From the NCBI GenBank assembly GCA_019115485.1, contig DXDM01000042.1, positions 1 through 57,421 on the forward strand: DNA of 57,421 nt, in the 5' to 3' direction. Below, piece by piece: positions 1 to 57,421 of the stretch (positions are counted from its first letter, which is position 1; the number at the start of each line of letters is the position of its first letter). The DNA comes from Candidatus Barnesiella excrementavium. GTDB lineage: Bacteria; Bacteroidota; Bacteroidia; Bacteroidales; Barnesiellaceae. A program made the translations under genes and the position numbers. The notes below the pieces were generated by a model that worked only from the letters and a program-made list of their open reading frames with translations, was not told where the DNA came from and made no database searches.

Positions 1-1108
1 ATGGGTTGTATTGCTGGCTGCCTGCACTTCGAAATCGGACACGGAAGGGGTGACGAAATCGGGCCTGGACCGCTCGAAGTTCGAGACTACCGTCGACGGG
101 AAACCGGTGAAACTCTATGTACTGGAAAACCAGTCGGGCATGGAGGTGTGTGTGACCAATTACGGCGGGCGTATCGTGTCGGTCATGGTTCCCGACCGCG
201 ACAACCAGTATCGCGACGTGGTGCTGGGACATGACTCCATTGCCGACTATATCCATATCGACGGGAATTTCGGCGCTCTGATCGGCCGCTATGGCAACCG
301 CATCGCTCAGGGTCGTTTCACCCTCGACGGGGTGGAGTATCAACTGCCGCAAAACAACTACGGACATTGTCTGCACGGGGGGCCCAAGGGATTTCACCAC
401 AGTGTGTGGAATGCCGTGCAACCTAACGACACCACGCTTGAACTGACCTTGCAAAGTCCCGACGGCGAGGCCGGCTTCCCCGGCAACCTCGATGTGAAGG
501 TGGTTTATACGTTGACTTCGGACAATGCACTGCGGCTGCAATATACGGCCACGACCGACAAGCCTACCATCGTGAACCTGACCAACCACTCCTATTTCAA
601 CCTGAGCGGCAACCCGGCCCACGATATTCTGGACGAGACGGTGCAGTTCTGTGCCGACGGCTTTACGCCCATCGACAGCACCTTCATGACATGGGGCGAG
701 ATTCGTCCGGTCGAGGGGACGCCGTTTGATTTCCGGGCCGGCAAGACGGTGGGGCGCGATATTGATGCCGATGACGAACAGTTGAAGAACGGAATGGGGT
801 ATGACCACAACATGGTTCTGTCGACCGGTGGCGATTTGTCGAAAGTGGCCTGTCGCATCAGCGACCCCACGACCGGCATCGTACTCGAAGTCTATACGAC
901 CGAGCCGGGTATCCAGTTCTATACGGGTAATTTCCTCGACGGCAAGGTGAAGGGAAAGCGGGGTATCGCCTATCCTCGGCGGGCTGCCATCTGTGTAGAG
1001 ACACAGCACTACCCCGATTCGCCTAACCAACCCAACTACCCCTCGGTAGTGCTTCGTCCGGGCGAGACCTATTCGAGCACCTGTATCTACAAGTTTGGGG
1101 TTGAATAA
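1..1108 (+). CDS. galM: Lipoprotein aldose 1-epimerase (mutarotase), 5' end cut by window
   Basis: Interconverts alpha and beta anomers of aldoses such as galactose or glucose. The reading frame is open to the left edge, and its first residues run WVVLLAAC, the end of a type II signal peptide with lipobox LAAC, so the true start lies just before the window. Family motifs in order are GNRIAQG, a His-rich NYGHCLHGG segment (substrate-binding His), TNHSYFNL (second His), GYDHN, and AICVETQHYPDSPN with the probable catalytic Glu. About 360 residues of the mature enzyme are present, which is full family length. A lipid-anchored mutarotase would act in the periplasm or at the outer membrane instead of the cytosol. 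This is common in Bacteroidales beside glycan-degradation genes, but the upstream neighbour is not visible. It converges on metY, with a strong hairpin between them. Function sure; location inferred from the lipobox. Confidence 0.9.
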   Translation, partial: WVVLLAACTSKSDTEGVTKSGLDRSKFETTVDGKPVKLYVLENQSGMEVCVTNYGGRIVSVMVPDRDNQYRDVVLGHDSIADYIHIDGNFGALIGRYGNRIAQGRFTLDGVEYQLPQNNYGHCLHGGPKGFHHSVWNAVQPNDTTLELTLQSPDGEAGFPGNLDVKVVYTLTSDNALRLQYTATTDKPTIVNLTNHSYFNLSGNPAHDILDETVQFCADGFTPIDSTFMTWGEIRPVEGTPFDFRAGKTVGRDIDADDEQLKNGMGYDHNMVLSTGGDLSKVACRISDPTTGIVLEVYTTEPGIQFYTGNFLDGKVKGKRGIAYPRRAAICVETQHYPDSPNQPNYPSVVLRPGETYSSTCIYKFGVE

Positions 1109-1209
1109 GACCCTGTTGTGGAGCCTCTTGTGCGTATGATTTCGCGCGCATCTGACATTTCTCTGAGTAGAAGGAAACAATCGGGCAGGCGATGATGTTA
1201 TTTGGCAAG

Positions 1210-1245
1210 AAGCCCCCAATCGGGACAAGTCTCGGTTGGGGGCTT
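1210..1245. terminator. Bidirectional hairpin terminator between galM and metY
   Basis: A 15-bp stem (1210-1224 with 1231-1245, two G-T pairs) encloses a 6-nt loop in the gap between two convergent genes. There is no long T tract, so efficiency is uncertain. Confidence 0.7.
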
Positions 1246-1267
1246 CGCTTGTATGATTAAGAGTGTG

Positions 1268-2554
1268 TTATACTTTTTCCAGGGCTTGCGACAGGTCGGC
1301 GATGAGGTCGTCGATATGTTCGGTGCCGATGGAGAGGCGTATGGTGCCGGGGTAGATGGCCTGCTCGGCCTTCTCGCGGTCGGTCAGTTGAGCGTGGGTG
1401 GTCGATGCAGGGTGAATGACCAGCGATTTCACATCGGCCACGTTGGCCAGCAGCGAGAAGATTTCGAGGCTGTCGATGAACCGGTGAGCTTCGGCCTCGC
1501 CGCCCTTGATTTCGAAGGTGAATATCGAGCCGGCCCCGTGGGGGAAGTAACGCTCGTAGAGGGCGTGGTCGGGGTGGTCGGGCAGAGCCGGGTGGTTGAC
1601 CTTTTTTACCTTGGGGTGACGGGCCAGGAAATCGACTACCCGCAGGGCGTTCTCGACATGACGCTCAACCCGCAGCGAGAGGGTTTCGAGTCCCTGCAAC
1701 AGCAGGAAGGCATTGAAGGGGCTGATGGCGGCACCGGTGTCGCGCAGAATGACGGCCCGTATGCGGGTGACGAAGGCGGCCGGGCCGGCCACGTCGGTGA
1801 AACGGGCTCCGTGGTAGCTGGGGTCGGGCTCGCTCAGTTGGGGAAACTTGCCGGAGGCGGCCCAGTCGAAGCGGCCCGAGTCGACGATGATGCCGCCCAG
1901 CGAGGTGCCGTGACCGCCGATGAACTTGGTGGCCGAGTGGACTACGATGTCGGCACCATGTTCGATGGGGCGTATGAGGTAGGGGGTGCCGAAGGTATTG
2001 TCGATGACGAGTGGAATGTGGTGGCGGTGTGCTATCCCGGCTACGGCGTCGATGTCGATGATACCCGAGTTGGGGTTGCCCAGTGTCTCGATGAAGATGG
2101 CTTTGGTGTTGGGCTGTATGGCCTGCTCGAAATTGGCGAGGTCGGCCGGGTCGACAAAGGTGGTAGTGACCCCGTAGGCGGGCAGCGTGTGGTCGAGCAG
2201 GTTGTAGGTGCCGCCGTAGATGGTGTTGGCCGCGACGATGTGGTCGCCGGCAACAGCGAGGTTCTGGAAAGTGTAGGTCACGGCGGCGGCTCCCGAGGCG
2301 ACAGCCAGGGCGGCTACACCCCCTTCGAGGGCGGCGATGCGTCGTTCGAGAACCTCTTGCGTGGGGTTGCCCAGCCGGCCGTAGATGTTGCCCGGCTCTT
2401 TCAGGTCGAATCGGGCGGCGGCGTGAGCCGAGTCGCTGAACACGTAGGAGGTTGTCTGATAGATGGGTACGGCCCGGGCGTCGGTGGCGGGGTCGGGTTG
2501 CTCTTGTCCCACATGGAGTTGTAAAGTCTCGAAGTGCAATTTTTTCGGGTCCAT
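1268..2554 (-). CDS. metY: O-acetylhomoserine sulfhydrylase (PLP-dependent, Cys/Met metabolism family)
   Basis: Makes homocysteine from O-acetylhomoserine and sulfide, the direct-sulfhydrylation step of methionine synthesis, in the cytosol. At 428 residues it has the length of MetY and is longer than MetB/MetC (about 390), which separates it from cystathionine enzymes. The fold-type I signature is HSATKFIGGHG with the PLP lysine at K210, preceded by VIDNTFGTPY (PLP-binding Asp185). The N-terminus HFETLQLHVGQ is the usual MetY start. The ATG at 2554 lies about 40 bp after a good promoter (-7 at 2599-2606, -33 at 2627-2629). It is transcribed away from an Lrp-family regulator whose start is 177 bp away, so that regulator may control it; this is inference from position. 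Methionine gamma-lyase is a less likely alternative. Confidence 0.92.
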   Translation of the reverse strand: MDPKKLHFETLQLHVGQEQPDPATDARAVPIYQTTSYVFSDSAHAAARFDLKEPGNIYGRLGNPTQEVLERRIAALEGGVAALAVASGAAAVTYTFQNLAVAGDHIVAANTIYGGTYNLLDHTLPAYGVTTTFVDPADLANFEQAIQPNTKAIFIETLGNPNSGIIDIDAVAGIAHRHHIPLVIDNTFGTPYLIRPIEHGADIVVHSATKFIGGHGTSLGGIIVDSGRFDWAASGKFPQLSEPDPSYHGARFTDVAGPAAFVTRIRAVILRDTGAAISPFNAFLLLQGLETLSLRVERHVENALRVVDFLARHPKVKKVNHPALPDHPDHALYERYFPHGAGSIFTFEIKGGEAEAHRFIDSLEIFSLLANVADVKSLVIHPASTTHAQLTDREKAEQAIYPGTIRLSIGTEHIDDLIADLSQALEKV

Positions 2555-2598
2555 ATTCTGTTTGGGTTTTATCGGGTAAATAGAATAAATTTACTGTA

Positions 2599-2629
2599 CA
2601 AAACTATTTATTTGAAAAATATTATACAA
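2599..2629 (-). promoter_or_regulatory. Promoter of metY
   Basis: On the minus strand TTG (2627-2629), 20 bp, then TAGTTTTG (2599-2606), an exact match to the Bacteroidetes TTG/TAnnTTTG promoter. Predicted start of transcription is near 2592. Confidence 0.7.
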
Positions 2630-2657
2630 GAAAATCGAATAATAAGGAGAATATATC

Positions 2658-2665
2658 TATATTTG
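2658..2665 (+). promoter_or_regulatory. -7 element for the Lrp-family regulator
   Basis: TATATTTG matches TAnnTTTG 66 bp before the start codon. I see no TTG at the right distance upstream, so the assignment is moderate. Confidence 0.45.
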
Positions 2666-2731
2666 AGCGATTATCAAGAATAAATTGTTTGTTTTATAGT
2701 CCGGGAGTCATAACCCGGAGAATGGTGTTCT

Positions 2732-3193
2732 ATGGAAGTATTGGACAAAACCGACTTGCAGATTCTGCGTGTGTTGCAAATGAACTCACGCCTCACTACC
2801 AAGGAGCTGGCGGCACGGGTCAACCTGTCGCCTACGCCGGTGTTCGAGCGGGTGAAACGGCTCGAAGCCAACGGCTATATCAAGAAGTATGTGGCTGTGC
2901 TCGACCCGGCCAAACTGAACCGCGGCTTCGTGGTCTTTTGCAGTGTGAAGCTGAGCCGGCTCAACCGCGATATTGCTACCGAGTTTACCCGCATCGTGCG
3001 CGAGATACCCGAGGTGACCGAGTGTTACAACATCTCGGGCGATTATGATTATCTGCTTAAAATCCACGCCCCCGATATGAAATATTATCAGGAGTTTATC
3101 CTCAATGTGCTGGGAACCATTGAGAGCATGGGGTCGCTCATGAGTACCTTTGTGATGGACGAGGTGAAACACGAGTACGGTATCCCGCTGTAA
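2732..3193 (+). CDS. Lrp/AsnC family transcriptional regulator
   Basis: A 153-residue regulator of the feast/famine family. Residues 5-50 form the winged helix-turn-helix (LDKTDLQILRVLQ, then the recognition-helix region LSPTPVFERVKRLE), and residues about 70-145 form the RAM ligand-binding and oligomerization domain with the typical ECYNISGDYDYLLK stretch. Members bind amino acids, often leucine, asparagine, lysine or methionine, and act locally or globally. It starts at ATG 2732, with GGAG at 2717-2720 as a possible ribosome site, although Bacteroidota often do not use one. It is divergent from metY, so regulation of sulfur amino acid synthesis is a reasonable guess. It faces dnaX tail to tail with 24 bp between them. 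The ligand cannot be read from the sequence. Confidence 0.9.
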   Translation: MEVLDKTDLQILRVLQMNSRLTTKELAARVNLSPTPVFERVKRLEANGYIKKYVAVLDPAKLNRGFVVFCSVKLSRLNRDIATEFTRIVREIPEVTECYNISGDYDYLLKIHAPDMKYYQEFILNVLGTIESMGSLMSTFVMDEVKHEYGIPL

Positions 3194-3217
3194 CCGACGG
3201 CGGGAGAGGTGGCCGTA

Positions 3218-5035
3218 TCAGGCGATTTCGAGGTCGAAGGTGTCGTAGAGGTTTTTGATGTCGGGGTTCTTCTCGATCATCTTTTTCAGCACATCTTTGG
3301 GACTGAAAATAATCTCTTTCTCACCGGGCTGGTTGATGCGTAGCTGCATGGAGAACTGGTTGTTTTTCAATGCGTTTTGCAGGAAAGACATCAGTTCGTG
3401 AAAATGCTCGTTGATGCAGTTGACCTGAATTTGCGAATCGACCGAGACGACAAAGGTGCGGGGGTCGAGCAGTTTGGGTCGGCAGCTCTGCATGGTGTTG
3501 ACCAGCACCACCTCGGTGGGAATGGTCTGGGTGTATGCCAGCCAGGCCGCGTTGAGCGCTTCCTCGGTAAAGGGGGTGTCGAGCACCGCTTGTGCCGTGG
3601 TGGCCTGTTCGGCCGGAGCAGCCTCGGCCGGTTTCTGGTGAATGGAGATGCGCACGGGAGCCGCTTTTCTCGATTGGACGGTCGGTGCCGCAGCTGCCGG
3701 TTTGTGTGTCGGTGCCGTCGGGCGTATCGTGGCCGGGCGATAGGTCGCCTGCGGCTCGGCCGCAGCGGTTTGGGGCGCCGGTTGTGCTTGTGCCTGAGGC
3801 TGGTTTGGGGCTTGTGCTTGTGGCTGTGAAGCCGGGCGAGCCTGCGGCTGAGGTTGTGCGGCCGGTGCCGGTTGCGGCATACTGCCCGGTGTGGGCGGAT
3901 TTATCTTTTGCAGAGGCGGTTCCTGAGGGGTGGAGCCGACCGGGTGAATAATCTGGCAGATTTGTATCAGGGTCAGCTCCACCAGGAACTGCTTGTTGTT
4001 GCTGATGCGGTAGTCGAGGTCGCATCGGTTGCTCAACTCCATGGCCCGGTAGAGGAAGGCGAGCGAGCACTTTTGAGCCTGTTCGCCATAACGTTGGGCC
4101 ACCGAGGCGCTCACTTCGAGCAGCGGCAGGGTCGAAGGATCTTTGCTCACCAGCAGGTCGCGCAGGTGACGGCTCAACCCGCCAATGAAGAACTGCCCTT
4201 CGAATCCGTGGTCGCGCACCTCCTTGAAAATCAGGAGCGCTTGCGGCACATTGCCTTCCAGACAGGCGTCGACCAGCCGGAAGTAATATTCGTAGTCGAG
4301 TACGTTGAGGTTTTCGATGACGGCCTTATAGGTGATGTGTCCGCCCGTGAAGCTCACCACCTGGTCGAATATCGAGAGGGCGTCGCGCATACCCCCGTCG
4401 GCCTTTTGGGCGATGATGTCGAGCGCTTCGGGCTCGGCGGTAATACCTTCTTGTGTGGCGACATATTGCAGGTGCTCGGCAATGTCGGCCGTGGTGATAC
4501 GCTGGAAGTCATAGACCTGGCACCGCGACAGAATGGTGGGCAGAATCTTGTGCTTCTCGGTGGTGGCCAAGATGAAGATGGCGTGGTGGGGCGGCTCTTC
4601 GAGCGTCTTCAAAAAGGCGTTGAAGGCTGCGGCCGATAACATGTGCACCTCGTCGATGATGAAGACCTTGTATTGTCCCACCTGGGGTGGGATACGCACC
4701 TGGTCGATAAGGGTGCGAATATCGTCGACCGAGTTGTTCGAGGCGGCATCGAGCTCGATGATGTTGTAGGAACGCTGTTCGTTGAAGGCCCGGCACGACT
4801 CGCATTCGTTGCAGGCTTCGCCCGATTCGGTGGGGTGGAAACAGTTGATTGTCTTGGCAAAGATGCGGGCGCACGAGGTCTTGCCTACACCCCGCGGGCC
4901 GCAGAAGAGGTAGGCGTGGGCCAGCTTCTTCGAGTCGATGGCGTTTTTAAGGGTTTGGGTAAGCGCCTTTTGACCGACTACCGACCGAAAGGTCGATGGA
5001 CGGTATTTCCGTGCCGAAACAATATAGTTGTCCAT
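3218..5035 (-). CDS. dnaX: DNA polymerase III subunits gamma and tau
   Basis: Clamp-loader ATPase that opens the beta clamp and holds the replicase together. The 605 residues show the AAA+ Walker A GPRGVGKT (46-53), the zinc-binding Cys65, 75, 78 and 81, Walker B IIDEVH (126-131), sensor 1 LATTE (156-160) and the SRC motif with the arginine finger R171. A long Pro/Gln/Ala-rich linker (about 375-470) leads to a C-terminal domain that should carry the polymerase contacts. I looked for an A-rich slippery run that could yield a short gamma form as in Escherichia coli, and saw none at a comparable place. The start ATG at 5035 begins MDNYIVSARKYRP, the normal family N-terminus. A promoter at 5144-5174 leaves a leader of about 100 nt. 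Confidence 0.97.
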   Translation of the reverse strand: MDNYIVSARKYRPSTFRSVVGQKALTQTLKNAIDSKKLAHAYLFCGPRGVGKTSCARIFAKTINCFHPTESGEACNECESCRAFNEQRSYNIIELDAASNNSVDDIRTLIDQVRIPPQVGQYKVFIIDEVHMLSAAAFNAFLKTLEEPPHHAIFILATTEKHKILPTILSRCQVYDFQRITTADIAEHLQYVATQEGITAEPEALDIIAQKADGGMRDALSIFDQVVSFTGGHITYKAVIENLNVLDYEYYFRLVDACLEGNVPQALLIFKEVRDHGFEGQFFIGGLSRHLRDLLVSKDPSTLPLLEVSASVAQRYGEQAQKCSLAFLYRAMELSNRCDLDYRISNNKQFLVELTLIQICQIIHPVGSTPQEPPLQKINPPTPGSMPQPAPAAQPQPQARPASQPQAQAPNQPQAQAQPAPQTAAAEPQATYRPATIRPTAPTHKPAAAAPTVQSRKAAPVRISIHQKPAEAAPAEQATTAQAVLDTPFTEEALNAAWLAYTQTIPTEVVLVNTMQSCRPKLLDPRTFVVSVDSQIQVNCINEHFHELMSFLQNALKNNQFSMQLRINQPGEKEIIFSPKDVLKKMIEKNPDIKNLYDTFDLEIA

Positions 5036-5143
5036 ATCATGTATTCAAGTTCTGTTTTTCGCTTTCCCCCGCGGGAACGGTCGTACGGATTCGCTACTCC
5101 CGTGCAGGAGAGACGCCGTGTCGTAGCGGCGGATTCTATTCTT

Positions 5144-5174
5144 CAAAAGTACGAAAAAGTGAGAGACGGGGCAA
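5144..5174 (-). promoter_or_regulatory. Promoter of dnaX
   Basis: Minus-strand TTG (5172-5174), 20 bp, TACTTTTG (5144-5151). Exact consensus and exact spacing. Confidence 0.65.
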
Positions 5175-5247
5175 ATGAAAACCGACTTTTCTCATTGTGG
5201 TCTCGTCTCTGTCGGGTGTCGGCTCGCTTCGGTCTGGCGGGGAGTCT

Positions 5248-5730
5248 CTATTCGGGCAGGTCGCTTTTGCCGAAGCAGAGGGGCAGCAGGCTCACTATCG
5301 AGTTGACGATGTAGACCTCGTCGGTCCCGTAGAGGTAGATGCGAATGGGGTGGTGGTAGCGCTCCTCGGTTTCGAGTATCACCTGGCGGCAGGCTCCGCA
5401 GGGAGCGGTGGGGTGCTCGATGAACTTTCCCCCCGTCTGGGCGGCAATGGCCAGTGCCTCGACGGCCCGGTCGGGGTATTGCGAGTTGGCATAGAAGAGG
5501 GTGGTGCGTTCGGCGCAGATGCCCGACGGGTAGGCGGCATTCTCCTGATTGCTGCCCGATACCAGCACTCCGCCGGCCAGACGCACGGCAGCCCCTACCT
5601 GAAAACGGGAATAGGGGGCATAGGAACGGTTGGAAGCCTCTTTGGCGGCATCGACCAATTTTTTCTCTTCGTCGGTTAGCTCTTCATACGAGCAAACTAT
5701 TATCTTTGTGGTGATATTTTTGTTTTCCAT
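5248..5730 (-). CDS. cdd: Cytidine deaminase
   Basis: Hydrolytic deamination of cytidine and deoxycytidine to uridine and deoxyuridine in pyrimidine salvage. I place the start at ATG 5730, giving 160 residues; the open frame runs further upstream but only through sequence without family similarity and across the promoter. Zinc ligands are Cys72 with the proton-shuttling Glu74 in the CAERTTLF motif, and Cys111 and Cys114 in PCGACRQV. The substrate-binding region SYAPYSRFQVGAA is at 36-48. The length is a little above the tetrameric bacterial Cdd type (about 130-140) because of an N-terminal extension of about 15 residues. It is divergent from the glucosaminidase gene. Confidence 0.94.
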   Translation of the reverse strand: MENKNITTKIIVCSYEELTDEEKKLVDAAKEASNRSYAPYSRFQVGAAVRLAGGVLVSGSNQENAAYPSGICAERTTLFYANSQYPDRAVEALAIAAQTGGKFIEHPTAPCGACRQVILETEERYHHPIRIYLYGTDEVYIVNSIVSLLPLCFGKSDLPE

Positions 5731-5763
5731 AATTGGGGTTAAGCGGGTTATTACTTGCTTTGA

Positions 5764-5771
5764 CAAATATA
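5764..5771 (-). promoter_or_regulatory. -7 element for cdd
   Basis: Minus-strand TATATTTG, 33 bp before the cdd start. No TTG was found at 19-21 bp. Confidence 0.45.
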
Positions 5772-5824
5772 GAGAAATTTTTGAGAACAGGAATTTTTTA
5801 TCGTCCATTTTTAGTTTCAGATAC

Positions 5825-6727
5825 ATGATGAAGTTCAGATACCTTGTTACCCTTCTTCTCCTTATTCTTGCATGTGCTCCTCTTTCGGCCCAGCGTAAAA
5901 ACAAAGCCTATCTCGACTATATCGATCAATATAAATCGATTGCCATCAAGCACCAGAAACTGTATGGCATTCCGGCCAGCATCACGCTGGCGCAGGGATT
6001 GCTCGAATCGGGGGCCGGACGTAGCGAACTGGCCCGCAAGTCGAACAACCATTTTGGTATCAAGTGCCACAGCGACTGGAAAGGGAAGCGCGTCTATCAC
6101 GACGACGACCGCAAGGACGACTGTTTCCGCAAATACGACTCGCCCGAGGACTCTTTCGACGACCATGCCAAGTTTTTGAAACGTCCCCGCTACGCCTCGC
6201 TCTTCGAGTTGAAGGTGACCGACTACCGGGGTTGGGCCAAGGGGTTGAAGCAATGCGGCTATGCCACCGACCGCTCGTACGCCAACAAGCTGATACAGAC
6301 GATTGAACTTTATGAACTTTACCAATACGACCGCCCGAAATTCAAGCCTATCCGCGTACAGGACCTCCCGCCCGTCGTAGTGGAAAATCCGCACCCGGTG
6401 TATCGCTCGTGGGGGCTGCTTTATATCGAGGCCCGCAACGGCGACACCTTCGAGTCGATTGCGCAGGAGTTTGGCTTCTCGGCCAAGAAACTGGCCGGAT
6501 ATAACGAGGTGCCCCGCGACTATCCCTTGGAGAATGGCGACATCGTTTATCTCGAAAAGAAAAAGAAGAAGGCCGAGAAGGGGTATGACTACACGGTGGT
6601 TCGCTCGGGCGACTCGATGCACTCCATTGCCCAGCGGTATGGCATTCGCCTGAAAAATCTCTACAAGATGAACAAGCTCCCCGACGACTATATCCCCTCG
6701 GTGGGCGACCGGTTGAAACTGCGGTAG
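5825..6727 (+). CDS. Exported glucosaminidase with two LysM domains
   Basis: A 300-residue peptidoglycan hydrolase. The start MMKFRYLVTLLLLILACAPLSAQ (ATG 5825 or 5828) is a signal peptide with cleavage after SAQ. Residues about 35-165 form a FlgJ/mannosyl-glycoprotein endo-beta-N-acetylglucosaminidase domain, with the likely catalytic Glu61 in LLESGAG, the NNHFGIKC motif and a GYATDRSYANK segment. Two LysM peptidoglycan-binding repeats follow (about 205-250 and 257-300), separated by a lysine-rich linker. It should cleave bonds at N-acetylglucosamine in the cell wall during growth or separation. It is divergent from cdd and convergent with the OmpA-like gene, so it is probably transcribed alone. 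The exact bond cut is inferred from the family. Confidence 0.9.
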   Translation: MMKFRYLVTLLLLILACAPLSAQRKNKAYLDYIDQYKSIAIKHQKLYGIPASITLAQGLLESGAGRSELARKSNNHFGIKCHSDWKGKRVYHDDDRKDDCFRKYDSPEDSFDDHAKFLKRPRYASLFELKVTDYRGWAKGLKQCGYATDRSYANKLIQTIELYELYQYDRPKFKPIRVQDLPPVVVENPHPVYRSWGLLYIEARNGDTFESIAQEFGFSAKKLAGYNEVPRDYPLENGDIVYLEKKKKKAEKGYDYTVVRSGDSMHSIAQRYGIRLKNLYKMNKLPDDYIPSVGDRLKLR

Positions 6728-6789
6728 GGGCTGTTCCCTGCCGTTGTCTCACGCTTTGTGCGGGAGGGCACAGGATACGAGGTCACGGG

Positions 6790-6830
6790 ATACGACAAGG
6801 GACGCACCAACGGTGCGTCCCTTGTCGTAT
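6790..6830. terminator. Long perfect hairpin between convergent genes
   Basis: Perfect 19-bp inverted repeat (6790-6808 and 6812-6830) with a 3-nt spacer, between the glucosaminidase gene and the OmpA-family gene. It can terminate transcription from both sides. Confidence 0.75.
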
Positions 6831-6879
6831 CATCGAATGTTCCCTGGATTCCGCATCGGATACAGGCCAGCGCACCTGA

Positions 6880-8847
6880 TTAGTACAGGTTCCAGGTAAT
6901 CGACAGTACCTGAAATTCGGTACGTCGGTTTATCTGGTTGGCAATCTCCTGGTCCTCGGGAGCGAGGCTGTTGATATACTCCTCGTTGAGCACGTCGCCC
7001 TCCTTGAACTGCGGGTATTGGGTAGCCAGCTTCTTGGTGATGACCTTGGGCTGGCTTTCGCCGTAGCCTTTGGGTTGCAGGCGGCGGGGGTCGATGCCCG
7101 ACTTGATGAGGTAGTCGACCACCGACTGGGCCCGTCGGTCGGAGAGCCGCTGGTTGTACTGCTCGCTGCCCTTCATGTCGGTATGGGCTCCCAGCTCAAT
7201 CGACACGTTGGGGTTGTCGTTAAGCATCTTGACCAGCTCGTTGAGCGAGGCTTCCGACTCGGGCCGCAGCGTAGCCCGGTCGAAATCGTAGAAGATATTC
7301 TCGATGAGAATGGGTTTGCTGATGGAGGCGAGCACGAAGTTGACCCCATACTCGGCATCTTTCTCCTCGGCGTCGGAGATGAACTCCTGCTTGGAGTTGA
7401 GGTAGCCCCGGCAGGTGGCGAGCATCACGTAGTGCACGCCCCGGTCGAGCTTGAAGCGGAAGCTGCCGTCCTTGCGGGCAACCTCCTTCTGGTTCGACCC
7501 GTCATTGCCCACGATGCGGATAATGGCGTCGGGCACCGGCTCGTCGTCCTTGTCGAGCACCGTGCCGCTGATCCACACCCGTATCGAGGGAAGTTCGAAG
7601 GTATAGATGTTGTCGTAGCCCCGGCCGTCGCCCCGGTTCGACGAGAAGAAACCGGTCTCCTCTTCGCCGAAGGTGATGCCGAAATCGTCGGCCGACGAGT
7701 TGATGGGGGATTTCATGTTCTCGATTTGCCACATGCCCGAGTCGTTCATGCGGGCGCGGAAGATGTCGAGGCCGCCCATGCCGGGGTGGCCGTCGGAGGC
7801 AAAATAGAGGTCGCCGTTGCTGCGAATGTAGGGGAACATCTCGTCGCCCGGGGTGTTGATTTGTACGCCCAGATTTTCGAGAGAGCCCTCCTTGTCGGTG
7901 AGCGAGATGCGCCACAGGTCTTTCCCCCCGTATCCGCCCGGCATGTCGGAGACGAAATAGAGGTATTCGCCGTCGGGCGATACGGCCGGGTGGCCGAAGG
8001 CCGATAGGGTATCGGCCGTGATTTCATATTTTTTGGCGGCGCTCCACTGGGCACCCGTGCGGGTCGAGGTATAAATCTCGACCGAGGTGTCGGCATTGGG
8101 CTCGCGGCGGGCCTTGCTCAGGTACATGGTGGTGCCGTCGGGGCTGAAACTGATGACCCCCTCGTCGTCTTCGGTGTTGACCTCGCCCTCGACGGGTTCG
8201 GGTTTCTGCCAGGCACCCTGCTCGTCTTTCTTGGCGAAGTAGATGTCGCTGTTTTTGGTGCCGGTGATTCCGCTTTTGTTCTTGCCCAGCGCCTTTTCGG
8301 TCGATGAGGTGAAATAGATCTGGTCGTAGTCGGTGCCCAGGTACATGGGCGAGAAGTCGCTGCGACGCGAGTTGAGTATCGTGGCCTTCTTGACTACGTA
8401 GCGGGTGGGATTCTCCTTCCACTGGGTGGCGAGGTTGCAACCCCTGATGCCGTTCTTGGCCAGGGTGCTGAGGGGATTGGTTTCGAGAAAGGCCTGGTAG
8501 TTCTTGATGGCCTCCTTGTATTTGCCCTCGAACTGCTGGCTGCGGGCCAGGTAGAAGAGCACCATGCTGTCGGGGTAGTCGTATCGTATGGCATTCTGGT
8601 AGGCCGCCGCGCTGCGCGGAGCCATGTTGATGCGTCGGTAGCATTCGCCCATCTTGAAGGCAATCTCGCCCCGCAGCTTGCGCTCCTTGCGGGGGTTGGT
8701 CTTGGCGTACACTTTGCGGTAGGTCTGGGCTGCATCGTAATATTCGCCTCGGGCGTATTGCTCGTTGGCAACGCTTAGCTTTGCCCCCGAACACGACGCC
8801 AACACGCCGGCCATAGCCAATCCCCAAAATACCGTCTTTATCTTCAT
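6880..8847 (-). CDS. PorE-like lipoprotein: TPR, PD40 propeller, CRD and OmpA domains
   Basis: A 655-residue outer-membrane-associated lipoprotein. The ATG at 8847 gives MKIKTVFWGLAMAGVLASC with lipobox LASC; upstream codons add only a non-hydrophobic stretch. Domains in order: TPR-like helices (about 25-135), a PD40/WD40-like beta-propeller with repeated FSPDG-type blades (about 160-400), a carboxypeptidase-regulatory-like beta sandwich (about 420-500) and a C-terminal OmpA peptidoglycan-binding domain (about 520-655) with FYDFDRATLRP, GAHTD and LSDRRAQSV. This order is the one described for PorE of the Porphyromonas gingivalis type IX secretion system, but the same architecture occurs in Bacteroidales without proven type IX secretion. 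A role tying the outer membrane to peptidoglycan is the safe reading. Monocistronic by position. Confidence 0.85.
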   Translation of the reverse strand: MKIKTVFWGLAMAGVLASCSGAKLSVANEQYARGEYYDAAQTYRKVYAKTNPRKERKLRGEIAFKMGECYRRINMAPRSAAAYQNAIRYDYPDSMVLFYLARSQQFEGKYKEAIKNYQAFLETNPLSTLAKNGIRGCNLATQWKENPTRYVVKKATILNSRRSDFSPMYLGTDYDQIYFTSSTEKALGKNKSGITGTKNSDIYFAKKDEQGAWQKPEPVEGEVNTEDDEGVISFSPDGTTMYLSKARREPNADTSVEIYTSTRTGAQWSAAKKYEITADTLSAFGHPAVSPDGEYLYFVSDMPGGYGGKDLWRISLTDKEGSLENLGVQINTPGDEMFPYIRSNGDLYFASDGHPGMGGLDIFRARMNDSGMWQIENMKSPINSSADDFGITFGEEETGFFSSNRGDGRGYDNIYTFELPSIRVWISGTVLDKDDEPVPDAIIRIVGNDGSNQKEVARKDGSFRFKLDRGVHYVMLATCRGYLNSKQEFISDAEEKDAEYGVNFVLASISKPILIENIFYDFDRATLRPESEASLNELVKMLNDNPNVSIELGAHTDMKGSEQYNQRLSDRRAQSVVDYLIKSGIDPRRLQPKGYGESQPKVITKKLATQYPQFKEGDVLNEEYINSLAPEDQEIANQINRRTEFQVLSITWNLY

Positions 8848-8971
8848 CTCTGTCTCGTGGGACGACGACAACGGCGGCGGGTGGCATTACCCGCCTCCTC
8901 ATTCGTGCGTACCGATACTAATATAGATACGTATTTTTTGCCGTTTTATTGTGTGGCCGCCGGGGCGAATG

Positions 8972-10189
8972 TCACGGGAGCAGCAGCGAACTGTCGCCGT
9001 AGCTGAGGAACCGGAAGTCGTGTGCCAGGGCGTAGTCGTAGATCTCGCGCCAGCGTCCGTCGACGAAAGCCGATACCAGCAACAACAGGGTGCTCTGCGG
9101 CTGGTGGAAGTTGGTAATCATGCCCTGCACGATGTGGTAGCGGTAGCCTGGGGCGATGATAATCTGGGTGGCGGTGACGAGGCGTGTCATGCCGTGGCGG
9201 TCGAGGTAGTCGACGATGTGGGCGAGGGCCTCGCGCGGGTCGATGTCGGCGCTCCCGTCGTAGGGTTGCCACTGGCTCACGACGAGCGACTGGGGGGTAG
9301 CGTCGGGGTCGGCAGCCAGCATCTTGCCGATGTAGTAGAGGCTTTCGAGCGTGCGTACCGAGGTGGTGCCCACGGCTACCACGCGGCGGGTGGTGCGGGC
9401 CAGCGTGTCGATGAGGTCGCGGCTTACCGAGATGTACTCGGTGTGCATCTCGTGACCTTCGAGGGTCTCGCTCTTCACCGGCTTGAAAGTACCGGCTCCC
9501 ACGTGCAGGGTGAGTTCGAGCTCGGGTATCCCTTTGTCGTGCAGGGCAGCCAGCACCTCGGGGGTGAAATGTAGTCCGGCGGTGGGAGCCGCTACCGACC
9601 CCTCGATTTTGGAGTAGACCGTCTGGTAGGTGGTCTTGTCGCTCTCCTCGGTCTCGCGGTTGAGGTAGGGCGGTATGGGCAGTTCGCCGGCATGGTCGAG
9701 CAGGGCAGCGAAGGTTACCTCGGGGTTGTCCCACGAGAATCGCACCTCGCAGGCGTTGCCATGGGGCACGCCCCGCTCGGCGGTGAAGTGTACGGTTTTG
9801 CCGTCTATTTCAACCTCCTGCGTGAGGGGACCGCTCTTCCATTTCTTCGCGTTGCCGATGAGGCAGAGCCACGAACACGACCGGGTCGACTGGAACGAGA
9901 GGGCATACTCGTGCGGGTCGAGCGGTTCGAGGCAGAAGACCTCGATGAGGGCGCCGGTCTCCTTGCGGAAGTGGAGTCGGGCCTGTATCACCCGGGTGTT
10001 GTTGAAGACCAGCAGGCTGTCGGCAGGCAGCACGTCGGGCAGGTCGTAGAAGTGATGCTCCTCGATTTGTCCCCGACGGTAGACCAGCAGTTTGGAGTGG
10101 TCGCGCCGGGCGAGGGGGAACTTGGCAATGCGTTCGTCGGGCAGCGGATAGTTGAAATCCTCGATGCGAATATTCTGAGTTTTTATCAT
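8972..10189 (-). CDS. queA: S-adenosylmethionine:tRNA ribosyltransferase-isomerase
   Basis: Transfers and isomerises the ribosyl group of SAM onto 7-aminomethyl-7-deazaguanine in tRNA, making epoxyqueuosine. The start is set at ATG 10189 (MIKTQNIRIEDFNYPLP); the open frame extends far upstream but only antisense to the next gene. The product is 405 residues, somewhat above the usual 340-360. Family motifs include LLVFNNTRVIQARL, GELPIPPY, YQTVYS, the strongly conserved AAPTAGLHFT and the C-terminal MITNFHQPQSTLLLLVSAF. The region of about residues 90-160 is divergent and contains an insertion, as in other Bacteroidales QueA proteins. It is divergent from the DUF2027-Smr gene, with a promoter-like -7 box 21 bp from its start. 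Confidence 0.93.
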   Translation of the reverse strand: MIKTQNIRIEDFNYPLPDERIAKFPLARRDHSKLLVYRRGQIEEHHFYDLPDVLPADSLLVFNNTRVIQARLHFRKETGALIEVFCLEPLDPHEYALSFQSTRSCSWLCLIGNAKKWKSGPLTQEVEIDGKTVHFTAERGVPHGNACEVRFSWDNPEVTFAALLDHAGELPIPPYLNRETEESDKTTYQTVYSKIEGSVAAPTAGLHFTPEVLAALHDKGIPELELTLHVGAGTFKPVKSETLEGHEMHTEYISVSRDLIDTLARTTRRVVAVGTTSVRTLESLYYIGKMLAADPDATPQSLVVSQWQPYDGSADIDPREALAHIVDYLDRHGMTRLVTATQIIIAPGYRYHIVQGMITNFHQPQSTLLLLVSAFVDGRWREIYDYALAHDFRFLSYGDSSLLLP

Positions 10190-10209
10190 GATCTGTTTTG
10201 AATATCGTG

Positions 10210-10217
10210 CAAAAATA
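10210..10217 (-). promoter_or_regulatory. -7 element for queA
   Basis: Minus-strand TATTTTTG, 20 bp upstream of the queA start codon. No correctly spaced TTG was seen. Confidence 0.4.
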
Positions 10218-10303
10218 AGCAACTTTGCCGAATATAGTACGGTTTGCCGCGACGAAATCACAAGCCGCCGGCGAATCGCGAGACTCTTTAAAATGATGAT
10301 ATT

Positions 10304-11368
10304 ATGGTAAAAGTTGGAGATAGAGTGCGCTACCTCAATGCCGTAGGAGGCGGGGTAGTGGTGAGAATCGTGAAAGATATAGCCTATGTCGATGAAGATG
10401 GTTTCGAGACCCCGGTACTGGCCCGCGAGTGCGTGGTGGTAGAACCGGCCGAACCGACCAAAAAGAGTGCTTCCGTGCCGACCTCGAAGGTGGTGGAGGT
10501 GTCGCCTGTCGAGAAGGGGACGTTTGCCCAACCGGCCGACGAGGAGGACGACCTCGCTGTCGAGGAGCGTCCCGAGGGCGAGCAGCTGAACATTACGCTG
10601 GCTTATGTACCCGACGAGAGCAAGCACCTGAATACGACCCGCTTCTCGTGTTATCTGGTCAACGACAGCAATTACTACCTCTACTTTGCCTACCTCAGCC
10701 GCGACGACGAGGGGTGGCGCACCCGCTATGCCGGGGTGATAGAGCCCAATATCCAGTTGCTGCTCGAAGAGTTCGGGCAGGAAGATGTCAATGCACTCGA
10801 ACGCATCTGTATCCAGTATATAGCCTTCAAGAAAGACAAGCACTTTGCCTTGAAAAGCCCCGTGGCCGTGGAGTATCGGCTCGACACAACCAGGTTCTAC
10901 AAGTTGCACACCTTCCGCGAAAGCCTCTATTTCGACGAGCCGTCGTGGTGCATCGACCTGGTGAAGAACGATGTGCCCGTGCGCCCCATGCTCTTCGACG
11001 CTTCGGACCTCGAACGGGCCATGAAGATGAAGAAGCAGGTTGACAATCCGGTGCGTAAACCGGTGACCCGGCACGCCGAGAAGCCCGGTATCGTCGAGGT
11101 GGATCTGCACGCTTCGGCGCTGCTCGACACGACGGCCGGACTCTCCAACTCGGATATCCTCAACTACCAGCTCGACAAGGTGCGCGAGACGCTCGACCAG
11201 TACCGGCACGCCAAAGGCCGCAAGATTGTCTTCATTCACGGCAAGGGCGAGGGGGTGTTGCGCAATGCGCTGCTGAAAGAGATACGCGACAAGTACAAGA
11301 ACTGCACCTGTCAAGATGCCTCGTTCCGCGAGTATGGTTTCGGGGCCACGATGGTGACCGTGCATTGA
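10304..11368 (+). CDS. DUF2027 protein with C-terminal Smr domain
   Basis: A 354-residue Bacteroidales protein. The N-terminus (1-50) is an SH3-like beta domain (KVGDRVRYLNAVGGG, VYVDEDGF-like strands) typical of DUF2027. Residues about 85-245 form the conserved beta-rich core. Residues about 268-354 form an Smr domain, with VDLHASAL and the HGKGEGVLR signature followed by EYGFGATMVTVH. Smr domains, known from MutS2 and small MutS-related proteins, bind branched DNA or RNA and often have nicking or RNase activity; a role in ribosome rescue or recombination control is possible. The target of this protein is not known to me. It is followed by a perfect hairpin terminator and is probably transcribed alone. 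Confidence 0.85.
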   Translation: MVKVGDRVRYLNAVGGGVVVRIVKDIAYVDEDGFETPVLARECVVVEPAEPTKKSASVPTSKVVEVSPVEKGTFAQPADEEDDLAVEERPEGEQLNITLAYVPDESKHLNTTRFSCYLVNDSNYYLYFAYLSRDDEGWRTRYAGVIEPNIQLLLEEFGQEDVNALERICIQYIAFKKDKHFALKSPVAVEYRLDTTRFYKLHTFRESLYFDEPSWCIDLVKNDVPVRPMLFDASDLERAMKMKKQVDNPVRKPVTRHAEKPGIVEVDLHASALLDTTAGLSNSDILNYQLDKVRETLDQYRHAKGRKIVFIHGKGEGVLRNALLKEIRDKYKNCTCQDASFREYGFGATMVTVH

Positions 11369-11395
11369 GTCTTGTGTAGTACAGACGATATATGG

Positions 11396-11431
11396 AAATC
11401 CCGGCTTCGAGACCTCTCGAAGCCGGGATTT
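11396..11431. terminator. Hairpin terminator between the DUF2027-Smr and barrel genes
   Basis: Perfect 17-nt inverted arms (11396-11412 and 11415-11431) followed by a T-rich stretch, between convergent genes. Confidence 0.8.
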
Positions 11432-11462
11432 CGTTTGTAAGAAGGAATGAATTTGATTCTCG

Positions 11463-14270
11463 TCAGAAGGGGCGGTGTCCGCCGGGTCCGCCCGGAGGAG
11501 GACCGGGGTGTCCGTAGCCGCGGGGGCCGCGGGGGCCCATCTCGGGACGTTTGTCGCCGAAGGTATTGAAGCGGTAGGTGAAGGTCAGCAGACCGTAGGT
11601 GTTGAGGGTGTTGTATTCCACATCTTGAATATAGTTACCCGTAACGGTACGGCGTATGCTGTTGCGCTGACCCAAGATGTCGTAGACTTTGAGGGCGATG
11701 GTGGCGTTCTTGCCTTTGAGAAACTGGTAGGAGGCCTGGGCGTTCCACAGCCAGCTCTCGGTGTTGTAGCCTGCCGAGTAACCGGCCGAACCGCTGTATG
11801 TAAGGTCGGTACCCAGCGTGATGGACCAGGGCAGGTATCCGCTCAGGTTGAGGGTGCCGCCGTAGTTGTGGGTGCTTTGGTCGCGCTGGTTCTGCATGCT
11901 GTTGGTGGCCAGTGCATACCGGTAGTTGCCCCGCAGCTCGGCGTCGAAATAGTCGGAGCGGAAGGCGATGCCCAGGTTCTCGGCGGCGTTGAACGAACCG
12001 GCATCGTTGCGCATGCCGTTGTTGTAGCCCACGTTGTTGTTATAGCTGAGTCGGCTGAAACTGTTCAGTTGCCAATGCTTGTTGCGGAAGGGAGTACTGT
12101 ACATCAACATGCCCGAGGCGTTCCACACGCCGTTGACGTTGCGGTAGGTGGTGGTCTGTCCGCCGGTGGTGGCATCGTAGGTAGTCTCGGAGATGATGCT
12201 GTTGGTGGTGAATCCGCCGAAGAGCATGGCCATGATGGCGCGTTGACTCGACTGGTTGTAGTCGTTGAAGCGTACCCGCAGAGTGTTCTTGAACGAAGGC
12301 TTCAACAACGGGTTACCGATAACGACCCGCAGAGGGTCCGACACGTCGGCCACGGGTTGCAGTTGGGCCATCGTGGGTTGCGACGACGAGCCCCGGTAGT
12401 CGATGCGCAACGAGGTCTGTTTGCCCATTTTGTAGCGGTAGCGCAGGTAGGGAGCCACGTTGAAGACGGTGCGTTTGGGTATGTTGCGGTCGCTGTTTAT
12501 CTGGTCAATCGATTGCGACGACGAAGGCTCCACGGCCACACCCACGTCGTAGGTGTAGGTGGGTTTCACCTGCTTGAATCCCACCTGGGCCCGGTGCATG
12601 TAGTAGTCGTTGCGGAAACTGTTGCTCAGGTCGTTGTTGCGCACCGTGTCGAGAGCCAGTGCCGTGAGGGGGTCGGTGAGTACGTCGTAGGTGTATTTGT
12701 CGGCGTTGTTGAAGTTGGCCTGGAAGCGGTAGGAGAAGGTGAGGAAGCGTCCCTTCGTCACGTCGCCCAACGGCTCGGTCCAGGTGAGTCGGGCACCGTA
12801 ACCGTTACTCCACGTGTGGTTGTCGTCTATCTGGTCGAGGGTACTGTCGGTGGCCAGTTGGTAGTATTTGTAGAGGGCTTTGGTCCAGCCGTCTTCCTGC
12901 GTGTCGCTGAATTTGTATTCGGCCTGGATACTGAACGACCGGCCGGGGCGCGAAAGGAACTTGTGGTTGTAGATGAGTTCGCCCGAGAGGTCGTAGCCCG
13001 TGCCTTTGTTGTAGTTGTCGCTCTCGCTGAAATTGACTCTGCTGCGGGCCAGGTCGCCGGCGGTAGTGAGTGCCGAGTCGTAGCTGTCCGACCGGGAGAG
13101 AGCGACGGCAAAACGGGGACGGAATTCGAGGGTGTTGAGCGAGTCGATGTTCCAGCGCATTCTGAAATTACCGCGGATATTCTGTCCGTGGTCGTTCATC
13201 TTGTTATGGCCGCTGTAATAGGAGGTACTGTCGGCAAAGAGATTCTGCCGCTCGGTGCGTTGCAGCACGTTACGGTTGCTGTTGTTGTAGCTCACGTCGC
13301 CGCCCACGCGGAATATCTCCTCCTTGCCCACGTTGAAGTTGACCCCCACGTTGTGGCTGGTGTTGATGCCGTTCATGCCGCCGAAGCGCCGGAACCGGCT
13401 GCCGCCCAGGTCGGTGAATCCCATGTTGTTGGTGTTGTTCGACCCGGCCAGAATGGTCACCTGGTTGTCGCCGAAGAAGCGGTTGACCATGGCTCCGGCT
13501 TCGTAGCGGCCGTCGAGACCGTATCCGCCCGACACGTTGCCGAACCAGCCGTGTTTCATGCCCTCCTTGATGGTGAGGTTGATGACGGTCTCCTCTTCGC
13601 CGTCGTCGACGCCAGTCAGGCGGGCGAGGTCGGACTTGCGGTCAACGACCTGCAACTTTTCGATGATGTCGACCGGCAGGTTCTTGGTGGCTATCTTGGG
13701 GTCGTCGGAGAAGAACTCCTTGCCGTCGACCAGAATCTTGGTAATCTCTTTCCCGGCATGGGTTATCTTGCCCTCGCTGTCGACCTCGACGCCCGGCAGT
13801 TTCTTCAACAGGTCTTCCACTACCGAATTAGGCTGAGTCTTGTAGGAGTCGGCATTGAACTCGACGGTATCTTCCTTGACCACTACCTCGGGGGCTTTCC
13901 CCACGACGACGGCCTCTTGCAGCAAGATGTCGTTGCTTTCGAGCAGGACCGCACCCAGGTTCCGGCGGGTCTGACCGGACGAGAGGCGCACGGGTTCGTA
14001 GGCGGTTTTATATCCCAGAAACGAGAAGGCGGCGATGTAGTTGCCCGCTTTGGCGACGTTCAGGGAGAATGCACCGTCGTTTTTACTCGATACCCCCGTA
14101 ACGAAGGTACTGTCGCGAGCCGAGAGCAAGCGTATGCTCACCTGGGGCAGCGGCGACTCGTCGCTTTTGTCTTTGACAATACCTGTAATCGTAAACTGCG
14201 CATGGGCGTTCTGCATGGTCATCAAACAGGATATACATGCAATCAGGACCAAAAAACCTCTCTTCCACAT
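11463..14270 (-). CDS. Outer-membrane TonB-receptor-like beta-barrel protein with Pro/Gly-rich tail
   Basis: 935 residues with a signal peptide ending NAHAQ. Residues about 26-110 are a carboxypeptidase-D-regulatory-like beta domain (GIVKDKSDESPLPQVSIRLL). A TonB-receptor plug-like domain follows (about 120-240; EAVVVGKAPEVVVKEDTVEF, LLKKLPGVEVDSEGKI, ILVDGKEFF). The remainder is a large barrel of the OMP_b-brl_3 type. The last 30 residues are almost only Gly, Pro and Arg (for example RGPRGYGHPGPPP), ending in HRPF, which is unusual for a barrel because a terminal beta strand normally comes last. This family is common in Bacteroidota, with no firmly known substrate. It is monocistronic, 108 bp after the GT-C-like gene, with its own -7 box. 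Function is given as outer-membrane transport or adhesion only by family resemblance. Confidence 0.85.
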   Translation of the reverse strand: MWKRGFLVLIACISCLMTMQNAHAQFTITGIVKDKSDESPLPQVSIRLLSARDSTFVTGVSSKNDGAFSLNVAKAGNYIAAFSFLGYKTAYEPVRLSSGQTRRNLGAVLLESNDILLQEAVVVGKAPEVVVKEDTVEFNADSYKTQPNSVVEDLLKKLPGVEVDSEGKITHAGKEITKILVDGKEFFSDDPKIATKNLPVDIIEKLQVVDRKSDLARLTGVDDGEEETVINLTIKEGMKHGWFGNVSGGYGLDGRYEAGAMVNRFFGDNQVTILAGSNNTNNMGFTDLGGSRFRRFGGMNGINTSHNVGVNFNVGKEEIFRVGGDVSYNNSNRNVLQRTERQNLFADSTSYYSGHNKMNDHGQNIRGNFRMRWNIDSLNTLEFRPRFAVALSRSDSYDSALTTAGDLARSRVNFSESDNYNKGTGYDLSGELIYNHKFLSRPGRSFSIQAEYKFSDTQEDGWTKALYKYYQLATDSTLDQIDDNHTWSNGYGARLTWTEPLGDVTKGRFLTFSYRFQANFNNADKYTYDVLTDPLTALALDTVRNNDLSNSFRNDYYMHRAQVGFKQVKPTYTYDVGVAVEPSSSQSIDQINSDRNIPKRTVFNVAPYLRYRYKMGKQTSLRIDYRGSSSQPTMAQLQPVADVSDPLRVVIGNPLLKPSFKNTLRVRFNDYNQSSQRAIMAMLFGGFTTNSIISETTYDATTGGQTTTYRNVNGVWNASGMLMYSTPFRNKHWQLNSFSRLSYNNNVGYNNGMRNDAGSFNAAENLGIAFRSDYFDAELRGNYRYALATNSMQNQRDQSTHNYGGTLNLSGYLPWSITLGTDLTYSGSAGYSAGYNTESWLWNAQASYQFLKGKNATIALKVYDILGQRNSIRRTVTGNYIQDVEYNTLNTYGLLTFTYRFNTFGDKRPEMGPRGPRGYGHPGPPPGGPGGHRPF

Positions 14271-14280
14271 CTTAAAAAAT

Positions 14281-14288
14281 CAAATCTA
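14281..14288 (-). promoter_or_regulatory. -7 element for the barrel gene
   Basis: Minus-strand TAGATTTG, 10 bp before the start codon, so the leader would be very short. No TTG at the expected distance. Confidence 0.4.
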
Positions 14289-14378
14289 TTGAGCACAATA
14301 ATCACACGTCTATATGACCTTGACCGGGAGCCAAGGTTTAATAGAGGGGCGTGATTTTCACATTTTTTAGACTAATAT

Positions 14379-15758
14379 TTATTTCAGGGAGAGGTAACGC
14401 TCGACGTAGTCGGCTCCCCGGCGGGCGATACGGGTGGTTGCGGCGAAATACCAGCACATGGGTACGAAACAGAAGAAGAAACGTTTGGACGAGTAGGCCA
14501 GCACGTTCCGTATCGAGTCCCACACGTAGTCTACGTGATAGATGACCAGTCCGTAGAAGAGCACGCTCAGCACAATCATGCCCAACAGAGGCAGGTTGTC
14601 TCTCCCTTTTATCATGAACCAGATATTCCCTGCGAGAAACAGGGCGAATACCGGGAAGGTCCAGCCGTAGTAGAGGGTGTTGGTGAACAGGGCCCAGAAG
14701 CCGTTGACAATGTCGCCGGCCTTCTCGCCGTCCCAGAAGAGGTGGGTGATGGCCATGCCCTCGGTGTAGAGTCCGCCGGTTTTCATGTAGGCGAACCAGA
14801 TGACGGCGGGGAGCAGGGCCAGGCCGGTGAAGTACCACCCTTTGCGGTAGCTTTTGCGGCGTATGCAGTCGATGAGCAGGACGACGCAGGCGGCTCCGAT
14901 GAAGACCACCCCTTCGTTGCGGCACCACATGTTGGCTCCCAGCAGCAGGGCTCCGGTGTAGAGTTCGTGGTCGCGGCGGCTGCGCAGCCAACTGGCCGTG
15001 TAGGCGATACCCAGCGAGGCGAAGATGGCTTGCATGACGTTGGTGCCCGACAGCGACGAGAAGGCGAGCATCTCGGGAGCCATCATCATGAAGAGGGTGG
15101 CGAGGGCGGCCAGGGTCTTGCCCGTGTTGCGCCGCAATATGCCGTAGAAGGCGATGACGAAGAAAAGATACATGAGAGCCGGAATAGCCTTGGAGGTTTC
15201 GGCGCCCAGCAGGTAGACGTAGGCGTAGCTCAGTTGCACGAAGGGGGCATAGGCTATGCTACCGCCGGCCCGGTGTATCGAGGGGTTGTAGTCGGCGTCG
15301 AAGAGGCTCATGCGCATGTAGGTGTGGTCGTGAGCCGCCACGAAGCCCAGGGTGTCGAAGGCGGCGAGGCTGTCGCGGTCGCTGGGCGGGAAGAAGATGC
15401 ACTTCGAGAAATTCATGTATTCGCAGTACCCGACGAGGAGGAGCAACAGTACCCACACGAGATTGGCCTGTTTCAGGTCGTTGAGCATGGCAGGCGTGAA
15501 GCGCAGGGTATCGATGCCCCGGTAGCGCCACATCAGGAAGAGCAGCAGGGCGAGGATAATCCACCCGGCCAGCAGTACCGAGGTGGCCGTCAGGGGGATA
15601 TGCACCCAGTCGAGCAGCGCCATGATGACGGTTTGCAAGGTCATTCCCAGAGGGAACGAGAGACCGATGCGTTCGGTCCACGAGAATTGTTTGCCGACGA
15701 GGGCGGTTATCAGAATGCCGTTGAGGCAGACGAGTATGATTCCGAGGGTGATGAGCAT
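14379..15758 (-). CDS. Polytopic membrane protein, GT-C-type glycosyltransferase-like
   Basis: 459 residues with about 11-12 predicted membrane helices spread over the whole length. After the third helix comes an extracytoplasmic loop with an acidic PPSDRDSLAAFD segment, reminiscent of the first-loop Asp motifs of GT-C enzymes that use lipid-linked sugar donors. It is the last gene of a tight operon: a DPM1-like GT2 (16338-17069), a one-helix periplasmic protein (15763-16341) and this gene, with a 4-bp overlap and a 4-bp gap. A GT2 that makes polyprenyl-phosphate sugar followed by a GT-C that uses it is a known arrangement, so transfer of a sugar to lipid A, a glycan or a protein is likely. 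Exact acceptor unknown. Confidence 0.65.
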   Translation of the reverse strand: MLITLGIILVCLNGILITALVGKQFSWTERIGLSFPLGMTLQTVIMALLDWVHIPLTATSVLLAGWIILALLLFLMWRYRGIDTLRFTPAMLNDLKQANLVWVLLLLLVGYCEYMNFSKCIFFPPSDRDSLAAFDTLGFVAAHDHTYMRMSLFDADYNPSIHRAGGSIAYAPFVQLSYAYVYLLGAETSKAIPALMYLFFVIAFYGILRRNTGKTLAALATLFMMMAPEMLAFSSLSGTNVMQAIFASLGIAYTASWLRSRRDHELYTGALLLGANMWCRNEGVVFIGAACVVLLIDCIRRKSYRKGWYFTGLALLPAVIWFAYMKTGGLYTEGMAITHLFWDGEKAGDIVNGFWALFTNTLYYGWTFPVFALFLAGNIWFMIKGRDNLPLLGMIVLSVLFYGLVIYHVDYVWDSIRNVLAYSSKRFFFCFVPMCWYFAATTRIARRGADYVERYLSLK

Positions 15759-15762
15759 GTCT

Positions 15763-16341
15763 TTACGGTTTTGGGTGAACGGGCAGTACGGTGTGGGCGG
15801 CTTTGTGCTCTACGTCGTAGTCGAGGTATTCATAGCCGATGCCATTGACAATGGCCACGTGGGTGATTTTCTGGCTCCACGGTGTTTTCCCCAGTTCGGT
15901 GGGTATGATGACCCGGCGGGGATAGAGGAAACGGGTGGCCCACAGCTTGTTGAAGGGTTCGCCCGAGAAGATGCGTTCTTGCCCCTCGGGGAAGAAGGCC
16001 TTCTGAGACGGCAGCAGAATGACGGCGTCGGGCGGGGTGTTCTCTTTGAGGTAGCGCAGGTAGACGTGTGCAAGACCCAGCTTCATCTCAAACCGTTGGT
16101 CGGTGGTGGTGTGGGCGTAGTGTTGGATAATTTCCTGATTGCCTTTCAGCATGTTGTAGGCCCAGTTGTAGCCGGGTTGAATGCCTACTACGAGTTTGTT
16201 CAACAGGAACAGGACGATGGCTACGGTCACAAGATTCTTGACAACCCACGAGGCGGTGATTCCCGATGAACTTTGAGCCTTGGTCACGGGTTTGTTTTTT
16301 GTGGGTGTTTGTTTTTTGGATTTTGCAGAGCTGTTTTTCAT
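15763..16341 (-). CDS. Single-pass membrane protein with periplasmic domain, partner of GT-C-like protein
   Basis: 192 residues. The N-terminus is cytoplasmic and Lys/Ser/Thr-rich (about 1-30), one transmembrane helix lies at about 33-52, and the remaining 140 residues should be periplasmic. The periplasmic part (YLRYLKENTPPDAVILLP, RFLYPRRVIIP, THVAIVNG) resembles the soluble C-terminal domain that many GT-C glycosyltransferases carry fused behind their helices. Its start overlaps the GT2 stop by 4 bp (16338-16341) and its stop is 4 bp before the GT-C-like gene, so the three are translated together. I infer that it is the detached soluble domain or a subunit of that enzyme; no named family is certain. 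Confidence 0.65.
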   Translation of the reverse strand: MKNSSAKSKKQTPTKNKPVTKAQSSSGITASWVVKNLVTVAIVLFLLNKLVVGIQPGYNWAYNMLKGNQEIIQHYAHTTTDQRFEMKLGLAHVYLRYLKENTPPDAVILLPSQKAFFPEGQERIFSGEPFNKLWATRFLYPRRVIIPTELGKTPWSQKITHVAIVNGIGYEYLDYDVEHKAAHTVLPVHPKP

Positions 16342-17069
16342 CGTGCGGTGTTTTTCCAGAAACGGTATTTCAGCAGGGTGACAATTGCTTGAAATCCGTC
16401 TTTGAGTCGTAGTTTCTTTCCCTCTTCGATGGAGCGGGGGTAGTAGCGGATAGGCACCTCTTTGATTTTGTGTCCCAGGCGGGAGACCTTGGCGGTGACC
16501 TCGGGACAGAATTCAAATCCCTTGCAGTCGAGCGGTATCGATTTCAGCAACCGGGAGTCGAACATCTTGTAGCAGGTGGGCTCGTCGGTGATGTGTTGGC
16601 CGTACAGCAGGTTGGTCATGACCGACAGGAATTTGCCGCCCATCTGGTAGCTGACATAGGTGTGCGAGTTCTCCTCGGCCAGGAATCGGGAGCCGTAGAC
16701 TACCCGGTATTGACCCGAGAGGAGGTGCGGCAGCATCTTGGCAAAGTCGTTGGGGTCGAGTTCGAGGTCGGCATCCTGCATCACCACGTAGTCGCCCGTC
16801 ACGGCCTGTATGCCGGTGCGTACGGCCATGCCCTTGCCCTGGTTGCGGTCGTGCTTCAAGTAGGTGATGGGGGCCTCGGGGTGTGCGGCGATGAACGCCT
16901 CGACGATACGTCCGGTCGAGTCGGTCGAACAGTCGTTCACGACAATCAGTTCGCGGCCTATTCCTTCGCCCAAATCGGCGTCGAGCACGCGTTGCAGCAG
17001 TTCTGCAATTGTTTTCTCTTCGTTATAGGCCGGAATGATAATCGATAATGTGTGACTCGCTTGATTCAT
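16338..17069 (-). CDS. GT2 glycosyltransferase, dolichol/polyprenyl-phosphate mannose synthase-like
   Basis: 243 residues of the DPM1 class: SIIIPAYNEEKTI at the N-terminus (nucleotide-sugar site), IVVNDCSTDST, GKGMAVRTGI, and the metal-binding QDADLELDP with D99 and D101. There are no clear C-terminal membrane helices, as in soluble DPM1 proteins. It should move a hexose from a nucleotide donor to undecaprenyl phosphate at the inner leaflet. First gene of a three-gene operon feeding the GT-C-like protein. It has a strong promoter 48 bp upstream (17117-17147) and is divergent from an ABC exporter gene. The sugar cannot be determined. Confidence 0.85.
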   Translation of the reverse strand: MNQASHTLSIIIPAYNEEKTIAELLQRVLDADLGEGIGRELIVVNDCSTDSTGRIVEAFIAAHPEAPITYLKHDRNQGKGMAVRTGIQAVTGDYVVMQDADLELDPNDFAKMLPHLLSGQYRVVYGSRFLAEENSHTYVSYQMGGKFLSVMTNLLYGQHITDEPTCYKMFDSRLLKSIPLDCKGFEFCPEVTAKVSRLGHKIKEVPIRYYPRSIEEGKKLRLKDGFQAIVTLLKYRFWKNTAR

Positions 17070-17116
17070 AACTTGCTATCGGCTAAAAGGATAATGCCGT
17101 TGTTCCGCTCCGGGTA

Positions 17117-17147
17117 CAAAAGTAGGACAATAATTTTGGCTATGCAA
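17117..17147 (-). promoter_or_regulatory. Promoter of the GT2-GT-C operon
   Basis: Minus-strand TTG (17145-17147), 20 bp, TACTTTTG (17117-17124). Exact consensus and spacing. Confidence 0.7.
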
Positions 17148-17287
17148 GCATTTGCCGTGAAAGAATGCGGTGAAACGAAGAGGTCTCTGGCTCCTTCCCG
17201 ACTGGATATGGATTGGGTGGCATGCGGGGACAAGGGGAGACGTAAAACTTTTTCGGTGCCCGACGGCGGTCGTGCAAGTAAATGTAC

Positions 17288-17295
17288 TATCTTTG
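17288..17295 (+). promoter_or_regulatory. -7 element for the ABC exporter gene
   Basis: TATCTTTG, 48 bp before the start codon at 17344. No TTG at 19-21 bp upstream. Confidence 0.45.
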
Positions 17296-17343
17296 CAAGT
17301 GTAAATTCCCCGGCATCGGCTCGCACGGGTTAACAGCTTATAT

Positions 17344-19170
17344 ATGAAAGATTTTTTTTCGATTCTGCGGCGGTTTGTACCCCCTTATAAATATTACCTT
17401 GTTCTCAATATCTTTTTCAACATACTGGCATCGATATTGACGCTTTTCTCGTTTGCGCTCATTATCCCCATTCTGGAAATCCTGTTCAAGCTCAAACAGG
17501 CTACCTACACCTTCATGCCATGGGATTCCGGTTCGCTCAAAGATGTGGTAGTCAATAACTTCTATTACTACATTACGACGATTATCGACCAGGAGGGGCC
17601 CGGCTTTGCCCTGCTCATCTTGGGGGTGTTCCTCATGGTGATGACCTTCTTCAAGACGGCTGCCACCTATTTGAGTTCACACTTCATGATTCCGCTTCGG
17701 TCGGGCATCGTGCGTGACATTCGCAACTATGTATACGAGAAGGTGGTAAGCCTGCCCATCGGTTTCTTTACCAGCGAAAAGAAGGGCGATGTGATGGCGC
17801 GCATGTCGGGCGATGTGGGCGAAATCGAGAACTCAATCATGGCTTCGCTCGACATGATGTTCAAGAATCCCATTATGATTATCGTCTGCCTGGTCACGAT
17901 GTTTGCCATCAGCTGGCAGCTCACGGTCTTTGTGCTGATTCTCCTTCCCACGGCGGGATATATCATGGGGCAGGTGGGCAAGAAGCTCAAACGTCGTTCG
18001 CTCGAAGGGCAGAACCAGTGGGGGCTGCTGATGTCGATTATCGAGGAGACGTTGGGCGGATTGCGCATCATCAAGGCCTTTAATGCCGAGAACAAGATGA
18101 TCAGGTGGTTTCATGCCGAGAACAATGTGTTCTATCGCATCTCCAACCGCATCAACCGGCGGCAGGCGCTGGCACACCCCATGAGCGAGTTCCTGGGTAC
18201 CTGCACCATCTGTATCGTGCTGTGGTATGGCGGTTCGCTCATTCTTTCGGGGACGAGCAGCATCGACGCCGCTTCGTTCATCTACTATCTGGTTATCTTT
18301 TACAGCATCATCAATCCGGCCAAAGAGCTCTCGAAGGCAGCCTACTCGATACAGAAGGGATTGGCTTCGATGGTACGTGTCGACCTGATTCTTTCGGCCG
18401 TGAATCCCATACAGGATCCCGAGAAGCCGGTCGAGCTGACCGACATGAAGGAGGGTATCGAGTACCGCGACGTGTCGTTCCGCTATAACACCGAGAATGT
18501 GGTCAAGCACGTGAACCTCACCATCAAGAAGGGGCAGACGGTGGCTCTGGTGGGTCAGTCGGGTTCGGGCAAGTCGACAATGGCCGACCTCTTGCCCCGC
18601 TTCTACGATGTGAACGAGGGGGGCATCTACATCGACGGGGTGAACATCAAGGATTTCAGGGTGCGCGACTTGCGCGAGTTGATGGGGAACGTGAACCAGG
18701 AGGCTATCTTGTTCAACGACTCGTTCTACAACAACATCACTTTCGGCGTGGAGAATGCCACCATGGAGCAGGTAATCGAGGCGGCCAAGATTGCCAATGC
18801 CCACGACTTCATCATGGCTACCGAGGAGGGGTACGATACCTGTATCGGCGACCGGGGCAGCCGCTTGTCGGGAGGACAACGTCAACGGGTGAGCATTGCC
18901 CGGGCCATCTTGAAGAACCCGCCTATCCTGATTCTTGACGAGGCTACGTCGGCCCTCGATACCGAGTCGGAACGGCTCGTGCAGGAGGCGCTCGAAAACC
19001 TCATGCGCAACCGCACGACGCTGGTGATTGCCCACCGCCTCTCGACCATCAAGGATGCCGACCTCATCTGTGTGATGCACGAGGGCGAAATCGTGGAGCG
19101 GGGTCGTCACGACGAACTGATTAAACTCGACCGCTATTACAAGCGGTTGGTCGACATGCAGAAGTTTTAA
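17344..19170 (+). CDS. ABC exporter half-transporter, MsbA-like
   Basis: 608 residues, one membrane domain and one ATPase domain fused in that order. Six membrane helices lie within residues 20-340. The nucleotide-binding domain has Walker A GQSGSGKST (404-412), signature LSGGQRQR (508-515), Walker B LILILDEATSALD (from 527) and the H-loop His564 in VIAHRLST. Works as a homodimer. Lipid A-core flipping (MsbA role) is the best guess because it is divergent from an operon that builds a lipid-linked sugar; drug export is the alternative. Followed by a strong terminator at 19193-19222. Confidence 0.88.
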   Translation: MKDFFSILRRFVPPYKYYLVLNIFFNILASILTLFSFALIIPILEILFKLKQATYTFMPWDSGSLKDVVVNNFYYYITTIIDQEGPGFALLILGVFLMVMTFFKTAATYLSSHFMIPLRSGIVRDIRNYVYEKVVSLPIGFFTSEKKGDVMARMSGDVGEIENSIMASLDMMFKNPIMIIVCLVTMFAISWQLTVFVLILLPTAGYIMGQVGKKLKRRSLEGQNQWGLLMSIIEETLGGLRIIKAFNAENKMIRWFHAENNVFYRISNRINRRQALAHPMSEFLGTCTICIVLWYGGSLILSGTSSIDAASFIYYLVIFYSIINPAKELSKAAYSIQKGLASMVRVDLILSAVNPIQDPEKPVELTDMKEGIEYRDVSFRYNTENVVKHVNLTIKKGQTVALVGQSGSGKSTMADLLPRFYDVNEGGIYIDGVNIKDFRVRDLRELMGNVNQEAILFNDSFYNNITFGVENATMEQVIEAAKIANAHDFIMATEEGYDTCIGDRGSRLSGGQRQRVSIARAILKNPPILILDEATSALDTESERLVQEALENLMRNRTTLVIAHRLSTIKDADLICVMHEGEIVERGRHDELIKLDRYYKRLVDMQKF

Positions 19171-19192
19171 GCGTAGGTACAATATGGAAAGC

Positions 19193-19222
19193 AAAAAGCG
19201 CCGCTTTCATGCGGCGCTTTTT
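19193..19222. terminator. Bidirectional terminator between ABC exporter and xusC-like gene
   Basis: Perfect 12-bp stem (19193-19204 and 19211-19222) with a 6-nt loop, A-rich on the left and T-rich on the right, so it works on both strands. Confidence 0.88.
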
Positions 19223-19255
19223 GTTTGGGTGTTGGCGTGGGGGGGTAGACTGTCT

Positions 19256-20407
19256 TTAATGGACCACCCGGCGGCCGGCCCGGTTGTGGCGTTTGCGGTA
19301 GAGGCGCTTGATCCACAGGTAGTAGCCGGTGAGGGGCAACGTGGCGCCCAGCAGAGCGGCCAGGAACCACAGGATGCGCGAGGCGTTTCCGCCCCAGGCG
19401 CCGGTGTGAACGGCGTAAATCCACCCGCGCATCTTGCCCGAGGGGGCGGTCTCTTTGTAGAGCGAAGAGCCGGTAATCTTGCCCGATTGCGGGTCGAAGG
19501 TGTAACGGTCGCTCCCGCGGGTGTTGCCGTAGCGGTTGTTCGACACGCTGGCCGAGCCGTCGGTGATTTCGATTTTCAGGTTGTCGGGATTCGCGGCGGC
19601 CAGTTGGTCGTAGACCTGTTGCCAGCAGGCAAAGGGGCTCGGTTGGACGTCGGGCGAGGAGGGTCGGTCGGGACTGTTCCCCGGTTGGGCCGGTTGCTTT
19701 TGAGCCGGAGCCTTTGCACTCGTCTCTACCCCGAAGAGCTTGTAGAAGGCGGTGTTGTACCACTTGAACGACCAGGTGAGACCCGTGAGAGCCATGACCA
19801 GTACCAGCAACAGCACATAGATGCCCCCGGCGGCGTGCAGGTCGTGCCAGAAGCGGGCTTTGCCTTTGTGCAGGGCTATCTGTATGCCGTTTTTCAAGCC
19901 CTTGCGGGAACGGGGCCACCAGATGACAACACCGGTGATGAGAATGACGGCAAAGAGCAGGACACTCGTGCCGGTGACGAGGCGCCCCCAGAAGATGCCG
20001 CCGTCGGCCGGTTGGCTGTCGAGCAGCCAGCGGTGCAGCAAGAAGACGGTGCGATAGAAGGGCGAACGTTGGTATTGCCCTTTGATTTCGCCCGTGTAGG
20101 GGTCGATATAGACCGCTGCTCCCTTGGGAGCCGATAGGTTCACCTGGTAGGTACGGTCGGGTTGCGGGTAGACGGTGACGCCAGTTATCGGGGCTCCTTT
20201 GGTCCGCTGGCTCTCCACCTTTTCCACCAACGTGCCGAGGGGCAGCGGGTGGTCGCCGACTTTTTCTACATAGTAGAGGGGACGGTTGGTAAGTTGGGCG
20301 ATTTGGTCTTCGAAGACCAGCAGGGCTCCGGTAAAACAGATGATGGTAATGATGAGGCCGAACGGTATCGCCAGCCATAGGTGTATCTTACGGAATGCTT
20401 TTCTCAT
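19256..20407 (-). CDS. PepSY-domain inner-membrane protein, XusC-like iron/siderophore reductase
   Basis: 383 residues with four membrane helices: about 13-35 (IPFGLIITIICFTGALLVF), 140-165, 195-215 and 345-365. Two PepSY-type periplasmic segments lie between them, and conserved histidines are found at membrane edges (KIHLWL, LHRWL, DLHAAGG, VHTGAWGG), which in this family are proposed to bind haem for electron transfer. The closest known setting is the xenosiderophore operon of Bacteroides thetaiotaomicron, where the third protein, XusC, is a PepSY inner-membrane protein thought to reduce ferric siderophore. Here it is the third gene after the TonB receptor and the DUF4374 lipoprotein. A hairpin with a T tract lies just before it, so its level may be lower than that of the first two genes. 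Confidence 0.85.
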   Translation of the reverse strand: MRKAFRKIHLWLAIPFGLIITIICFTGALLVFEDQIAQLTNRPLYYVEKVGDHPLPLGTLVEKVESQRTKGAPITGVTVYPQPDRTYQVNLSAPKGAAVYIDPYTGEIKGQYQRSPFYRTVFLLHRWLLDSQPADGGIFWGRLVTGTSVLLFAVILITGVVIWWPRSRKGLKNGIQIALHKGKARFWHDLHAAGGIYVLLLVLVMALTGLTWSFKWYNTAFYKLFGVETSAKAPAQKQPAQPGNSPDRPSSPDVQPSPFACWQQVYDQLAAANPDNLKIEITDGSASVSNNRYGNTRGSDRYTFDPQSGKITGSSLYKETAPSGKMRGWIYAVHTGAWGGNASRILWFLAALLGATLPLTGYYLWIKRLYRKRHNRAGRRVVH

Positions 20408-20433
20408 AGGGAATCCTTTCTTTTCAAGTGTAA

Positions 20434-20475
20434 AATTAAAAAGAACCTGCGAAAATAAGGTTCATCGGCAGGTCC
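20434..20475 (-). terminator. Terminator or attenuator between xusB-like and xusC-like genes
   Basis: Two overlapping, mutually exclusive stems: 20445-20450 with 20468-20473, and 20443-20448 with 20458-20463. Both are followed on the minus strand by a U-rich run. It lies between two genes of one operon, so partial termination is more likely than a full stop. Confidence 0.55.
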
Positions 20476-20492
20476 TTTTTTTCGATGCGAGG

Positions 20493-21980
<1,488 letters not shown>

Positions 21981-22022
21981 TTATATTTTGGATTAGTGAT
22001 TGGTTTTGAATGGTATATCGGT

Positions 22023-24470
22023 TTAGTCGCCAAAGTGGACCCGGATTTTCCCGTAGAAGGCCCGGCCCGCTTTTTGTAGGCTGAAATTGTCGTAAAGTTT
22101 CTCGTCGGTAAAGTTGCGGCACTCGAACGCGAGGTTGTAGCGTCCGTTGTGCAGGCTGTAACTGATTGAGAGGTTGTGCGAGAACTGGTCGGGAATCATG
22201 TAGGCGCTGCTGTTGGTACCTATCACCTCGGAGTTGTAGCAGAAGCTGTGCAGATACTGGTTGTCGTAGGTGAGGGTAAGCAGGTTGCCTTTCCGGCCCA
22301 GGTCGTGCCAGTAGAGGCTGATGTCGCTGTCGGCAAAGAGGTAGGGCACGTTGGCCATGCGGGCCTTGTAGGTGAGGTTGGGGGTGGAGTTGCCGGTACT
22401 GCCGATCTGGTAGGGTTCCATGTCGCGCACGTCCATCTGCGAGAAGTTGCCGCCCAGGCTCAGCCAGCGGGCCAGGCCGTATCGGGCCGATAGGTTGTAG
22501 CCTTTGGTCACCACCTTGCCGTAGTTGGTGTAGGTGGCATTCTCCTTGCCCCCGCTCAGATCCTGAATGTTGCGTTGGATATAGTCGCGGGTGTTGCGGT
22601 AGATGAGTCCGCCCTCGATGTAGAACGAGTGTGGCTCGATGGTGCGGGCGTAGCTGAGGTTGAGGTTGACGTTGTGGCTCTTCTCGGGCCGGAGGTCGAC
22701 CTGTCCGCTTTCGAGGTCTTCGTCGCCAAACATCTCTTCGATGGAGGGCAGGCGGCAGGCTCGTTCGTAGGAGAGTTTCGCCTGCAACCCGGGCAGGACG
22801 AAATAGGTGCCCGCGGCCCCGTAGCCAAACTGCTGCACGGTGCGCTCTACCAGCACGTAGTCGGTGCCCTTGTCGTCGGTGGCTACGGGTCCCGATACAT
22901 GTTGGTGGTAATATTTGCCGAATACCGAGAGGTTCCAGCGGTCGGAGGGCATGAGTCGGTAGGAGAGTCCGGAGATGTTTTTGCGGGTCTCCTTGGCAAA
23001 CTCGTCCTTGATTTCGGCCCCGGTGAGCAACGACGTGTTGGTGCGGTGGAAGGCATTCCACACGTGGTTGAAGGTGAGGGTGTGGGCCCGCCCCATGCGG
23101 TAGTTGAGGGTGGCGGTAGCGTTCCAGTTGTCGTTGTAGGCTCGGGCGTACTGCTCGCTCTGCTCGCCCCGGCCGTTGGTGTTGAGGCGCCGCTCGCCCA
23201 GCCAGTTGTAGCGGTAGCTGGCGGTGTCGATATTGTTGGTGGTGTTGCGGTTGTAGTTGGCCGTGAGGGTGAGGTCGAGCCCGCGGGTAAGGAGGTCGCG
23301 CTTGCGGTATTCGAGCGAGGGCATGAGCGAATGGCCCCGGCGGTGCTTCTCGCCGAAGACGGTGTGTTGCCGCACGCCGGTCTGTATCTCTTTGTACATC
23401 TGCGAGTAGGTGAAGCCCAGCATGAGGCGGTCGGCCCAGGGCTTGTCGGTTATCCCCACCTTGGCTACGACGGCCTCGTTGTGGTAGGTGTCGTTGAAGC
23501 GACGCACCCGGAATACCTCGTCGGTGATGATTGAAGAACCGTCGGCGTTCCACTGCTCCACGTGGTCGGCATCGACCTGGTAGTTGTTGTCGGAGTAGTT
23601 TTGAAAAAGGTTGATTTCATAGGTGAGTCCGCTCTTGAAACTTTGCCCGAAATTGAGATAGGACTTGTGGGTGTTGAACGACCCGTAGGAGTAGGCGGCA
23701 TCGAGAAACCAGTTGCGGCGCTGCTTGTTGGTGACGATGTTGATGACCCCGCCGATGGCGTCGGTACCGAAGCCGACGGGTACGACCCCTTTGTAGACTT
23801 CGATGCGATTGGCAAAGCTGATGGGTATGTTGTTCAGCCCGAAGGAGCTGCCTACTCCCTCCTGTGGCACGCCGTCGATGAATACCTTCACGTGCTTGCC
23901 GCTGAATCCGTCGAGCATGAGCTGCATCTCGGAGCCCACGCCGCCCGATTCGCGCAGTTTCATGCCCGGGGCCTTGGCCAGGGCGTCGCTCAGGTTCTTG
24001 GTCGAGTTCTGCATCTCGCGGGTATCGACGGCCACGGCGTTGTAGGCCGAGCGTTTTACCCGGTTCACCCCGGTGGCAACTACCGTCACCTCGTCGAGGG
24101 TCTGGGCCTTGGGGGTGAGGGCGATATCGAGATTGAGGTGTTCGCCCCGTTTCAGCGCAAGCGGTTTTTCGAAGGGTTCGTAGCCGATGGCCGAGACCAC
24201 CAGCGTGTAGTCGCCGGGTCGGGTTTTGAGCCGGTATCGGCCCTGTTCGTCGGTAGTGCCGCCCGAGTCTCCCCCTTTGAGGTAGACGGAGGCAAAGTCG
24301 ACCGCTTGGACGGCTCCCGCCTCGGTCGACGAGATTCGACCCGAGACGATGGCTGCGGCCGGGTGTCCCTCCCGGTGGTGCCGGTGTTGGGCCAGCCCGG
24401 CGAGGGAGCCGAAGGGTAGAACATTATATAAACAGGCAGACAGGAGTATTCCCCATTTTACTTTCCCCAT
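22023..24470 (-). CDS. TonB-dependent receptor, XusA-like
   Basis: 815 residues from ATG 24470 (MGKVKWGILLSACL, signal peptide ending near LAGLAQ); a GTG two codons earlier is less likely. After a short His-rich stretch (HRHHREGH) come a carboxypeptidase-D-like regulatory domain (about 42-122), a TonB-box region LDEVTVVATG (about 126-135), the plug (about 138-245; VFIDGVPQEGVG, YKGVVPVGFGTDAIGGVINIVTNK) and a 22-strand-type barrel ending AFYGKIRVHFGD. It would bring a ferric siderophore across the outer membrane using TonB energy. First gene of the operon, with a strong promoter at 24512-24542. The immediate neighbours (DUF4374 lipoprotein and PepSY protein) support iron uptake over sugar uptake. 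Confidence 0.9.
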   Translation of the reverse strand: MGKVKWGILLSACLYNVLPFGSLAGLAQHRHHREGHPAAAIVSGRISSTEAGAVQAVDFASVYLKGGDSGGTTDEQGRYRLKTRPGDYTLVVSAIGYEPFEKPLALKRGEHLNLDIALTPKAQTLDEVTVVATGVNRVKRSAYNAVAVDTREMQNSTKNLSDALAKAPGMKLRESGGVGSEMQLMLDGFSGKHVKVFIDGVPQEGVGSSFGLNNIPISFANRIEVYKGVVPVGFGTDAIGGVINIVTNKQRRNWFLDAAYSYGSFNTHKSYLNFGQSFKSGLTYEINLFQNYSDNNYQVDADHVEQWNADGSSIITDEVFRVRRFNDTYHNEAVVAKVGITDKPWADRLMLGFTYSQMYKEIQTGVRQHTVFGEKHRRGHSLMPSLEYRKRDLLTRGLDLTLTANYNRNTTNNIDTASYRYNWLGERRLNTNGRGEQSEQYARAYNDNWNATATLNYRMGRAHTLTFNHVWNAFHRTNTSLLTGAEIKDEFAKETRKNISGLSYRLMPSDRWNLSVFGKYYHQHVSGPVATDDKGTDYVLVERTVQQFGYGAAGTYFVLPGLQAKLSYERACRLPSIEEMFGDEDLESGQVDLRPEKSHNVNLNLSYARTIEPHSFYIEGGLIYRNTRDYIQRNIQDLSGGKENATYTNYGKVVTKGYNLSARYGLARWLSLGGNFSQMDVRDMEPYQIGSTGNSTPNLTYKARMANVPYLFADSDISLYWHDLGRKGNLLTLTYDNQYLHSFCYNSEVIGTNSSAYMIPDQFSHNLSISYSLHNGRYNLAFECRNFTDEKLYDNFSLQKAGRAFYGKIRVHFGD

Positions 24471-24511
24471 AATCACTTTCCTCTGAAAAGTTTACAATTA
24501 TTTATTCGCTG

Positions 24512-24542
24512 CAAAATTACCGCTCCCCCCGAGGCGGTACAA
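24512..24542 (-). promoter_or_regulatory. Promoter of the xusABC-like operon
   Basis: Minus-strand TTG (24540-24542), 20 bp, TAATTTTG (24512-24519). Exact consensus and spacing. No clear Fur palindrome was recognised next to it. Confidence 0.68.
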
Positions 24543-24663
24543 TCGCATGATATAGGTATTGTGGTTTATCCCTCTCCCCATTCGTGGTGAGAGGCGGTGC
24601 GCTTCCAGAAGGGGTGGAAGAGGTGCCGCGGTTGGGGGCACGGTGAAAAAACAGGGCCTGAAT

Positions 24664-24695
24664 TTGTCGTAACTCCCGTTTTTTGTGTATGTTTG
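24664..24695 (+). promoter_or_regulatory. Promoter of the small exported protein, nearly leaderless
   Basis: TTG (24664-24666), 21 bp, TATGTTTG (24688-24695). The ATG begins only 4 bp after the -7 box, about where transcription should start. Confidence 0.65.
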
Positions 24696-24699
24696 CAGT

Positions 24700-25107
24700 A
24701 TGAAAGGTTTTGTGAAACATCTGTTTGTCTTCTCTCTGGCCCTGGTACTGGGGTGTGCTTTGGCACTGCTGCATGTGGCCGAGGCGGAGGAGGCGTATGC
24801 TTCGGTTCACGGAACCACGACTCCCTATACCTTGGTTGATACCGAGGGGCATGCGCACCACCCGGGGCAGAGTTTCGTTGCCATCATTCCGGCCGAACGG
24901 ATTGCCGCCGTCAATCAGGTGCGATTCCCCTCGTCGCCGGTGGCCGAGCGGGTGGGGAGCCATGCCGCATTCTCTTGTGTGCAGCATTGTTGCTGCCAAC
25001 TCATGGCCCTTCGCGAGAAGTCGATTCGACACGATTACGAGGGGTATAGAGCCCAGTTGTGTTCGCGCGGGCATTATCTTTATTCACTCTGCAAAATGCT
25101 GATTTAG
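24700..25107 (+). CDS. Small exported His/Cys-rich protein of unknown function
   Basis: 135 residues from ATG 24700 (MKGFVKHLFVFSLALVLGCALALLHVAEA, signal peptide or anchor). The mature part contains a histidine cluster (GHAHH) and a striking CVQHCCCQL segment with four cysteines and one histidine, then two more cysteines near the C-terminus (AQLCSRGHYLYSLCKML). This composition suggests metal binding or disulfides. I do not recognise a named family. It is divergent from the xusABC-like operon; small exported proteins often flank metal receptors in Bacteroidales, so a link to metal handling is a guess from position and composition. The start codon lies at the predicted transcription start, so the mRNA would have almost no leader. 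Confidence 0.7.
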   Translation: MKGFVKHLFVFSLALVLGCALALLHVAEAEEAYASVHGTTTPYTLVDTEGHAHHPGQSFVAIIPAERIAAVNQVRFPSSPVAERVGSHAAFSCVQHCCCQLMALREKSIRHDYEGYRAQLCSRGHYLYSLCKMLI

Positions 25108-25111
25108 TGGA

Positions 25112-25130
25112 GGGCAGGTTGCACCTGCCC
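25112..25130 (+). terminator. Weak hairpin after the small exported protein gene
   Basis: 8-bp stem (25112-25119 with 25123-25130) and 3-nt loop directly after the stop codon, without a T tract. Confidence 0.4.
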
Positions 25131-25269
25131 GCTGACAGAAGCCGGTTTGCCGCTTCTGGCCCTCTTGTCGTGCCCGTGGGTACGGCCGGACGGATTCCCG
25201 TGTATGGTTGCGGGAAAAGGCGAATCGTTATACTTATATTTTTTATCATCTAATCAGCATTACAAGAAA

Positions 25270-25803
25270 ATGGAAAATAAAGAGAAAGAGACCACGGTCT
25301 CTAAATTTGCAGAGAATCCCTATGTAGAAATCAAAAAGAAAGTTTCGATGGCCGGTGTGTGGTCGGTATTGGTTGCCGTGGTGGCTTTTGTGGCTTCGGG
25401 TTTCATGACCGATCCGCAATCGTCGCTGAAACTTTTCCTTATCGTGTTGGGCGTGTGCTTCCTCATCTACGGACTCATCAAACTGGCCGTGGGTAACAAG
25501 GTGGCTGTTTGCCGGGCCAACGGCAAGGTGTTGAAAAAACATGAACTTCTCTTCGAGAGCAGCGAGGTGTCGCGCCTGAAACAGATGGTCGAGTCGGGGA
25601 ATTTCCAGTCGATCGGTACCCTGCCCCGTGCCGTAGGTCATAAGGCGGGAGCCAAGTTGACCCTCTTTATCGACGCCGACCAGAGCTTTGCCACCGCTCA
25701 GGTTTCGGAGTTTATTCCGTTTGACTATGAGCCGGTGATGTCGCCCATGAGTTACAACGGCGACAGTGTGAAGGCGATTGCCGCCCTCACTCAGGCTGCT
25801 TGA
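25270..25803 (+). CDS. Small membrane protein of unknown function
   Basis: 177 residues from ATG 25270 (MENKEKETTVSKFAENPYVEIKKK). The frame is open further upstream but has no plausible N-terminus there. A charged cytoplasmic start of about 28 residues is followed by two membrane helices (about 30-48 and 56-74), then a soluble domain of about 100 residues with KKHELLFESSEVSRLKQMV and a mixed alpha/beta pattern ending in AALTQAA. No signal peptide and no known catalytic motif. It stands alone between the small exported protein and a terminator. I do not recognise the family; similar two-helix cytoplasmic-domain proteins are frequent in Bacteroidales. Confidence 0.75.
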   Translation: MENKEKETTVSKFAENPYVEIKKKVSMAGVWSVLVAVVAFVASGFMTDPQSSLKLFLIVLGVCFLIYGLIKLAVGNKVAVCRANGKVLKKHELLFESSEVSRLKQMVESGNFQSIGTLPRAVGHKAGAKLTLFIDADQSFATAQVSEFIPFDYEPVMSPMSYNGDSVKAIAALTQAA

Positions 25804-25927
25804 ATATAAATTCATGATTCCCCTGCGGAAGTGGATATAGGTTGAATGCCACTCCGCCTATTGGGCCAAGGAAAAGGGGACGAAAGAATTGAGATATTGC
25901 ACGTTGCGTATCTTGATGTGTTTGTTG

Positions 25928-25970
25928 AAAATGCCTTCTGTCTGTATTCGCAGGCGGGGGCATTTTTTTG
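25928..25970 (+). terminator. Intrinsic terminator after the small membrane protein gene
   Basis: 8-bp outer stem (25928-25935 with 25959-25966) followed by a T run to 25969. Confidence 0.6.
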
Positions 25971-25999
25971 AGATGCAGCTGCCGTGGTCGTGGTCGCCT

Positions 26000-26908
26000 T
26001 TACAGAAAGGCGGTGAGCAGCGGAATGCTCAGGACTGAGAGAAGGGTGGTGATAAAGGTTCCCTCGGCCATGACTACCTCGCCCCGCTTGTACTTGATGC
26101 AGAAGAGGGTGCCATAGGAGGCGACGGGCATGGCGGCCAGCACCACGTTGATGTTGGCAATGGTCTCATCGACCTGGCACAGGCGCGAAAGGTAGAGAAT
26201 AAGCAGGGGTATCAGCATCAACCGCAGAGCCGACATAAGGTAGATGGTGGGGTTCCCGAACATGCGCCGGACGGGAACCTGGGCTATCGACGAGCCGATG
26301 ATGAGCAGGGCTGCCGGTACGGTCACGTTGCCCAACAGGTGGAAGGGTGTACTGATGACGAGCGGCGGTATCCAGCCGGTCACTACAATCAGAATCGAGA
26401 GATACGAGGCAATCATGGCCGGACTGTACAAGGTGCTCCAATCGAAACGCATCTTCTTCTGGTCGCCCGAGATGAAGAGGGTGCCGAAGACAAATATCAG
26501 CAGGGTGCTGGGGATGTTGAGAATGCTGGCATAGAACACCGCACTGGGCCCGAAGATGGAGGCTACGATGGGGTACCCGATGAACCCGACATTGCCAAAG
26601 GCAAGCATGAAACTGTACACGCCCCGATCCGCGGGGGCGATGTGCAGGTAACGCGGCAGCAGCATGGCGGACCCGATGAGCAGCGTGTAGGTGACGATGC
26701 CCACGACAAGCAGCGGCAGAATAAGGCCTCTGTCGGGGAGGGTGTCGCCCATGACCGACGAGAGTATGAGGCAGGGGCAGGTGACGTTGATGACCAGCTC
26801 GGAGAGTTTGCGGTCGAACTCGGCATCCATCATGCCTGTTTTGCTCAGATAATAGCCGACGATTACCAATGCGAACAGGATAATCATCTGCGTTGTGATT
26901 GCGTCCAT
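26000..26908 (-). CDS. AEC-family permease (auxin efflux carrier-like)
   Basis: 302 residues from ATG 26908 (MDAITTQMIILFALVIVGYYLSKTGMM). About ten membrane helices in two sets of five, with the family features FDRKLSELVINVTCPCLI in the first half, AFGNVGFIGYPI near the middle and MPVASYGTLFCIKY near the end. Bacterial AEC proteins carry small organic acids such as malate or related anions. The frame continues upstream, but that part runs through the -7 box and the repeated promoter region, so the shorter start is preferred. Divergent from the aminotransferase gene. Substrate unknown. Confidence 0.87.
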   Translation of the reverse strand: MDAITTQMIILFALVIVGYYLSKTGMMDAEFDRKLSELVINVTCPCLILSSVMGDTLPDRGLILPLLVVGIVTYTLLIGSAMLLPRYLHIAPADRGVYSFMLAFGNVGFIGYPIVASIFGPSAVFYASILNIPSTLLIFVFGTLFISGDQKKMRFDWSTLYSPAMIASYLSILIVVTGWIPPLVISTPFHLLGNVTVPAALLIIGSSIAQVPVRRMFGNPTIYLMSALRLMLIPLLILYLSRLCQVDETIANINVVLAAMPVASYGTLFCIKYKRGEVVMAEGTFITTLLSVLSIPLLTAFL

Positions 26909-26934
26909 AAAATCTTTTTCCCTTAAAAAACGTG

Positions 26935-26942
26935 CAAAGATA
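26935..26942 (-). promoter_or_regulatory. -7 element for the AEC permease gene
   Basis: Minus-strand TATCTTTG, 26 bp before the start codon. It is the same 8-mer as the three plus-strand boxes in the neighbouring repeats. Confidence 0.5.
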
Positions 26943-26945
26943 GTG

Positions 26946-27150
26946 AAAACTGAGGCAAATATGATTCGTTTGTGCCCGACTTTGCCTATCTTTGTAGAAG
27001 ATAGGAGGCGTCTCAGCATAAAAATCAGGCAAACTTGTTTTTCTGTTTTCGACTTTCGCTATCTTTGTAGAAAATAGAAGGCGGCTCGGTATAGTCAAAC
27101 TCGAAAACTGCGTTTTCATTTGTCTCTACTCTCGCCTTTCGCTATCTTTG
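26946..27150 (+). repeat. Three tandem promoter-bearing repeat units before the aminotransferase gene
   Basis: Three related units, each ending in or containing TATCTTTG: at 26987-26994, 27060-27067 and 27143-27150. The cores of units 1 and 2 (26978-27020 and 27051-27093) are identical at 36 of 43 positions. Unit 3 keeps 18 of 19 positions of the segment before and through the box (27132-27150 against 27049-27067). The A-rich, GGCAAA-containing parts before units 1 and 2 are also similar. The period is 73 then 83 bp. In unit 1 the box lies in a small hairpin (26986-26992 with 26998-27004). Confidence 0.7.
27120..27150 (+). promoter_or_regulatory. Proximal promoter of the aminotransferase gene
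   Basis: TTG (27120-27122), 20 bp, TATCTTTG (27143-27150), 31 bp before the start codon. This is the only one of the three repeated boxes with an ideally spaced TTG; the second has one at 22 bp (27035-27037). Confidence 0.7.
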
Positions 27151-27181
27151 AACCCTATAAAACCTAAAAACAGCTATTCTC

Positions 27182-28375
27182 ATGAATCAAGTATCCGACC
27201 GTTTGGCAGCCCTTGCGCCGTCGCAAACGCTGACGATGTCGCAAAAAAGTAGTGAACTGAAAGCTCAGGGAGTCGATGTGATTAACCTGAGTGTGGGTGA
27301 ACCCGATTTCAATACCCCCCAGCATATCAAAGATGCCGCAAAGAAGGCGATAGACGACAACTTCTCGCACTATTCGCCCGTACCCGGTTATCTGGATTTG
27401 CGGCAGGCTATCTGTGCCAAACTGAAAAATGAGAATGGTCTTGACTTTACCCCCGAGCAGATTGTGGTGTCGAACGGTGCCAAGCAGTCGATCTGCAACA
27501 CGATTCTTTCGCTGGTCAATCCCGGCGACGAGGTGATATTGCCGGCTCCTTACTGGGTGAGCTATGTCGAGATGGTGAAGCTGGCCGAGGGCAAGAGTGT
27601 GATTGTCGAGACCGGCATCGAGCAGGATTTCAAGATGAGCGCCGCCCAACTCGAAGCGGCTATCACGCCCAAGACCAAGATGCTGATTCTTTGCTCGCCC
27701 TCCAATCCTACGGGCAGCATCTATTCGCACGACGAACTGGCTGCGCTGGCTGCCGTGCTGGAACGTCACCCTCAGGTCTTCGTCCTGGCCGACGAGATTT
27801 ATGAGCATATCAACTACGTGGGTGCCCACCAGAGCATGGCCCAGTTCCCCGCCTTGCGCGACCGGGTGATTATCGTCAACGGGGTCTCCAAGGGATATGC
27901 CATGACGGGTTGGCGTATTGGTTTCATCGCCGCTCCGCTGTGGATTGCCAAGGCATGCAACAAGTTGCAGGGACAGTACACCTCGGGCGCTTCGTCGATT
28001 GCCCAAAAGGCGGCTGCCGCTGCCTTCGCCGGAGACCAGAGCTGTGTAGAGGAGATGCGTCGGGCCTTTGAACGTCGTCGCGACCTGGTGGTGCGGCTGG
28101 CTCGCGAGATTCCCGGCTTGAAGGTGAACAACCCCGACGGGGCTTTCTACCTCTTCCCCGAGGTAGGCTACTATCTGGGCAAGCGTGACGGTGAGCGTGA
28201 GATCAAGAGTTCGTCGGATCTGGCCATGTATATCCTCGAAGTGGGTCATGTGGCTACCGTGGCCGGCGATGCCTTCGGTGCTCCCAACTACCTGCGCCTC
28301 TCCTACGCCACCTTCGAGGAGAATATCACCGAGGCCATGCGCCGTATCAAAGAGGTATTGGCCCGATTGAAATAG
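27182..28375 (+). CDS. Class I PLP-dependent aminotransferase, aspartate aminotransferase-like
   Basis: 397 residues, normal for fold-type I subgroup I-gamma. Key parts are NLSVGEPDF near the N-terminus, NGAKQ (98-102), the SNPTG motif with Asn175, the PLP-contacting Asp204 and Tyr207 in LADEIYEHI, the Schiff-base lysine K237 in VSKGYAMTGWRIG and a C-terminal FGAPNYLRLSY with the substrate-carboxylate Arg. Likely reaction is aspartate with 2-oxoglutarate giving oxaloacetate and glutamate, though this subgroup can also accept aromatic amino acids or prephenate. Transcribed alone, from a region with three repeated -7 boxes, and ended by a clear terminator at 28501-28540. Confidence 0.92.
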   Translation: MNQVSDRLAALAPSQTLTMSQKSSELKAQGVDVINLSVGEPDFNTPQHIKDAAKKAIDDNFSHYSPVPGYLDLRQAICAKLKNENGLDFTPEQIVVSNGAKQSICNTILSLVNPGDEVILPAPYWVSYVEMVKLAEGKSVIVETGIEQDFKMSAAQLEAAITPKTKMLILCSPSNPTGSIYSHDELAALAAVLERHPQVFVLADEIYEHINYVGAHQSMAQFPALRDRVIIVNGVSKGYAMTGWRIGFIAAPLWIAKACNKLQGQYTSGASSIAQKAAAAAFAGDQSCVEEMRRAFERRRDLVVRLAREIPGLKVNNPDGAFYLFPEVGYYLGKRDGEREIKSSSDLAMYILEVGHVATVAGDAFGAPNYLRLSYATFEENITEAMRRIKEVLARLK

Positions 28376-28500
28376 AAACAGATTCCTTATTAACCGCAAT
28401 ACAGAACACAAGGCGGCCTTCTTTCCCGCACGGGTGCATGCCGTGGGTGGCGAGGTGGCTGCCCGGTGTGTGGTGAGTTTTCACCTGCACCCCGAAAAAC

Positions 28501-28540
28501 AAGGGCCCACCGTGCCTCGCGGCGCAGTGGGCCTTTTTTA
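28501..28540 (+). terminator. Terminator after the aminotransferase gene
   Basis: 10-bp stem (28501-28510 with 28527-28536, one G-T pair) with a small hairpin inside the loop, followed by a T run. The preceding 28376-28500 holds no supported gene. Confidence 0.75.
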
Positions 28541-28613
28541 CAACTAAAAACAAACTTCAATCTTAGGATTCTTTTCCCCTTGCAAATTAGATCCTATGTG
28601 GAAAAGAGTTTAT

Positions 28614-28967
28614 CTATTTGGCTTTACGTTTACAGTATCGCAGACATTGCCCGCACAGGTCGTAGCCCAGCAGGGCTCCCAAGATGAAATCCTCCTCGGG
28701 GGTGAGCTGATTCAGGGGGCGCGAGGCCAGTGACTGAATCACCTCGATGCACTCCCGCCGGCCGAAAAAGAGATTGATCTTGTCGCACCCGATGGGTTGA
28801 ATGCAGTAGTCGATGTGCTGTTTGTTGAGGCGCCCCACGGCAAACTCCTGATACCGTTTGTTGGTGGTGTAGAGAACCATGTGGCGTACCCCTTTCTTGT
28901 ACTCATACACGTGGTTGAGAAAGACTTTCAATTCGGCCGGGAAGGATTGGCAGGTCATCATGGGCAT
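28614..28967 (-). CDS. DUF2023 family protein, flavodoxin-associated
   Basis: 117 residues with no signal peptide. It starts MPMMTCQSFPAELKVFLNHVYEYKKG and contains FFGRRECIEVIQSL and a Cys-rich end (YDLCGQCLRYCKRK) that could hold a metal or redox centre. The sequence fits DUF2023, a small family seen directly next to flavodoxin genes in Bacteroidales and relatives. Here it starts 14 bp after the flavodoxin stop on the same strand, so they form one transcript. Its role is not known to me; a partner or regulator of flavodoxin is inferred only from this constant pairing. Confidence 0.75.
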   Translation of the reverse strand: MPMMTCQSFPAELKVFLNHVYEYKKGVRHMVLYTTNKRYQEFAVGRLNKQHIDYCIQPIGCDKINLFFGRRECIEVIQSLASRPLNQLTPEEDFILGALLGYDLCGQCLRYCKRKAK

Positions 28968-28981
28968 GGAGGTTTAAAGGG

Positions 28982-29482
28982 TTACAGGTCGAGGCTTTTC
29001 ACCCAGGTCTCTATGCGGTCGGTACTCTTGTCGGGCTCGTTGGTTTCGTCGAGCGCAAGCCCCACGAAATCGCCGTCGACAACCGCTACCGACGAGGTGA
29101 ACGAGTAGCCGTCGGTAGAGACGTGGTTGCCGGTGAAGCGGCAGCCTGTCTGCTTCAACTCCTCATACAGCAGCCCCATGGCGTCGCAAAAGGTGTCGGG
29201 GTAGGATTCGGCATCGCCGCAGCCGAAGAGGGCGACGGTCTTTTGTCTGAGGTCGGCATTGCGCAGCACCTTTACGGCGTCGTACCAGTCGTCCTGCAAC
29301 TCGCCGCACCCCCAGGTCGATGAGCCCAGTATCAGCGTGTCGTAGTTGTCGAGCAGACCGGTCGAGAGTCGGGCGGCGTCGTGTACATCGTTGGAGTCTA
29401 CTCCCAGTTCCCGGGCGATTGTATGGGCTACCCCTTCGGTTATGCCGGTCGAGGAGCCGTAGAAGATACCTGTTCTTTTCAT
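28982..29482 (-). CDS. fldA: Flavodoxin, long-chain type
   Basis: 166-residue FMN electron carrier used in place of ferredoxin, typically when iron is scarce. The phosphate loop GSSTGITE (9-16) binds FMN phosphate; the isoalloxazine is stacked by Trp57 in SSTWGCGELQDDW and by the aromatic in CGDAESYPDTFCDAMG (about 92-107). The insertion in the last strand region (about 120-145) makes it the long-chain class. First gene of a two-gene operon with DUF2023. Its upstream region has a near-consensus promoter (29513-29543) and a 12-bp perfect palindrome (29546-29557) just outside the -33 element. Confidence 0.94.
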   Translation of the reverse strand: MKRTGIFYGSSTGITEGVAHTIARELGVDSNDVHDAARLSTGLLDNYDTLILGSSTWGCGELQDDWYDAVKVLRNADLRQKTVALFGCGDAESYPDTFCDAMGLLYEELKQTGCRFTGNHVSTDGYSFTSSVAVVDGDFVGLALDETNEPDKSTDRIETWVKSLDL

Positions 29483-29512
29483 CGTCGTAACGTTGATTGG
29501 TTTTTACGATGG

Positions 29513-29543
29513 CAAAGTAAGGGCATACGGCCCGGCTCCCCAA
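29513..29543 (-). promoter_or_regulatory. Promoter of fldA
   Basis: Minus-strand TTG (29541-29543), 20 bp, TTACTTTG (29513-29520), one mismatch from TAnnTTTG. Predicted start near 29507. Confidence 0.5.
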
Positions 29544-29545
29544 TA

Positions 29546-29557
29546 CCTACATGTAGG
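29546..29557. promoter_or_regulatory. Perfect 12-bp palindrome upstream of the fldA promoter, possible operator
   Basis: CCTACATGTAGG, a perfect dyad, begins 2 bp upstream of the -33 TTG of the fldA promoter. Position fits an activator or a repressor touching the promoter edge. No regulator is identified. Confidence 0.4.
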
Positions 29558-29633
29558 GGTTTTCTTCCCGGGTCTACTTAGTTTGAGGGAAAAAGGAGCT
29601 GATTTAGCTTTTTTTGTGACCCCGGGACCGATA

Positions 29634-29664
29634 AAAAAAGCCCGGGCGAGGGAGCTCGTCCGGG
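29634..29664 (-). terminator. Terminator of the small-lipoprotein operon
   Basis: 10-bp GC-rich stem (29641-29650 with 29655-29664, one G-T pair) followed on the minus strand by a run of U (29634-29640). Confidence 0.8.
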
Positions 29665-29704
29665 TGAGTTTGATGAGAGTTCAACTGTCAATAACCGTTT
29701 CGTG

Positions 29705-30199
29705 TCATTGCATAAGAGCCTTTCTCCTTTCGATTTCACTACGCAAATTATTGAACCAGTTAGCATAGATGGTGGGGTCTTCGACCATGCTGTTTTTGTT
29801 CCGGGTATTCTTGCTGAACTGACTGAGAGTTGAGGTGACACTACCTTCGTAGAGTGTAAACTTAACCTCGGTCAAACTGTCGTTGAGCGGTTGAATGAAG
29901 AAAGAGGCTTGCGAAGTGGAGGCTTCGGTAGCACTACCTAAAAGAGCCATTTGCCAATCGGCATTTTTATTGTCAATCTGTTTGCTGGCTGTAATGAGTC
30001 CCGATTCTTTATCGGTACTGTTTATCAAGAATCCCTCGGATTGGAGCAGAGAAATGGCCGAACTGAAAACAAGGTTGTAATCAGCCTCGAATTGCTTGGT
30101 GGTCATCAATTTTACTTCTGTCGGTGAAAGTGCAGGTTTGGAGGTCCCGCACGATATAAGGATAAATAAGATGGGTAAAAGGAAGATGTATTTTTTCAT
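29705..30199 (-). CDS. Small lipoprotein of unknown function
   Basis: 164 residues. Signal peptide MKKYIFLLPILFILISC with lipobox ISC (Cys17). The mature part has a helix-strand pattern (FSSAISLLQSEGFLINSTDKESGLITASK) reminiscent of BamC/NlpB-type repeats, in which a helix is followed by strands around a Gly-Leu-Ile turn, but similarity is only in pattern. Base composition is clearly more AT-rich than most of the window. It follows a second small lipoprotein by 18 bp on the same strand and is followed by a terminator, so the two form an operon. I do not recognise a named family. Confidence 0.7.
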   Translation of the reverse strand: MKKYIFLLPILFILISCGTSKPALSPTEVKLMTTKQFEADYNLVFSSAISLLQSEGFLINSTDKESGLITASKQIDNKNADWQMALLGSATEASTSQASFFIQPLNDSLTEVKFTLYEGSVTSTLSQFSKNTRNKNSMVEDPTIYANWFNNLRSEIERRKALMQ

Positions 30200-30217
30200 T
30201 TTGTAGAAATTTTAGAG

Positions 30218-30604
30218 TTAGTAACTGGTTGAGATTACTGAATAGTCTGAAACTATATCGTTGGAGTCAAATGTGATGATTAAGTCGAACGATTGAGCAC
30301 TACTACTTTGAGATGCTCTTGCTCCAAATAGAAAATCGGTACCGCCCTGTTTGTTTACGGTACTCATTTTGTTGTAGCTCCATACTTCGTTGTTCGATTT
30401 GTTTTTCGACACCAGGTTGGGAGCTCCAAAGATTTCCAATATCTCGGCTTGATTAGTACTCCCTTTTATGATTTTTGATTTTACGACACCATAAGTGAGA
30501 TTGCTTTTTTGAGTCGGCTCAGCATTGGCCCCGTATTTATAGCTGCTACACGATATTGAAAATAACAGGGCGCAGCATGATAATAGAATCTGTATCTTTT
30601 TCAT
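30218..30604 (-). CDS. Small lipoprotein with BamE/SmpA-like domain
   Basis: 128 residues. Signal peptide MKKIQILLSCCALLFSISC with lipobox SISC (Cys19). The mature part, KIIKGSTNQAEILEIFGAPNLVSKN followed by EVWSYNK, matches the pattern of the BamE/SmpA fold (helix, FG.P turn, then W.Y strand), a fold shared by many small bacterial lipoproteins and inhibitors. First gene of a two-gene lipoprotein operon. AT-rich like its partner. A true BamE role is not implied; Bacteroidota have many paralogues of this fold. No clear promoter seen. Confidence 0.72.
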   Translation of the reverse strand: MKKIQILLSCCALLFSISCSSYKYGANAEPTQKSNLTYGVVKSKIIKGSTNQAEILEIFGAPNLVSKNKSNNEVWSYNKMSTVNKQGGTDFLFGARASQSSSAQSFDLIITFDSNDIVSDYSVISTSY

Positions 30605-31043
30605 CTATTGTATCTTTTATGAAAGTGATTAAAAATGTGGTCTTTGGAATAGATTTTCCCCTTCTTGTTCCGATTTGGCGATTTTATGGTTGTTTCATAG
30701 GCATCGTGTATTTGTGCTAATAGCCCCCAGATTTAGCCTGTTAATAAAAAAGAAAGCGTGGAGACTGTTTAAGGTTTATCTGTTCAAGAGGTATCGCCAA
30801 ACACCCACCATACAAATAAACAACAGTCCCACGCCTATATTGATATATAACTATATCAAAGGCGTGAGCGTTCTGTTGTATTACTCTGTATGGTTTTGAA
30901 AATTTGGCGATTTTCTTGAACAAAGTAATATCTAAAAAACGCTTCCGTTCGTATGTCTGCTCAAAAGACTAATTGTTTAGCTTTTTGAGTCTTTGCAAAT
31001 ATATGTTGATTTATGACAAAATCCAAAAAATGCGATGGCTGTT
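30605..31043. other. Gene-free AT-rich gap containing a long palindrome
   Basis: 439 bp between the lipoprotein operon and luxS. I see no gene that I can support. It holds a 142-nt imperfect palindrome (30781-30922) and a 13-nt sequence at 30673-30685 repeated exactly at 30902-30914. Confidence 0.7.
30781..30922. repeat. 142-nt imperfect palindrome, MITE-like or structured RNA
   Basis: Six blocks pair in nested order: 30781-30789 with 30914-30922 (9 bp), 30793-30801 with 30903-30911 (9), 30807-30814 with 30887-30894 (8), 30820-30826 with 30873-30879 (7), 30830-30836 with 30860-30866 (7) and 30840-30847 with 30852-30859 (8). The tip is a 4-nt loop. That is 48 pairs in one hairpin. Confidence 0.75.
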
Positions 31044-31532
31044 TTACTCCTCGACCGTGGGGTAGACGAGGTTCTTCTCCTCGATGACGTCGAGTACCTC
31101 GCGCAGGTATTTGTCGGCTTCCCAACGGGCCATGGGCAGGTCGTGCAGCAGGTAGTTGCCGCAGTCGCGGGGGGCGGCGCCGGGCACCTCGCCCTCGAAG
31201 TCGCGGATAAAGCGGAAGGTCTCGCGCATGAGGTCGACGATGTCGCGCGATTGGAGGTCGCCCTGTACCAGGAAGTAGTTGCCGGTGCAGCAGCCCATGG
31301 GTCCCCAGAATACGATCTTGTCGCCCCACACGGGGTGATTGCGCAGGAAGGTGGCGGCCAGGTGCTCGATGGTGTGCAGGGCTCCGTAGCCGATGGCGGG
31401 CTCGCGGTTGGGCTCTTTCATGCGAATGTCGAAGGTGGTGACTACGTGGTCGCCCAGGTAGTCTTTGCGCGATACGTAGATGCCGCGCAGCAGGTGAATG
31501 TGGTCTATGGTAAAACTGGGTATCTTTTTCAT
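31044..31532 (-). CDS. luxS: S-ribosylhomocysteine lyase
   Basis: 162 residues. Splits S-ribosylhomocysteine to homocysteine and DPD, the precursor of autoinducer 2. Metal ligands are His53 and His57 in ALHTIEHLAA and Cys124 in RDCGNY; the catalytic Glu56 lies in the first motif, and Cys81 in GPMGCCTGNY is the catalytic cysteine. The start ATG at 31532 gives the standard MKKIPSFTIDH. It is 24 bp downstream of mtnN on the same strand, so substrate and product pass directly between the two enzymes of the activated methyl cycle. Confidence 0.96.
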   Translation of the reverse strand: MKKIPSFTIDHIHLLRGIYVSRKDYLGDHVVTTFDIRMKEPNREPAIGYGALHTIEHLAATFLRNHPVWGDKIVFWGPMGCCTGNYFLVQGDLQSRDIVDLMRETFRFIRDFEGEVPGAAPRDCGNYLLHDLPMARWEADKYLREVLDVIEEKNLVYPTVEE

Positions 31533-31556
31533 GTCGAAGGGGTATTTAGGGGTTGA

Positions 31557-32240
31557 TTATAATTTTGCGATGAGGCTGGTGAGTACCTCGAACGAACGTT
31601 GGGGTGCATCGTCCCAAAAGTGGTTGTACTGGGCGATGTGGCCTTCGATGCCCGGGGTGTCGCTGATGATGCGGAAGCTCAGGAAGGGGACTCCGCGCAT
31701 GTGGCATACCTGGGCGATGGAGCCCGACTCCATGTCGACGGCCATGCCATCGGGGAAGAGCTGCTTGATCTCGGCCAGTTCCACCGGGTCGGTGATGAAG
31801 CGGTCGCCGCTGCACACCAGCCCTTTATAGATGCGCAGCGAGGTTTCTACCTGCAAGGCTTTCTGGACCAGCGAGGGGTCGCTGTGGAACCGGGGTGGCA
31901 GTCCCTGTATCTGTCCCCAGGCGTTGCCTTCGCCACACCACACGTCGTGGTAGACGATTTCCGACCCTACCACGATGTCCATGACCCGCATCGAGGGGTC
32001 TATGCCGCCGGCCACGCCGGTGTTGAGCAGTGCGTCGGGGCGGTAGCGGTCTATCAGTTCGTAGGCGCGTATGGCCGACGACACCTTACCGATGCCGCTC
32101 TGGGTGAGAATCAGCTCGTGGGCTCCGCTTGTGCCTACGATAAAGAGCGAAGCACCGTGGCGCTCCTCGCGGGGATTTTCCAGCAGGCGATGCTCACAAT
32201 CGAGTTCGCTCTGCATGGCTACGATAATTCCTATTTTCAT
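31557..32240 (-). CDS. mtnN: 5'-methylthioadenosine/S-adenosylhomocysteine nucleosidase
   Basis: 227 residues of the PNP/UDP phosphorylase superfamily. Removes adenine from S-adenosylhomocysteine and methylthioadenosine. Catalytic acid Glu12 in AMQSELD, the ribose/phosphate-site motif NTGVAGG, the DMESGSIAQVC helix that binds the substrate, and the catalytic Asp in ISDTPG are all present. First gene of the mtnN-luxS operon; a good promoter lies 25 bp upstream (32266-32295). Homocysteine from this pair can be remethylated, and methionine can also be made through metY elsewhere in the window. Confidence 0.94.
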   Translation of the reverse strand: MKIGIIVAMQSELDCEHRLLENPREERHGASLFIVGTSGAHELILTQSGIGKVSSAIRAYELIDRYRPDALLNTGVAGGIDPSMRVMDIVVGSEIVYHDVWCGEGNAWGQIQGLPPRFHSDPSLVQKALQVETSLRIYKGLVCSGDRFITDPVELAEIKQLFPDGMAVDMESGSIAQVCHMRGVPFLSFRIISDTPGIEGHIAQYNHFWDDAPQRSFEVLTSLIAKL

Positions 32241-32265
32241 CTTCCGGGTTTTCTCTGAGGATATA

Positions 32266-32295
32266 CAAAGGTAGGGGTTATCTTATGTATCGCAA
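32266..32295 (-). promoter_or_regulatory. Promoter of mtnN-luxS
   Basis: Minus-strand TTG (32293-32295), 19 bp, TACCTTTG (32266-32273). Confidence 0.68.
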
Positions 32296-32399
32296 AATTT
32301 GTACGGCGAAAAAGGGGTGAGCGTCGCCTGATTTTTGCGGTTGGACAATGCGGTGAGGGGAACGAGATGAAAAGTGTGAGAGAAAACGGGGTACGATAT

Positions 32400-32430
32400 T
32401 TGGCTCTCCTCTCGGCTTTCACTACCTTTA
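32400..32430 (+). promoter_or_regulatory. Promoter of the exonuclease gene
   Basis: TTG (32400-32402), 20 bp, TACCTTTA (32423-32430), one mismatch in the last base; 18 bp before the start codon. Confidence 0.45.
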
Positions 32431-32448
32431 CCCCTCCATATTGTGCTT

Positions 32449-32964
32449 ATGAAAGATTTTGCCGCCATTGATTTCGAGACTGCCAATTACGAACCTACGA
32501 GTATCTGCTCGATGGGACTTGTGGTGGTGCATGGGGGTGAGGTGACGCACCGCATTCACCGGCTGGTCTGCCCCGAGCCCGACTACTATATCCGCCGCTT
32601 TTCAGAGGAGATACACGGTATCTTTCCGTCCGATACCTGCGATGCGCCCAACTTCGGGCTGGTGTGGCGCGAGGTTTCGCCGTTGGTCGAGGGGTTGAGG
32701 CTGGTGGCTCACAACAAGGCTTTCGACGAGCGGGTGTTGCGGGCGACCTGCCGCATGTATGGCATCGATTATGTATATGGCGATTTTCTCTGCACCCTCA
32801 CGCGGGCGCGGCGGTTAATCCCGCGCACCGACATTGCGAACTATCGGTTGCCCACGGTGTGCGCCTATCTGGGTATCCCCTTTGACCACCACCACAACGC
32901 GCTGGCCGATGCCGAGGGGTGTGCCCGCATCGCGATGCGTCTGTGGCCCGATGACGACGAGTAG
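32449..32964 (+). CDS. DnaQ-like 3'-5' exonuclease (DEDDh)
   Basis: 171 residues from ATG 32449. The four acidic metal ligands are visible: Asp8 and Glu10 in AIDFETAN, Asp93 in AHNKAFDERVL, and Asp154 with the general-base His149 in HHHNALADAEG. This is the DEDDh class of the DNA polymerase III epsilon fold. There is no polymerase or BRCT domain, so it is a stand-alone nuclease for DNA or RNA ends, possibly an RNase T or proofreading-like repair enzyme. It is transcribed toward the exported thioredoxin gene, 72 bp away, which is on the other strand. Specific substrate not determinable. Confidence 0.88.
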   Translation: MKDFAAIDFETANYEPTSICSMGLVVVHGGEVTHRIHRLVCPEPDYYIRRFSEEIHGIFPSDTCDAPNFGLVWREVSPLVEGLRLVAHNKAFDERVLRATCRMYGIDYVYGDFLCTLTRARRLIPRTDIANYRLPTVCAYLGIPFDHHHNALADAEGCARIAMRLWPDDDE

Positions 32965-33036
32965 CCCCGGGCGTGTCGTGCCGAGGGTGATTCCTTTAAT
33001 CTCTTATCTTGGTTTGTGAAAACGGAGCTGCCCCGG

Positions 33037-33510
33037 TTACGGGAGCAGTACCCGACTGATGGCCTGTTGCAGCGCCTCCTTGTCCATGAAGCCGGCGGCG
33101 ATTTGGGGCTGGGCCGTCATGGGGCAGAAGAGCAGGGTGGGAATGCTTTGTACCCCGAAGATGGCAGCCAGCTGCGGTTCCTTGTCGACGTCGACTTTGT
33201 AGATGTCGATTTTCCCGGCGTATTCGGTGGCCAGCTCTTCGAGTATGGGAGCCAGCTTGCGGCAGGGCCCGCACCACGAGGCGTAGAAGTCGACGATGCA
33301 GGGACGGGCACCGAGGTACTCCCAGCGGTCGGGGGTCTTCTCGAAGTTGGCAACCTTCGAGAGAAACTCGGCTTTGGAGAGGTGTCGCGGTTTGACGCTC
33401 TGTGTCCGGGTCTCGGCCGGGGCGGCTGGGGCGGTTTGCTTTTGGGCTTGTCCTTGGAAGGAGAACAACAGGCAGGCGAGTACGATTCCTATAATGTGTT
33501 TTGCGTTCAT
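33037..33510 (-). CDS. Exported thioredoxin-like protein
   Basis: 157 residues. The N-terminus [23 protein letters not shown] is a signal peptide with cleavage after QAQ, so it acts in the periplasm. The thioredoxin fold starts near residue 62 and has the active site WCGPC (Cys80, Cys83), a KVDVDKEP strand and a cis-proline segment SIPTLLF. A 35-residue linker rich in Ala, Pro and Thr precedes the domain. It resembles the oxidative or reductive periplasmic thioredoxins common in Bacteroidales. An extra Cys71 sits just before the first core strand. The neighbouring genes do not indicate a partner. Confidence 0.88.
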
Positions 33511-33619
33511 ATCGGTATAATTTGCGGGGCTTGAACAGGCGGGGAGAACGGCGGACGAAGACAGATATCGGCTTCGGCCCGGGAAAAAGCAGCGCTCCCC
33601 TGTCGCGACTTTCCGAGGA

Positions 33620-33627
33620 CAAAGATA
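33620..33627 (-). promoter_or_regulatory. Possible -7 element for the thioredoxin gene
   Basis: Minus-strand TATCTTTG, 109 bp upstream of the start codon; no correctly spaced TTG. The rest of 33511-33790 shows no gene. Confidence 0.35.
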
Positions 33628-33790
33628 GAAGGATTGTTACAGAAAGCCGCAGGCAGCGGAGCTATTTTTCAGATTATTAGGGTTTCTTGTCAAACCGAAA
33701 GAGGCGTGGCGGGAGCTCGGGCGGGTGTGGGTCGAGTTGCCTCATGGTTGCACGCCACCGGGCGGAACAGCCCGATTTTATCCCGTCCGG

Positions 33791-35833
33791 CTATATCGAC
33801 GATTCGTTGACAATAGGCTCGCCGCCCCGGTGGCCGGGCTTGATGAACGAGGGGAGGTCGCGGCTGCAAATGTAGTTGCCTATGCAGCGGGTGATGAGGA
33901 TATCGTCGTGGTGCCCCTCCATGGCTCCGTAGCTGCCGTTGGGCTTGCGCTCGAACACGTCGTGCTCGTAGCAGGCCCGGGCATCGTGCTCGATGTAGGC
34001 CCCTTCGCGCAGGGCCGACCGTTGGGCGTCGATGACCAGCACCTTGGTAGCCCGGTTCATGTGGAATCCCCAGCGGGAGGAGGGGCGCTGCCCGATGCTG
34101 TCGGGGGGCGCCGGCCGGGCGTAGAGGTTGTCGTAGTAGCGCGAGAGGGTGTCGAGCAGGTAGGCCGAGTGCTCGCTGTCGTCGTGCTCGGTTTCGAGGG
34201 TATTGCTCTCGATGACCAGCAGGGCGTTCTGGTAGTAGGCGGCCAGTTGGGCCGCCTTCCAGGCGAGCAGGTCGTGGTCGATGTGTCCCCGCCATTGGGC
34301 CACCACCTCGGCGGGACCCCCTTCGAGCATCCAGTAGCGGTCGAAGATGGCGATGACCGAGTAGTCGGCCGTGTCGGAACGGCCGCCGATGTCGACTACC
34401 GCCAGGTAGCGGTCGCGAATGTCGTGGCGTTCGGCGGGATATTCCCACACTTGCAGGGGGCCGCCGGGCTTGGTCTCCAACTCGATGCCTTCAAGCGCTT
34501 CGCGGCCGGTGGGTTCCTTACCGTGAATGTCGCCTTCGAACCGGGGCGCACAGCAGCCGTGGCGCAACCGCTCGACCAGTGTGGGGTCGAACACCCGTTC
34601 GCCCGAGTAGCAGAAGGCCTCGATGTCGTCGCTGGGATACTCGGCCATCATGTCGGTATGGCGCGAATACTCCTTCCGCTTCTGGCGGTACCAGGCAATG
34701 GCTTCGAGGGTGGCACCGCGGTCCCAGAGCATGCGCTCGTAGTCGGTGAGGGTGGCGATGAGCGAGTCGTAGTCGTCGACGGAAATGGCATACATCTCGA
34801 TCTCGAACCAGGGGACAAAGGCAAACAGCTTGTCGCTTTCGTGCCGCTTGGCCCGCTCGCACTCCTGGTGAAAGTAGGAGCCGGTACCGTTGGCGGTGCT
34901 CTCCATCACCACCATCGAGCAGGGGAGCAGCATGATTGACCCGCACACCGACCGCACCAGCTGTTCGGGCGACTTCATGCGGCTGTTGCGCCAGAAGGCC
35001 ACCTCGGAGAGGTGGGCCATGGCGACATCGATACCCCGCACCGATTCCTGACTTTCGGCCGATCCGATGGTGACCCGGCAGTCGCGCCCGACGATGACCG
35101 AGGTGTTGGCCATACGCTCGAAGGGGCGGAATTTGGGCTTGCCCTCGTCGAGCAGCCAGTCGGGGTAGTTGGCCAGCAGTTTGCTGTACATGCCCTTGAT
35201 GTTGGCCGCCGCCTCCTTGATGTGGGCGCATATCACGCTGTTCCAGTTGCGCCGGTGTACCAACTGTATCCAGGCCATGTAGATTTGTATGAGGGTGGAG
35301 CCGCCCCATTGGCGGGCTTTGAGCAAGATGAGGCGAATGGGGCGGTCGGTGGTGCGCATGGATTCGAGCATGCCCAGTATGCGGCGTTGCGGCCGGTTGA
35401 GCCGGAAGGGTATGTCGTTGGCCCCCAGTTTGTCTTTGATGCGCACGAAGCTGTATGCCCAGAATTCGAAGTCGTAGCGAATCCGCACCCGTATCCACTC
35501 CCGCCACAACGACAGGAGGGGCGAGATGTCGCCCTCGTCGTCGCTCTCGCCGTTGGGCGGCAGCGTGCGGCCTTCGCCGGGCGTGTCGACCCCCTGCTGC
35601 CGCAGATAGCCCGCGAGGCTGCCCGCCTGTGCAAGCTGTTGGACCAGCGGCTCGTCGAACATGGCCGCCGGAATATATTGCAGCGGCAGCGGAGCGTCGC
35701 TGAGCCGAATCGGTCGGCGGTCGCCCGTGTCGCTCCCCTCGCCCGTCTCGGGCGAATAGAATCGTTTCAGTTGTTCGTTTCGCAGTCGGTTGGCTTCAAT
35801 CGTTATCGTTTCGTCGTGTTGTACAATCCCCAT
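33791..35833 (-). CDS. Orphan phage terminase large-subunit-like protein
   Basis: 680 residues from ATG 35833 (a TTG seven codons earlier is possible). The N-terminal 130 residues are poorly conserved and Pro/acidic. The ATPase part has a Walker A-like LLKARQWGGSTL (170-181), a Walker B-like hydrophobic stretch ending HLSEVAFW with Glu277, and MESTANGTG (310-317) as coupling motif. The C-terminal RNase H-like nuclease part shows Asp481 in VVDIGGRSDTADYS, Glu542 in VIESN and Asp643/644 in GHHDD, so the catalytic acids are complete. No portal, capsid or small terminase gene is near, and its GC content matches the chromosome. It could be a decayed prophage relic, or a domesticated DNA-processing motor; both are inference. 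Confidence 0.8.
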   Translation of the reverse strand: MGIVQHDETITIEANRLRNEQLKRFYSPETGEGSDTGDRRPIRLSDAPLPLQYIPAAMFDEPLVQQLAQAGSLAGYLRQQGVDTPGEGRTLPPNGESDDEGDISPLLSLWREWIRVRIRYDFEFWAYSFVRIKDKLGANDIPFRLNRPQRRILGMLESMRTTDRPIRLILLKARQWGGSTLIQIYMAWIQLVHRRNWNSVICAHIKEAAANIKGMYSKLLANYPDWLLDEGKPKFRPFERMANTSVIVGRDCRVTIGSAESQESVRGIDVAMAHLSEVAFWRNSRMKSPEQLVRSVCGSIMLLPCSMVVMESTANGTGSYFHQECERAKRHESDKLFAFVPWFEIEMYAISVDDYDSLIATLTDYERMLWDRGATLEAIAWYRQKRKEYSRHTDMMAEYPSDDIEAFCYSGERVFDPTLVERLRHGCCAPRFEGDIHGKEPTGREALEGIELETKPGGPLQVWEYPAERHDIRDRYLAVVDIGGRSDTADYSVIAIFDRYWMLEGGPAEVVAQWRGHIDHDLLAWKAAQLAAYYQNALLVIESNTLETEHDDSEHSAYLLDTLSRYYDNLYARPAPPDSIGQRPSSRWGFHMNRATKVLVIDAQRSALREGAYIEHDARACYEHDVFERKPNGSYGAMEGHHDDILITRCIGNYICSRDLPSFIKPGHRGGEPIVNESSI

Positions 35834-35943
35834 TTCTCTTCCAATTTTCTGCAAAGAAAACAGGTGTTTGCCCCGGCTTTATGGCAGGGTAATAAAAGGT
35901 GATTTTTAGAGTAAATAAGCCTTTAAAGGAAAAGAAAATATAC

Positions 35944-35951
35944 TATCTTTG
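35944..35951 (+). promoter_or_regulatory. -7 element for the methyltransferase gene
   Basis: TATCTTTG with only 7 bp before the ATG, implying a leader of a few bases. No TTG at the right distance in this AT-rich stretch. Confidence 0.5.
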
Positions 35952-35958
35952 TCTTATT

Positions 35959-37443
35959 ATGGAAAGCAGACAAATAAAACATGGCGGTCAAGTTTTTACT
36001 CCTGGCTATTTAGTCATAGATATATTGGATTATTGTGGCTATGTGGAATCTCCTTACATATTGAGAAAACATGTTATTGATAATAGTTGTGGAGATGGCG
36101 CGTTTTTGTGTGAGATTGTTCTGCGTTATTGTCGAACTTTTTTGAAATATGGTAACGACCTCCAGATCCTTAAAAAAGAACTGCAAGAGTATATACATGG
36201 GATAGAGATTGATTCAGATACTTATCGTATGTGTATAGAAAATTTAAATCATATATCTTCTCAGTTTGGTATTGCTGATGTAGCTTGGGATATTGTTAGA
36301 GGCAATGCTCTAAAAGAGAGAACGTACGATGGTAAGATGGACTTTGTAGTGGGAAATCCTCCCTATGTGAGGGTTCATAATTTGGAGTCTGATTACATTG
36401 ATGTGAAGAGATTTACTTTTGCAAGCGGGGGAATGACCGATTTGTTTCTGGTATTTTTTGAATTGGGCTTTCGTATGTTGGCTGCTGGAGGAACTTTATG
36501 TTATATTACACCAAGTTCTTGGTTGAATAGTCTGGCGGGGGAGAGTATGCGGAATGAAATTATTTATAATAAATATTTGACCGGAGTAGTAGATTTAGGC
36601 CATTTCCAGCCGTTTAAAGCAACTACTTATACCATGATTTCTCGCTTTGAGAAAAGAGAGAATAATAATCGGATAGAGTATGATGTATATGATCCACAAA
36701 AAAATAGTATTTGCTGTGTTGACTTTTTATCATATGATGAGATTAATATCCGAAATAAATTCTATTTCTCTAATAGAAAAGAGTTGGATTTGTTGAAGCG
36801 CGTTAGATCTTCAAATGTGAAACAGTATGTTCGAGTAAAGAATGGTTTTGCTACATTGTATGATGAAATATTTATAGGAAATATTCCTTTTGATAAGTAT
36901 ATTATTCCTGTTGTAAAGGCATCAACGGGGAAATGGTATAGAGCTTTCTTTCCATATGATAAAGATGGAAATCCTCTATCATATGAACAGTTAATTTCAG
37001 ATAAAGATGTGCGTGCATACTTAGATAGCAATGCAGAAAAATTATTGAAAGGAAGAAAAAAGGAGGAGACTCCGGGTTGGTTCCTGTATGGTAGAACTCA
37101 GGCATTGAAAGATGTTTGCAAAGAAAAGTATGCTATAAATACTTGTATTAAAGATATTAATAGTATAGAATTGACCGAAGTACCACCGGGTAGTGGTTTG
37201 TACAGTGGTTTATATATTCTTCCGAATGAACAAGTTTCGTATAATCAACTTGAGAAAATAATTCGGAATGAAGAGTTTATTCGCTATATATCACTTCTTA
37301 AAAATTATAAGAACGGGGGATATTATACCTTTAATTCAAGGGATATAGAACTATATATAAATTATAAACTAAATTCAGACTATGCAAGAAGAGATAACAA
37401 CATTTCCTCTCGACAACTCGAATTTTTTAAGAGTATTGTCTAA
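35959..37443 (+). CDS. Eco57I-type DNA adenine-N6 methyltransferase with specificity region
   Basis: 494 residues from ATG 35959; upstream codons lie before the -7 box. Motif X GGQVFTP (9-15) and motif I DNSCGDGAFL (41-50) form the S-adenosylmethionine site, IDSD (84-87) follows in motif II position, and motif IV NPPY (133-136) is the catalytic site of adenine-N6 enzymes. Residues about 300-490 should be the target-recognition part, similar in layout to the TaqI/Eco57I C-terminal domain. There is no nuclease domain at the N-terminus, so the cutting function should be separate, and the next frame overlaps it by 62 bp. The gene is far more AT-rich than its neighbours, which indicates recent transfer. 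Confidence 0.88.
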   Translation: MESRQIKHGGQVFTPGYLVIDILDYCGYVESPYILRKHVIDNSCGDGAFLCEIVLRYCRTFLKYGNDLQILKKELQEYIHGIEIDSDTYRMCIENLNHISSQFGIADVAWDIVRGNALKERTYDGKMDFVVGNPPYVRVHNLESDYIDVKRFTFASGGMTDLFLVFFELGFRMLAAGGTLCYITPSSWLNSLAGESMRNEIIYNKYLTGVVDLGHFQPFKATTYTMISRFEKRENNNRIEYDVYDPQKNSICCVDFLSYDEINIRNKFYFSNRKELDLLKRVRSSNVKQYVRVKNGFATLYDEIFIGNIPFDKYIIPVVKASTGKWYRAFFPYDKDGNPLSYEQLISDKDVRAYLDSNAEKLLKGRKKEETPGWFLYGRTQALKDVCKEKYAINTCIKDINSIELTEVPPGSGLYSGLYILPNEQVSYNQLEKIIRNEEFIRYISLLKNYKNGGYYTFNSRDIELYINYKLNSDYARRDNNISSRQLEFFKSIV

Positions 37444-38114
37444 TTCATTTAGAGAGTTTCTTGATTCGGGAACATCTAGAAGTACAGCCAAACTTAATCC
37501 TCTGCACGGGGCCATTGCCCGAGATTTAGCTGGGAGATTGGGCTCAGATTATGTTGTTTTTTCTCAGGGATATAAAGAAGGAAAAGAAGTAAAAATAAAA
37601 GGCCGTTATATTGATAAGGCTGTAGATATAACGGTTAAAAAAAGGGAATATTGCTGTTGCTGGGTTATCGGTTAAATTTGTTATGCAGAATTATTCTCAA
37701 AATTCGAATAATTACTTTGAGAATATGTTGGGTGAGACCGCTAATATACGAAGTGGTAATTGCCCTTATTTTCAAATTTTCATTATTCTAGACAAGCTCC
37801 CATATTATAGACGCTCAGGAGAGCTTCATAAATGGGAATCTTTTACGGAACATAATGCGGAAAAGTATGTAATTCTTTCGAGGGATAATTCGGAAATCTA
37901 TTTCCATACACCCAATAAAACCTTGATTTATATTGTGCATATCCCTGAAAATAATAATCTAAAGAATAATAAACAATATATGGATTATTATAAGTCATTG
38001 AATCCATCTCTATCGTTGACAGAACATGATTATAATCATTTTGGGAATGGTGTGATACTAAATGATTATGAGAGCTTTATAGATAAAGTTTATCATACAA
38101 TCATGGCTTTGTAG
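37382..38114 (+). pseudogene. Putative type II restriction endonuclease, split by a frameshift at an A7 tract
   Basis: The first frame (37382-37675, 97 residues) begins inside the methyltransferase gene. At the run of seven A (37637-37643) it shifts: removing one A joins it exactly to the frame that ends at 38114, and the joined protein continues KKGNIAVAGLSVKF then MQNYSQNSNNYFENML. The full product would be about 243 residues. The region IDKAVDITV (78-86) followed by GLSVKF (94-99) resembles a PD-(D/E)XK nuclease core with a weak final motif, and the GETANIR segment looks like a conserved family motif. I see no named family with certainty. As written, the gene makes a truncated protein; a sequencing error, a true mutation or slippage at the A tract are all possible. 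Confidence 0.72.
37637..37643 (+). repeat. A7 homopolymer at the frame break of the restriction gene
   Basis: Seven adenines between GTT and GGG. With six, the two parts of the gene are in one frame; with seven, the first part ends at a stop at 37673-37675. Confidence 0.85.
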
Positions 38115-38137
38115 TATAATTCCACTTAATCTAATAT

Positions 38138-40246
38138 TTAAATACCAGTCGTTTGTGCCGGTGGCTCGGCCGGCTTCTCCTCGCGGGGTTTTTCACTCTT
38201 GTTGAGTTCGGGATAGCTGATGCGGGTGTGGTAGATGGTTTTTAGCTTCTCGATAAAGGTGGTCTTGATGGTCTCGACATCGCGGAAGCTGAGGGGGGTG
38301 TCGCGCAGCAGGCCGTCGGCGATTTGCGAGTCGATGATGCGGTTGACGAGTTGCGAGATGCTCTCGTTGGTGTACTCTTTGAGGCTGCGCGAGGCGGCTT
38401 CGACGGCATCGGCCATCATGAGGATACCGGTCTCTTTGGTGAAGGGGTTGGGCCCGGGATAGGTGAATTTCGACTCGTCGACAGGGCGGTCGGGGTATTT
38501 GTTGCGATAGGAGTTGTAGAAGAACTTGGCCTTACCCTTGCCGTGGTGGGTGGCTATGAAGTCTTTAATGGCCTGGGGCAGGCGTTGCTTGTCGGCCATT
38601 TTCAATCCGTCGTTCACGTGCGAGATGACAATCTGGGCGCTCTGCTCGAACGAGAGGGGGGTGTGAGGGTTGAATCCCGACTGGTTTTCGGTGAAGAAGG
38701 CGGGGTTTTTCAACTTGCCGATGTCGTGGTAGAGGGCGCCGGTACGTACCAGTTGGGCTTTGGCTCCAATTTTGTTGGCCGCTTCGGCGGCGAGGTTGGA
38801 GATTTGCAGCGAATGCTGGAAGGTGCCGGGACACTCCTCGGAGAGTTGGCGCAGTATGGGGTTGTTTACATCGGAGAGCTCGACCAGCGTGACGGTGGAG
38901 ATAAATCCGAAGGTTTTCTCGAAGATGTAGATGAGCAGGTAGGCAAAGAGCAGGAACACGCAGTTGATGCCGAAGTAGATGAACATGTTGTAGTTCAGTT
39001 TCGACAGGTCGCCTTCGGAGAGCAGCGTGTAGCCTACGTAGGCAAAGCAGTAGGCGAAGAATACGAGTACGGCGCAGCGCATGAGTTGCGACCGGCGGGA
39101 GAGGTCGCTGAGGCTGTCGATGGCGGTCATGCCCACAATGAGTTGCAGGAAGATGAATTCGAGCGCAAAGGGGGCGGTGAAGGCACAGATGAGTACGGTG
39201 ATGAGGTGCACGTAGAGGGCCGTGCGCGAATCGAAGAAGGTGACAACTATGATGGGTATGATGGCAAAGGGCACGAGGTAGATGCCTTGCACGCGCACTT
39301 CGGAGAAGAAAAAGGCGATGAGCGAGAGCCCTACGATGAGCATCATGATGAAGCCGAGGGTGCGCATCTCGTTGAAGGTCTGCGGGCGGAAGAGGGCCAG
39401 AAACAGGTAGAAGAAGGCGAAGAGGCAGGTGAAGACAATGATCTGCCCGACGACGGTGTAGCCCCGGTGGTCGTTGACGGTGCTCTTTTTGAGCGAGACG
39501 GTTTCGAGCGATTTGAGTATGCGGTAGGTTTGCGGGGTGACGATTTCGCCCCGGTCTACGATGCGTTCGCCGGCCTGCACGATGCCGTCGGAGAGGGCGA
39601 TGCGTTGCAGCAGGTTGTCTTTGAGCCGGTCGGTGGTGATGCTGTCGAAGGTGACGTTGGTGTTGAGAAAGTCGTTGAGGTTGCAGTTTTGCAGCACGTG
39701 GTGCGTGTAGGCGTCGGGGAATCGGTTAATGATGCTCTCGTAGGCTTCGCGGGGCGATTGCAGTTCGGCCACGGGCATTTCGCGGGCCACGTTGTTCTCG
39801 ACGATGCGTATCTCCTTGAATTTGCCCGATTGCAGGCGGGTGTAGTCGTCGGACGAGACGATGCCTTTGCGATAGGTATCGCGCAGGGCTTCAACCAGAT
39901 TCCTGCGCAGCGAGGGGGAGATGGTAAGGTTGGGGAGGTTGCCGAGCGATTTTTCGAAGTCGGTTGTCGATTTGGTCCCTACCGCGTTGTTGAACGAGAA
40001 TACCGGCTGGAAGCCCAGCATGATGCTGTCCTTCTCTTGCTGAATAACGGCTTCGTCCTTGTAGATGGGGAAGTCGAAAGGGGCGGTGAGCAGGCCGTAT
40101 TTCCAAGGCTTGCCCTCCTGGAAGGTGTAGCGAAATTTCCCTTCGCCGGGGAAGAAATAGGTAACCAGGGCCACCGCGGCTATGAAAAAGAGAAATTGCA
40201 GTACTCGTTTGCTGGCGAGGATTTTCTGTATGCGGGTTTGATCCAT
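38138..40246 (-). CDS. 7TM-HD phosphodiesterase, PgpH-like
   Basis: 702 residues. One N-terminal helix (about 15-31), a large extracytoplasmic domain (about 35-260), seven membrane helices (about 262-445), then a cytoplasmic HD domain with His478 (TFQHSLQ), the HD pair His507-Asp508 (LYHDIGK), His543 (SHVNDG) and His567-568 (THHGKG). Family members, such as PgpH of Listeria, break down cyclic di-AMP to pApA; the extracellular domain is thought to sense a signal. It is 12 bp downstream of the RelA/SpoT gene and so cotranscribed. In characterised relatives (p)ppGpp inhibits PgpH, which makes this pairing meaningful. Confidence 0.9.
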   Translation of the reverse strand: MDQTRIQKILASKRVLQFLFFIAAVALVTYFFPGEGKFRYTFQEGKPWKYGLLTAPFDFPIYKDEAVIQQEKDSIMLGFQPVFSFNNAVGTKSTTDFEKSLGNLPNLTISPSLRRNLVEALRDTYRKGIVSSDDYTRLQSGKFKEIRIVENNVAREMPVAELQSPREAYESIINRFPDAYTHHVLQNCNLNDFLNTNVTFDSITTDRLKDNLLQRIALSDGIVQAGERIVDRGEIVTPQTYRILKSLETVSLKKSTVNDHRGYTVVGQIIVFTCLFAFFYLFLALFRPQTFNEMRTLGFIMMLIVGLSLIAFFFSEVRVQGIYLVPFAIIPIIVVTFFDSRTALYVHLITVLICAFTAPFALEFIFLQLIVGMTAIDSLSDLSRRSQLMRCAVLVFFAYCFAYVGYTLLSEGDLSKLNYNMFIYFGINCVFLLFAYLLIYIFEKTFGFISTVTLVELSDVNNPILRQLSEECPGTFQHSLQISNLAAEAANKIGAKAQLVRTGALYHDIGKLKNPAFFTENQSGFNPHTPLSFEQSAQIVISHVNDGLKMADKQRLPQAIKDFIATHHGKGKAKFFYNSYRNKYPDRPVDESKFTYPGPNPFTKETGILMMADAVEAASRSLKEYTNESISQLVNRIIDSQIADGLLRDTPLSFRDVETIKTTFIEKLKTIYHTRISYPELNKSEKPREEKPAEPPAQTTGI

Positions 40247-40258
40247 GACTCTATGGGG

Positions 40259-42499
40259 TTATTCTTTGCAGCGTGCCGCTTTCTGCACGCCTTTTATTTT
40301 TCGTAGTTTGTTACAGAGCGACTCGACCACCTGGGTGTCGTGCACCATGATGTTGACCGTACCGTCGAACACCCCTTCGTTGGCCTGTATGGTGAGGCCG
40401 CGCATGTCGAGCATCAGCTCGTTGGAGATGACCCGGGTAATTTCGTTGAGAATGCCCATGCGGTCGATACCCTGTATCTCGATTTTGGCAGGGAAGGAGA
40501 GCGACTTGCTCGCCTCCCACTGGGTCGATACCAGCCGGGGCCCGAAACTCGATTTCAGGCGCATGGCTACGGGGCATTCGCGCTTGTGTACGACAACGGT
40601 TTCGTCGTCCTCGACATAGCCCAGCACGTCGTCGCCGGGTATGGGGCAGCAGCAGTCGGCCACCTTGTAGTTCTTCACGCCGTTTTCGTCGCGTAAAATG
40701 TAGGTTTGTTTGCGGTCGATGACGGGGCGTTGTGTTTGCTGCTCCTTGGGAGGTTCGTTCTTGCTGTTGTTGCCGAACGAGAGTTTGAGGTATTTCATAA
40801 AGGGATTGATACTCTTTCCCTTAATGATTTTTTTAATGTTTTCGTTGGGCGTAATCTCTTCGTTGCCGATTTTGAAAAAGAGCTCTTCCCGGTTTTGCAG
40901 GCCCAGGGCACTGACAATCTTGGTTACCAGTTCGTTGCTGTTTTCGATATGGTTATTTTCAAGATATTCTTTAAACTGGGTTTCGCCCTTGGCAATGATT
41001 TTGCGACGGTCTTTGCGCAGGGCGGTCATGAGCCGGCTGCGGGCCTTGGCGGTGGTGACGAGGTTGAGCCACTCCTCCTTGGGTGTCTGCGACTTGGAGG
41101 TGAGGATTTCCACCTGGTCGCCGCTGTGCAGTTTCTGGCTCAGGGGTACCAACCGGTGGTTCACCTTGGCCGCGATGCAGTGGAATCCCAGGTCGGAGTG
41201 CAGGGTAAAGGCCAGGTCGAGGGCGGTGGCATCTTTGGGCAGGGTGATGAGTTCGCCCTTGGGGGTGAAGACGAAAATCTCGGTGCTGAACAGGTTGAGC
41301 TTGATGGTGTCGAGAAAGTCGATGGCATTGGGCTCGGGGTGTTCAAGAATGTCCTTGATGGTTTTGAGCCAGATGTCGAGTTCCGACTCCTCGTCGGAGT
41401 TGCCTACCTTGTATTTCCAGTGGGCGGCAAAACCGCGTTCGGCAATCTCGTCCATCTTTTCGCTTCGTATCTGCACCTCAATCCAGTTGCCGTCGGGGCC
41501 CATGACGGTGAGGTGCAGGGCCTTGTAGCCGTTGGCCTTGGGGCGGCTCACCCAGTCGCGGGTGCGCTCGGGGTGCAGCTTGTAGATGTCGGTGATGACC
41601 GAGTAGATGGTCCAGCACTCTTTCTTCTCGTCGGCCTCGTTGGGGCACTTGAAGATGATGCGCACGGCGTAGAGGTCGTACACCTCTTCGAAGGGTATGT
41701 GCTTGGCTTCCATCTTGTTCCAGATGGAGTAGATGGATTTCACGCGGGCCTTCATCTCGAAGTCGAATCCCAGCTCTTTGAGTTTGGCCACAATGGGCTT
41801 GGCAAAGTTGTTGTAGATTTGCTGGCGCGACTCTTCGGTCTCGGCAATCTTCTGTTTGATTTGGTTGTAGGCGTCGGGGTGCTCGTATTTGAAGGCGAGG
41901 TCTTCGAGCTCGGTCTTGATGGCAAAGAGTCCCAGCCGGTGAGCCAGGGGGGCGTAGATGTAGAGTGTCTCACCCGCAATCTTGTACTGCTTGCTGGGGA
42001 GCATGGAGCCGAGGGTGCGCATGTTGTGCAGGCGGTCGGCCATCTTGATGAGAATGACCCGGATATCCTCCGACATGGTGAGCAGCAGCCGCCGGAAGTT
42101 CTCGGCCTGGGCCGAGGCCTGGTCGCCGAAGATACCGCCCGAAATCTTGGTCAACCCGTCGACAATCGAGGCTATCTTTTTGCCGAAGTGGTTTTCGATA
42201 TCCTCGACGGTGTACTCCGTGTCCTCCACTACATCGTGGAGCAGTGCGGCGCATATCGAGGTGGAGCCCAGTCCAATCTCCTGACTCACGATGCGGGCCA
42301 CGGCGATGGGGTGGAGTATGTAGGGTTCGCCCGAGCGCCGGCGTATGCCTTTGTGAGCCTCTTTGGCAAATTTGAATGCACGCTCGATAATCTCTACTTT
42401 CTTGCGATGGTTGGAGTTGAGATATCCGTTGAGCAGTTCCTGAAATTTGTCTTCGATGAGTTGCTCTTCGTTGGTGTATGCTTGATCCGACGGTTCCAT
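40259..42499 (-). CDS. Bifunctional (p)ppGpp synthetase/hydrolase, RelA/SpoT family
   Basis: 746 residues from ATG 42499 (MEPSDQAYTNEEQ); a TTG eight codons earlier lies in the -7 box. The hydrolase HD domain is intact with LLHDVVEDT (His88, Asp89, Glu92, Asp93). The synthetase domain has YDLYAVRIIF, NGYKALHLTV and VEVQIRSEKMDEIAE-type sequence. TGS (about 395-455), the Cys-rich region KVADCCCPIPGDDVLG and a C-terminal ACT domain (about 670-745) follow. Both activities therefore seem possible, as in the single Rel enzyme of many bacteria. Start set by the strong promoter at 42521-42551. The gene drives the PgpH-like gene behind it. Confidence 0.95.
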   Translation of the reverse strand: MEPSDQAYTNEEQLIEDKFQELLNGYLNSNHRKKVEIIERAFKFAKEAHKGIRRRSGEPYILHPIAVARIVSQEIGLGSTSICAALLHDVVEDTEYTVEDIENHFGKKIASIVDGLTKISGGIFGDQASAQAENFRRLLLTMSEDIRVILIKMADRLHNMRTLGSMLPSKQYKIAGETLYIYAPLAHRLGLFAIKTELEDLAFKYEHPDAYNQIKQKIAETEESRQQIYNNFAKPIVAKLKELGFDFEMKARVKSIYSIWNKMEAKHIPFEEVYDLYAVRIIFKCPNEADEKKECWTIYSVITDIYKLHPERTRDWVSRPKANGYKALHLTVMGPDGNWIEVQIRSEKMDEIAERGFAAHWKYKVGNSDEESELDIWLKTIKDILEHPEPNAIDFLDTIKLNLFSTEIFVFTPKGELITLPKDATALDLAFTLHSDLGFHCIAAKVNHRLVPLSQKLHSGDQVEILTSKSQTPKEEWLNLVTTAKARSRLMTALRKDRRKIIAKGETQFKEYLENNHIENSNELVTKIVSALGLQNREELFFKIGNEEITPNENIKKIIKGKSINPFMKYLKLSFGNNSKNEPPKEQQTQRPVIDRKQTYILRDENGVKNYKVADCCCPIPGDDVLGYVEDDETVVVHKRECPVAMRLKSSFGPRLVSTQWEASKSLSFPAKIEIQGIDRMGILNEITRVISNELMLDMRGLTIQANEGVFDGTVNIMVHDTQVVESLCNKLRKIKGVQKAARCKE

Positions 42500-42520
42500 A
42501 ACTTTGAAATCTAAGATAGA

Positions 42521-42551
42521 CAAAGATAACGTAAGTCGATTGTAAATGCAA
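42521..42551 (-). promoter_or_regulatory. Promoter of the rel-pgpH operon
   Basis: Minus-strand TTG (42549-42551), 20 bp, TATCTTTG (42521-42528). Exact consensus and spacing; leader of about 15 nt. Confidence 0.7.
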
Positions 42552-42566
42552 ATTTTATTTGCATTT
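42544..42566 (-). terminator. Hairpin after the EamA transporter gene, overlapping the rel promoter
   Basis: Perfect 10-bp AT-rich stem (42544-42553 with 42557-42566), TTT loop. It follows the EamA stop (42579) and includes the -33 element of the rel promoter, so it may instead be an operator-like dyad. Confidence 0.45.
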
Positions 42567-42578
42567 TGCCATGCGGCT

Positions 42579-43481
42579 CTATCGGGTGCCGAGGTAGAGG
42601 AAGAACATACCCAACAGCACGAGCACCAGGTCGAACGACTTGCTGCGGATATTCTTCTCCTTGAACAGGAGGGCGCCGGCGATGAAGCTCACCACGACGC
42701 TGCTGCGGCGCACCATCGAGACAATCGAAATCATCGAGTCGGGATAGCTGAGGGCGTAGAAGTAGACAAAGTCGGCACAGACCAGAAAGAGCGAGATGAA
42801 GAATATCGAGGGTCTCCACACAAACGGGGTGGTGTGCTTGCGCTGCGGGTACCACAGGAGCAGCAGCACGACGGCCATCATGGCCATCTGGTAGTAGGAG
42901 TACCACACCTGCACCGTCATGCGGTCGAAGCCGTGCGACATGAGGTATTTGTCGTACAGCCCACTGGCCGCACCCGTGATGGTGGCCAGCACGATAAAGA
43001 GAATCCACAGGTTGTGGCGGAAGTTGATACCCTCTTTCCGTCCCGAGAAGGAGAGCATGATGAACGAGACGATGGCCAGCAGCACACCCACCCACTGGTA
43101 GAGGTTGAGCCGCTCACCGAAGATGAGCAGCGCCCCGATGAGGGTGAGTATCGGTTGCGACGCCTTGATGGGGCCGGCGATGGTGATGGGCAGATGCTTG
43201 GTGGCGAAGTAGGCGCAGGTCCACGAGGTGAGCACCAGGGCCGCCTTGCCGATGATGTAGAGGTGTTCGCGCAGGGTCGAGGGGGGTACGTAGAAGAGGG
43301 AGTCGCGCATCAGGTCGGGAAATCCGTAGGAGAGTATGATGCAAGGCAGAAACAGCAGACTGCAAAAACAGGTGTTGAGAAACAACACGGGAATCACGGC
43401 GTTGCCGTTGAGCGACTGTTTTTTACACACTTCGTAACAGCCCAGCAGAAAGGCCGATAGAAAAGCAAGCGATAACCACAT
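42579..43481 (-). CDS. EamA/DMT-family transporter
   Basis: 300 residues with ten predicted helices in two EamA halves (about 1-140 and 150-300). Motifs include PITIAGPIKASQPILTLIGALLIFGERL at the end of the first half and VRRSSVVVSFIAGALLFKEKN at the end of the second, the two places where the family carries a conserved acidic residue between helices. Drug/metabolite exporters or importers of this kind carry amino acids, nucleobases or other small molecules. It is upstream of the rel gene on the same strand, with a separate rel promoter between them, and divergent from lgt. Substrate unknown. Confidence 0.86.
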   Translation of the reverse strand: MWLSLAFLSAFLLGCYEVCKKQSLNGNAVIPVLFLNTCFCSLLFLPCIILSYGFPDLMRDSLFYVPPSTLREHLYIIGKAALVLTSWTCAYFATKHLPITIAGPIKASQPILTLIGALLIFGERLNLYQWVGVLLAIVSFIMLSFSGRKEGINFRHNLWILFIVLATITGAASGLYDKYLMSHGFDRMTVQVWYSYYQMAMMAVVLLLLWYPQRKHTTPFVWRPSIFFISLFLVCADFVYFYALSYPDSMISIVSMVRRSSVVVSFIAGALLFKEKNIRSKSFDLVLVLLGMFFLYLGTR

Positions 43482-43589
43482 CTTTTTTACCTGTTTGAAA
43501 CCATTGAACTATTCTCCCGCTGTCTGCCTGCCGTTACCGGCACGACGACGGGGTGCCTCTCCCCCTGTGACGCAGGGCGATTGACGATG

Positions 43590-43597
43590 CAAAGGTA
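43590..43597 (-). promoter_or_regulatory. -7 element for the EamA transporter gene
   Basis: Minus-strand TACCTTTG, 108 bp before the start codon; no correctly spaced TTG. Faces the lgt -7 box 44 bp away. Confidence 0.4.
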
Positions 43598-43641
43598 GCG
43601 ATTCTTTTCGCTGCATCAGCTATGTAAACGCAGATTTGTGT

Positions 43642-43649
43642 TATCTTTG
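43642..43649 (+). promoter_or_regulatory. -7 element for lgt
   Basis: TATCTTTG, 39 bp before the lgt start. No correctly spaced TTG. Confidence 0.45.
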
Positions 43650-43688
43650 CATCGGCTGTGACATGGGGTCACGATAGAGAATCGAATT

Positions 43689-44552
43689 ATGGAACTGCTT
43701 TACATTCATTGGAATCCCGACCCGGTGCTCTTTTCGGTAGCGGGCATCGCTATACGTTGGTACAGTATCTTCTGGCTCATCGCCATTTGGGCCGGCAGTC
43801 AGGTGGTCTATAAGCTGTATAAGTTGAAAGGGCTTCCGATGGATACGTTTCAGACCCTCTTTCTGTACAGTTTCCTGGGCATCTTTATCGGAGCACGGCT
43901 GGGGCATTGCCTCTTCTACGAACCGGGGTATTACCTGAGTCGCCCGCTTGAAATCATTCTGCCCATACACTTTTTGCCCGGCGGCGGGTGGCGCTTCACC
44001 GGCTATGCGGGGCTGGCCAGTCACGGGGGGACGCTGGGACTGATTATTGCCCTGGCGCTGTTCTGCCGCAAGACCAGGATTCACTACCTCGATATTCTCG
44101 ACATGATGGGTATCGCCGCTCCCGTAGCGGCCGGGTTTATCCGCTTGGCCAACCTGATGAACTCCGAAATCATAGGTATGCCGACCGATGTGCCCTGGGC
44201 TTTTGTCTTCGAGCGGGTGGATATGTTGCCGCGTCACCCGGCACAACTTTATGAGGCGTTGGCCTATTTCCTCTTCTTCGGGGTGATGGTGGCGATTGTG
44301 TGGCTCCGTCGCGACCGTTGCGGGCGGGGCTTCTACTTCGGGCTCTGCATCACGCTCATCTTTCTCTTCCGCTTCTTTATCGAGTTTCTCAAAGAGCGTC
44401 AGGTCGATTTCGAAAACGCCATGCCCATCGACATGGGGCAGGTGTTGAGTATCCCGTTTGTGGTGCTGGGTCTCTATTTCGTAATTACGCGGTGGAACAA
44501 TACCGTTGTCGACAGACTGCCGAAAACGGGGCAGGGAAAATCCCGGAAGTAA
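43689..44552 (+). CDS. lgt: Prolipoprotein diacylglyceryl transferase
   Basis: 287 residues, seven membrane helices. Transfers diacylglycerol from phosphatidylglycerol to the lipobox cysteine, the first step in maturing lipoproteins such as the SusD-, XusB- and PorE-like proteins of this window. Recognised by the first-helix region FSVAGIAIRWYSIFWL, GARLGHCLFYEPGYYL (63-83 region), the SHGG motif (111-114), the RLANLMNSEIIG signature corresponding to the family's Arg-Asn-Asn core, HPAQLYEA and RFFIEFLKE. Convergent with the GNAT gene, only 4 bp between stops. Function clear. Confidence 0.95.
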   Translation: MELLYIHWNPDPVLFSVAGIAIRWYSIFWLIAIWAGSQVVYKLYKLKGLPMDTFQTLFLYSFLGIFIGARLGHCLFYEPGYYLSRPLEIILPIHFLPGGGWRFTGYAGLASHGGTLGLIIALALFCRKTRIHYLDILDMMGIAAPVAAGFIRLANLMNSEIIGMPTDVPWAFVFERVDMLPRHPAQLYEALAYFLFFGVMVAIVWLRRDRCGRGFYFGLCITLIFLFRFFIEFLKERQVDFENAMPIDMGQVLSIPFVVLGLYFVITRWNNTVVDRLPKTGQGKSRK

Positions 44553-44556
44553 TAGC

Positions 44557-44997
44557 TTAAATTTCTTTCTTTAAATAAATCATATCGACAATTTGTCTCT
44601 CTCCCTCGAAGATAGGTTGTGGATAGTGTCTGGTAAAGAATCCGGGTATCCGGTGTGAATAGCGGAATCCGCATCGTTCGTAAAAAGGTATCGTGAGGGG
44701 CGAATCGCCTGTCCCGACTTGCAAAGTTGCTCCGGCAGGACAATGGCTTTCCACATATTCGATAAGTTTGCGGGCATAGCCTCGACGCTGGAAGGAGGGA
44801 TAGGTGGCCAGATTTTTGATTTCGTAGAGGTCTTCTCCTTCTCGGGTGACGACGCAGATACTCTTCAATCCCTCGTCGTACAAGGCAAACACTTCGCCCC
44901 GGTCGAGGTAGCGCTCTATCATCTTTTCACATTCGTCGGCCAACAGCAACAGGTCGAGAAAGTCTTTCTTCTCATGTGTTATGTGTTTGATCTCCAT
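44557..44997 (-). CDS. GNAT-family N-acetyltransferase
   Basis: 146 residues. The acetyl-CoA loop is QRRGYARKLIEYV (about 75-87), preceded by the conserved strand LYEIKNLATYP and followed by FYERCGFRYSHR with the C-terminal motif B. No second domain. It lies 12 bp downstream of truA and is probably translated from the same message. Target may be an amino acid, antibiotic or protein; nothing in the sequence decides. Start ATG 44997 chosen because it leaves the complete fold. Confidence 0.85.
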   Translation of the reverse strand: MEIKHITHEKKDFLDLLLLADECEKMIERYLDRGEVFALYDEGLKSICVVTREGEDLYEIKNLATYPSFQRRGYARKLIEYVESHCPAGATLQVGTGDSPLTIPFYERCGFRYSHRIPGFFTRHYPQPIFEGERQIVDMIYLKKEI

Positions 44998-45009
44998 AGA
45001 TAGACTCTC

Positions 45010-45765
45010 TTATCGGGGCAGGAACAGGTTGTCGGGGTAGGTGATGTCGTGGAGGAACAGGGCTTTGCCCGGCACCGAGGTACCGGCGGCGCAGCGGTCT
45101 TTCTGCTCGATGATGCGGCAGAAGCCTTCGACCGAGAGCTTGCCGCGACCCACGTCGAGCAGGGTGCCCACGATGGCCCGCACCATGTTGCGCAGGAAGC
45201 GGTCGGCCGTGATGGTGAATACCTGTTGCTCCCCCTCGCGCTCCCAGCGGGCGAAGGTCACCCGGCAGTTGTTGGTCTTCACGTCGGTGTGCAGCTTGCT
45301 GAAGCTGGTGAAATCGGTGTATCGGTACAACTGTTCGGCCGCCTCGTTCATGCGGTCGAAATCGAGCGTGCCCCGGTAGCGGCAGGCAAAGGTTTCGAGG
45401 AAGGGCGACTTGTGGTCGATGAGGTAATATTTGTAGGTGCGGCTGAGGGCATCGAACCGGCTGTGTGCCTCGTCGGTGACGGGGCGTATGTCGTACACGG
45501 CAATGTCGGGGGGAAGCACCCGGTTCAGACGGTCGGCCGTCTCGGCGGGATTGTCGAGCGGAGCCGGGGTGTCGAAGTGCGCCACCATGAGCCGGGCATT
45601 CACGCCGGCATCGGTGCGCCCTGCCCCGGTGACGGGTGTCTCGCGACGCAACAAAGTAGCCAACGCCTTTTCAAGCTCGGCCTGCACGGTGATGCCGTTG
45701 GGCTGTATCTGCCAGCCGTGGTAGCGGGCACCGTTGAACGAGAGGTAGATGAAATAGCGTGACAT
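45010..45765 (-). CDS. truA: tRNA pseudouridine(38-40) synthase
   Basis: 251 residues. Converts uridines 38, 39 and 40 of the anticodon stem-loop to pseudouridine. The catalytic Asp52 is in [11 protein letters not shown]; other motifs are [10 protein letters not shown] near the N-terminus, [12 protein letters not shown] and [19 protein letters not shown] in the C-terminal half. Length is usual for bacterial TruA. First gene of a two-gene unit with the GNAT gene. Confidence 0.95.
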
Positions 45766-45783
45766 GGCGGTACTGAAAATAGA

Positions 45784-45870
45784 GATGGATTATCGGGCGG
45801 GTTTCGAGTCGGGCAGCAGGGCGGGGCGATTCCCCTGGCACTGTGGCCCCTCCCCGGCCGATAATCCATC
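45784..45870 (-). terminator. Large-loop hairpin between speA and truA
   Basis: Perfect 13-bp arms (45784-45796 and 45858-45870) hold a 61-nt GC-rich loop that can fold further. On the minus strand it follows the speA stop by about 10 bp and is followed by a U-rich stretch. Confidence 0.6.
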
Positions 45871-45879
45871 GGGTTGAGT

Positions 45880-47778
45880 TTAGTCGTTTTCGAGATAGGT
45901 ATATCCGTAGAGACCCGAGCGGTAGTTCGAGAGGAATTCGCGCCCCTCTTCGGGGGTGATGACCCCCGCCTTCATCGACGAGGTAACCCATGTCTCTACG
46001 CTGCGCACCAGCTTCTTGGGTGAGAACTGTACGTAGTCGAGTACCTCGGCTACCGTTTCGCCGTCGATTACCTGGTCTATTTCGTAGCGGTCTTTGTACA
46101 CGCTCACGTGCACGGCGTTGGTGTCGCCGAAGAGGTTGTGCATGTCGCCCAGAATCTCCTGGTAGGCCCCCACCAGGAAGACACCTATATAATAGGGTTC
46201 CTTGTTGTTGAGGGCATGTACGGCCAAGTGTGAGTTGGAGCCGTGGGGCGAGATGAAGTTGTTGATCTTGCCGTCGGAGTCGCAGGTGATGTCCTGTATC
46301 GTGGCCGTGCGGTCGGGCCGTTCGTCAAGCCGGCTGATGGGCATGATGGGGAACAGCTGGTCGATTGACCACGAGTCGGGCAGCGACTGGAAGAGCGAGA
46401 AGTTGCAGAAGTATTTGTCGGGCAACAGCTTCGAGATTTTACGCAACTCTTCGGGGGCATGCTTCATGTCCGAAGCAATCTCGCTCACCTCGCGGGCCAC
46501 CGACCAGAAGAGCTGTTCTATTTGAGCCCGGGTGCGCAGGTCGAGCAGTCCCAGACCGAAAAGGTCGAGCGCCTCCTCGCGAATCTGCAAGGCGTCGTGC
46601 CACGATTCGAGCAGGCGGGGCTGGTTCATGTTGTCCCATATCTTGTAGAGTTCGTCCACCAGTTCGTGCGGGTTTTCGCCCAACTCCTCCTTCTCGTCCC
46701 AGATGGGGAGCGAGGTAGTTTCGAGCACCTCGAATACCAGTACCGAGTGGTGTGCGGTGAGCGAGCGTCCCGACTCGGTGATGATGTTGGGCTGAGGCAG
46801 GTCGTTCTTTACGCAGGCATCGACCAGCGCCGATACCGAGTCGTTCACATACTCCTGTATCGAGTAGTTCATGCTGCTCTCGCTCGACGACGAGCGGGTG
46901 CCGTCGTAGTCGACTCCCAGACCTCCGCCGATGTCGACAAACTCGACGTGGAATCCCATGTTTTGCAGTTGCACATAGAATTGCGAGGCCTCTTTGAGCG
47001 CATTCTTGATGCGGCGTATCTTGGTGATTTGACTGCCGATGTGGAAATGAATCAGTTTGAGGCAGTCGGTCATCTTGGTCCTTTCCAGGAAATCGAGGGC
47101 ATCGAGCAGTTCGCTCGAATTCAGACCGAACTTGCTGCCGTCGCCACCGCTCTCTTCCCACTTGCCGCTACCCGAGCTGGCCAGCTTGATGCGGATACCG
47201 ATGTTGGGACGAATCTTCAACCGTTTCGAGATGTCGGCAATCAGTTTCAACTCGTTCAGTTTCTCGACCACGAGGAAGATGCGGCGTCCCATCTTCTGGG
47301 CCAGCAGGGCCAGTTCGATGTAGTTCTCGTCCTTATAGCCGTTGCAGATAATGAGCGAGTTCTTGTCGGTATTGATGGCCAGCACCGCATGCAGTTCGGG
47401 TTTGGACCCCGCTTCGAGTCCGATATTGAATTTCTTGCCATGGCTCACGATCTCCTCGACCACCGGTCTCATCTGGTTCACCTTGATGGGGTAGATGATA
47501 AAGTTCTGAGCCGTATAGCCATACTCGTCGGCCGCCTGTTGAAAACATTTGGATATTTTCTCGATGCGGTTGTCGAGAATATCGGGGAAACGCAGCAGCA
47601 CGGGAGCGGTCACATCGCGCACTTGCAACTCGTCCATCAACTCTTTGAGGTCGACCGAGGCATATCCCTCTCGCGGGGTTACAGCCACATGACCCTTCTC
47701 GTTGATTGAAAAATATTTCAGGCCCCAACCGTTGATGTTATACAGTTCGGCGGAGTCCTCGATACGCCATTTTCTCAT
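45880..47778 (-). CDS. speA: Biosynthetic arginine decarboxylase
   Basis: 632 residues, the long SpeA class of fold-type III PLP enzymes. Converts arginine to agmatine for putrescine and spermidine synthesis. PLP lysine K99 in YPIKVNQ, the phosphate-binding GGGLGVDYDG (284-293), and the catalytic Cys499 in ITCDSDGKI are present; a central family insertion lies about 360-420. Starts at ATG 47778 (MRKWRIEDS). No other polyamine gene is near, so it is regulated separately. A short AT-rich hairpin is found about 160 bp upstream (47940-47965). Confidence 0.95.
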   Translation of the reverse strand: MRKWRIEDSAELYNINGWGLKYFSINEKGHVAVTPREGYASVDLKELMDELQVRDVTAPVLLRFPDILDNRIEKISKCFQQAADEYGYTAQNFIIYPIKVNQMRPVVEEIVSHGKKFNIGLEAGSKPELHAVLAINTDKNSLIICNGYKDENYIELALLAQKMGRRIFLVVEKLNELKLIADISKRLKIRPNIGIRIKLASSGSGKWEESGGDGSKFGLNSSELLDALDFLERTKMTDCLKLIHFHIGSQITKIRRIKNALKEASQFYVQLQNMGFHVEFVDIGGGLGVDYDGTRSSSSESSMNYSIQEYVNDSVSALVDACVKNDLPQPNIITESGRSLTAHHSVLVFEVLETTSLPIWDEKEELGENPHELVDELYKIWDNMNQPRLLESWHDALQIREEALDLFGLGLLDLRTRAQIEQLFWSVAREVSEIASDMKHAPEELRKISKLLPDKYFCNFSLFQSLPDSWSIDQLFPIMPISRLDERPDRTATIQDITCDSDGKINNFISPHGSNSHLAVHALNNKEPYYIGVFLVGAYQEILGDMHNLFGDTNAVHVSVYKDRYEIDQVIDGETVAEVLDYVQFSPKKLVRSVETWVTSSMKAGVITPEEGREFLSNYRSGLYGYTYLEND

Positions 47779-48176
47779 TTCTTATAGACAAAATTGAATT
47801 TGTGGGGATATACATAAAATATACAGCGAGCAAAAATACGGATAATAATTGAATAGAGAAAGCAGAAAGGGGCGTACATTGTACCCGATACGCAGGTTTT
47901 TTTGTATACTTGCTGGTAAATTCATGCCATATGCTTGTTCCTGTATATATATGTAAATATACAGGACGGGCCGACTCCCCACCATCTCCTCCCGGGAGCA
48001 TGCACGAGTGAGATAGACATGCGGGAAGTGCTTCGAAGAATTTAATTGTTAAAATATGTTATTTGTGGAGGTTGTTGTAGTCTTTAATCATCTTTCGATT
48101 CTATACAATAACAAAGCATCGTCATAGATGCGCATGCGTTTTAACCTTGGTCTTTCGAACGGTAAGAGAGGGTTCT
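47779..48176. other. Divergent intergenic region between speA and the ECF sigma gene
   Basis: 398 bp with no gene I can support. It contains a 9-bp-stem hairpin (47940-47948 with 47957-47965), a perfect 10-bp palindrome (47989-47998) and a minus-strand -7-like box TATTTTTG (47831-47838) for speA without a well-placed TTG. No clear promoter for the sigma gene was recognised. Confidence 0.6.
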
Positions 48177-48767
48177 ATGAAAAGGAAAGTGGATAATGAG
48201 ACCTTGAAAGGATTGAAGGGGGGTAAGATAACCTCTTTTGAATCGATATATCAATACTATTCGGGGCGGGTGTACAATTTCATCAACTCCATAGTAAAGG
48301 ACCGCGTTCTCTCCAAGGACCTGACTCAGGACGTGTTCATGCAGATATGGGATAAACGCAATGGCATACAGTGTGAGGGGAATTTCGATTCCTACATTTT
48401 TACGATAGCCCGTAACCGGGTGTACAGTTATCTCAAACGAGAGATATGGTTCCAGCAATATTTCGAGGCCCAATCCAAGGAGTATCCCCTCGAAGTGAAG
48501 GACGAGACCGATTGTGAACTGGACAACCTGTTGCTCGAAGAGTATATTTTGAGACTGATCAGCGAGCTGCCCGAGTCGCGCCGACGCATCTTCATGATGT
48601 ATTGGAAGGAGGAGCTCAACTACGTGGAGATTGCCGGGCAGCTGTCCATCTCGGAGAAGACGGTGGCGACACAGGTGCAACGCTCGTTGCAGTTCTTACG
48701 GTCGAAGATGCGCTATGTCGCCTTAGGCCTGTTTCTGATGGGATTCGTATGTGATAAGTTTTTTTGA
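48177..48767 (+). CDS. ECF-type sigma factor of a polysaccharide utilization locus
   Basis: 196 residues from ATG 48177 (a TTG ten codons earlier is possible). Sigma region 2 (about 18-86) has LTQDVFMQIWDKR and FDSYIFTIARNRVYSYL; sigma region 4 (about 120-178) has SELPESRRRIFMMYWKEELNYVEIAGQLSISEKTVATQVQ. The last 15 residues are hydrophobic (VALGLFLMGFVCDKFF), a weak membrane-like tail seen in some Bacteroidota ECF factors. Followed 27 bp later by its FecR-type anti-sigma gene. It should transcribe the SusC-SusD genes behind it when the glycan is present. Confidence 0.92.
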   Translation: MKRKVDNETLKGLKGGKITSFESIYQYYSGRVYNFINSIVKDRVLSKDLTQDVFMQIWDKRNGIQCEGNFDSYIFTIARNRVYSYLKREIWFQQYFEAQSKEYPLEVKDETDCELDNLLLEEYILRLISELPESRRRIFMMYWKEELNYVEIAGQLSISEKTVATQVQRSLQFLRSKMRYVALGLFLMGFVCDKFF

Positions 48768-48794
48768 AGTGTTAGATAGAGTTTTTTTGTAAGT

Positions 48795-49802
48795 ATGGGA
48801 AGACAGAATAATATGGACTCAGACCAGTATATCGAGATGATGAATCGGTATCTTCGTCACGAGGCAACAAGCGAGGAGAAGGCCGAACTGTTGCGGGGGA
48901 TAGGAACGTCTCAAATGCAGCAGGTTTTTGACGAAAAGGCTGCCGGGTTGTGGAACTCGGCTTCGTCTGAACTTGATGAAGAAACCCGCAACGAGATGCG
49001 GCAGAACCTGTTGCAACATATTCGGGAGGAGCGTTCGGTAGGACGTCGTCACCTGTGGAAGAAAATATGCCGGATAGCCTCGGTTGTATTGCTGCCCGTT
49101 GCCGTATTTCTTGCGGTGGTCGCTTATTATGAAATCGGTCAGGCCGAAAGCGACAAGACCCCCTTCTCGTTTGTGGTCGATTCGGGCCAGAAGGCCAGCA
49201 TGACTCTTCCCGACGGTACCAAAGTGTGGCTTAACTCGGCCAGCAAACTGAGCTATTATCCCTCGTACAACCGGGACGACCGGCGGGTATACCTGACTGG
49301 TGAGGCCTATTTCGAGGTCGCCAAGAATCCCGACAAGAAATTTGTAGTCGCCTGTCAGGGGGTCGAGGTCGAGGCTTTGGGCACCACCTTCAACGTAAAG
49401 GGTTATGACGACGACGCCACGGTCTCCACGTCGCTGATAGAAGGCTCGGTGAGGGTCTCGCACGACGACCGGTCGGTGCTGCTTGACCCGAGCGAAACGG
49501 TCGACTTCGATAAGAGCAGCCGGCTGTTTGCCAAATCGAAAATCGAGGACAACCGGCAGGTCGACTTTTGGCGCCGGAACATTCTCTACTTCCGTTCGGC
49601 TACACTGGCCGAGATTGCCAAGACCATGGAACGGCTCTATGGCGTCTCGGTAGAGTTTGAGTCGGACGCGTTGAAAGAGATCTCCTTCTCGGGCAGTATC
49701 CGGAACAACAGTCTGACGAATGCCTTCTATATCATCAGTCTCACCTATCCGCTCACCTATGAGATCGATCGCAATGTGGTGAAGATAGGCATGAAGCAAT
49801 GA
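48795..49802 (+). CDS. FecR-type anti-sigma factor
   Basis: 335 residues. Residues 1-88 are the cytoplasmic sigma-binding part, a single membrane helix lies at about 89-112 (CRIASVVLLPVAVFLAVVAYY), the FecR domain at about 125-225 (VDSGQKASMTLPDGTKVWLNS, GEAYFEVAKNPDKKF) and a C-terminal DUF4974 domain at about 262-333. It spans the inner membrane and receives the signal from the STN domain of the SusC protein encoded downstream. ATG at 48795 chosen; ATG at 48813 also possible. It is 27 bp after the sigma gene. Confidence 0.93.
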   Translation: MGRQNNMDSDQYIEMMNRYLRHEATSEEKAELLRGIGTSQMQQVFDEKAAGLWNSASSELDEETRNEMRQNLLQHIREERSVGRRHLWKKICRIASVVLLPVAVFLAVVAYYEIGQAESDKTPFSFVVDSGQKASMTLPDGTKVWLNSASKLSYYPSYNRDDRRVYLTGEAYFEVAKNPDKKFVVACQGVEVEALGTTFNVKGYDDDATVSTSLIEGSVRVSHDDRSVLLDPSETVDFDKSSRLFAKSKIEDNRQVDFWRRNILYFRSATLAEIAKTMERLYGVSVEFESDALKEISFSGSIRNNSLTNAFYIISLTYPLTYEIDRNVVKIGMKQ

Positions 49803-49999
49803 CACGAGTGTACCTGTTTATATAAACACCCCGATTTGTTAAACCTTAAAAATGTCGATGCTTATGAGTACTTATGCCAACCACCCTCCCGACTCGGGAC
49901 GATAATCGTTTGCCAAGGAAACGAGGCAATCATCACAAATGCTTTTTTGTGAAGAGAGTAGTTTTTTATCTTATGTCTAATATCGAAAATTAAATTGTA

Positions 50000-52900
50000 A
50001 TGTTGAAACACACAAACTGGCTATTACGAATATGCTTGTTGAGCTTCATTGCCCTTGTGTCGGTAATGAATGTAAAAGCCCAAATCACATTTAGTGCCTC
50101 GAATAAATCGATAAAAGAGGTCATAGCCATGATCGAAACGAAAGCCGATTATAGCTTTTTCTATTCCGACGAGTTGTCCGATCTGAACCGTCGGGTCTCC
50201 TTGTCGTTCCACGACGAGAGTATCGAGGCCGTATTGAATGCGTTGTTCAAGGGAACGGATATCGCCTATAAGATCGAGGGCGATAAACAGGTTGTTCTCT
50301 CCCTGCGGTCGGCCTCGGAAAACAAGAAGCCGAATAAAATCGTGAGCGGAAAGATTGTTGATGAGCAAGGTAATCCCTTGATCGGGGTCTCGGTAGCTGT
50401 TGACAATGGGGCCCGCGGAACCGTGTCTGATGTTAACGGTGCCTGGAAACTCAATGCTGCCGAGGGTAGCCTGCTGACTTTTTCATACGTCGGCTACAAC
50501 AATCACACCTTGAAAGTGGGAGATAAAGATGTCTATACCGTGACCATGAGCGAGAACAACCAACTGCTCGACGAGGTGGTGGTAATCGGTTACGGCTCGA
50601 TGAAACGGAAAGATATTACCACGGCGGTATCGGTAGTCTCGACAGCCGATATCGACGAACGTCCCATTGTCGATGCCGCTCAGGCTCTGCAAGGTAAAGC
50701 CGCCGGTATCCAGGTGGTTCAACCCTCGGGAGCCCCGGGTTCGGGTATGAGTATCCGGGTGCGGGGAGCCACGTCGGTACAGGCCTCGAACGAGCCCTTG
50801 TATATCGTCGACGGTATGCCCAGCGACGACATCTCGGGCTTGAATCCGAACGATATCGAGAGCATGCAGGTGCTGAAAGATGCCTCGTCGGCTGCCATCT
50901 ATGGAGCCCGGGCTGCCAACGGTGTGGTATTGATTACCACCAAGCGGGGTGAGGTAGGCAAGCCTCAGGTTAAACTCAGTGCCTATGCCGGTATCTCTCG
51001 GTTGGGGCGAAAAATCGACGCCCTCAATACCGAAGAGTATAAGGAGTTGATGAAGGAGCTGAAAAAATACTCCAATGTAGCGCCCACGATTCCTGAGGAC
51101 GAACACCGATATGTCGACTGGACCGACATGTTTTTCAGAACCGGTATCAATCAGAACTATCAGCTGTCGGTATCGAACGGAACCGACAAACTGAAATATT
51201 TCATCTCGGGTGGATATACCGACGAGAAAGGTATCGTGAATAAGGCCTATTTCAAGCGCTACAACTTCCGCAGCAATATCGACAGTCAGCAGACCGACTG
51301 GCTGAACATCTCGCTCAACCTGGCCTACTCCAACACCGAAGGGCGCGAGGTTTACGAGAGCCGCAGTTCCATGCGTTCGGGTTCGATACTGTCGGTTATC
51401 AACACACCGCCGTTCATGCAGGAGTGGGACCCTGAGAATCCCGGTCAATACGACGAGTCGGCCTATGGCTCCCGCATTCTGAATCCGCTGGCCGCCAATG
51501 CCGCCGACAATGTGACCTCGACCGATTACCTGAAAGGGTCGTTGGCACTCACCATCGATTTGTACAAGGGCCTTAAATTCAAGACGATGTTTGGTATCGA
51601 CTTGACCAATACCCATTGGGATTTTTACCTCGACCCGAAATCAACCTCCGACGGACGTTCGACCAAAGGTCGTGCCGAAGAGAGCTATTCGCGCAATTTT
51701 GAATGGCTGTTTGAAAATATCCTGACCTACGATTGCTCCATCAACAAGCACAATCTCTCGTTGATGGGAGGTGCTACCCAGCAACGGGCTAAGTACAACG
51801 GTGCCTGGCTGGCCGGGTTCGACCTGTCGGAATCCTATCCCGAGCTCCACTCGATTGCAGCCGCCAACCAGATTGACAAAGATGCAACCGGTTCTTCGGC
51901 ATCGGCCTGGACGTTGGCTTCGTTTTTGGGCCGTATTGCCTACAACTACGATAGTCGCTATCTGTTGACCATGAACTTCCGTGCCGACGGTTCTTCGCGT
52001 TTTGCTCCGGGGCATCGCTGGGGCTACTTCCCCTCGGTTTCGGCCGGCTGGCGCATGTCGAGTGAATCGTTCATGGAATCGCTCGCCGATGTGGTCGACG
52101 ACCTGAAAATACGTGTGGGTTGGGGTATGAACGGTAACCAGAGCGGTATAGGCAATTACTCCTATCTGGCCGGAATGACTGCCAGCAAGGAGGCTCCTAC
52201 CACCGACAACCTCTACCCGGGTCTGGCCATTACCCCCTATTCGGCAGCCAATACCGAGCTTACTTGGGAGAAGACCTCGCAGTGGAATGCCGGTATCGAC
52301 TTTTCGGCATTCGATTCGCGATTGACCCTGTCGGTCGATGCCTATTACAAGAAAACAACCGACCTGCTGCTCACCGTGAGCCTGCCCGACAACGTGAATC
52401 TGCCCGGCGGTATCACCCGCAACGACGGCGAGATGACCAACAAGGGTATCGAGTTGAATCTCTCTTCGCAAAATTTCAGAGGAGAGTTCCAATGGACTAC
52501 CGATTTCAATATTTCGTTCAATAAAAACAGACTGACCAAACTGGGTTTGAACAAGGTTTACTACTATGCCGAGATGTATGAGACCAAGGAGAATGCCGTT
52601 ATCTTGAAAGAGGGCCTGCCGTTGGGTACCTTCTTCGGCTACGTTTCGGAAGGGGTTGACCCCGAAACGGGTGATATCATTTACAAAGACCTGAACAACA
52701 ACGGTGTGTTTGATCCGGGTGACCGCACGACCATCGGCTGTGCACAGCCCGACTTTATCTACGGTATGACCAACACCTTCTCATACAAGGGAATAGGCTT
52801 GTCTATCTTCCTGCAAGGAAGTCAGGGCAACGACATCTTCAACGCCTCGCGTATCGATACCGAGGGCATGTTCGACTTCCGCAACCAGTCGAAAGCCGTG

Positions 52901-53239
52901 CTCGACCGTTGGAAACGACCGGGCATGATTACCGATATACCGCGTGCAGGAAACATTGAGAACAGCCACAACTCGACCCGCTTTGTCGAGGACGGCTCCT
53001 ATTTGCGCTTGAAGAGCCTGACCTTGTCGTATGACTTTGACCGGAAGCTGTTGCGCAAGATGCACCTCTCCAAACTGCAATTCTATGTAACCGGACAAAA
53101 TCTGTTGACCTTCACCAATTACAGCGGGTATGACCCCGAAGTGAATGCCTATGGCGCCGATGCGGTGGCTTTGGGTGTAGACTACGGAACCTATCCCCAA
53201 TCGAAAGCTGTGATTTTTGGTCTGAATGTTGAATTTTAA
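50000..53239 (+). CDS. SusC-family TonB-dependent transporter with STN signalling domain
   Basis: 1079 residues. Signal peptide ending NVKAQ (27-28). Residues 29-103 form an STN domain ([25 protein letters not shown] start) that contacts FecR. A carboxypeptidase-D-like domain is at about 112-185 ([18 protein letters not shown]), then the [16 protein letters not shown] segment (190-205) with the TonB box, the plug (about 205-320; [60 protein letters not shown] in pieces) and a 22-strand barrel. Imports oligosaccharides caught with SusD. The STN domain and the upstream ECF sigma/FecR pair predict trans-envelope induction by the substrate. Confidence 0.95.
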   Translation: [1079 protein letters not shown]

Positions 53240-53252
53240 ATGAAGAACGAAA

Positions 53253-54734
53253 ATGAAAAAGTTTATAATAAGAACATTATGTTTCACATTGCCCTGGTTA
53301 GGATTCAGTGCATGTAACGATTTCCTGGACGAAAAACCGCTCTCGGACTTTACCCAGGAGGGTAGTGAGTCGGAGGATATGGTATCGGAGTACCTCTCCA
53401 TTTCAGATGCGCAGGCCGAGTTGCAGGGAGCTTACAACAGTTTCAAGAACGATATTTTCCAAATCGAGAACTATACGATTAACGATATCCAGTCCGACAA
53501 CTGCTACGCCGGTAGCGATGGCGTGTACGATATCGAGGAAGACCTGCTCTCCTATACGGCTACCAACTACAAGATTGCGCTGGTGTGGTCGCAATACATG
53601 GCGATGGCCGGTTCTGCCACCAATGTAATCGAGAATGTGAAGCTGATGACTCCCGAGTCGGCCACTCAGGAGGAGAAGAACAAGGTGATGGCCGAAGCCA
53701 AATTTATTCGGGCCTGGGCCTATTTCGACATGGTGCGTCTGTGGGGCGGCCTGCCCATGGTCTTGCAGTTGATACCTACCATTACGGCCGATAACCTCGA
53801 TACCTGGTATCCCGTGATGTATCCTGCCCGCAATACCGAAGATGAGGTGTATAAACAGATTCTCGAAGATTTGGACGAAGAGGGTACCATACAGTATCTC
53901 GACAGCAAGAGCGTGGGCGCATTCCAGGCTACCAAGGGAGCTGCCTATGGCCTGTTGTCGAAGGTGTGGGCTACCATGGGCCCCAAAGAGAGCCGGGACT
54001 ACAACAAGGTGGTGGAGTATGCCGACAAGACTATTGCCGAGGGCTATCAGTTGGTCGCTAATTTCGATGACCTGTGGAACCCCGACAACAAGTTTACCAC
54101 CGAGAGCATCTTCGAGGTCTACTATACCGCCGACTCTCCCAACTGGGCCTACTGGTGCTTGCTGAAAGAGGACGACGGCACCGTCACCTGGCGTCGCTAT
54201 TGTACCCCCACGCACGACCTGCTGGCCAAGTTCGACACCGAGAAAGACGTGCGTTACGCTTCGAGCATTCTGTGGAAAGAGGCTCCCTACGACACCTATT
54301 TCCCGGCCGATAACTATCCCTTCTCCTACAAGATTCGCGAGAAGAACTCCGATATCATTCTGATGCGTTTGGCCGATATCCTGTTGATAAAGGCCGAGGC
54401 TTTGGTTGAGTTGAACCAGTCTTCCGAAGCCATTGGCATTGTCAACCGCATTCGCGAGCGTGCCGGCTTCGGAGCCTCGTCGCTGGACATCAACATGTCG
54501 CAGGACGAAGCCCGTCTGGCCGTAGAGAACGAGCGGCAACTCGAACTCTACATGGAGGCTCAGCGCTGGTACGACCTGTTGAGAAACGACCGTATGCTCG
54601 ATGTCATGCGCAATCACAAGGACGAGAAAGGTCAATACATCTTCAAGGATCTTCAACTGTACAGAGAGAAATGGCCTATCCCGCAAGATGAGATCGACAA
54701 GAATAACAATCTCACGCAAAACGAGGGGTATTGA
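53253..54734 (+). CDS. SusD/RagB-family surface glycan-binding lipoprotein
   Basis: 493 residues. Lipobox GFSAC (Cys21). Helical TPR-like core with typical family segments AEAKFIRAWAYFDMVRLWGGLPMV (about 148-170), LDEEGTIQYLD and NRIRERAGF, and a C-terminal ENERQLELYMEAQRWYDLLR stretch. It forms the lid over the SusC barrel and binds the glycan. Starts 13 bp after the SusC stop. It is the invariant partner of the preceding gene. Binding specificity cannot be read, but the following GH20 gene suggests a HexNAc-containing glycan. Confidence 0.94.
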   Translation: MKKFIIRTLCFTLPWLGFSACNDFLDEKPLSDFTQEGSESEDMVSEYLSISDAQAELQGAYNSFKNDIFQIENYTINDIQSDNCYAGSDGVYDIEEDLLSYTATNYKIALVWSQYMAMAGSATNVIENVKLMTPESATQEEKNKVMAEAKFIRAWAYFDMVRLWGGLPMVLQLIPTITADNLDTWYPVMYPARNTEDEVYKQILEDLDEEGTIQYLDSKSVGAFQATKGAAYGLLSKVWATMGPKESRDYNKVVEYADKTIAEGYQLVANFDDLWNPDNKFTTESIFEVYYTADSPNWAYWCLLKEDDGTVTWRRYCTPTHDLLAKFDTEKDVRYASSILWKEAPYDTYFPADNYPFSYKIREKNSDIILMRLADILLIKAEALVELNQSSEAIGIVNRIRERAGFGASSLDINMSQDEARLAVENERQLELYMEAQRWYDLLRNDRMLDVMRNHKDEKGQYIFKDLQLYREKWPIPQDEIDKNNNLTQNEGY

Positions 54735-54766
54735 TTATTGTTTAATGTTTTGATAATAGTACGATT

Positions 54767-56134
54767 ATGAAAATCACAAATCATATATTTACACTTTTGT
54801 GCTGCGCATCTGTCCTCTTGACAGCTTGCGAAGAAGGCACGGGTCGTGTGACCTATCCCTATTCCTGCCCCGAGATGTCGGAGGTCGACCTGTCGTTTAC
54901 CGATTATGTGACAGCCAACGACTCCTTGTATTTCTCGGTCGATATCAAAGACGAACAGACCCCGCTTTCGACCCTTGAAGTCTCGTTGACCTCGGGCGAA
55001 GAGGAGATCTTTGCCGAGTCGGTACGCACCAAGGGTATGGCCGTTTCGATTCAGAACTACGGAATATTCATACCCTTTACCGCCAATCTGGAAGATAACA
55101 AGGAGGCCAAACTCACCTTGACGGCCATCAACGTCGAGGGCAGTGAAGTGACTCAGAGTTTCGACTTTAAGATTCGTCGGCCCGAGTTGCCCGAGACCAT
55201 GTACCTGCATTTCGAAGATCAGGTAATTCCCATGAAACGTCAAGCCGATAACCCCTATCTCTATGCCACGGAGACGGGCAGCTATATAACTCAGTTTACC
55301 GGTAAGATATCGACGAGCCAGTCGCTCGAAGATTCGGAACTGATTTGGGGCTATTCCGAGACGGCCAACTATGCCGCCTTGTCGAGTGCGACCGGCGTGG
55401 GCTTCACATTCGACTATCAAGATTGGGCAATCGAGCAGATTACCTTTGATGCCTTGACCTTTAAGGTAGGAGCCGTGGGCGAGTATCAAGTCTATACCAT
55501 CGGTGGAGTAGAGCTCGAAGCCAGCAGCGGATACTATCAGGCCGCTATCCAGTTTACACAGGGAGCCGAGGTCGAAGTAACTGGCTTTACCGACTTGGCC
55601 AACGCCTACAACCGTGATTTCTTCGACTACAATGCCGAGACTGGTAAACTCACCTTCCTGCGCGAGAGCGGTACTTGGGAGGTCTATTATTCCAGCAAAT
55701 ACAACTACATGTGGATTATGCGTCTCGACGACGTGGCTCCTGCCGCCTACTGGCTGGTAGGTCACGGCTTCACGTCGGCTCCCGTCTGGAACGACGACTA
55801 CAACACCGGTGGTTGGGTTACCGACGATATTTCGCGTCTGGGCTATGTAGTCAAGATTGCCGAGAATACCTATCAGGCTACCCTCTACTTGAACAATACG
55901 CACGAGTGGGAGTCGTTTGAAATAGAGATTTACAGTGACCTCGAGTGGAACAAGACGCAGGGTATGGAGTTGAAAGAGGGTTCTATCACGGGCGATGCCA
56001 CGGGATTCGCCATCTCGATGTCCAACGGCTTTACCAATACGGCCGACTTTGTACCGGGTTACTATCGCCTCACCTTCGATACTTCGGGCGGCGTCGGTAA
56101 CGAGAAGATGAACGTAGAGCGGTTGTCCGATTGA
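54767..56134 (+). CDS. SusE-position surface lipoprotein
   Basis: 455 residues. Signal peptide and lipobox VLLTAC (Cys21) followed by EEGTG, acidic as in exported surface lipoproteins. The rest is beta-rich: an N-terminal Ig-like domain (about 35-145, DIKDEQTPLSTLEVSLTSG), a middle region (about 150-310) and a C-terminal beta sandwich (about 320-455) with repeated aromatic residues (for example YNYMWIMRLDD, NDDYNTGGWVTDD) that could stack on sugars. It sits where SusE/SusF proteins are found, 32 bp after SusD, so glycan binding at the surface is likely. I cannot name its Pfam families with certainty. Confidence 0.78.
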   Translation: MKITNHIFTLLCCASVLLTACEEGTGRVTYPYSCPEMSEVDLSFTDYVTANDSLYFSVDIKDEQTPLSTLEVSLTSGEEEIFAESVRTKGMAVSIQNYGIFIPFTANLEDNKEAKLTLTAINVEGSEVTQSFDFKIRRPELPETMYLHFEDQVIPMKRQADNPYLYATETGSYITQFTGKISTSQSLEDSELIWGYSETANYAALSSATGVGFTFDYQDWAIEQITFDALTFKVGAVGEYQVYTIGGVELEASSGYYQAAIQFTQGAEVEVTGFTDLANAYNRDFFDYNAETGKLTFLRESGTWEVYYSSKYNYMWIMRLDDVAPAAYWLVGHGFTSAPVWNDDYNTGGWVTDDISRLGYVVKIAENTYQATLYLNNTHEWESFEIEIYSDLEWNKTQGMELKEGSITGDATGFAISMSNGFTNTADFVPGYYRLTFDTSGGVGNEKMNVERLSD

Positions 56135-56169
56135 ACGGACTCATGAACCGTTAAAAAGATAATGCAGAC

Positions 56170-56210
56170 GAGACGAGTGTAACCCGTGCGCGGGTTGCAT
56201 TCGTCTCTAT
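56170..56210 (+). terminator. 17-bp hairpin between the SusE-like and hexosaminidase genes
   Basis: Stem 56170-56186 with 56191-56207 (two G-U pairs), 4-nt loop, followed by a short T/C-rich run. A second, weaker hairpin (56226-56231 with 56240-56245) follows before the next start codon. Confidence 0.65.
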
Positions 56211-56260
56211 TTCCCCTTCTGTTTCGTCCCGGTCCGGGTCGGGACAACAAGATTCATCAA

Positions 56261-57421
56261 ATGCTTATGATTATGAAAAAATGGATTCTATATTCGGTGG
56301 TTGTGCTGTCGCTGGGCTGCTCGTGTGCTTCGTCTCACCAGGGCGAGGCTCCGGTGGCTCTGGTTTGGGAAAACGGTGTGTATGATGCACCTACCCAGAT
56401 GTATCGCCACCGGTTTGTCATCAAAAATACCACCGACCGGGAGCTGGCAGGCGGTTGGGAAATCTTTTACGCACAGTTGCCTGTGACGGTGAAGAACGAC
56501 CCCGAATCGCCGGTGGGTATCACGGCCGTGAATGCCAACTACTATAAAATGGCACCCACCGACCGGTATCGGAATATCGCCCCGCACGATTCGCTCGTGG
56601 TCGTCTATTATGCCGACAGCCGCGCCGCCAACCTGTCGCGGCAGCCCGAAGGGTGCTATTGGGTGGCCGACGCGTCGAAGAATATCCCGCTCCCTGTCGA
56701 ACTCACCGTTGTCGAACCTACCGACCGGGAGCGAATGGGCCATCTGTCGGCCGAAGCCATCTATCGGCGCAACGCCCGTTATTCCTGTCCGTTCGATTCG
56801 ACAGCTCCGGCCGTGCTGCCTTCGGTGAAACAGGCCGTTCCGCGGGGGGGCGTGGTATCGATACCTTCGGAGGTCTCGCTTTTGTATAATCAGGAGCTGG
56901 TCAATGAGGCCCGCCTGTTGCAGGAGAAACTGGAACAGGAGTATGGCTTTACCGTAACCGAAGGTGCTCCGATGCATATCGAACTCGACCTGTCGGCCGA
57001 TGCTCAGAACCTTGCTCCCGAACAGTATCGGTTGGATATAGATGACCGTCAGATAACCGTCGAGGGAGCCACTCCGCATGGTGTGTTTAATGGCATGCAA
57101 ACTCTCTTGGCTCTCTTGCGAGGAGGCAATCGCCGCCTCGACCGGCAGACGATTGTCGATTATCCCGATTTGTCCTACCGGGGGTTCATGCTCGACGTGT
57201 CGCGCAATTTCATGCCGGCGGTCGATGTGAAGCGTTGGATAGATATCTTGTCGTCCTACAAGATTGATGTGCTGCATCTGCACTTGACCGACGATGAGGG
57301 GTGGCGCATCGAGATTCCGGGCCTGGAAGAGCTGACGGCGGTGGGAGGCCACCGAGGACACACGGTCGACGAGTCGACCTGCCTCTATCCGGCATACGAC
57401 GGCTCCTGTTCGGTTACGGCG
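56261..57421 (+). CDS. GH20 beta-N-acetylhexosaminidase, 3' end cut by window
   Basis: 387 residues are visible from ATG 56261; ATGs at 56267 and 56273 give the same signal peptide. The N-terminus MKKWILYSVVVLSLGCSC looks like a lipoprotein or secretion signal with a non-standard lipobox. Residues about 30-160 form a chitobiase/hexosaminidase N-terminal carbohydrate-binding-type domain, about 185-300 the GH20b domain (NGMQTLLALL end), and the catalytic TIM barrel begins with SYRGFMLDVSRNFMP and HLHLTDDEGWRIEIPG. The catalytic Asp-Glu pair should lie beyond the window. It removes terminal GlcNAc or GalNAc and belongs to the PUL in front of it. Frame stays open to the edge. Confidence 0.92.
   Translation, partial: MLMIMKKWILYSVVVLSLGCSCASSHQGEAPVALVWENGVYDAPTQMYRHRFVIKNTTDRELAGGWEIFYAQLPVTVKNDPESPVGITAVNANYYKMAPTDRYRNIAPHDSLVVVYYADSRAANLSRQPEGCYWVADASKNIPLPVELTVVEPTDRERMGHLSAEAIYRRNARYSCPFDSTAPAVLPSVKQAVPRGGVVSIPSEVSLLYNQELVNEARLLQEKLEQEYGFTVTEGAPMHIELDLSADAQNLAPEQYRLDIDDRQITVEGATPHGVFNGMQTLLALLRGGNRRLDRQTIVDYPDLSYRGFMLDVSRNFMPAVDVKRWIDILSSYKIDVLHLHLTDDEGWRIEIPGLEELTAVGGHRGHTVDESTCLYPAYDGSCSVTA

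Follow-up and report, generated by a model that had tools for sequence, protein, structure and literature searches.

A long-resident Barnesiella Type II restriction-modification system predicted to act at CTNNAG has probably lost its nuclease to a recent frame shift

On decaying restriction-modification (R-M) systems and orphan methyltransferases, PMC4687349 describes corrupted R-M genes and frequent loss, with avoidance of recognition sites left as a trace by systems that have been lost. For the sequence CTNNAG, an excerpt of PMC3874165 gives this as the specificity of M.Eco57I, an extra methyltransferase that accompanies Eco57I, itself a monomeric Type IIG enzyme. Adenine methylation (m6A) at CTNNAG is also listed for Mycoplasma dispar (in a section of PMC6385981) and reported for an algal giant virus (in an excerpt of PMC12700378). 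A full-text literature search for CTNNAG led to these three papers; no endonuclease that cuts the sequence is reported in their excerpts. For CCGG-family-type enzymes, which have a PD-(D/E)XK fold, a section of PMC4652773 describes a KX12-13E variant and a PDX21-53K spacing.

We analysed a stretch of 57,421 nucleotides (the window) from Candidatus Barnesiella excrementavium, whose genome is a 2.68 Mb draft in 60 contigs (G000 among the nine genomes of the genus compared here). Between two core genes it holds a methyltransferase gene and a putative restriction endonuclease gene that is read in two frames:

33791..35833, minus strand: left flanking core gene, in 9 of 9 genus genomes; adjoins the HD gene in genomes lacking the R-M pair
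35959..37443, plus strand: adenine-N6 DNA methyltransferase (M), intact, 494 aa, with NPPY; ATG at 35959, stop at 37443 (evidence: Pfam, PADLOC, dN/dS)
37382..37675, plus strand: 5' part of the putative restriction endonuclease (R) gene; 97-aa product with E69 and D82 and without K98 (evidence: unbroken homologues)
37635..37643, plus strand: GTT-A7, the frame change (A7 at 37637-37643; GTA-A7, in frame, in the nearest relative)
37644..38114, plus strand: 3' remainder of the R gene, read in the other frame; 156 codons, conserved, dN/dS 0.041
38138..40246, minus strand: right flanking core gene, encoding a 7TM-HD phosphohydrolase; in 9 of 9 genus genomes

We think it probable that a two-gene Type II R-M system has long been resident at one Barnesiella site. 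Most likely its methyltransferase modifies the adenine of CTNNAG, and unmethylated CTNNAG was the substrate of the 243-aa PD-(D/E)XK-like enzyme encoded by the overlapping gene, until a recent one-base frame shift in GTT-A7 inactivated the nuclease and left the methyltransferase whole; restriction would thereby have been lost and modification kept. The case resembles the decaying systems described in PMC4687349 in its corrupted R gene and in site avoidance. It differs from them in that unbroken, half-broken and empty states occur at one locus within one genus. R-M decay is common; here the break is dated as recent by two rough clocks, one from coding constraint and one from site avoidance, and the link of CTNNAG avoidance to this gene pair is new.

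The window protein has both the domain and the NPPY motif of N6-adenine methyltransferases of the Eco57I family (Pfam Eco57I, E = 9.9e-22, 78.3 bits against a cut-off of 25.3; N6_Mtase, 1e-13), and it matches PADLOC MTase_II (PDLC03315, 6.3e-171); its Pfam family suggests the gamma type. Compared with G001, its dN/dS is 0.080. It belongs to the Pfam family of M.Eco57I (PF07669) and shares its site by prediction, the likeness being one of family and site. Unlike Eco57I, a Type IIG monomer in the PMC3874165 excerpt, the Barnesiella methyltransferase is partnered by a separate small putative endonuclease. As the earlier note had it, the methyltransferase is intact and overlaps the second gene, which starts at 37382, by 62 bp. 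This overlap is conserved, as the distance from the methyltransferase stop to the start of the nuclease match is the same in loci L012, L013 and L014. The layout is that of a Type II system, a methyltransferase gene adjoining a separate putative endonuclease gene, and the window genome has no complete endonuclease gene, its frame being broken between D82 and K98 and the methyltransferase alone kept.

The upstream frame of the nuclease gene stops at 37675, after 97 aa, and the downstream frame runs on to 38114; the second gene is indeed continuous only across a frame change at the A7 of 37637-37643. Using the downstream part alone as query, we searched the window genome and 98 relatives (99 genomes) and found matches in 11, the window's own included. 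An open homologue was present in five of the eight same-genus relatives and absent from three. In seven close relatives, those five among them, the homologue is a single frame, and therefore both frames belong to one gene. The unbroken proteins are 243 aa long (249 from the first ATG in G002) and 76-96% identical over the downstream part. An unbroken pair is present in five genomes of the same genus, and the earlier note's reading of an R-M pair whose nuclease was split by a frame shift and whose methylase was kept is supported.

Relatives of the nuclease are encoded in at least 200 public genome stretches, including Bacteroidales, Clostridia and other groups, of which we examined the best 80. 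A methyltransferase match adjoins the nuclease in 78 of these 80; the other two are contig ends. Outside the genus members with the pair, the methyltransferases at these best 80 loci are at most 57% identical to the window's over long matches, and those of L079, L087 and L088 only 31-33% identical. Under table 11 the nuclease has an internal stop at four of the 80 loci (L029, L053, L080, L087) and is cut short at L084; the sample favours unbroken copies because it was ranked by score. The nuclease of L010 also looks frame-broken, at a different place. At L062 (3565-5788) an inversion splits the methyltransferase gene, the first two thirds of which lie past the nuclease gene on the opposite strand; of 14 inverted repeats listed there, none joins the two inversion break points. 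Four distant viral contigs encode nuclease relatives that are 34-39% identical. A phage or plasmid origin of the nuclease was rejected, as the phage and plasmid collections gave no match at E 1e-5.

We asked what the second gene encodes. No family in Pfam, NCBIfam or PADLOC consistently fits the nuclease: matches were scattered over 1-3 of the 43 members of our alignment (A3; 41 of the 80 loci and two of the four viral loci), the best being PADLOC Csx19 (two members, E = 1.3e-4) and Pfam DUF7413 (one member, 4.6e-4). Searches of PDB sequences found no relative, either with the downstream part (best E 0.4) or with the family profile (up to E 1). The L012 homologue was predicted to fold with a mean pLDDT of 95.4. 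Among its ten best Foldseek matches eight were restriction enzymes or NucC (NucC twice, the R.BspD6I small subunit, BsaWI, BstEII, EcoT38I and PspGI twice, besides two unrelated proteins); the best E was only 0.0079, and none reached 0.001. The modelled fold of L012 weakly resembles PD-(D/E)XK restriction enzymes. The likeness extends, weakly, to CCGG-family enzymes of the related BsaWI/PspGI/NgoMIV type (Foldseek ranks 4, 8 and 10), from which the nuclease differs in that its predicted site is unrelated and that the profile search of PDB detected no sequence similarity.

All 43 aligned members share E69, K98 and E113, and D82 is nearly invariant; D82 and K98 belong to the nuclease-like core that had been noticed in the joined protein, and all four are candidate catalytic residues. 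K98-x14-E113 places an acidic residue after the lysine, like the KX12-13E variant, and D82-x15-K98 is shorter than the PDX21-53K spacing, both as described for CCGG-family enzymes in the PMC4652773 section. One of the 43 members weakly matches the XhoI/PaeR7I family (PF04555) at E 0.12, which is not significant; the XhoI site CTCGAG is one member of CTNNAG, but RM-bearing genomes have lower values for each of the ten CTNNAG classes and not just for CTCGAG. That the second gene is the partner endonuclease is best argued for, functionally, by its methyltransferase partner and by three of the 80 relatives in which methyltransferase and nuclease form one open frame of 721-734 codons:

L036, 2528-4690: one-frame methyltransferase-nuclease, Hoylesella enoeca
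L067, 2525-4726, and L083, 2513-4711: one-frame methyltransferase-nuclease, a Clostridia MAG and a Bacteroidales MAG

If the four residues are catalytic, the break between D82 and K98 should abolish cutting. An internal ATG at 37683 starts after K98 and the break falls after D82, so neither piece should cut.

Both halves of the nuclease gene still show purifying selection. Measured against G001, dN/dS is 0.077 for the part before the break and 0.041 for the part after it; the comparison set, 19 flanking genes chosen for end-to-end alignability, spans 0 to 0.29. The break is therefore recent, polymorphic or a sequencing error. Were it an error in sequencing or assembly, the organism would have an intact gene and a fully active R-M system. 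In favour of this, the evolution of both halves is that of an intact gene, avoidance of CTNNAG (observed/expected 0.08) is as strong as where the nuclease is unbroken (0.05-0.19), and the genome is a draft in 60 contigs. However, the window/G001 DNA alignment (41.1 kb) argues against such errors. It contains 48 gaps whose length is not divisible by three, and of the 28 genes listed over it, taken from the window's open reading frames, only three have frame-changing gaps: the nuclease gene, 15763-16341 (two gaps that cancel) and a gene with one gap in its stop codon (28615). The stop-codon case apart, the nuclease gene has the sole uncompensated frame-changing gap, and none of the other 27 genes has one before its stop codon. 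In addition, the other A7 (36698), inside the methyltransferase ORF, is in frame. We thus consider an error unlikely.

The same comparison gives a rough age for a recent frame shift. Taking all ten nonsynonymous differences outside the overlap as neutral, the nuclease has spent no more than about 16% of the window branch without constraint, a rough figure; this bound also fits a switch or a sequencing error. In a crude neutral model of site regain, with no CTNNAG regained in 1-42499 outside the island, the break accounts for no more than about 21% of the same branch. The nuclease would have lost its activity, and the break may be fixed in the population.

The earlier note had suggested that a changing number of A residues might switch cutting on and off. 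By such slippage a subpopulation would be in frame, with cutting toggled and methylation always on; the break does lie at a homopolymer, and selection on both halves and site avoidance persist. Comparison with relatives speaks against it. In G001, the closest unbroken copy, the sequence is GTA-A7-GGG in frame, and in the window GTT-A7-GGG out of frame. The G001 tract is in frame because the preceding codon is GTA, not GTT, so that A7 length alone does not set the frame, and the comparison does not single out the extra letter. The longest A run at this position was 1-6 in the 75 readable of the best 80 of at least 200 relatives, and the tract is thus not conserved. Nor is A7 unusual in the island, which has two A/T runs of at least seven against 1.5 expected (1000 first-order Markov sequences, P = 0.43). 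A run of seven is also short for a contingency locus. We regard slippage switching at this locus as improbable, and a conserved A-tract switch as a family feature was rejected.

Alternatively, the full-length nuclease could still be made by ribosomal frameshifting or transcript slippage, as the conserved downstream frame would allow. This we consider very improbable, since the protein lies in one frame in seven close relatives and the tract is not conserved. An ordinary -1 frameshift signal was rejected, because the classical -1 heptamer leads to the third frame and not to the conserved one.

To find a recognition site for the pair, we compared 128 palindromes of the form XX-N0..7-X'X' within the genus (observed/expected in sampled stretches, 97-476 kb per genome). 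CTNNAG was at 0.08 (G000), 0.15 (G001), 0.19 (G007), 0.05 (G008), 0.18 (G006) and 0.18 (G002) in genomes with the pair, and at 0.71 (G003), 0.74 (G005) and 0.26 (G004) in those without. CTAG and GATC were low in all nine genomes. The one-base neighbours ATNNAT, GTNNAC, TTNNAA, CANNTG, CCNNGG and CGNNCG were at 0.65-1.00 in the six genomes shown. CTCGAG or CTGCAG alone was rejected as the site, since each of the ten CTNNAG classes had a lower value in RM-bearing genomes than in the pooled G003 and G005. Whole-genome counts of CTGCAG are in agreement, at 15-96 with the pair and 708, 360 and 30 (the last in G004) without, against 199-328 for a reversed-pattern control in the nine genomes. For CTCGAG the agreement is partial: counts were 28-180 in G000, G001, G007 and G008 (control 217-553) and, in the genomes lacking the pair, 1911, 1757 and 568 (control 897, 703 and 417), but CTCGAG was not rare in RM-bearing G002 and G006 (356 and 269; control 257 and 218). 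G004 has no pair at the locus yet avoids CTNNAG (0.26; L138, L197-L199, L246-L250), which would reflect either a recently lost pair or a different system that shares the site.

The same association was seen beyond the genus. At the 80 RM-bearing loci, three of which come from the genus members above, CTNNAG was found 739 times against 1502 expected (0.49), and 40 loci were below 0.35. In 20 RM-less stretches, from genomes without a nuclease match, it was found 378 times against 415 expected (0.91), the lowest of the 18 long enough being 0.62 (Fisher, 40/80 versus 0/18: 2.7e-5, kinship ignored). CTNNAG gave the largest RM-linked contrast of the 128 motifs, with CCGG a close second (0.58 versus 1.03); within the genus CCGG was at 0.92-1.00 with and without the pair alike. 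Outside the R-M genes, 24 of the 80 RM-bearing loci had a CTNNAG ratio of at least 0.7, pointing to recent arrival or to another specificity. Also weighing against the assignment, the window's genome encodes two further methyltransferases with an Eco57I domain. Of the loci with broken nucleases, L053 and L080 still lie in CTNNAG-poor DNA and L029 does not.

Within the window seven CTNNAG sites occur. Five are in the R-M genes (36160, 36485, 37249, 37620 and 37959; 8.7 expected), of which 37620 is near the frame break. The rest of the window has two against 171 expected, and the 40 kb of 1-42499 outside the island contain none. In the corresponding G001 stretch there are six, three of them inside its island. 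Inside the R-M genes of L012, L013 and L014 we counted 5, 4 and 3 sites against 6.0, 6.2 and 4.5 expected, and at the 40 avoiding loci CTNNAG was at 0.29 in the R-M genes and 0.12 elsewhere. The system thus probably acts at CTNNAG, a site predicted from avoidance, which the methyltransferase would modify and the nuclease would have cut.

The earlier note described the island as foreign and AT-rich, and "foreign" proved only partly right. Its GC content is 0.334, that of the two adjoining genes 0.564 and 0.635, and in G002 the low GC of the R-M genes persists, partly ameliorated (GC3 0.49-0.64). However, in each of the six RM-bearing genomes (of nine) the same two core genes flank the pair, and the methyltransferases of genus members with the pair are 69-92% identical to the window's; the pair therefore looks like an old resident, and a recent foreign island, in its simple form, was rejected. 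In G003, G004 and G005 the flank-gene matches are separated by 253, 175 and 356 bp, without any R-M match in that interval. In a midpoint-rooted flank tree these three form a group with the window and G001 that excludes the other four RM-bearing species, and G004 branches first in that group (support 84 and 100). Ancestral presence followed by two losses is the simplest history, though instead of two losses a re-gain at the same site in the G000/G001 ancestor is compatible with the tree. Synonymous divergence of the R-M genes is about twice that of the flanks between G000 and G001, the sole unsaturated pair, and tends to be higher in other pairs, which fits a rate difference.

Taking these results together, we lean slightly towards a broader view, in which a widespread family of small endonucleases, with an M.Eco57I-type methyltransferase to which it is fused in three cases, recognises CTNNAG and has just been lost, or is OFF, in the window strain, site avoidance serving as a fossil clock. 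The predicted specificity makes this unnamed nuclease family a testable enzyme family: strains with an unbroken pair should restrict unmethylated CTNNAG DNA and the window strain should not.

Elsewhere in the window, synteny with G001 stops near 42.5 kb, and 42500-57421 is unmatched in the 76-kb G001 stretch compared. Two AT-rich lipoprotein-like genes at 29705-30604 (GC 0.376 in 30001-31000) have no match in the G001 region.
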